A stretch of DNA of 27,966 nt. It comes from Nitrospinota bacterium (GTDB lineage: Bacteria; Nitrospinota; Nitrospinia; Nitrospinales; VA-1). Shown piece by piece: positions 1-27,966 of this stretch. The position numbers and the translations under genes are program-made. The stretch covers positions 1 through 27,966 of the forward strand of contig PCCT01000065.1 of NCBI GenBank assembly GCA_002731985.1, written 5' to 3'. Numbering within the stretch: position 1 is the stretch's first letter; every line of letters begins with the position of its first letter. The notes beneath the pieces were generated by a model. That model saw only the letters and a program-made list of their open reading frames with translations, did not search any database and was not told the DNA's origin.

Positions 1-60
1 CCCCACTCCGCATTTGGTGGCAGAACACCCTATGAAATTCTGAGAGAAAAGCTACAATGA
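1..60 (+). mobile_element. IS3-family transposase, C-terminal tail only
   Basis: Reading frame 1 is open from the window edge and ends at TGA (58-60). It encodes PHSAFGGRTPYEILREKLQ. The PHSA-x-GG-x-TP pattern is typical of the extreme C-terminus of the IS3/IS911-type OrfB integrase, just after the DDE domain. Only 19 codons are visible, so it cannot be told whether the element is intact to the left. It lies immediately beyond the distal end of the large minus-strand operon and converges with it, so an insertion sequence bounds this locus. Other integrase-core families share similar tails, so the exact IS family is less certain than the transposase call. Confidence 0.72.
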
Positions 61-411
61 TTAATGGAGGGATTGTCCTGCCAGGTATGCAATATCACAA
101 CGTAACATGCACCCACGGAGAAATAATCGGGCGTTCCGATTCTCTACCAGTCTCTTTCGATGCTTTGTTAACCCCCATGCCAAAAAAGGGAATTGTGGAC
201 CTAATTGAAGTTGAAGATCGGCCCTTGAAAACTTGAGCCATCCGCAAAGAACCAAGCTTCGGTCGGATTGGGAAGATGTATATAAGTCGTCGCTGTAATC
301 CGTTCACTTCGCAGTTTCCAGCCTGCAAACAGCGGGCATGGGGCGCAAATCCCGAATGGAACCGGATGTTATGTAATCGATACTACGCGTGACCAAATGT
401 GGTCGACAACG
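61..411. other. Intergenic stretch, probably IS end plus flank; no convincing gene
   Basis: These 351 bases follow the transposase stop and precede the end of the oxidoreductase gene. Two overlapping minus-strand open frames of 64 and 77 codons exist, but neither has a good ribosome binding site or a recognisable domain. Part of the stretch presumably belongs to the right end of the IS. I could not locate a terminal inverted repeat, because the left end of the element is outside the window. A small hairpin (GACCA, 4-base loop, TGGTC, 391-404) lies just past the operon end but has no T-run. Confidence 0.4.
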
Positions 412-1404
412 TTACTGATCTGCCAGCTTCACCAGCATCTTGCCGTTGTTGGACCCGGTAAAGAGCCCTATAAAGGCATCCGGTGCTTTTCCAATGCCTT
501 CGTAAACAGTTTCGTGATACTTCATCTGCCCGGATTTAATCCATGACGACATATCCTGCAGAAACTGTCCGCGCTGAGGGCCAAAAGCAGACGCAACAAA
601 ACCACGCAGCTGAACAGACTTGTATATCGTTTCTGTCAGGTTCCTTGGACCAGGCGTAAGTTCTCCATCGTCATTGTAGTGGGCAATCATGCCGCAAACA
701 GGGATTCGTCCGTATGGGCGTATGTGCGTGAGTGCAGCTTCAAGTTGCGCGCCTCCTACATTCTCAAAGTACACATCGATACCTTCTGGTGCTCCTCTTT
801 TAAGTTCGGTTAACGGATCTGCAGTTTTGTAGTTGAATGCATGGTCAAACCCAAACTCATTGACCAGTTGATCCACTTTTTCATCAGACCCCGCACTGCC
901 GATAACCGTTCCACCTTTGATCTTTGCAATCTGGCCGACAACGCTACCAACGGCACCGGATGCGGCGGAAACAAAAACCGCTTCCCCATCTTTGTACTCA
1001 CCTGTGACAAGAAGTCCACCATAAGCGGTAAGCCCCGGCATGCCCATGACTCCAAGGTAGGTGCTGAGTGGCGCAAGTGTATCGTCCACCTTGCCAAGGT
1101 CAGTTCCTTTTGAGAGAAAGTACTCGCGCCAGCCATAACCGTTATTAACGTAGTCGCCTTCTGAAAAGTCAGGATTGTTAGAAGCGATCACCTTACCCAA
1201 CGCTCCGCCAGCTAACGTTTCACCAACAGGGAAATCAAGTCGCATTCGACCCCGCATGTAAGGGTCAACGGACATGTAAATATTCTGCACGAGGACTTCA
1301 CCATCGCCGGGGTCTGCAACTTCAACTTCTACCAGCTCAAAGTTTTCTCCAACAGGCATACCCTGTGGTCGTGATTTCAGATTTATCTGTTTACTTGTCG
1401 GCAT
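412..1404 (-). CDS. NADP-dependent MDR-family oxidoreductase (CurA / leukotriene B4 dehydrogenase type)
   Basis: This 330-residue protein has the layout of zinc-independent medium-chain reductases that reduce the C=C bond of alpha,beta-unsaturated ketones or aldehydes with NADPH. The N-terminal part (1-120) contains the family signature MSVDPYMRGRM (44-54). The nucleotide-binding Rossmann loop AASGAVGSVVGQ is at 147-158, preceded by GMPGLTAYGG (121-130). Length matches E. coli CurA-like proteins. The start is supported by GAGGAG upstream of the ATG. It is the last gene of the minus-strand operon, 47 bases after the sulfatase. In this context it may reduce an enone produced by the upstream enzymes. 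The substrate is not predictable, and the family also includes quinone reductase-like members. Confidence 0.88.
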   Translation of the reverse strand: MPTSKQINLKSRPQGMPVGENFELVEVEVADPGDGEVLVQNIYMSVDPYMRGRMRLDFPVGETLAGGALGKVIASNNPDFSEGDYVNNGYGWREYFLSKGTDLGKVDDTLAPLSTYLGVMGMPGLTAYGGLLVTGEYKDGEAVFVSAASGAVGSVVGQIAKIKGGTVIGSAGSDEKVDQLVNEFGFDHAFNYKTADPLTELKRGAPEGIDVYFENVGGAQLEAALTHIRPYGRIPVCGMIAHYNDDGELTPGPRNLTETIYKSVQLRGFVASAFGPQRGQFLQDMSSWIKSGQMKYHETVYEGIGKAPDAFIGLFTGSNNGKMLVKLADQ

Positions 1405-1451
1405 TATCGACTCCTCATTTCTTTTATAAAACTCACTAGCCCGCTGGTAAT

Positions 1452-3137
1452 TCAGTTGTACCAGTACACCGACACATCGGTCTCCTCCAGCGGTTCATCC
1501 AGATGCTTGTCGGGGTATTGGGGCCCCGTGACCAGCGGGGGACGCAGCGGCACTGACCAGTCGCTCATCCCTGTTTCTATCAATCGTTTCAGCCGATTAA
1601 GCTGTTCCGGTTCACTCGCCGCCAGATTGTGCTGCTCAGTCGGATCGACCGCCAGGTTGAAGAGAAAGGGCGTTTCATCGGGGTCGCTGAGCTGCAGCTT
1701 CCAGTCACCGCTGCGGACCGTGCGATAAGTTCCCGTGCGCCAGAAGATCGCCTCATGAGGCTCGTCACTGACCTTACCGTTTACAAAGGGCAAAAGATCC
1801 ACACCGTCGATCTCCCGATCGACCGGTACCGCAACATCGGCCGCCGCGGCAGCGGTGCTGAAGATATCGATGTGCGTCACAGGACGTTGATACTCGCTGC
1901 CTGCTTCAATGCGGTCAGGCCAGCGCATGAAGAACGGTACATGCGTTCCGCCTTCAAAAAAGGTCATCTTCCACCCCCGATAGGGCGCATTCAGGTCAGG
2001 CAGGCCAACATAATGGGCCCCGCCGTTGTCGCTCGAGAAAATGATGAGCGTATTGTCATCAATACCTGCTGCTTCCAGGGCAGCCATTACCCTGCCGATT
2101 CCACGATCAAGCGAGACAATCATAGCCCCATAAACTCGCTCGGTATGATTGCTGATCATCGGCAGCGCGTCGTAGTCGGACTTGCGTGCGTGCAGCGGTG
2201 TATGCGGCGCATTGTAGGACAGGTACATGAAAAAGGGTCTGTGCTTGTTGGCTTCGATTGCGCGGACCGCCTGGGTGCTCAGGTAATCGGTCATGTATTC
2301 ATCGGGCGCAAAGTGCTGGTCTTTGTTGTACCGCACTGCGAAAGTCAGGTTGGGCCAGATGAACTGATCAATGGGATCAAACGCCTGAATCGATTTCACC
2401 GTCTCTGGGTCGTCAAACTCAGCGAACATCGCGGCGCCTGGCAGAAAACCAAGAAACTCATCAAACCCCTGGTCATTAGGTGCATGTCCCTCGTTTTCGC
2501 CCAGATGCCACTTACCCAGGATCATGGAGTGATAGCCTCGATCCGCAAGGAGCTCGGGCAGGAAGACTTCACTTGCCGGTACAGCCTGTTCCTCAAGAGC
2601 CGGAAACTCGGCCAGGTTCTCTTCAAGAAAGATTCCGGGGTGCGGCTCCTCCCGATGAGACTCAAAACTGGCCGCCATCCGCATCATCTCCGCCGGTGCC
2701 GGTGTGAACTCAAAGCCGTACCTTGTCGGGTAGCGCCCTGTCAGCAGTGCTGCACGCGAAGGTGCACAAGTGGCATTACCCGCGTAGCCATTGCTGAAGT
2801 GCACACCTTCAGCGGCGATTCGATCAATGTTCGGAGTTTGCACGGCACCGTCGCCGACCCCGCCGCCATAAAAGGAAATGTCATTCCAGCCCAGATCATC
2901 AGCCAGAATGACAATGATATTGGGCGGGCGATCAGTTGTGCCAACCGGTGCCGGTGGCGACGTTCGCCAGTCAACGGGCTGGGTATGCAGTATCGGCTCC
3001 ACCCATGTTGCCAAAAATCTCATGGCCCCCTGAGCTGCCGCCCAGGTCATCAGCGCTGTGCGGTTCACATAAAGCAGACCGATAGCGATCGCCAGAGACA
3101 GCGCGCCAGCGATCAGCGTTTTTAATAATCCACCCAT
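1452..3137 (-). CDS. Type I (formylglycine) sulfatase, membrane-anchored or exported
   Basis: This 561-residue sulfatase hydrolyses sulfate esters. The activation motif CAPSR is at 124-128, where C124 would be converted to formylglycine, and it continues as LLTGRYPTRYG. Metal and active-site residues are visible: D80 and D81 in ILADDLGW, K209 and H211 in GKWHLG, H312 in APHTP, and D370-N371 in SSDNGG. Residues 6-24 form a hydrophobic segment without an obvious cleavage site, suggesting a signal anchor and periplasmic action. The start follows a perfect AGGAGG that forms the last two codons of the upstream gene, so the two are probably translationally coupled. Sequence resembles arylsulfatase A/B-like enzymes, but the natural sulfated substrate cannot be inferred. 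A sulfatase-maturing enzyme is not in the window. Confidence 0.93.
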   Translation of the reverse strand: MGGLLKTLIAGALSLAIAIGLLYVNRTALMTWAAAQGAMRFLATWVEPILHTQPVDWRTSPPAPVGTTDRPPNIIVILADDLGWNDISFYGGGVGDGAVQTPNIDRIAAEGVHFSNGYAGNATCAPSRAALLTGRYPTRYGFEFTPAPAEMMRMAASFESHREEPHPGIFLEENLAEFPALEEQAVPASEVFLPELLADRGYHSMILGKWHLGENEGHAPNDQGFDEFLGFLPGAAMFAEFDDPETVKSIQAFDPIDQFIWPNLTFAVRYNKDQHFAPDEYMTDYLSTQAVRAIEANKHRPFFMYLSYNAPHTPLHARKSDYDALPMISNHTERVYGAMIVSLDRGIGRVMAALEAAGIDDNTLIIFSSDNGGAHYVGLPDLNAPYRGWKMTFFEGGTHVPFFMRWPDRIEAGSEYQRPVTHIDIFSTAAAAADVAVPVDREIDGVDLLPFVNGKVSDEPHEAIFWRTGTYRTVRSGDWKLQLSDPDETPFLFNLAVDPTEQHNLAASEPEQLNRLKRLIETGMSDWSVPLRPPLVTGPQYPDKHLDEPLEETDVSVYWYN

Positions 3138-3139
3138 AT

Positions 3140-3772
3140 TTACCTCCTAACTGCGAACAACCAGCTCAATCCGCAACCAATCAGTCCAAGCAGCAGTGCC
3201 AGGACCAGCCGGGGATCACCAAGATAATTAAACGGATCAACAGGAAACGCGATAGTCTTGACCATCGCCGCCACCTTGAACTCGTGTCTGCCAGCAAAGG
3301 CCGGATTAGTACCAATTTCCAGCAGATCCCGACGACTGCGATAACGCACCCCGGCACCAGCACTCCATATCTCCATCCCATCGGCGTTCATGATATCCAT
3401 CGCAGGTGACACGGCCGACCCGCGAAACACAGGGTGGCTCGCCTGGGACAGCATCGCCGGGAACATGTATTCCATGTACTTGGCGAGCACATCGTCGGTC
3501 GTGTCATCCGGCGCCACACCATCAATCTGCAGGGGTGTGTCGTGCAGGTGAATGACGTTGATCATGACAAAATCATCGCCAGTATCCTCCTCCATGAAGG
3601 CTCGAATTCTGGCCAGGTCCTCGGCCGATGAATCCGGATCTCGTGCCTCGGACAATTCCAGATAATGATCTATCTCCGCCTCGGTCAGTGGTCCCTCAAA
3701 GGAGGTATACCAGCTGAAAAACGCCAGGTAGATCACAGCAACGATAAGCCACGTCCATCTTATTGCGGTCAT
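3140..3772 (-). CDS. Membrane-tethered DUF1330-like protein of unknown function
   Basis: The chosen start gives 210 residues and follows GAAGGAG. A longer in-frame start at 3886 would overlap the upstream gene by about 95 bases and is unlikely. Residues 5-21 and 187-207 are hydrophobic helices at the two ends, so the middle domain is probably exposed on one side of the inner membrane. The domain (about 65-180) has FVMINVIHL, a central Tyr-rich helix and a block with YRSRRDLLEI, NPAFAGRHEF and KTIAFPVDP. It resembles a dimeric alpha/beta-barrel of the DUF1330/EthD type, similar to the second half of the neighbour at 3792-4637. I know no defined function. It sits between that protein and the sulfatase in the operon. 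Confidence 0.72.
   Translation of the reverse strand: MTAIRWTWLIVAVIYLAFFSWYTSFEGPLTEAEIDHYLELSEARDPDSSAEDLARIRAFMEEDTGDDFVMINVIHLHDTPLQIDGVAPDDTTDDVLAKYMEYMFPAMLSQASHPVFRGSAVSPAMDIMNADGMEIWSAGAGVRYRSRRDLLEIGTNPAFAGRHEFKVAAMVKTIAFPVDPFNYLGDPRLVLALLLGLIGCGLSWLFAVRR
3143..3148 (-). promoter_or_regulatory. Ribosome binding site of the sulfatase inside the upstream gene
   Basis: AGGAGG is five bases before the sulfatase ATG (3137-3135). It is also the Arg-Arg codon pair that ends the upstream membrane protein, directly before its TAA stop (3142-3140). This fixes the sulfatase start and suggests coupled translation of the two genes. Confidence 0.8.
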
Positions 3773-3791
3773 GTTTTTTCTCCTTCCTTCT

Positions 3792-4637
3792 TTATTCCTC
3801 AGCAATTGGTTGCGTCGCAACGAGTCGCGTGCGCGCCAGGCCCGCTTGTCGATACACATGGGCAGCGCGATACGCCGGTTGGGCATACATTGTCATCAAG
3901 GCCGGGATCGACGGATAGGTCGCGATGGCGATTTCATGCCACTGCCCATCATCGGTACCCGATAACGGTTCCACGGGGGTGCTTCTCCAGGCAACCCGCC
4001 CATCCACTGCAGCCAGGGATGTGGCCATTCTCTTGCCGTATTCGCCGTAGGCTTCGGCCCCTGAGATCGGCTCGGCGGGAGCATCTTCTGCATGGACCTC
4101 GAAGTTGGCCTCCTCGGTATACTCAAGAAAGTTCAGCATCCAGATGGGCTGGTTGTTACTGAGCTCGAGCTGTTCTGTCCAGTTGCCCTCGTAGATGCCG
4201 ACCCCCTGCACAATATCCGCAGTTGCTATCAGGGACTGGATTTGCTGTTGGTCTTCACTTGTTGGTACGGCAGCGCGATTAAACAGTCCCAGCGTAAAGA
4301 GCACCGCGCTATTGATCTTCAATGCAAACGGCATAATCGGCTGCGTGGCATAGGTTCGGTGTGCGAACTGATCCGCCCATTTTTTGCGAGCGGCGAAGGC
4401 GGTTTCTCCAGCCTCCGTTGTCGGATACCAGGTTATAACCAGCAAATCGGTCGCACGATCGGCCTCCAATGCCCGCTCATCGGGAATAACCATTGGCGGG
4501 AGTACTCTGTTTGCCAGCGCCATGCGTCCGCCGACGTCTTTGGCCAGCTGTGTAGCCTTTGTAACAAAGTCGCGCTGCACCGCGGGTGTCTTTGCTTCGA
4601 CCAGGTCAAGCAGCGCATAGGGTGTTGGCCTTGTCAT
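3792..4637 (-). CDS. Two-domain DUF1330-like alpha/beta-barrel protein
   Basis: This 281-residue, apparently soluble protein seems to contain two ferredoxin-like halves. The second (about 160-275) has the DUF1330 pattern: a strand PIWMLNFLEY, then GAEAYGEYGKRM, then a strand with the HEIAIATYPS stretch and a final helix ending in YRAAHVYRQAG. The first half has a similar but weaker pattern. Such domains often form dimeric barrels that bind small aromatic or lipophilic molecules, and some act as isomerases or monooxygenase-like enzymes. No catalytic residue can be named here. Its ATG overlaps the stop of the upstream dehalogenase (ATGA, 4634-4637), so the two are translationally coupled and probably act together. 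Confidence 0.75.
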   Translation of the reverse strand: MTRPTPYALLDLVEAKTPAVQRDFVTKATQLAKDVGGRMALANRVLPPMVIPDERALEADRATDLLVITWYPTTEAGETAFAARKKWADQFAHRTYATQPIMPFALKINSAVLFTLGLFNRAAVPTSEDQQQIQSLIATADIVQGVGIYEGNWTEQLELSNNQPIWMLNFLEYTEEANFEVHAEDAPAEPISGAEAYGEYGKRMATSLAAVDGRVAWRSTPVEPLSGTDDGQWHEIAIATYPSIPALMTMYAQPAYRAAHVYRQAGLARTRLVATQPIAEE

Positions 4638-5677
4638 ACTTGTGTCAGTTGACTATCAATGAACTTGACCAGTCGCCTGGCTACCTCTTCGCCCTTGCTC
4701 TCCTGGATAAAGTGGCCTGCGGGCAAGCGGTCATGGGGCTGGCCTTTGGCACCCGGTATGTTGTCGATCAATTTGTCCTGCACTTTCTTCTGACCAATCA
4801 GGGGATCGAACTCGCCAAAGACGGTCAGGAACGGCTTGTCAAAACGCTTTATCTTCTCCCAGGCGGCAAGCGCTCTCTCTACGTCGATCAGTGAAGCCAT
4901 GGACGGGAGCGCACGTATGGCCGTGCGGTACTCGGGACCGGGATAGGGGGCGTCATAGGCAGCTATCTCTCCATCGCTGAGGGAGACACCGGCATCCGCG
5001 ATAAGATTTTCGCTGGGTTTGAAATCCGGCATGGTGAGTGCGTACTCCATCCATTTCTGAAAGAAGCCTGACATGTCTTCGCCCATCAGCGGCTGGACCA
5101 TCCCCAGAAAGTCCGCGAAATTCCTGATCTCCGCGTCATTGTCTACCGGGTAGTCATCCCGGTTGAGCCCCATGGTTAAATTGAAGTGGGGTTCAGGCGT
5201 GTAAGTCAGGGAACCATTCGACGCCATGGCGGATTTGAAGTACTCGGGATGTTCCGCAAGTTCTGTCAGACCAATCATGCCGCCCCAGTCCTGACAAAAC
5301 AGCGTGACCTCCTTCAGGCCAAGTTGTTCGATAAACTCATTCAACCAATCGGTATGTTGCTCCACCGTATGAATGTGAATATTGGTTGGTTTGTCGGAAC
5401 GACCCATACCGATGAGATCAGGTGCGATGGCGCGATATCCAGCATCAACGATAATCGGGATCATCTTGCGATAGAGATAGCTCCAGTCCGGCTGACCATG
5501 CAGAAGCAGCACGGGAAGCCCATCCCGCGGACCTTCATCAACATAGTGCTGCCGCCAACCACCCACTTCGACATAGTTGGGCTGATAGGGAAAGTCCGGG
5601 AGGTTTTCAAAACACTCATCCGGGATTCTAACGAATTCCTCTCCGTTGGCATTTAGAATTATGTTCTGCTTCGTCAT
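4634..5677 (-). CDS. Haloalkane dehalogenase (alpha/beta-hydrolase, HLD-I-like), left copy
   Basis: This 347-residue protein matches haloalkane dehalogenases, which cleave carbon-halogen bonds hydrolytically in the cytoplasm. The oxyanion region HGQPDWSYLYRK (60-71) closely follows the DhlA-type pattern. The nucleophile is D130 in CQDWGG, and the adjacent W131 fits the halide-stabilising Trp. The acid is probably D291 (FGEFDP) and the base H322 (GHFIQE). APDLIGMGRSDKP is at 85-97. The cap domain spans roughly 155-265. Length is slightly above the usual 300-310 residues. A second copy is at 14743-15819. An epoxide hydrolase or another alpha/beta-hydrolase activity cannot be excluded, but the Asp-Trp pair favours dehalogenation. 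A spacer of 73 bases separates it from the upstream GST-like gene. Confidence 0.87.
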   Translation of the reverse strand: MTKQNIILNANGEEFVRIPDECFENLPDFPYQPNYVEVGGWRQHYVDEGPRDGLPVLLLHGQPDWSYLYRKMIPIIVDAGYRAIAPDLIGMGRSDKPTNIHIHTVEQHTDWLNEFIEQLGLKEVTLFCQDWGGMIGLTELAEHPEYFKSAMASNGSLTYTPEPHFNLTMGLNRDDYPVDNDAEIRNFADFLGMVQPLMGEDMSGFFQKWMEYALTMPDFKPSENLIADAGVSLSDGEIAAYDAPYPGPEYRTAIRALPSMASLIDVERALAAWEKIKRFDKPFLTVFGEFDPLIGQKKVQDKLIDNIPGAKGQPHDRLPAGHFIQESKGEEVARRLVKFIDSQLTQV

Positions 5678-5750
5678 TGCTTTCCTCCTTTCGTCCTATA
5701 AGTGTCAATAAACAGCTAATCCGAATGTAAACGTCATCGCCCACGGGGGA

Positions 5751-6572
5751 TCACAACGGGTCGCCGCCGAGCACCGCAGGGCATTCGCAATAGGTCGTCA
5801 GAATAAACCGCTGATGGTCCTCGATCCGCTTCGTGAGGGCGCCGGCAATCGCCGGTATCTGGGAATTCGCCTCGAAGAACTTCCACATACCCTGGTTCTG
5901 CCGGGTCAGGGGCATGATCTCGGGTGGGGGTGGAAGCACGCTCATGCCGAGCGTAGCCCAGTAGATGTCAGCGGCCGAGAGCGCGTCGCCAACGAGATAA
6001 CTCGACCCGCGCTGCGTCTGAGCCTCGAGGCGCCGATCGAGCACGGTGATAATCTCGGCGATCTTACCCGGGGCCGCAGCACTCGCCTCTTCACTGTACC
6101 CGTATTTTCGCCCTAACGGGCCGTCGACCAGGATTCTCATGTTCCAGACCAGACCATCCTCCGCAAGTACGATGGCACATAGGCCGAAAACCTCGGCACG
6201 GAGTTCAAAGTTGTCTGGAATCAGAGTCGGAGTACCCGGTGCTCCAATGTGTTCAGCCAGCGCGAGCTGCTCTATCCAGACGTTCCTGGGCCGCTCCTCG
6301 TCGTGGAGCATCGTCGGTAAGCTCGTCTGTGCCGTGAGCTCGTAGAGCTTTGCCTGCCGATCTTTTCCCGTGGCTTCGTCGATGCCCATTCGAGGATGCA
6401 GCACTCGGATCAACGGCACGCCTTTCACAAAACAGATGTTCTTGAGGGCTTCCGCAAAGATGGCCGGAATTCCGGGCACAAAAGTCACCCGGGTGCCAGT
6501 GGTCATCGCTGCCGCTTCATCGAGCGTGATGAACTCGGGGGATTCCTGTTTTGTGGGCTCTTTTTTCGACAT
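5751..6572 (-). CDS. Divergent glutathione S-transferase-like protein
   Basis: The C-terminal half of this 273-residue protein shows the GST helical domain, with the N-capping box and hydrophobic-staple stretch LVGDALSAADIYWA at 193-206. The N-terminal half has a thioredoxin-like layout, with a strand around 28-33, a helix at 37-47 and a proline-preceded strand SLPTML (84-89). The usual catalytic Ser, Cys or Tyr motif near the first strand is not evident, and the region VPGIPAIFAEALKN replaces it. It may therefore be an atypical GST or a non-catalytic ligandin. The start follows AGGAG. It is flanked by the dehalogenase downstream and the six-cysteine protein upstream, an order echoed on the right arm. 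Confidence 0.78.
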   Translation of the reverse strand: MSKKEPTKQESPEFITLDEAAAMTTGTRVTFVPGIPAIFAEALKNICFVKGVPLIRVLHPRMGIDEATGKDRQAKLYELTAQTSLPTMLHDEERPRNVWIEQLALAEHIGAPGTPTLIPDNFELRAEVFGLCAIVLAEDGLVWNMRILVDGPLGRKYGYSEEASAAAPGKIAEIITVLDRRLEAQTQRGSSYLVGDALSAADIYWATLGMSVLPPPPEIMPLTRQNQGMWKFFEANSQIPAIAGALTKRIEDHQRFILTTYCECPAVLGGDPL

Positions 6573-6596
6573 GGGGGGCGCTCCTTTTCTTGCTCG

Positions 6597-7214
6597 TTAC
6601 GTTTCGTCCGGGTATTGGCAGATTCTCTGAGTACGGGTTTCGGTACCGTCTATAAACGTGAAGATCATCTCTTCGTCGCGCATTTCCCGGAATACGGTAT
6701 CGAAGAGGTCGAACAATCTGAAGACCATGACACCCTCGTCATCGAAGTGAATGGCGGTGTTGAAGTTGTTGCATACCGCACCCACATCTCTCGCACCATT
6801 TTTCAAGGTGCCGTCAACACGAAAGTCATGGAGGATGCCAAACGCTGTCACCACCACCCGATTGCCACACTGCTCTATACGTTCGAGATGCCCAACTCGA
6901 CCTGAAACCCCTAGCCAGAGCCCTCTCATGTCGACAACTCCCTCTGCGAGCGATTCGGTGCACTCGGCCAAAACAGGCATGGGTATGGTTGTGTAGCTGC
7001 ACCCGGGCGTATACGCCTTGGTAATCTCGTTAGCGGATTTTCCCGAGCCATCAAGGTCGGGTAGGTCACAATAGTTTACGGACCTGCCATCTTGTAGAAA
7101 TATCGCGGGATCGGTTGTGTCGGCAGGCCTTGGCAGTACAAAAGCGTAGAACAACAAGCCGCTCACCAGGACAGCCACAAAGCCGAGCAACCATTTTGCG
7201 ATACTCAGGATCAT
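6597..7214 (-). CDS. Six-cysteine membrane-anchored protein of unknown function, left copy
   Basis: Residues 8-27 of this 205-residue protein form an N-terminal transmembrane helix or uncleaved signal, followed by a Pro-rich LPRPADTT. The rest is predicted extracytoplasmic. Six cysteines (C49, C72, C85, C116, C148, C199) match in order and spacing those of the paralogue at 13990-14643, suggesting up to three disulfides. Shared blocks are VNYCDLPDLDGSG, YTPGCSYT, DMRGLW and ERIEQCGNRVVVTA. The alternating hydrophobic strands from 95 onward resemble a lipocalin-like beta-barrel, but I cannot assign a family. The gene starts just after the stop of the GST at 7218, with weak binding-site signals, so coupling is likely. 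Confidence 0.75.
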   Translation of the reverse strand: MILSIAKWLLGFVAVLVSGLLFYAFVLPRPADTTDPAIFLQDGRSVNYCDLPDLDGSGKSANEITKAYTPGCSYTTIPMPVLAECTESLAEGVVDMRGLWLGVSGRVGHLERIEQCGNRVVVTAFGILHDFRVDGTLKNGARDVGAVCNNFNTAIHFDDEGVMVFRLFDLFDTVFREMRDEEMIFTFIDGTETRTQRICQYPDET

Positions 7215-7217
7215 TAT

Positions 7218-7907
7218 TCAGGCATCACCAGTGGCTTCAGGTCTGAAACGAGCAAACTCGCCCTCGAGATCAGCCTTGACGATGGGGGCGTAGCAGGGCT
7301 GCGCATGAATGCGTTGGATGTAACTCGCTAACTCTGGCCAGCGAGCCGCGTCTACTGTCTCTCCTGCCAGCGCGAAGTTAACGAACGGGCTCGCGATGGC
7401 GATGTCGGCGATCGAGAATTTATCACCGACCATGAACTCATCGTCTCCGAGACAATCAGCCAGGTAATCAAAGACCTTCGGCAGTGCTGAATCCAGCAGA
7501 TGCGTTACCAACTGCTGGTCGGTCTCCTGCTTGAACGCAGTCGGCCGTATAACCCGCTGGAAAAAGACGCCTGCGACAGTTTCCCCCACCTTGGTGTCGG
7601 CGTATTCCTCGAACCAGAGTGCACGTGCTCGTGGGCCAGCTGCGCCAGGCAGGAGCGGCGGGTCTGGATAGCGATACTCAAGGTAGCTCAGGATCACGGA
7701 TGAATCCGGCAGAATGAGTTCTCCTTCTTCCCAGCAGGGAATCTTGGACAATGGGCTCTTCGCAATAAATTCCTCCGGCGCGCCGAACGGGCTCTGCTGG
7801 GTGTTGCCGTACTCGATACCCTTGTAGGCGAGCGCTACCCGGACCTTGCGGACGTAGGGAGAGATGTTGGCACCGTGGAGGATGGGCAGGGATTCACTAT
7901 TGGTCAT
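7218..7907 (-). CDS. Glutathione S-transferase
   Basis: This 229-residue protein has both canonical GST domains. The N-terminal thioredoxin-like domain has the active-site region GANISPYVRKVR (12-23), with S16 as the likely catalytic residue. KIPCWEEG provides the cis-Pro and LPDSSVILSYLEYRYP the glutathione gamma-glutamyl site. The C-terminal domain carries the N-capping box in MVGDKFSIADIAIA. Family members conjugate glutathione to electrophiles or remove halogen reductively, either of which would fit the dehalogenase context. The start is preceded by GAGAGGAAG. It is the most canonical of the four complete GST-type genes in the operon. Confidence 0.92.
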   Translation of the reverse strand: MTNSESLPILHGANISPYVRKVRVALAYKGIEYGNTQQSPFGAPEEFIAKSPLSKIPCWEEGELILPDSSVILSYLEYRYPDPPLLPGAAGPRARALWFEEYADTKVGETVAGVFFQRVIRPTAFKQETDQQLVTHLLDSALPKVFDYLADCLGDDEFMVGDKFSIADIAIASPFVNFALAGETVDAARWPELASYIQRIHAQPCYAPIVKADLEGEFARFRPEATGDA

Positions 7908-7928
7908 TTGTTCTTCCTCTCAGATTTT

Positions 7929-8360
7929 TTACGGTAGGTTTGCAACCGAAGAATTGTAGACAGTCTCAATATTGAGCTGTCCTTCAAGCCCGGCTTCGCG
8001 ATGCACTGCCATGGCCCGCCATTCTTCTGACGATGTCATCGCGGCCATGGCAGCCCTATTCGGATACTCTGCCAGGGCGATTTCGTCCCAAAGGTCGTCC
8101 ACAAGTCCCACGGCGAGCCCTGTAACATCGGCGCTGAAAAAAATCCGTCCTTCAAATTCCTGGATCAGTTGAATGACGGCTCTGCTGTAGATGTCATACG
8201 CTTCCCGTCCGGTCAGGTCGGTTTCCCGGCCATCCCTGTAGACTGCCTTGTCTTTGAACTTCAGCAAATTAACCATCACGATGGGGCCGTCGGGGCCTGG
8301 CCCCATCATTTTTTCCATCTGGCCTGGCTCGGTCGGGTAAATTTGGTTGGTTACTTCCAT
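7929..8360 (-). CDS. DUF1330 family protein
   Basis: This 143-residue single-domain protein matches DUF1330, a dimeric alpha/beta-barrel family. Typical features are the first strand PIVMVNLLKFKD (25-36), GREAYDIYSRAV in the following helix, and the DEIALAEYPNRAAM segment ahead of the final helix (EEWRAMAVHREAGL). The family has no uniform function; known relatives of the fold bind hydrophobic ligands or act on aromatic and quinone-like substrates. The start follows AGGAG. It lies between two GST genes in the operon, and two further DUF1330-like proteins are encoded downstream. Confidence 0.87.
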   Translation of the reverse strand: MEVTNQIYPTEPGQMEKMMGPGPDGPIVMVNLLKFKDKAVYRDGRETDLTGREAYDIYSRAVIQLIQEFEGRIFFSADVTGLAVGLVDDLWDEIALAEYPNRAAMAAMTSSEEWRAMAVHREAGLEGQLNIETVYNSSVANLP

Positions 8361-8407
8361 CTTGATCTCCTGTGCCGTGTTGATCGTGTAAGTGATTGGT
8401 CTTCGCG

Positions 8408-9553
8408 CTAGTTTCTCGGCTGGCCGAGAACTACCCCCAGAAAGCTGGACTTATAAGAATCTTCCGGTGTTGGGTCTCGGGGTAGCTCAAACTGGTGCGC
8501 TATGTTGGAATCGATAATGCCATCGGCATGCAGGGCTTCCAGGCCACCACAGGGTTCAAACAGTTCATCAACGCGTTGCTGATCCTGACTGCTCAGCTTT
8601 CCGAACTCCTCCTGCAACACCTGGCGACAGTACACCCGGTAGTGAGTGGTCTTGGTGTTGTTAAAGGTGAAGGTATCGCCCACATGGTCAAATCGCTGTT
8701 TTCCGTCGCGGAATGCCAACGCATTCTGGTGCAGATAGGGGAGATAATCCCTGGCAACCCGCCCTAGCAAAGGCAACCAGTACCCGGCTTCGGGCCAAAG
8801 CCACTGTTGTTCTGCGGGCAAGCGATGACGCTTCGCATTCCACATTCGCGCTACCCATTCGGTAGTACTGGGGCCGTGTGTACGCATTACGGCAAGCGGT
8901 TCAGGCTCATGGCAGAAATGATTAAGGAATGGGCCGATATAACCGAAGTCGGCGGCGGAGGGATGGCTGCCCAACAGAAAAGGTTGTTCTTCCAACAGGG
9001 GTTCCAGAAATGCCAGTTCGCGAAACAGCATGTCGCGCACATCGCCAGAGTTAGCCTCGGTCATGCCGTCGTCCCAGAGCCATTCCCTGCGTTGTCGGCG
9101 GCCAAACATAAAGCCAGCAAACCGGCGCAATGGCCGAGGCACACCACCTTCGGTTGTTATCAGCCAGCCGGTGGCCCACCGTGCGGCCCGAGGCTCCCAG
9201 CGCCACCACATGGCCGGGCGCCAAAGCCACTCATCAGCGTAGTCCTCCAGCAGCAATGCGATGAATCGCAAAGCCGGGTCAGCAGGCAATATCGGGTTCT
9301 CTGGATAGTGTTGTTCAAACCACTGCAGCATTGTTGTGGTATCAAACAACCACTTATCATCGGCTGTGTTTACCGCCGGGACCTTGTAGAAGCCGGTCTT
9401 CTGCCTGATGGTGTTTAAGACCTGCGGGCTGGGAATGGTGGGCGTGTAAGGAATTCCTTTGTAACGCAGGTAGCTTTCCAGTTTGTTACTGCAAAGCGAG
9501 TAGTGGGGTACATACGCCGTATAAGGTGTATGGGTGTCAGTTGATCGAGTCAC
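8408..9553 (-). CDS. Large GST-like protein with C-terminal extension (A)
   Basis: At 381 residues this is much longer than a normal GST (about 200-230). The N-terminal domain begins with HYSLCSNKLESYLRYKGIPY (17-36), with a Ser or Cys in the usual catalytic place, then the Pro-containing FYKVPAVNT and a WLFDTTTMLQWF site. The helical domain starts with LLLEDYADEWLWRP and includes LLGSHPSAADFGYIGPF. About 100 further residues follow, matched by the neighbour at 9557-10609, so the two are paralogues sharing the extension. Translation begins at GTG (9553-9551), three bases after the TAG of the upstream gene, with no strong binding site of its own. The substrate is unknown. Confidence 0.83.
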   Translation of the reverse strand: MTRSTDTHTPYTAYVPHYSLCSNKLESYLRYKGIPYTPTIPSPQVLNTIRQKTGFYKVPAVNTADDKWLFDTTTMLQWFEQHYPENPILPADPALRFIALLLEDYADEWLWRPAMWWRWEPRAARWATGWLITTEGGVPRPLRRFAGFMFGRRQRREWLWDDGMTEANSGDVRDMLFRELAFLEPLLEEQPFLLGSHPSAADFGYIGPFLNHFCHEPEPLAVMRTHGPSTTEWVARMWNAKRHRLPAEQQWLWPEAGYWLPLLGRVARDYLPYLHQNALAFRDGKQRFDHVGDTFTFNNTKTTHYRVYCRQVLQEEFGKLSSQDQQRVDELFEPCGGLEALHADGIIDSNIAHQFELPRDPTPEDSYKSSFLGVVLGQPRN

Positions 9554-9556
9554 TGT

Positions 9557-10609
9557 CTACACCGACAACGCTGGCAACATGTACGCATCAAGCACACCCA
9601 ATGATCCGAGTACGTTATCTACCGCTGTTCGCTCATCAGGCGACAGCGCGACAATCTCGTTCCTGATATGGCGACGTGATACTTCATTGTATTTCAGGGA
9701 GCGCATTTTTATGGGACCGTCGCCAAGATCGAGCTCACACCACTTCTCACCGGCCGCGAGGGCTTCACGCGATACCTTCAGGAACTGATGATAGGTGTCG
9801 CGCATATGTGCAAAGAAGGGCATGAGGGTTTCCGGCAACTGATCATCCGGCAGGTAGTCATCATCGTCCGTCCGAGCATCAAAAACACGGTTCATGTAAT
9901 CGACCATCTCTGGCGCGCTGGCATCTATCCAACTGCGGGATTCGGGATCAACTTCGATGTGTGCCTTGAACAGACCCGCGAAGCTGAAATCACCCAGGCT
10001 GGCTCGATCTCCCAGGAGGAATCGGTGTTGATTGTAGTGGGATTCTGCATGCTTCATCAGCGATTCAAAGTCCTGGCGAACCGCCTCTGCCTGATCAGGG
10101 CCACAGCCACGATTGGCGCACGCGCGAAGTCCAAAATTGTCTCGCACCATCGTGATCATGTTGGCCGCTTCAACTTCCTCTTCGGGTGTGAGGCCTTCTG
10201 CTACGAACTTGCCGATGTGGTTGGCATAAAAGCCGTTCGCGACGTGCGCAATGTTATCGGGGTAACACCAGCGGCTGGTGATGGCATAACGACCGAACCA
10301 TTCATCCGCCCAGTCTTCCAGCAGGTGTGCCGCGATACGCTGTACCGCTGATGTTGGGAGTATCGGCCGGTCCGGATATTTCGTATGCAGCATCAGGCCG
10401 ATGGGTGTGGTGTCGTGGATGAACCAGCCCTCCGGAGTTTCCAGCCCAGGAATAAAGTGGGTACCCAGGCGCGCTTCCACGTCAGGTCCGGTTTCAGCCG
10501 ATTTCAGCTTGAACTCATAATCCAGTGCAAGGTAGTTCAGCATGGCCTGCAGCTTGCGGGTGAAGTAGCTGTGTTCTCCGCCCCAAAGAATATATTTACC
10601 ATCAAACAC
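9557..10609 (-). CDS. Large GST-like protein with C-terminal extension (B)
   Basis: This 350-residue paralogue of the protein at 8408-9553 shares the GST N-terminal fold (YILWGGEHSYFTRKLQAML), a WFIHDTTPIGLML site, the YPDRPILP stretch, LLEDWADEWFGRY and the helical-domain box FLLGDRASLGDFSF. A C-terminal extension of about 100 residues follows, as in its partner. The start is GTG (10609-10607), whose first G is the last base of the tetR stop TAG, with AAAGGA upstream. Two adjacent paralogues with the same non-standard length may form a heterodimer, but this is inference. Confidence 0.83.
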   Translation of the reverse strand: MFDGKYILWGGEHSYFTRKLQAMLNYLALDYEFKLKSAETGPDVEARLGTHFIPGLETPEGWFIHDTTPIGLMLHTKYPDRPILPTSAVQRIAAHLLEDWADEWFGRYAITSRWCYPDNIAHVANGFYANHIGKFVAEGLTPEEEVEAANMITMVRDNFGLRACANRGCGPDQAEAVRQDFESLMKHAESHYNQHRFLLGDRASLGDFSFAGLFKAHIEVDPESRSWIDASAPEMVDYMNRVFDARTDDDDYLPDDQLPETLMPFFAHMRDTYHQFLKVSREALAAGEKWCELDLGDGPIKMRSLKYNEVSRRHIRNEIVALSPDERTAVDNVLGSLGVLDAYMLPALSV

Positions 10610-11292
10610 TAGCTTTTCCTTTGATCAGTTATCCGTTTGCTTGCACCAACTTCCACGCCAACGGAGAGGCGATCGAGTGCAGCCTCGAACTGCCGCCGTG
10701 CTGCGGCGGTCAGATTCGGTAGGAGGACGGCGAAGTGGTGTTCCACACCCCGTCTCTGATCTTCCGCCGAGAATTCAACATGTCCTTCCGTTTCTCGCAG
10801 GTGGTCCAGCCAGAAACGGGTGACCATGAACAAGGCACGAGCCACAATCTGTAAGTCAGGCACAAACCCCTGCCTAATCATGGATGATCGTTTCATTTTC
10901 AGCAGACTGGCATGGATCTTCTCAATGTCAGCATTCATTGGCTGATTTTGCTGTGGACTGATGGCCTGGTCCTGGTACTGCGCATGATCTCGATAAAGGA
11001 ATCGATAATTCCACCAATCGCTGAGTCCAAACCAGATGGTTTCGACATAGGCGTCAACAAATGAGAATTCCCGCGCGCCCCCACTTCGCCTTTCCAATGC
11101 CTGGGCACGTGCCCGTTGTTCAAGTTCAAAAGCAAGGTCCTTTTTCGTCGCAAAGTGATAGGTGAGGTTGCCCTTGGCAATACCCACCTCTTTGGCGATG
11201 CCGGCAAGAGAAGTTGCGGCATATCCTTGCTCGTTAAAAAGCTTCAGGCTGACTTCAAGAATTCGCTCACGAGTTGTCAGGCGATTGTGCAT
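10609..11292 (-). CDS. TetR-family transcriptional regulator
   Basis: This 227-residue protein has an N-terminal TetR helix-turn-helix domain at about 6-53: TTRERILEVSLKLFNEQGY, then TSLAGIAKEVGIAKGNLTYHF with the recognition helix, and KKDLAFELE. The C-terminal ligand-binding domain is not assignable to a ligand. It is the first gene of the minus-strand operon and is divergent from the TonB-receptor gene, the usual place for a local repressor. A perfect 15-base inverted repeat lies between its likely promoter and its ribosome binding site (GGAG, six bases before ATG), suggesting autoregulation. It probably derepresses one or both arms when the substrate or a metabolite binds. Confidence 0.93.
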   Translation of the reverse strand: MHNRLTTRERILEVSLKLFNEQGYAATSLAGIAKEVGIAKGNLTYHFATKKDLAFELEQRARAQALERRSGGAREFSFVDAYVETIWFGLSDWWNYRFLYRDHAQYQDQAISPQQNQPMNADIEKIHASLLKMKRSSMIRQGFVPDLQIVARALFMVTRFWLDHLRETEGHVEFSAEDQRRGVEHHFAVLLPNLTAAARRQFEAALDRLSVGVEVGASKRITDQRKS

Positions 11293-11302
11293 GGGTTGCT
11301 CC

Positions 11303-11317
11303 GTTACTACGAGTAAC
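11303..11317. promoter_or_regulatory. Perfect inverted repeat before tetR, candidate operator
   Basis: GTTACT-ACG-AGTAAC is a perfect 6-3-6 inverted repeat 10 bases upstream of the tetR ATG, directly before its GGAG. TetR-family repressors usually bind palindromes of 15-20 bases in their own promoter region, so this is the best candidate autoregulatory site. I did not find a second copy in front of the receptor gene. Confidence 0.5.
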
Positions 11318-11441
11318 TATCTGGCGCCAAGAGGCTATTCCTTACTCCAGGGCCCAAGATCTAATTCTCACTCGAATGACCCTATTTGACCAACCTGCCT
11401 CCTGTTCTTGTTTACCATCCAAAAACCGGATCGTCAGGGTG

Positions 11442-11471
11442 TTGACCAGATTAGTACATTTGGCCTATTAT
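11442..11471 (+). promoter_or_regulatory. Probable sigma-70 promoter of the TonB-receptor arm
   Basis: TTGACC (11442-11447) and TATTAT (11466-11471) are separated by 18 bases and lie about 65 bases upstream of the receptor start codon. Each hexamer differs from consensus by one base. This is the best promoter match in the divergent intergenic region. Confidence 0.6.
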
Positions 11472-11487
11472 TAGGTATATCGTCCTA
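11464..11487. promoter_or_regulatory. Interlocked inverted repeats over the receptor -10 box
   Basis: CCTA-TTAT-TAGG (11464-11475) is a perfect inverted repeat overlapping the TATTAT -10 element. Its second arm is itself mirrored by CCTA at 11484-11487 after an eight-base spacer. A regulator bound here would block the polymerase. The half-site differs from the repeat next to tetR, so a second regulator is possible, or the match is chance in AT-rich sequence. Confidence 0.35.
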
Positions 11488-11535
11488 TTTTTCAATTACA
11501 AAACAAACAATGATCGATAAAAAGAGGGACTCACC

Positions 11536-13848
11536 ATGAAGAACTTGAAGGGCGTTGCTACATTCGTTCTGTTCGGAGTCAGCCCATGCATCAGCGCGGC
11601 CGCAACGGCAGACACGGAGTCGCGGGTTATCGAAGAAATTGTCGTCACCGCCCAGAAACGCGCGGAAAGCCTGCAGGAAGTACCCGTGGCGGTGAACGCT
11701 TTTACGGCCACGACGATTGAAGAGGCTGGCATTGGCGATGTAGCCGATCTGGCGAACATGACACCCAGCCTGGGCATCACATCCAACCTGAATCCATTTG
11801 CCACGCGGTTAATGATCCGCGGCGTGGGCACAACGCAGAACGATCCTGCACTTGAGCCTTCTGTTGGCCTGTTTATCGACGGCGTGTTCATGGGCCGCAC
11901 CGGCCTGGGTACAGGCGATCTCACCGATATCGAACGTATTGAAGTACTGCAGGGTCCCCAGGGCACACTCTATGGCAAGAACGCCAATGCCGGCGCCGTC
12001 AGTATCATTACCAGGCGTCCCAACCTGGAGCAGTTTGAGGGTTATGTTGAAGCGTCTGCCGGTGATTACAGCATGAACAAACTGACGGCAGCCGTTTCAG
12101 GGCCACTCTCTGACAACGTCGCTTTTCGACTGTCGGGAAATGTTCACGAGCGTGATGGCTATTACAATAACGCGGGTGTCGACGACCAGAGCGATGTCGA
12201 TGACTGGAACCTTCAGGGGAAACTCCTGTGGCAAGCGTCCGACGACCTCAGCTTTCTGCTACGCGCTGCACGTGTCGAACGTGATACGACCTGTTGTGGC
12301 GCTGATGCCACCCAGAGTCCGATTATGCAGCTTGTACTCGGTATGCAGGGTTTTGCGCCGGATGCAAACGACCCCTACGACTATGATGTGGCCACTAATT
12401 TTCAGGACGCCTTCAGTCAGGAATCTAACCTGGTGTCGCTACATATTGAATATGATCTCGGGTGGGCTTCCTTCACATCGATCACCGCCTGGAACGATTA
12501 CGAATACACCACCAGCACCGACCCTGATCGATCCCAGCTGGACATTTTGAGTATTGTTGATGAGTACTATGAAGGCGACAGTTTCTCGCAGGAACTGCGC
12601 CTGGATGGTTCAATCGCAGACAGCGTCGACTACCAGCTGGGATTGTTCTACTACGAGCAGACAACCCAACGTAGCGATGGTACCCCGTCCGTTTTCGTCG
12701 GCACCGATTTCATCACGGTTGCTGACCTCACCTTATTGCCGATTCTGCAAGCCATGGGCACGCCCTTACCGAGCATTGGTTTCATCGCTCAACCGGGAGA
12801 CTATGCCGCTTACCGGAACGCCTGGGAAAACGAGACCCTGGCGGTTTTCGGTCAGGCCACCTGGCACCTGAGCGAGCGCTGGCACCTGACGGGCGGCATA
12901 CGCTGGACAGACGAAGAAAGAGAGGCAGAGCTGTTCAGTGAGACCATCTCTACAGCCCCACTGGTGCAGTTAACCACTGCTCAGGCGATCATGGGAGGCG
13001 TTCCCCCGGAACAGGCCAGGATTATGGGCATGAGTGCTGCATTCCTCAGCGGGGCTGCCACGCCAATCAACACGACGCTAGACCGCAGCACTGATAATGT
13101 GGACTGGCTCATCAAGCTGGCATTCGATCTGAACGAAAGCAACATGATTTACGCGAGCGCCGCAACAGGACAAAAATCCGGCAACTTTAATGGCGTGGGC
13201 GGTCCGCCCAGCCAGCGTGAGTTCGATGATGAAGAAACCATCAGCTACGAACTGGGACTGAAATCCAGTCTGCTGGATTCAACCCTGCGACTGAATATTG
13301 CCGCCTTCTATTCCGAGATCGAGGACTATCAGTTCCAGGCACAGAATCCCGTCATTGGCACTTTTGTCAGCAACGACGGCGAGATAGAAGTATCCGGCGT
13401 GGACCTTCAGCTGGAAGCAGTGCCTCTGGATAACCTGACGCTGACGGCCGGTCTGCTCTACATGAGCGAATATGAGATCACAAAGGGACCAAGAAAGGGT
13501 GAGGACCTGCCCTATACGGCGGATCTAAGCGGTAACCTCGGTGCAACGCTGGTGTTTCCACTGGCAGACGGCAGCCTTTATTTGCGGGCTGACTACATCT
13601 TCATGGATGACCACCTCACTGGCTCGGCAACGAATGCTGTACCTGACAAGGACATCGACGATCGTGAGCTGTTGAACGTCCGGGTCGGCTGGCGCAACAA
13701 AAACTGGAACATCTCCATCTGGGGCAAGAACCTGACGGACGATGAATATGCGAGTTTTACGCCGGATACGAATCCCATTGGCTTCACGAGTGCCTATTTT
13801 CTCGCGCCGCCAAGAACCTATGGCGCGACATTGCGCTATGATTTCTAA
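11536..13848 (+). CDS. TonB-dependent outer-membrane receptor
   Basis: This 770-residue protein begins with a signal peptide of about 22-25 residues. IEEIVVTAQKR (32-42), the usual start of the plug in this receptor class, follows. The plug domain contains NMTPSLGI, MIRGVGTTQNDPALEPSVGLFIDGV and the IERIEVLQGPQGTLYGKNANAGAVSIIT block (each seen as shorter motifs in order). The beta-barrel runs to a C-terminal Phe in YGATLRYDF, the standard outer-membrane assembly signal. Such receptors import substrates beyond porin size, or hydrophobic ones. Being divergent from tetR and upstream of a dehalogenase, this one probably imports the substrate of the locus rather than iron. Nothing in the sequence identifies the ligand. 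It starts after AGAGGGAC. Confidence 0.94.
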   Translation: MKNLKGVATFVLFGVSPCISAAATADTESRVIEEIVVTAQKRAESLQEVPVAVNAFTATTIEEAGIGDVADLANMTPSLGITSNLNPFATRLMIRGVGTTQNDPALEPSVGLFIDGVFMGRTGLGTGDLTDIERIEVLQGPQGTLYGKNANAGAVSIITRRPNLEQFEGYVEASAGDYSMNKLTAAVSGPLSDNVAFRLSGNVHERDGYYNNAGVDDQSDVDDWNLQGKLLWQASDDLSFLLRAARVERDTTCCGADATQSPIMQLVLGMQGFAPDANDPYDYDVATNFQDAFSQESNLVSLHIEYDLGWASFTSITAWNDYEYTTSTDPDRSQLDILSIVDEYYEGDSFSQELRLDGSIADSVDYQLGLFYYEQTTQRSDGTPSVFVGTDFITVADLTLLPILQAMGTPLPSIGFIAQPGDYAAYRNAWENETLAVFGQATWHLSERWHLTGGIRWTDEEREAELFSETISTAPLVQLTTAQAIMGGVPPEQARIMGMSAAFLSGAATPINTTLDRSTDNVDWLIKLAFDLNESNMIYASAATGQKSGNFNGVGGPPSQREFDDEETISYELGLKSSLLDSTLRLNIAAFYSEIEDYQFQAQNPVIGTFVSNDGEIEVSGVDLQLEAVPLDNLTLTAGLLYMSEYEITKGPRKGEDLPYTADLSGNLGATLVFPLADGSLYLRADYIFMDDHLTGSATNAVPDKDIDDRELLNVRVGWRNKNWNISIWGKNLTDDEYASFTPDTNPIGFTSAYFLAPPRTYGATLRYDF

Positions 13849-13989
13849 GACATCAATGCCAGATGAGACTGGTATGGGATTGTAAGAATCAGATCGCGTC
13901 ATCGCACTTGATGCGAGGTGCACGGCAAAGTGATACTGCGGGGGCTCGCTGCAGGCTAGTAGTGGCCCATTAAATTCAGGAACTGAAAC

Positions 13990-14643
13990 ATGCGTAAGTT
14001 ACTGGTTGGGGTTACCGCTCTACTCTCACTGCCCCTGTGGCTGTTTTTGCTCGCATGGCTGTATCCGAGGCCGGTCGATACCACACCCGCCTGGGTCTTT
14101 GATGGCGACGGCACGGAGATCAATTACTGCGAGCTGCCGGTACTTGATGGCTCGGGCCTGACGTCAAAAGACATCCCGCAGGCCTTTACCCCGGGCTGCG
14201 GCTACACGGTCTTCCCAAAACCCATTCTGCAGGGCTGCACTGAGCCATTGCCCGAAGGCGCACAGGATATTCGTGGTCTGTGGCAGAGCGTTTCTCCGCA
14301 CATGCCGGACCACGTCGAGCGTGTTGAACAGTGTGGTGACCGTGTTGTCGTCACAGCTCACGGTCTTATCCATGATCATTCACCCGACATGCTGTCGAAC
14401 GACGTTTCGCCAAGACAGATCGGTCCTTTCCTGTTTTGCCTGCGCATGTCCCAGGCAACTGCGGTATGGAAAGACAATCAGCTTAACCAGAAGCTTTTTG
14501 GCGGTCCTACTGTCGTGAAACGCTACATCGAGGAGGGCGTGTACAGGTGGGAATACCCGGGAAACGGCATGGTCAAAATGAAGCGCATCTGTAAACTACC
14601 GGAACACGCAAAAACGTCACCAGACCGCAGCCACGCGCTCTAG
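13990..14643 (+). CDS. Six-cysteine membrane-anchored protein of unknown function, right copy
   Basis: This 217-residue paralogue of the protein at 6597-7214 has an N-terminal hydrophobic segment (about 5-24) followed by YPRPVDTT. The conserved blocks are INYCELPVLDGSG, FTPGCGYT, DIRGLW and HVERVEQCGDRVVVTA. Cysteines C47, C70, C83, C115, C150 and C201 align with those of the left copy. The two diverge in the last third, where this one has extra charged and aromatic residues. Predicted location is the periplasm, tethered to the inner membrane. It follows the receptor gene by about 140 bases in the same direction and could act in transfer or binding of the imported compound. That role is inference; I do not recognise the family. 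Confidence 0.75.
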   Translation: MRKLLVGVTALLSLPLWLFLLAWLYPRPVDTTPAWVFDGDGTEINYCELPVLDGSGLTSKDIPQAFTPGCGYTVFPKPILQGCTEPLPEGAQDIRGLWQSVSPHMPDHVERVEQCGDRVVVTAHGLIHDHSPDMLSNDVSPRQIGPFLFCLRMSQATAVWKDNQLNQKLFGGPTVVKRYIEEGVYRWEYPGNGMVKMKRICKLPEHAKTSPDRSHAL

Positions 14644-14677
14644 GGTCAAACCGTAATATCGAATGAGGACAAATGGT

Positions 14678-14746
14678 ATGACACTCACACAACCCCTGCG
14701 CCTCATGGGCGCACCAGGCTCACCCTACACGCGGAGAATGCGATGA
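14678..14746 (+). pseudogene. GST gene stump (22 codons) in front of the dehalogenase
   Basis: An ORF with its own GAGGAC binding site begins at ATG 14678 and encodes LRLMGAPGSPYTRRM among its 22 residues. This is the start of a GST-type thioredoxin domain: first strand, then a catalytic-type Ser-Pro-Tyr loop and the following basic helix. It stops at TGA 14744-14746, overlapping the dehalogenase ATG (14743-14745). The rest of the GST is missing, so an internal deletion probably removed it. The remnant may still be translated and couple to the dehalogenase. It could alternatively be a purpose-built leader peptide, but the GST resemblance argues against that. Confidence 0.6.
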
Positions 14747-15819
14747 AGATTCTGCGAACTCCCGATGCCTGTTTCGAGAATCTGAAGGACTATCCGTTCG
14801 AGCCTCATTACACCAACATCAAAACTGAAGACGGCGATGAACTGCGTATCCATCACATTGACGAAGGTCCGACCGATGGTCCGTTAGTACTCTGCATGCA
14901 TGGCCAGCCCGTGTGGAGTTATCTGTATCGGAAAGTGATTCCTTACCTGAATAAGGCCGGAATGCGCGTGATTGCACCGGACCTGGTGGGCTACGGTAAA
15001 TCCGACAAACCTGCTGCGAGAGAAGACTACAGTTATGAGCGTCAGGTGACTTGGATGGGCGCCTGGCTTGAGGCGAACGACTTTAAAGGCATCACTTTCT
15101 TCGGCCAGGACTGGGGCGGGTTGATCGGGTTACGCCTGATCGTTAATCACCCTGATCGATTTGACCGTGTGGTCATCTCCAATACCGGCCTGCCTCATAA
15201 CCCCGATGTGCCCGACGATATCATCAGGCAGGTGGAGGATTTTCGCGCAAATGCACCCACGCCCAGCCTCATGGCCATGCAGAAGGCCCTCAGTGCTATG
15301 GGGGATAGTGGACATTTCGCGACTCAATTCGCTTATTGGCAGAAGTTCTGCTGGGAAAACGAGGATATGCCCATCGGCTTCATGATGAGCATGACTATGG
15401 AAGCGCGATCGAGCCTGGCCAGCGCATTGAAGTTTTTCCTGCACGATCTTGGCGTACACTCACCATTTCCGACGCCACTTGCCAGAGCCTATGACGCGCC
15501 CTTCCCCGATCCCAGTTTCAAGATGGGGCCGCGGGCGATGCCAAGCCAGGTGCCGTCACTGCCGACTTCGCCCTCGCTACAGCAGCAGGAAAAAGCCTGG
15601 GAGTTTTTCGAGGCGTTTGACAAACCATTTCTTTGTGCGTTTGCTGATAACGATCCGGTTTCTGCTGGTGCGGAGCAAGAATTCCTGAACCACGTACCCG
15701 GCACCAATGGGTTGCCGCACACAACGATCAAGGGCGGGGGTCATTTCGTGCAGGAGAATGCGCCTGACCAGGTCGCCGGCGTCATCATCGACCTGATTCG
15801 ATCAACTCAGGGAGACTAA
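14743..15819 (+). CDS. Haloalkane dehalogenase (alpha/beta-hydrolase, HLD-I-like), right copy
   Basis: This 358-residue second dehalogenase shares the architecture of the one at 4634-5677. HGQPVWSYLYRK is at 53-64 and APDLVGYGKSDKP at 78-90. The nucleophile is D123 in GQDWGG with the halide-type W124. The likely acid is D304 (FADNDP) and the base H334 (GGGHFVQE). The cap region (about 150-270) differs clearly from the left copy and includes a Met-rich stretch around 213-220, so the substrate pocket is probably different. The ATG overlaps the stop of the GST stump (ATGA), indicating coupled translation. It belongs to the plus-strand arm led by the TonB receptor. Confidence 0.87.
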   Translation: MKILRTPDACFENLKDYPFEPHYTNIKTEDGDELRIHHIDEGPTDGPLVLCMHGQPVWSYLYRKVIPYLNKAGMRVIAPDLVGYGKSDKPAAREDYSYERQVTWMGAWLEANDFKGITFFGQDWGGLIGLRLIVNHPDRFDRVVISNTGLPHNPDVPDDIIRQVEDFRANAPTPSLMAMQKALSAMGDSGHFATQFAYWQKFCWENEDMPIGFMMSMTMEARSSLASALKFFLHDLGVHSPFPTPLARAYDAPFPDPSFKMGPRAMPSQVPSLPTSPSLQQQEKAWEFFEAFDKPFLCAFADNDPVSAGAEQEFLNHVPGTNGLPHTTIKGGGHFVQENAPDQVAGVIIDLIRSTQGD

Positions 15820-15821
15820 CG

Positions 15822-15878
15822 GTGACAATCTATCTCTACTGTTCCTATGCTTCCCTGTGCGCCCACAGCCCTTTATGA
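15822..15878 (+). other. Short ORF after the dehalogenase, possible gene stump
   Basis: A GTG codon (15822) lies seven bases after GGAG and two bases past the dehalogenase stop. It opens an 18-codon frame encoding IYLYCSYASLCAHSPL, ending at TGA 15876-15878. The placement of the binding site is what a real coupled gene start would show. The residues vaguely recall the first strand and loop of a GST, but this is too short to claim. It may be a second gene stump or chance. Confidence 0.25.
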
Positions 15879-15936
15879 CGTTGCACTCAGATGCCCGAGT
15901 AAAAAGTGCAAGTAATAACTGGGTTTGTTGTCGATC

Positions 15937-16341
15937 ATGACACAACACATTAGGAACCCTGGTCAGCTAAAGAATTTCGGGCCACGCTATGTCGTCTTTC
16001 TGCTTTTTCTTGCCTATGCATTCAGCTTTGTAGATCGACAGATTCTATCAATCCTGTTCGAGCCCATTAAGGCTGAGTTTGACCTTAGCGATACACAGCT
16101 TGGCTTTCTTGGCGGCATCGCTTTCGCACTCACCTACTCGATCCTGGGTGTCCCTCTTGCCATGCTTGCAGACAGGCGTGGCAGAAAAGGGATCATTACT
16201 GCTTCTCTTGCCATTTTCTCTATCATGACAGCCTTTTGCGGCGCAGCAGGCAGCTTTGCAACGCTTGCTTTAGCTCGAATTGGCGTGGGAATCGGTGAGG
16301 CAGGTGTCAACCCCTCCAGTTCATCCATGATCGCCGACTGA
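15937..16341 (+). pseudogene. Truncated MFS transporter (N-terminal third)
   Basis: Starting at ATG 15937 this frame encodes 134 residues of the MFS N-terminus: a first helix with FAYxFSFVDRQ-like sequence (LAYAFSFVDRQIL), LGFLGGIAFALTYSILGVPLAMLADRRGRK with the family loop 2-3 signature, and ARIGVGIGEAGVNPSS at the fourth helix. It ends at TGA right after SSSMIAD, where full-length relatives continue for about 300 more residues. Only about four of twelve helices remain, so transport function is lost. Its top similarity in layout is to sphingolipid-transporter/spinster-like MFS proteins common next to catabolic genes. The gene is terminal in the receptor arm, and the break is 240 bases from tRNA-His. 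Confidence 0.82.
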
Positions 16342-16462
16342 AATCAGGCACAAGGCAATTACTGATGCGAAGGATGATAAGCAAAGATTCTCCATGCACA
16401 AAGATGCTCGAATGCTGGGCGTCTATGATCATGAAACACCAACCAGTCCATCCCATGAGTGA
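16331..16462 (+). pseudogene. Orphan C-terminal coding fragment fused out of frame to the MFS stump
   Basis: Frame 2 is open from 16331 to the TGA at 16460-16462 and encodes a hydrophilic, protein-like sequence including KAITDAKDDKQRFSMHKDAR and MLGVYDHETPTSP. It has no start codon and begins almost exactly where MFS similarity ends (16338). I read it as the 3' end of another gene joined by deletion to the MFS stump. I do not recognise the family. Being only about 40 codons, it could be a chance open frame. Confidence 0.35.
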
Positions 16463-16581
16463 CTCCTGAACAAGGGGTCCGGCAGTCACGGCAGGTAACT
16501 GTATAAACTACTGTATATTACCTTTATATTACCTTTTGGCGTTTTTGTGGGTGACTACTCACGCTACACACCTACGGCAAA

Positions 16582-16658
16582 TGGGGTGGACGAAGGGGAT
16601 TGAACCCTCGACCGCCGGAATCACAATCCGGAGCTCTACCAACTGAGCTACGCCCACC
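16582..16658 (-). tRNA. tRNA-His (GTG)
   Basis: The minus strand folds into a complete 77-base tRNA. The acceptor stem is GTGGGCG paired with CGTCCAC, with an extra 5' G opposite C73, the identity element of tRNA-His, and an encoded CCA. The D arm has AGCTCAGTTGGTAGAGCT. The anticodon stem is CCGGA/TCCGG with loop TTGTGAT, anticodon GTG. The T arm contains GGTTCAATCC. It closely resembles E. coli tRNA-His. It lies between the decayed end of the receptor arm and the CoA-transferase operon. Confidence 0.97.
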
Positions 16659-16694
16659 ATTGCCATGAGTAAGCAGTGTTACTACAGGGCGCGG

Positions 16695-16723
16695 ATTATA
16701 GAGAATGAGCGCAACTGTGTCAC
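16695..16723 (-). promoter_or_regulatory. Promoter of tRNA-His
   Basis: On the minus strand GTGACA (16723-16718) is followed after 17 bases by a perfect TATAAT (16700-16695). A GC-rich discriminator (CCGCGCCC) comes next, typical of stringently controlled stable-RNA promoters. The tRNA begins 36 bases after the -10 box. Confidence 0.75.
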
Positions 16724-16870
16724 CTCAAGCCAACAGTCCCCACCTGATTCCTTAGATACCAGCAGGCAGAGCGCGCGCGAGCACCAGCTTTGACCAGCAC
16801 CCCAATCAAGGATACAGTGCGCTCCGGGGAAACATGTTTGGTTCCACTTGAATGTAGAGAAGGGAAATAT

Positions 16871-18052
16871 ATGTACAGTTTGCTCACGGGAATTCGCGTG
16901 CTGGATTTTTCAGCATATGTCACTGATGTAGTAGGGTGTCACTTCGCCGACATGGGGGCTGAGGTCATCAAGGTTGAACCACCGGGACGTGGTTCCCTGT
17001 CACGCCTGGTTGAGCCGTACGTGATGCACCTGGCGCGTAATAAAAAGAGCCTCGCAATCAACCTGAAGGACGATGAGGCGAAAGCAGTCCTCGCCCGGCT
17101 GGTAAAAGAATCCGACGTCATTATCGATGCCCTGCGTTCCGGTGCGCTTGATGAACTGGGTTTTGGCTATGAAGATGTCTGCAAGCTCAACCCGAAGATC
17201 GTCTACCTTTCCGTTTCTGGCTGGGGACAAACTGGACCCTACCGACGCCTGCCCAGTCACGGTCAGTCCTTCGATACCTTTTCATCCGTAGAGCCGATAT
17301 CCTTTGAGGGCGGCGAGCCACAAAGCGTATTCAACTCAGCACACGAACTGGCGGGTCAGATGGGCTGCTCATTCGGTGTGATAGCAGCCTTGTCTGCCAT
17401 CATTAACATGCACAAAACCGGCAAGGGCGCTCATATAGATGTGAGCGAAGGCGAAGCCGGCGCCTGGTATTTTTGGTCTTCTGCCTATGACCTGTTAAAC
17501 AAGCCGGAGGAGGAGCGCAAGTTCATACCACCCAGTATCAAACAGGAAGATGCACGCACCCGCTATCGCGTCTATCCAACAAAGGATGGCTCTGCCGTCT
17601 TTCTCCAGGCCCTCGAGAAGAAATTCTGGGTAAACTTCTGCAATGCCATTGAGCGGCCTGACCTGGCTGAACGAGGCGACTGGAAATGGGGCCTCGATGC
17701 CGGTGCCTATGAAGGTGAATACGAGGAGTTGATTGAAATCTTCAAAACCAAATCACAGCAGGAGTGGATTGAGATTTTTATCGAACATGATGTTGCAGGC
17801 GGGCCAACCAACAGTCTGGTGAACCTGCTGAAGGATCCGCACTTTCTATCCCGCGAACCCTACGTTGAGGTAGACGATTTCAATACCGGCGAAAAACGGA
17901 AAATGCTGGGGATACCCGTCAAGATTAAAGGTGCTGAATTCAAACCAAACAACCCCCCCGCTTTAGGCAGAGATACCGACGAGTTGCTGAAGCAGGTTGG
18001 TTACAGTGAAAGCGAGGTGAAGGCATTTCATGAGAAAGGTCTGGTTCAATAG
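16871..18052 (+). CDS. Family III CoA-transferase-like protein (CaiB/BaiF)
   Basis: With the start at ATG 16871 (after AGAAGGGA) the protein has 393 residues. An earlier in-frame TTG at 16790 lacks a binding site. Family features are LTGIRVLDFSAYVTDVVG (5-22), the FADMGAEVIKVEPPGRG nucleotide-binding stretch (25-41), NKKSLAINLKDDEA (57-70), SGWGQTGPYRRLPSHG and the GKGAHIDVSEGEAG block. Family members move CoA between carboxylic acids or, as racemases, act on acyl-CoAs. At the position where the family usually has its catalytic Asp before a Gly-rich helix, I see AHELAGQMG (157-165). It is followed by an acyl-CoA ligase, so it probably acts on an acyl-CoA. Confidence 0.87.
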   Translation: MYSLLTGIRVLDFSAYVTDVVGCHFADMGAEVIKVEPPGRGSLSRLVEPYVMHLARNKKSLAINLKDDEAKAVLARLVKESDVIIDALRSGALDELGFGYEDVCKLNPKIVYLSVSGWGQTGPYRRLPSHGQSFDTFSSVEPISFEGGEPQSVFNSAHELAGQMGCSFGVIAALSAIINMHKTGKGAHIDVSEGEAGAWYFWSSAYDLLNKPEEERKFIPPSIKQEDARTRYRVYPTKDGSAVFLQALEKKFWVNFCNAIERPDLAERGDWKWGLDAGAYEGEYEELIEIFKTKSQQEWIEIFIEHDVAGGPTNSLVNLLKDPHFLSREPYVEVDDFNTGEKRKMLGIPVKIKGAEFKPNNPPALGRDTDELLKQVGYSESEVKAFHEKGLVQ

Positions 18053-18113
18053 CCGGGAACATTGATGAGTCAGTGCCGCGTCCTCAGGAATACTCTAATT
18101 GAGTCAGGTCGAT

Positions 18114-19823
18114 ATGAGTGAGATAACCATTCAACAGGCACAGGAGCTTCTTACCGGACCTGGCTCGCCCTTTGAAATAGAAAGCAGGACAATCCGCGGC
18201 GTTGATACCCAAACCTGGAAGAACGCCGCCGGCAGTCTTCGGGATATATTCCTTGCCACCCGCACCTTCGGCGATCGAACCTACCTGGTCTATGAAGACG
18301 AAAGGATGTCCTACGAAGAACATTTTTTTGCCGCTGCCAGACTGGCGCGGATTCTTGTTGATGACTTTGGCGTGCAAAAGGGGGACAGGGTCGCGATCGC
18401 CATGCGTAACTACCCCGAATGGCCCGTCTGTTTTTGGGCGGCGAGCCTGACTGGTGCAGTCGTTGTACCGCTCAATGCCTGGTGGACTGCAACGGAATTA
18501 AGCTATGGCCTCAGCGACTCGGGTTCAACCATATTGTTTGCAGATGGTGAGCGCATTCAAAGTCTGCAAGACCACTTTGCGGATCTTGGTCTAAACAGGA
18601 TTATTGCCGTCAGACCAGAAGACACGTTAACGGCCGGCATTGATGACTACCAGGACATTGTCGGGCAAGCCGATGGCGATGACAGGCTGCCTGATGTTGA
18701 CCTGGAACCTGAAGATGACGCGACCATATTCTATACCTCTGGCACTACCGGCAACCCAAAGGGTGCACTTGGTACTCACAGGAATATCTGCACCAACCTG
18801 GTGAGCCTGATGTACGGCGCGACGCTCACCCTCCTTCGCAAGGGAGAGGAACTGCCAGACCCGGATGCACCGCGCGAACCACTGGCCCCGCTCCTCTCCG
18901 TACCCTTTTTTCATGCAACGGGATGCCATTCAACCCTGGTTGCGAACAGCATGGCAGGCAACAAGCTCGTCATGATGCACCGCTGGAACCCTGAGCGTGC
19001 ACTTGAACTGATCGAGCGTGAAAAAATCACATCGTTCGGCGGTGTGCCTTCCATGGTCTGGCAGGTGCTTGAAAGCCCGAGCCTGGCCGGCAGGGACACA
19101 TCCTCAATTGCAGCCGTCAGTTACGGCGGCGCGCCGGCCGCACCGGAACTGGTTTCCCGTATCAACGAGCACTTTCCGCTTGCAACGCCCGGCAATGGCT
19201 ATGGACTGACCGAAACATCATCGGTCACCACCCTGAACAGTGGTGTGGACTACCTTCGCAAACCCGACAGCGTCGGGCGACCCGTGCCGGTGTGCAGCGT
19301 CAAGTTAATGGATGAACCGGGCGTGCCTACCCAACCCGGAGAAATTGGAGAGCTCTGGATCAAGGGACCCAATGTTGTTAAAGGCTACTGGAATAAACCT
19401 GAGGCCTCCACTGCCAGCTTTCAGGATGGATGGTTATTGTCCGGCGACCTGGCGCGGATCGATGAGGAAGGGTTTGTTTATATCGTTGATCGTGCCAAGG
19501 ACATGCTGATCCGCGGTGGTGAAAATATCTATTGCGTGGAAGTCGAAAATGCATTGTTTGAGCACCCTGATGTTATGGATGCGGCGGTCGTCGGCATACC
19601 GGACAAGGTACTCGGCGAGCAGGTGGGCGCGGTGGTACAACTGACTCAGGGTGCCAATGCCGATGAAGCTTCACTGCGAACATTTGTGCGGCATGACCTT
19701 GCAGCCTTCAAGGTACCGTTGCGAATTCAAATTTTATCGGCGCCCCTGCCCCGCAATGCCAATGGCAAGATCCTGAAAGCTGCGGTAAAGGAAACGTTTC
19801 TTACCTACCTGGAAGAGAGTTAG
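18114..19823 (+). CDS. Acyl-CoA synthetase (AMP-binding, class I adenylate-forming)
   Basis: From ATG 18114 the protein has 569 residues. A TTG five codons earlier is less likely, though the AGG before the ATG is only a weak binding site. Motifs are in the expected order: P-loop YTSGTTGNPKG (207-217), SYGGAPAA (336-343), GYGLTETS (362-369), SGDLARID (443-450), then the hinge VDRAKDMLIRGGENIYCVEVE and the catalytic Lys K552 in NANGKILK. It activates a carboxylic acid with ATP and joins it to CoA. The substrate (fatty, aromatic or steroid-derived acid) cannot be told. It stands 61 bases after the CoA-transferase gene, in one operon. Confidence 0.93.
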   Translation: MSEITIQQAQELLTGPGSPFEIESRTIRGVDTQTWKNAAGSLRDIFLATRTFGDRTYLVYEDERMSYEEHFFAAARLARILVDDFGVQKGDRVAIAMRNYPEWPVCFWAASLTGAVVVPLNAWWTATELSYGLSDSGSTILFADGERIQSLQDHFADLGLNRIIAVRPEDTLTAGIDDYQDIVGQADGDDRLPDVDLEPEDDATIFYTSGTTGNPKGALGTHRNICTNLVSLMYGATLTLLRKGEELPDPDAPREPLAPLLSVPFFHATGCHSTLVANSMAGNKLVMMHRWNPERALELIEREKITSFGGVPSMVWQVLESPSLAGRDTSSIAAVSYGGAPAAPELVSRINEHFPLATPGNGYGLTETSSVTTLNSGVDYLRKPDSVGRPVPVCSVKLMDEPGVPTQPGEIGELWIKGPNVVKGYWNKPEASTASFQDGWLLSGDLARIDEEGFVYIVDRAKDMLIRGGENIYCVEVENALFEHPDVMDAAVVGIPDKVLGEQVGAVVQLTQGANADEASLRTFVRHDLAAFKVPLRIQILSAPLPRNANGKILKAAVKETFLTYLEES

Positions 19824-19874
19824 CGCTGTCTCAAAAAAGCACCCGAGCACCTCATAAAACAATAAGAAGATCCC

Positions 19875-21347
19875 ATGGCAAATGAAACAGTGATATTTAT
19901 TGGCGTCACCGTCTATATGCTCATCATGCTTGGCGTTGGCGCCTATGCTTCACAGAAGACCCATTCCCTCACGGAATTTATGGTCGCCGGGCGTGGCCTG
20001 TCCCTCGGAGTCTGTTCCTTGACTGTCATCGCAACCTGGTTCGGTGGTGGCATGATGCTGGGGGGGGCCGGTGCCGCCTATGATGACGGCATGATGGGGG
20101 TGATTGAAGACCCCTGGGGCGGTGCCCTTGCTTTACTTCTGATTGGTTTTTTCTTTGCCCGTATGTTCCGGCGGCTGCGCATGACGACCGTTGTCGACTT
20201 TATGGAGCAGCGGTTCGGCAAGGTCGCTTCCTACGGCATGGCGATCACAACGCTTTTTGCCAACATCGTCTGGGTGGGCGCGATGCTGGTTGCCTTTGGT
20301 GTGGTGTTTGAGTCTCTGACCAGCATTCCACTTGAAGCAGGTATCATTGGCGGCGCTATTGTTATCTTCATTTACACTGCGGTTGGCGGCATGTGGGCTG
20401 TCGCGTTGACCGACTCCGTGCAAATGATCATTATCATGATTGGTCTGGTCGTCCTGCTGGTCACAGTGTTAGTCGATGTCGGTGGCTGGGGTACGATTTC
20501 ACCACAACTACCCGAAGACACATTTCGTATGTTGCCATTCGAGAATACAGGTGAGCAGTGGCTCAACTACCTGCGCGCCTGGACAATCATCGGGTTCGTT
20601 GATATTTCGGCACAGTCGCTATTCCAGCGCGTCGCTTCTGCTAAAAGTGAGCGGGTCGCCCAAAATGCCTTCTATATTGGCAGCGTTGGCTACCTCTGCT
20701 TTGGCATGATCCCCGTTTTCCTCGGCATCATCGGCAGCGTAACAATGCCTGGCCTGGGTGCATCGGAAGAAATCATTCCAGCCCTGGCAATTGCGCATCT
20801 GCATCCCGCCGCCATCGCCATATTTGTCGGCGCCATGCTGGCGGCAATCATGAGCACCGCAGACAGCGCGCTGCTGGCTGCGTCCAGCGTCATTGCCAAG
20901 AACGTGTTGCCGATGATTGTGCAGAACCCATCAGACAAATTATCTCTCTCGGTAGCGCGCTGGGCGATACCCGCGTGTGGAACATTCGCCATCATCGTCG
21001 CTATGAAGATTCAGGTTGTATTCGACCTGATGGTCAATTCCAATATTCTTGGTCTTGCCGCCATAATCGTACCCTTTATTCTCGGTGTCTGGTGGCCCAA
21101 GGCCAATCGTACCGGCGCCCTGTCGGCCATGGCCGCTGGCATCCTGGCCTGGGTAACAACACTGTTCGTGGCACCGGATTTACCGGCAGACTTTGTGGGA
21201 CTGGCCGCTTGCCTTGTCACCATGCTAATCGTCACGCCCCTAACGCAGAAGTTCGATCCCCCACGTGAGTTGCGCGACGGCGATGGCAATGCCGTCGACA
21301 CGAGTAACCGACTCGGTACATTGCCACTATTCGGCAGAGAACAATAA
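19875..21347 (+). CDS. Sodium:solute symporter (SSS family)
   Basis: This 490-residue, strongly hydrophobic protein has about 13 membrane segments and the LeuT-type fold of the SSS family. Family marks include FMVAGRGLSLGVCSLTVIATWFGGG near the start (seen as FMVAGRGLS and TWFGGGMMLG), a GGMWAVALTDSVQ segment in helix 5-6, and the AIMSTADSALLAASS signature of helix 8, which contributes to the Na2 site. It probably takes up a small organic acid with sodium, feeding the acyl-CoA ligase upstream. It begins 51 bases after that gene and ends 13 bases before the next, consistent with one transcript. Confidence 0.93.
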   Translation: MANETVIFIGVTVYMLIMLGVGAYASQKTHSLTEFMVAGRGLSLGVCSLTVIATWFGGGMMLGGAGAAYDDGMMGVIEDPWGGALALLLIGFFFARMFRRLRMTTVVDFMEQRFGKVASYGMAITTLFANIVWVGAMLVAFGVVFESLTSIPLEAGIIGGAIVIFIYTAVGGMWAVALTDSVQMIIIMIGLVVLLVTVLVDVGGWGTISPQLPEDTFRMLPFENTGEQWLNYLRAWTIIGFVDISAQSLFQRVASAKSERVAQNAFYIGSVGYLCFGMIPVFLGIIGSVTMPGLGASEEIIPALAIAHLHPAAIAIFVGAMLAAIMSTADSALLAASSVIAKNVLPMIVQNPSDKLSLSVARWAIPACGTFAIIVAMKIQVVFDLMVNSNILGLAAIIVPFILGVWWPKANRTGALSAMAAGILAWVTTLFVAPDLPADFVGLAACLVTMLIVTPLTQKFDPPRELRDGDGNAVDTSNRLGTLPLFGREQ

Positions 21348-21360
21348 GAGAGCAATACTG

Positions 21361-23472
21361 ATGATCCTGCGAGTAACATTTTTGATCCTGTTGTTGACTG
21401 CAAACTTCTCTGATGCACAGACGCGATTGCCTGACATCACCCAGGATGGCATCACCATCCGGGAAACCTGGATCACGCTGCCCGACGGGGTACGCCTGGC
21501 TGCAAGCCTGTTTGTTCCAGCAGATAGTTCACCGGATGCACGCCTTCCGGTACTACTTGAATACCTCCCCTACCGTAAAGATGAATCACGCAGCAATCGG
21601 TTTGGCCTCTTTTCATACTTTGTTAAACAGGGTTACGTGGTCGCACGTGTGGACATGCGCGGTACCGGCACCAGCGAAGGCATGCTCATAGAATACGAAT
21701 ACACGGACCAGGAACAGGAAGATGGCGAAATCGTTATAGACTGGCTGTCAAAACAACCCTGGTCGAATGGCAATGTCGGTATGTTCGGCGTTTCCTGGGG
21801 TGCATTCAACTCGATTCAAATGGCGATGCGCAACCCACCGGCACTGAAGGCAATCCTCGCTCACCAGGGCACCGATGATATTTACAGGGACGACGTGCAC
21901 TTCATGGATGGCATGATGCATGTTGATTCCTACGAAGTTGGCGTAGACATAGCCAATGTCCTGCCACGTCCGCCTGACTACCTTATTGATGATGCCTATT
22001 TCACTGAGCGCTTCGATACCAAACCCTGGATGATGATCTTCAAAAACCAGCAGCACGATGGCCCCTTCTGGAATCGCGCCTCACTGGATACGGATTACAG
22101 CAGGATCAAGATTCCAACCTTTGTCATGGGGGGCTGGTATGACGGTTACCGGGACAGTGTCCCGCGCATGCTCGAGAATTTGTCTGCGCCGGTAAAGGGC
22201 CTGATCGGACCCTGGGCACACACCTGGCCAAATGACCCCTACCCCATGCCGGGCATAGAATGGCGACGGGAAGCAGTGCGCTGGTTCGACCATTGGTTGA
22301 AGGGTGAAGATACGGGTGTCATGGATGAGCCACGCTTTGCGGTCTATGTCAGGAACTGGCACCCACCGGGTGTTGTCGAGACGGCACCCGGCTTTTGGCG
22401 CTGGGAGGATGGTTGGCCCGTCAAGCGCACCAAACATACGCCCATGTATCCGCAGGACAACCATACATTGTCGGCAACACCGGCAGAAAACCCTTCCGCG
22501 CACAAGCTGAGGTATGTGCCGACCGTCGGCGTTGAAGCCGGTGGCAATGTCAGCTGGTGGGGTGACTTTCCCTATGATCAGCGTGGCACAGATGCCTATA
22601 GCCTGGCATATGATTCCGCACCCTTGGATAAAGACACAGAGATCCTCGGTTTTCCGCGCGCTGTATTGAATGTGTCAGCGGATGCACCGGCTGCGAACTG
22701 GTTTGTTCGTGTATCTGACATTTCACCCGATGGCACCGTTACCCAGGTTGCTGGTGGCGGACTTAAGAGTGCACACCGGGACTCTGCTGAAAAGCCCGTT
22801 GCGCTGGTCCCGGGTGAAGAGTTTACCCTCGAATATGACCTTCACTTCACATCATGGATCTTCCCCAGGGGGCACCGTATTCGTATCGCGATTAACAATG
22901 CCATGTGGCCGATGATCTGGCCAACCCCCTATCCCATGACAACAACAACGCGCATTGGTGGCCGCAATGCCTCACATGTGACGCTGCCCATCATTCCACC
23001 CAAAGACTCATCAGAAAATCTATCAAAAGATTCGTCAGCACACGATGATGGGCCAGAATTTGCTGCGATTGTACCCAGCCCGAGCTTGCCCGGATACGAG
23101 GCTCTGCCGGTCGCTGATACCACCGTGTCCGGGTATGCTGAGGTGAAAAGTATTGAACGCAATCCACTGACGGCAACCACGGTCATTCGAATGCCGGGTG
23201 ATGACGGCTCTGTGTACCCCTGGGCAACGATCTACTACTCAGAGGACCTGACGCACGAGGTAAATGACAATACGCCAGCACTTGCCAGCGCCCTGGGCAA
23301 GGCAAGCTATCGAATCGTGCAGGGGGAACGGGAACTGACCCTCAGCTGTGATCTTGTATGGCGCAGTGATGCGAAGTTTTTCCACTATGAGTACGCCCGC
23401 CGCCTGCATGAGAACGGCGAGTTGCTGCGGGAGAAAACCTGGACCGACAAGATTCCACGAAATCATCACTAG
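21361..23472 (+). CDS. Secreted CocE/NonD-family hydrolase (X-Pro dipeptidyl-peptidase S15 type)
   Basis: The start at ATG 21361, after AAGAGAG, gives 703 residues with a signal peptide ending near FSDAQ (20). A longer in-frame start at 21265 would overlap the symporter and hide the signal peptide. The catalytic triad of the CocE/S15 fold is visible: S145 in GVSWGAF, D261 in GGWYDGYRD and H287 in GPWAHTWP. ARVDMRGTGTSEG (95-107) is the family core motif. The C-terminal jelly-roll domain includes FTLEYDLHFTSWIFPRGHRI. Relatives hydrolyse esters, acylated antibiotics or X-Pro peptides. A periplasmic esterase that frees an acid for the neighbouring symporter and CoA ligase fits the context. Confidence 0.9.
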   Translation: MILRVTFLILLLTANFSDAQTRLPDITQDGITIRETWITLPDGVRLAASLFVPADSSPDARLPVLLEYLPYRKDESRSNRFGLFSYFVKQGYVVARVDMRGTGTSEGMLIEYEYTDQEQEDGEIVIDWLSKQPWSNGNVGMFGVSWGAFNSIQMAMRNPPALKAILAHQGTDDIYRDDVHFMDGMMHVDSYEVGVDIANVLPRPPDYLIDDAYFTERFDTKPWMMIFKNQQHDGPFWNRASLDTDYSRIKIPTFVMGGWYDGYRDSVPRMLENLSAPVKGLIGPWAHTWPNDPYPMPGIEWRREAVRWFDHWLKGEDTGVMDEPRFAVYVRNWHPPGVVETAPGFWRWEDGWPVKRTKHTPMYPQDNHTLSATPAENPSAHKLRYVPTVGVEAGGNVSWWGDFPYDQRGTDAYSLAYDSAPLDKDTEILGFPRAVLNVSADAPAANWFVRVSDISPDGTVTQVAGGGLKSAHRDSAEKPVALVPGEEFTLEYDLHFTSWIFPRGHRIRIAINNAMWPMIWPTPYPMTTTTRIGGRNASHVTLPIIPPKDSSENLSKDSSAHDDGPEFAAIVPSPSLPGYEALPVADTTVSGYAEVKSIERNPLTATTVIRMPGDDGSVYPWATIYYSEDLTHEVNDNTPALASALGKASYRIVQGERELTLSCDLVWRSDAKFFHYEYARRLHENGELLREKTWTDKIPRNHH

Positions 23473-23573
23473 CAACGTTTTGGGGATTGTTTCAAAAAAT
23501 CGCTAAAGGGTACGACGCGCAAGTTTCTCCCTGGTCGAAATACAAGTAGGCAACAATGTCTTCGGAGGTAAAT

Positions 23574-24203
23574 ATGAAAGTACTGGTTATCGGAGCAAAC
23601 GGGAACACCGCGACGAGGGTTGTCAGACGATTGGCCGAAGGCAGCCACGACCCGGTTGCAATGATCAGAAACCCGGTGCACCGCGACAAGTTTGACAAGC
23701 TGTGCGTGCCAACGGTTCTGGCGGACCTTGAGTACCCGATTGATCATGCCGTGCAGGGATGTGACGCCATCATCTTTGCGGCAGGCTCAGGTGGCAAGAC
23801 CGGTAAAGACAAGACTGTACTGATCGATCATATTGGTGCGATCCGCACAATGGTCGCAGCGCAGGTGCATGGCGTTCGCCGGTATATCATGCTGAGCTCG
23901 ATCAATAATGATATTAACAGCCAATCACCCATTGCACATTATCACCGCGCCAAGGCACACGCTGATAATCACCTTGTCGGGACCGACCTCGACTACACGA
24001 TAGTCTGCCCCGGCGGCCTGACTGACGAACCCGGTACGGACCTCGTGTCCGTAAGTTTAAAGCTTCAGGGAAAAGGAATGACGTCCCGTGAAAATCTGGC
24101 AGCGGCCCTGGTTGCATGCCTTGATCTTGACCTCAGCATAGGAAAATCATTTAGTCTGCTGGACGGTGATATGCCAACGGCTGATGCACTGAGCGCCCTA
24201 TAG
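23574..24203 (+). CDS. Atypical SDR, NAD(P)H-binding protein
   Basis: The start at ATG 23574 is set by a strong GGAGG seven bases upstream; an in-frame ATG at 23556 lacks one. The 209-residue protein opens with the nucleotide-binding loop MKVLVIGANGNTATRVV. It shows IIFAAGSGGKTG after the fourth strand, the YIMLSSINN strand, and a Tyr-Lys pair (Y123 and K127, YHRAK). It belongs to the SDR_a5/BVR-B-like group of small NAD(P)-binding proteins, whose substrates are usually unknown. It is the last gene of the plus-strand operon, about 100 bases after the hydrolase. Confidence 0.88.
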   Translation: MKVLVIGANGNTATRVVRRLAEGSHDPVAMIRNPVHRDKFDKLCVPTVLADLEYPIDHAVQGCDAIIFAAGSGGKTGKDKTVLIDHIGAIRTMVAAQVHGVRRYIMLSSINNDINSQSPIAHYHRAKAHADNHLVGTDLDYTIVCPGGLTDEPGTDLVSVSLKLQGKGMTSRENLAAALVACLDLDLSIGKSFSLLDGDMPTADALSAL

Positions 24204-24256
24204 CCTGGTGATAGAACTAAACCTGCTGCACCTCAAACTTACAAGGCAAGCCAGCC

Positions 24257-25719
24257 TCAGGAAAAATGCATTCCCGGGATTCCTAGAAAGGAGAAATCCT
24301 GACCGCCATAGTCGAGGTGTTCAGCAGATATACCATCGATATCCTTTAGCATCTGCGCCATATTTCTAGACACCATCGTTTCAGCAAGAGCAGTACCCAC
24401 TTCACCCTTTTCTATGCTGAAGCTGTTCTTGATCGAGCCGGAAAATCCCCATTCACCGCGGGTCGTCCCATAGAAAGACGGTTAACCAGCGCGCCTTGCT
24501 CTATTGATGCGATAAGGTCTGCCTTTGCATCGCTACCGGGTTCAATTCGCCAGCCGGAGGTGCTCGCGGTGTGATCAAGACCCGTCTTTCTACTGCCATA
24601 TAGATTTAAGAGGCAGTGTGGTTAATCTGCCCCTATCAACCAGACTGATTGGTTTCGTGGTATATCCGTCTTCGGTGTAAGACACGTGCCCCGGCGCATC
24701 AAAATCGCTGATGATTGAGAGGTCCGCCGTAGCGATGACTTCATCGATGCTATTTGCATAAACGGAAGCCCCCGCGATCAGCGCCTGGGCGTTAAGCTAC
24801 CCGAGCAACCAGCCAACTAGTCAACCAGGTCAGAAACCTCACTGGGCGCCAGAATGATTTCACCCACAAAACTTGAGCCGATCGATTTGGTGACAATTTG
24901 ATTCTGGGTATCGGCCAGCATGTCGCCAATCGCAAACCATTCGCATGCATGCTTGCCGGTAAGGTCATTCGCACGACCACCCGTGTAATTTAATGAGCTT
25001 GATTTATTCCCTTCAGATGCTGTGCCCATCACCTGCAACTGATAACAACCAATAGTACTTGAGAGTGCGGTTCTCTGACTGGTGACCTCATAGGATCTGA
25101 ATATAAGATGTGCAGCGCCCCCTTCTTCAGCCGTTAGCTTCGGTGTATTGGCAGCCCTGAAGTCGAGAATTTCGCTGGTCTTCTCAGTCAGCAGGTCGAG
25201 GCTGCTTTCCAGCGGGCCCTGTTCGAAATGACCTGTCTGATCAGCAGACACGGCGTTTGCCTCGTCCTGGGGTGCGCTCCTGGCGCGCTCAAACAGTTCA
25301 GCGACCTCAGCCGCGATAGCATCCTCAGAAATATCCGTGAGGCTTGATTAAGCTTTTCTGCCATCAATAATGCCAAGCATTGATACGGCATAGTCCTCGG
25401 TGCTGCACAGCAAACTTGGTTCATTGTGAGCAATATTTAGCTCGTCCTGCTCCGACACTCCAATACTAATATGACAGTCATCGAAACCTGCACCCTGCAT
25501 TCGCTGCAGTGCGAGCTCAGCAATACTTTTAAGATCCATTGCCGGTATCGATGCGAACCCCCAGTAGCCTTTGTTGAACACCCGGGCACTGATACCGCCT
25601 TCACTGGTTTGTGTGTTGGCGGTGAGATTGCCGCCTATCATGACCTTGCGGATCTTGCTCACCTCGTGCTCACGAGCCTCAGCGTAATCGACGCCAATAG
25701 GGGCAGAAAGATTGCTCAT
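24257..25719 (-). pseudogene. Decayed TldD/PmbA-family gene
   Basis: Continuous TldD/PmbA-family similarity can be traced over about 487 codons despite breaks. Frame 1 runs from ATG 25719 through FNKGYWGFAS and IGVSEQDELNIAHNEPSLL to an in-frame TAA (25348-25350). It continues in the same frame with LFERARSAPQDEANAV, LTAEEGGAAHLIF and NYTGGRANDL to TAG 24817-24819, probably a mutated Trp codon. Frameshifts follow near 24793 (resuming QALIAGASVYANS), near 24606 (resuming NLYGSRKTGLDHT and GALVNRLSMGRPA) and near 24444 (resuming SGSIKNSFSIEKGE). The C-terminus FLGIPGMHFS ends at TGA 24257-24259. Intact relatives are zinc-dependent proteases of peptide or microcin maturation. The first 70 residues look TldD-like and the rest PmbA-like. 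Confidence 0.87.
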
Positions 25720-25919
25720 GGTTGATCTCTTTTGAATATAGTATGCACAGTATATCCCAGACTGGTTTCAGGCTTAACGATGATCGGCGACGGGAATCGT
25801 TTCTAATGTTGCCAGGGAGCCTGCCAAACTAACAAAACTGAGCCATGCAGATGCGATTCGAAGCTGTCTACTGCAGCGAGTTACTTCGATGAACTACTTA
25901 CACGAGCTGTTTAGACGAA

Positions 25920-26807
25920 CTACTTGAGCGAAATGGCTTCACGTAATTCTGCGTAGCTGCGATAACCCAACTGCGGTGTCACATATTCCTGCCAGGCATC
26001 CTCGAACTGTTGCTTGAGATTCTCTTCAAGCCCCTTCTTCGCGTCCCCTACCCGTCCTGTTACAACCATCTCCATCACGCCGTTAGGCACCTGTTCAGTG
26101 AATTTTTCGCTATGCCGTGACATAAATTCAAATGTCGATTGCTGGACAATTTTTCTCTCGAAAGTCTTGCTGATATCCAGACCCATAAAGCGGGCGATCC
26201 GTCGAACGGCAGCAGGCAGATTTATCTTCATATCCTCATAGGCAATAAAGAGAACGGGGCCATCATAGTCGCCATTGTGGAAGTCAACGATGTGCTGAAA
26301 ATAGTTAATACGAAACATGTTTCGCGGGCTGTCACTTCTATCAAGCAGGAAAAGCTGTCGAGCCATCATTTCCAGTGAGATATCACCACGATCAAACAGT
26401 ATGTCCACCCAGAAGTTGTAATAGGACATCAAGGTATCACCAGGGTCACGGATGATGTTGATCACCTTGCCGCCCCTTGGCAGCTCAGATAGTGCCATGT
26501 GAGATTTAAACAGGCCTGGCGTGAAAGCTCTGGTACTCTCCAGGTCCTGCCCGAAAAAGTGCCCCGTCTCGAACCAGGGAAATACCTGCCCCAAATTCTC
26601 AAAACTCATATCACCTTTTGACCTGAGCCCATGGGCGATCTGCGCTGACCAGGTGGTTCCACATTTCGGGAAAGTCGATATGATGATGTCATCAGACTGC
26701 AACTGAGTCCGCAACCTGGCTTTGGCAATATCATCAAAGGGCCTGCTGACATGGGCGGCAAGCTGTTCTTCCGTTTGGATGGGATATCCTTCTTGTTGCT
26801 CACTCAT
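25920..26807 (-). CDS. Sulfotransferase (PAPS-dependent, SULT fold)
   Basis: This 295-residue soluble enzyme transfers a sulfo group from PAPS to a hydroxyl acceptor. The 5'-phosphosulfate loop is TFPKCGTTW (45-53) with K48. The likely catalytic base is H103 in FKSHMALS. The 3'-phosphate site is IIRDPGDTLMSYYNFW (118-133) with R120 and S128. The C-terminal PAPS-contact motif appears as GRVGDAKKGLEE. Length matches cytosolic SULT-type enzymes that act on small alcohols, steroids and phenols. The start is preceded by GAAGG. It lies 40 bases downstream of the cytochrome b561 gene and is probably cotranscribed with it. Confidence 0.92.
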   Translation of the reverse strand: MSEQQEGYPIQTEEQLAAHVSRPFDDIAKARLRTQLQSDDIIISTFPKCGTTWSAQIAHGLRSKGDMSFENLGQVFPWFETGHFFGQDLESTRAFTPGLFKSHMALSELPRGGKVINIIRDPGDTLMSYYNFWVDILFDRGDISLEMMARQLFLLDRSDSPRNMFRINYFQHIVDFHNGDYDGPVLFIAYEDMKINLPAAVRRIARFMGLDISKTFERKIVQQSTFEFMSRHSEKFTEQVPNGVMEMVVTGRVGDAKKGLEENLKQQFEDAWQEYVTPQLGYRSYAELREAISLK

Positions 26808-26847
26808 GGTGTTGACCTTCTTCAGAAAAAGTTCTGCGGGCGCCGTT

Positions 26848-27390
26848 CTAGGGTTTTCCGAAGGGTATCATTCGCTTCATCACGCTGTCCTTCTGGTGAA
26901 AGTGGTGATAAAAAGCGGCGCCTATATGACCAATGACCAGCACGGAAATCACTGTGGCAGTGACGCCGTGCAAAACATGGAATATTTTTTCCATACCTTC
27001 GTCGGCTGCGGCCAGGCCTGAGTAGTCGATAACACCGAATGCTATTACCTGATAGTCGGTTATGAACATGGCCTGGAATATGCCGAAAACAGGCTGCAGC
27101 AAAAGCAGGACATAAAGTGTCCAGTGCATAATTTTTGAGGCACGGGTTTGAAATACTGTCATTGTCTCAAGGGCGCCAGGCGGTTCATGCGTTAGGCGCC
27201 AGCCCCAGCGGAGCAGCATTAGGAGAAGTACAATGGTGCCGAGTCCCGAATGCCCCATAATAATCTGTTCGCGTTCGCTAAGGGGCAAGGATTCCAGTGA
27301 CCGCCCAAATATCAACATCAGAATGACAACGATACCAATAAACCAATGCAGCCACTTGAATGTCGCCCCATATTTAACTATTTCGCTCAT
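26848..27390 (-). CDS. Cytochrome b561 (CybB-type diheme b protein)
   Basis: The start at 27390, with TTGGAGA upstream, gives 180 residues; a longer in-frame start at 27504 adds an unlikely polar extension. Four membrane helices are visible. Histidines in the right places for two b hemes are H15 (KWLHWFIG), H47 (MGHSGLG), H141 (HVLHGVT) and H155 (VIGHIGAAF). The family moves electrons between quinol and periplasmic or membrane partners, and some relatives oxidise superoxide. The partner is not encoded here unless it is the unknown substrate system. It precedes the sulfotransferase in an apparent two-gene operon. Confidence 0.9.
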   Translation of the reverse strand: MSEIVKYGATFKWLHWFIGIVVILMLIFGRSLESLPLSEREQIIMGHSGLGTIVLLLMLLRWGWRLTHEPPGALETMTVFQTRASKIMHWTLYVLLLLQPVFGIFQAMFITDYQVIAFGVIDYSGLAAADEGMEKIFHVLHGVTATVISVLVIGHIGAAFYHHFHQKDSVMKRMIPFGKP

Positions 27391-27613
27391 ACTGTTCTCC
27401 AAGGAATTGAAAGCCGCCTGCATCCTGTGAAATTTTTGCTGTTTTGTCAAAGAAGGTTTCTGGTGTTCTTGCACCATCCCCTTCCGGGGTACCAGGTTAA
27501 TCACAATGTCACCGGGTTTCGGTTCTGATAGTATTCGATCGCCGGGGTGACTAGAAATGAATCAACCTTCCCCCGAGTTGCTTTATTGATTAACGCTTAT
27601 CTGGAGAATTATT

Positions 27614-27966
27614 GTGGAAATGAAAGGTTTTAACGAAAAAATCATCGAAGAGTTCCGTGCGAACGCAGGAAAGGTTGCAATGTTTGCCGACTACCCGATG
27701 GTTATTTTGCACACTATCGGTGCCAAGTCCGGAAAGATACACCTCGTGCCGCTGGTTTTGACTGTCAACGCGGATGATGAAATGCTGCTGTTTGCCTCGT
27801 TCGCAGGAGCGAAGACTCACCCAGCCTGGGTCTTTAACCTGCGCTCGAACCCAGAGATTACAGTTGAGTTTGGCACTGAGCAGTACACCGCCAACGTCAT
27901 CGAACTCTCTGAAGAAGATGCAAAAAGAGCGGTGCAGATTCAGGCAGGCATTACTGAACAGTTTGC
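27614..27966 (+). CDS. Deazaflavin-dependent nitroreductase (DDN)-family protein, 3' end missing
   Basis: An open frame from GTG 27614 (seven bases after GGAG; an ATG two codons later is the alternative) runs off the right edge after 117 codons. It contains VILHTIGAKSGKIHLVPLV, LLFASFAGAKTHPAWVFNL (split across the two visible motifs TIGAKSGK and THPAWVFNL) and NPEITVEFGTEQYTA. These match the F420H2-dependent nitroreductase family (PF04075 type), split-barrel proteins that bind deazaflavin F420 and reduce or detoxify quinones and nitro compounds. The family is best known from Actinobacteria, so use of F420 in this organism is uncertain; flavin-using relatives exist. Divergent from cytochrome b561, with a 223-base spacer that holds no clear promoter. 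Confidence 0.82.
   Translation, partial: MEMKGFNEKIIEEFRANAGKVAMFADYPMVILHTIGAKSGKIHLVPLVLTVNADDEMLLFASFAGAKTHPAWVFNLRSNPEITVEFGTEQYTANVIELSEEDAKRAVQIQAGITEQF

Follow-up and report, generated by a model that had tools for sequence, protein, structure and literature searches.

The question raised by this locus is whether a bacterial gene set for dehalogenation has been copied as a unit. In the 27,966 bp stretch of DNA analysed here (the window; contig PCCT01000065.1 of the Nitrospinota bacterium assembly GCA_002731985.1), the earlier note had described a mirrored and duplicated module of three genes, encoding a six-cysteine protein (CYS6), a GST and a haloalkane dehalogenase (HLD), around a regulator and a receptor. 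The contig is part of a fragmented MAG and appears to be mis-binned there. The window contains the following features:

1452–3137, minus strand: type I sulfatase (PF00884) with a putative N-terminal hydrophobic anchor and a C-x-P-S-R formylglycine-type motif
3140–3886, minus strand: U248, predicted dimeric alpha/beta-barrel (ferredoxin-like) domain flanked by helices of membrane-spanning appearance
3792–4637, minus strand: DUF1330 protein, its start overlapping the HLD_L stop
4634–5677, minus strand: HLD_L, HLD-I type dehalogenase with HGQP motif and D130-W131
5751–6572, minus strand: GST-like protein of 273 aa whose weak match to GST C-domain models stays below their cut-offs
6597–7214, minus strand: CYS6_L, the second CYS6, from a separate old subfamily
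7218–7907, minus strand: GST of 229 aa (profile match)
7929–8360, minus strand: DUF1330 protein (profile match)
8408–9553, minus strand: long GST of 381 aa, in one cluster with the complete L014 counterpart of the right-arm remnant
9557–10609, minus strand: long GST of 350 aa (profile match)
10609–11292, minus strand: TetR-family regulator (profile match)
11536–13848, plus strand: TonB-dependent receptor (profile match)
13990–14643, plus strand: CYS6_R, putative N-terminal anchoring helix, predicted ten-strand barrel and six conserved Cys
14678–14746, plus strand: GST remnant, 22 codons of a GST of about 340 aa, its stop overlapping the HLD_R start
14743–15819, plus strand: HLD_R, HLD-I type dehalogenase with HGQP motif, cap insertion of about 50 aa and D123-W124
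15925–16341, plus strand: truncated MFS transporter of 138 aa (435 aa in the relative L014)
16790–18052, plus strand: CoA-transferase family III (profile match)
18099–19823, plus strand: AMP-binding enzyme of acyl-CoA synthetase type (profile match)

All open reading frames of the proposed module were found at the positions given in the note, and in both arms the transcription order is CYS6, GST-type gene, HLD. The arms are mirrored in this order, but the description left out three more GSTs, two DUF1330 genes and the sulfatase of the left arm. Searching positions 11285–11545 for a TetR operator, we found no inverted repeat of 7 or longer.

Both dehalogenases score above the cut-off of the NCBIfam model NF002043 (318.5 and 382.4 bits, cut-off 265), which we assign to the HLD-I subfamily. 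Catalysis by HLDs depends on an Asp nucleophile followed by Trp, a cap Trp, an acid Asp and a His. An alignment with the CYS6-linked enzymes showed that both window HLDs keep all of these residues, the cap Trp being assigned from this alignment. The nucleophile, acid and His regions align with PDB 5esr and 6f9o for HLD_R and with 4mj3 and 6f9o for HLD_L, and the assignment as HLD-I-like dehalogenases is supported by the model scores together with the catalytic residues. In fold and catalytic residues both proteins are similar to the solved HLDs (5esr, 6f9o, 4mj3, 1b6g) and to NF002043. They differ from classical HLD-I enzymes in carrying HGQP instead of HGEP and in their setting within a sulfatase/GST island, and HLD_R also in its cap insertion. 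HGQP is a variation inside the HLD family and no ground for exclusion from it.

The six-cysteine proteins of the two arms are homologues that share 40% identity across 187 aa (E 2e-46), and the six Cys are invariant in alignments of 30 and 68 sequences. CYS6_R had no Pfam or NCBIfam match at E ≤ 0.1. The predicted fold is a ten-strand barrel (residues ~90–203) resembling lipid-binding proteins, although the match is modest (best Foldseek E 2.4e-3). The predicted barrel would be a point of likeness to the intracellular lipid-binding proteins FABP, CRBP and liver bile-acid-binding protein, but CYS6 differs from the FABP/CRBP type in having an N-terminal helix, an N-terminal region of about 65 residues and the six conserved Cys, and the likeness is one of fold without a family match by sequence. 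From these models, CYS6 is predicted to be a membrane-anchored barrel, and its best reading is that of a periplasmic accessory with a putative binding role.

The GSTs of the two arms are less alike than their positions suggest. The left gene (5751–6572) matches GST C-terminal models alone, weakly and below cut-offs. The right one was correctly recognised as a stump; it encodes a GST-like N-terminus, and its terminal TGA overlaps the ATG of HLD_R. Having 22 codons, it does not count as a complete GST. At this position the relative L014 has a full gene of 342 aa with a nearly identical start, and the distance between the GST and HLD starts is 65 nt in the window versus 1025 nt in L014. The full L014 protein matches the window GSTs at 8408–9553 (E 2e-28) and 9557–10609 (E 3e-16), while the left gene is absent from its matches at E ≤ 10. 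As judged from sequence, the left and right GSTs belong to different families and do not form the paralogue pair that had been assumed.

It is possible, though we think somewhat improbable, that the remnant is an assembly fault and that the true genome has the full gene. The contig's place in a fragmented and apparently mis-binned MAG is consistent with this, as are the short matching stretches which, in L014, border the part missing from the window, but the remnant is still in frame, and its stop still overlaps the start of HLD_R. Far less probable is the duplication of a whole CYS6-GST-HLD unit, mirrored around the regulator and receptor. It would account for the identical order in both arms and for the presence of both CYS6 types together in the window, L012, L013 and L014. 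However, HLD_L and HLD_R fall in separate clades (starred in the tree), with HLD_L on a long branch whose exact position is unsure, CYS6_L and CYS6_R form separate old subfamilies, and the GSTs are of different families. The L014 genome, despite having both CYS6 types, carries two HLDs over the cut-off, neither of them in the left arm; L012 has a third HLD type, and L013 has no strict HLD within the 20.7 kb of its locus sequence. Among 107 mapped CYS6 loci, CYS6 followed by HLD on the same strand is limited to the window and L014, the HLD elsewhere lying mostly upstream of CYS6. The only further genome with this order, G297, has a gap of 57 bp, too tight for an intervening GST. The HLD and CYS6 trees and the GST families led us to reject the duplication. 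The earlier note had itself proposed trees of each pair as a check, with unrelated origins as the outcome speaking against the module, and in these trees the pairs are not close relatives. It had also allowed for a unit "assembled twice", and assembly by gene shuffling is the better half of that claim.

The proposed tie between the uncharacterised six-cysteine family, dehalogenation and GSTs fared better, as the co-occurrence was seen in two bacterial families. In one of them 18 of 62 CYS6 matches have an HLD at most 10 kb away (three of the 62 were not fetched), and in the other 31 of 83, where 0.46 and 0.6 were expected. Near CYS6 we found a GST in 69 of 107 distinct loci (3 of 40 control stretches), a sulfatase in 44 (4 of 40), an HLD by the strict count in 31 (1 of 40) and by the lax count in 44 (5 of 40); the controls come from the family of genome G074 and include L247, kept although it contained an HLD, and five of the 140 loci (L030, L041, L086, L186, L228) were dropped for having no CYS6 in the ORF calls. 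Taking all HLD-like matches as dehalogenases had to be given up, as the motifs in L016, L023, L029, L030 and L036 are of the GHDWGA type that belongs to other alpha/beta hydrolases; these loci are left out of the strict count. This count retains four alphaproteobacterial loci (L055, L058, L063, L074; motifs HDWGG/HGNP), whose enzymes presumably are HLD-II-like, the type to which we also assign DbjA. Further examples of the co-occurrence come from alphaproteobacterial MAGs. In the Spongiibacter family 2 of 21 genomes have CYS6, both with an HLD 10.8 and 12.0 kb downstream, beyond the 10 kb limit.

Homologues of U248 are close to CYS6 in 32 of the 107 loci. The window sulfatase matches PF00884 with 195.8 bits (cut-off 25) and carries the C-x-P-S-R motif (NATCAPSRAALLTG), features by which it qualifies as a type I (formylglycine) sulfatase. 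As evidence, a sulfatase alone is weakened because sulfatases occur in 139 of the 140 genomes from the G074 family, many of which encode 10 or more, in a tally that scored up to about 15 and is a lower bound.

On balance, we lean towards the region being a catabolic island that recurs in marine Gamma- and some Alphaproteobacteria, shuffled rather than duplicated. Its parts, in varying order and completeness, are a sulfatase, an HLD-I type dehalogenase (mostly HGQP), one to several GSTs and CYS6, together with DUF1330-like proteins, a TetR regulator, acyl-CoA enzymes and often a TonB receptor. The best reading of the substrate is a lipophilic, sulfated and probably halogenated natural compound. 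Such a compound, aliphatically halogenated, would enter through the TonB receptor. Its sulfate would be taken off in the periplasm by the anchored sulfatase, leaving a lipophilic product that the CYS6 barrel, likewise anchored and probably locked by disulfides, would bind or pass on. Inside the cytoplasm the HLD would convert alkyl halide to alcohol and halide, the GSTs may strip halogens by glutathione displacement, and the CoA enzymes would then break down the chain. Here the gene order, co-location statistics, catalytic residues, tree positions and predicted folds are results of the analysis, and we infer the cell locations, substrate, binding role of CYS6 and order of steps.

CYS6 might instead be a general accessory of islands for lipophilic or phenolic compounds, its link to HLDs being one of several that arise in shared accessory-gene hotspots. 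We regard this as rather unlikely, even though CYS6 is also found without an HLD, adjoins DUF2855, enoyl-CoA hydratase, DUF3604 and tannase genes, and has a GST as neighbour more commonly than an HLD. On shared contigs the HLD is mostly less than 5 kb from CYS6 or else far off, several HLDs overlap CYS6 or lie less than 70 bp away on the same strand (exact gaps vary with the start codons called), and HLDs from different clades turn up repeatedly beside CYS6. Quite unlikely, in our view, is that the HGQP enzymes act with an HLD fold on another bond (ester, epoxide or lactone) and that the islands are unrelated to halogens. The cap insertion of HLD_R would fit, and so would the replacement of HGEP in the CYS6-linked enzymes, where HGQP is found in 27 of 33, HGNP in five and HGEP in one (tree and motif count omit 5 of 86 rows: L029, L030, L036, L137 and the second enzyme of L191). 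Linkage to CYS6 applies to 27 of 54 HGQP and 1 of 21 HGEP enzymes, a comparison that depends partly on the choice of unlinked loci fetched. Against this reading stand the complete catalytic set of both window HLDs and their NF002043 scores.

Which compounds haloalkane dehalogenases act on in nature is a question still being asked, and gene neighbourhoods such as the catabolic island hint at them. According to a review, HLDs are widespread in organisms without a history of synthetic organohalogens, which suggests natural halogenated compounds (PMC6299022). Partial parallels exist. In Zobellia, as far as the available text describes it, an HLD-type gene (ZGAL_234) and a TetR gene lie beside a kappa-carrageenase, in a locus for algal compounds that is presumed to encounter halogenated ones made by algae; unlike the islands, it belongs to a flavobacterium, its product is 40% identical to DbjA, and that text does not mention CYS6 or long GSTs (PMC5613140). 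Single-cell genomes of Desulfatiglans likewise combine dehalogenation and sulfatases in marine relatives, but the accessible portion of that report concerns reductive dehalogenases of sediment bacteria and makes no claim of co-location (PMC6129605). We found no literature on HLDs together with Halieaceae, and among the matches listed none joined HLD, sulfatase, GST and Halieaceae or described a bacterial route for chlorosulfolipids.

With a sulfatase in the recurring neighbourhood, the search can be narrowed to organohalides that are both sulfated and lipophilic. Chlorosulfolipids are the boldest substrate candidate; a recent report describes their occurrence in coastal seawater at times of bloom, with as many as 11 chlorines (PMC13413282). 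That the islands degrade these or similar sulfated polyhalogenated algal lipids we consider unlikely but worth stating: the sulfatase, HGQP-dehalogenases and long GSTs would dismantle the head and chlorine groups, and the lipid would be carried by CYS6, putatively a lipid-binding type of barrel anchored to the membrane in the periplasm. The idea is testable because the cultured Pseudohalioglobus sediminis has CYS6 and an HGQP dehalogenase 3 kb apart. The unstudied CYS6 family is named here as a partner of haloalkane dehalogenases, and the chlorosulfolipid route, if true, would provide a natural substrate class for one branch of these enzymes.

The contig C65 (27,966 bases, identical with the window) belongs to a MAG of 1.58 Mb that is 65% complete. 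ORF calls on the window recovered the six-cysteine, GST-type and HLD genes of both arms at the coordinates proposed in the earlier note. Their order is as follows, with GSTs named by length in amino acids.

Left arm, outward from the regulator
TetR regulator
GST350
GST381
7929..8360, minus strand: DUF1330a
GST229
7214-6597, minus strand: CYS6_L, six-cysteine protein
6572-5751, minus strand: 273-aa GST-like protein
5677-4634, minus strand: HLD_L, haloalkane dehalogenase
3792..4637, minus strand: DUF1330b
3140..3886, minus strand: U248, predicted alpha/beta-barrel domain
Sulfatase
Zinc alcohol dehydrogenase
Right arm, in order
TonB receptor
13990-14643, plus strand: CYS6_R, six-cysteine protein
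14678-14746, plus strand: GST remnant of 22 codons
14743-15819, plus strand: HLD_R, haloalkane dehalogenase
Truncated MFS
CoA-transferase III
AMP-binding enzyme
Na-solute symporter
S15-type hydrolase

The sulfatase shares the contig with a sulfotransferase-family protein (25920-26807) and a cytochrome b561 (26848-27504). A 498-aa open frame lies antisense to it (1629-3125), which is probably a side effect of codon usage. The MFS gene stops after 138 aa, compared with 435 aa in the related locus L014. Beyond it come a stretch with no long open frame and, on the minus strand, a tRNA-His (16582-16657). The region 15925-16657 is possibly a recombination or assembly junction.

Regarding the host, the window has a GC content of 53.5%, against 42.4-50.3% for 20 sampled contigs of the 114 in the MAG. 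The tetranucleotide agreement was 0.72-0.80 for thirds of the window and 0.82-0.96 for 18 of the 20 sampled contigs, the other two reaching 0.59-0.65; the sampled contigs C100 and C10 are likewise odd in tetranucleotides. A sample of 59 other genomes around the MAG contained no CYS6. Probably the contig was mis-binned and comes from a relative of the organisms carrying loci L010-L014, or else it was acquired; either way, the gene anatomy of the region is unaffected.

The nearest relative of the window is L014 (MAG CPC316, record NYVG01000014.1). The two have in common, at 77-91% identity, the sulfatase, U248, DUF1330b, the 273-aa protein, CYS6_L, GST229, TetR, the receptor, CYS6_R, HLD_R and the start of the MFS. 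In L014 no HLD separates DUF1330b from the 273-aa gene, and GST381, GST350 and DUF1330a are missing between GST229 and TetR; a stretch resembling DUF1330a (56%) lies beyond its sulfatase. Two HLDs of that genome pass the cut-off, HLD_R and one on a different contig; it also has four CYS6 matches, three of them on one contig. In L012 the two CYS6 genes adjoin and the single HLD, of a third type, is on the same strand as CYS6_R. L013 also carries the two CYS6 genes; the 20.7 kb covered there include no strict HLD (GHDWGA-type hydrolases excluded), and its genome has an HLD_R-like gene elsewhere, next to a sulfatase and U248. In L013 a PQQ dehydrogenase adjoins CYS6_L, and a DUF3604 protein (8090-9952) lies immediately upstream of CYS6, as does a protein of the same cluster in L015 (8108-9973); L010 has a tannase-family protein directly upstream.

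The proposal that a three-gene unit of CYS6, GST and HLD was duplicated as a whole is not supported. CYS6_L and CYS6_R share 40% identity and HLD_L and HLD_R 34%; both HLDs pass the NF002043 profile cut-off and retain the catalytic residues. The GST remnant matches the N-terminal end of a complete GST of 342 aa located between CYS6 and HLD in L014. The matches of this full GST at E <= 10 include GST381 (E 2e-28 at 26% identity) and GST350 (E 3e-16) but not the left 273-aa protein, so the supposed GST pair is absent at the family level. The remnant peptide by itself is too short to discriminate, with a score of 34 for GST229 and of 23-24 for the remaining three GSTs of the window. In a tree of 81 HLDs, HLD_R falls in a fully supported clade, mostly of ~355-360-aa enzymes, with those of L014 and L120, and HLD_L, on a long branch, joins two longer HLDs (583 aa and 630 aa) with support of 99/97; another clade takes the HLD of L012 and most CYS6-linked HLDs from the family of Pseudohalioglobus sediminis. 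In a tree of 113 CYS6 proteins, CYS6_L groups with its counterparts in L012, L013 and L014, then with L089, P0107 and P0108, split from everything else including CYS6_R (100/99). From these tree positions we infer that the CYS6 pair is old and was retained together in at least four genomes, whereas the HLDs were exchanged. The two longer HLD-type proteins (L200 5658-7409 and L138 644-2536) have ~200 extra C-terminal residues, and the lipoprotein-like start of the 583-aa one, from L200, suggests an exported dehalogenase.

The co-occurrence of the three families was, by contrast with their joint duplication, found elsewhere. Among 140 genomes of the P. sediminis family, CYS6 was present in 58, an NF002043 HLD in 86 and both in 46 (two-sided p 3.7e-4). 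An HLD lay less than 5 kb away for 18 of the 62 CYS6 matches and none between 5 and 26 kb, against 0.46 expected within 10 kb. In 150 genomes of the family of the L014 genome, taken from a larger set, the counts were 67, 86 and 57 (one-sided p 2.8e-10), with an HLD within 5 kb of 30/83 matches and within 10 kb of 31/83, against 0.6 expected for an assumed mean genome of 3.7 Mb. The matches are not independent events. Some genomes contributed at least two, and a split gene (G381) was counted twice. In the Spongiibacter thalassae family, CYS6 occurred in 2/21 genomes, both with an HLD, at 10.8 and 12.0 kb. Of 34 more CYS6 genomes reached via loci, some of them members of the first two families, 31 had an HLD above the cut-off anywhere in the genome (13/16 in one set, G060, G061 and G066 lacking it, and 18/18 in another).

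To describe the neighbourhoods, we combined 80 loci kept from at least 410 confirmed stretches of named genomes with 59 of the 62 P. sediminis-family matches (some of the positions coincide) and the window. The resulting 140 loci yielded 111 different CYS6 proteins, spread over 107 loci, and five loci had no CYS6 ORF call; the controls were 40 stretches, each 20 kb long, taken from 20 P. sediminis-family genomes.

Genes near CYS6 in 107 loci and in 40 controls; models for sulfatase, U248 and GST were built from CYS6 neighbourhoods, which somewhat flatters the contrast
GST: 69/107, 3/40
Sulfatase: 44/107, 4/40
U248: 32/107, 2/40
HLD, strict: 31/107, 1/40
HLD, lax: 44/107, 5/40
TonB receptor: 28/107, 6/40

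After thinning to below 75% CYS6 identity (n=37), GST remained in 24 loci, sulfatase in 16, HLD in 11 and U248 in 8. The motif C-x-[PA]-S-R was present in 31/44 sulfatase-cluster proteins, some of the remainder being fragments. Gene orders include sulfatase-TetR-HLD-GST-CYS6 (L063, Rhodobiaceae), HLD-CYS6-DUF1330-U248-GST-GST-HLD (L200) and CYS6-x-sulfatase-HLD-x-U248-GST (L185). Among 37 HLD-CYS6 pairs, 22 had the HLD upstream on the same strand and three had it downstream on the same strand, all three from the window or L014; the survey of the L014 genome's family added one genome, G297, with the HLD 57 bp downstream of CYS6 on the same strand. DUF2855 is the commonest direct neighbour (13 upstream and 11 downstream among 111 anchors) and occurs in 29/107 loci, four of them also with an HLD; these loci (e.g. 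L050 and L069) make up another type of island, in which an HLD is mostly absent.

By HLD motif, in 81 of the 86 fetched HLD rows, CYS6 was linked to 27/54 HGQP, 1/21 HGEP and 5/6 HGNP enzymes. At 20 flanked loci without CYS6 in the stretch, a sulfatase was near 5/10 HGQP versus 0/10 HGEP enzymes. The loci L281 and L286 have most of the island, and in the genome of L286 CYS6 lies about 28.5 kb away.

Among the papers listed by our search of the open-access literature, none tied the HLD, sulfatase, GST and CYS6 families together. As far as that literature shows, the gene combination and the CYS6 family are undescribed, and a catabolic gene cluster is a known kind of system. In our reading, the island is a unit for the catabolism of lipophilic compounds that are sulfated and probably halogenated.
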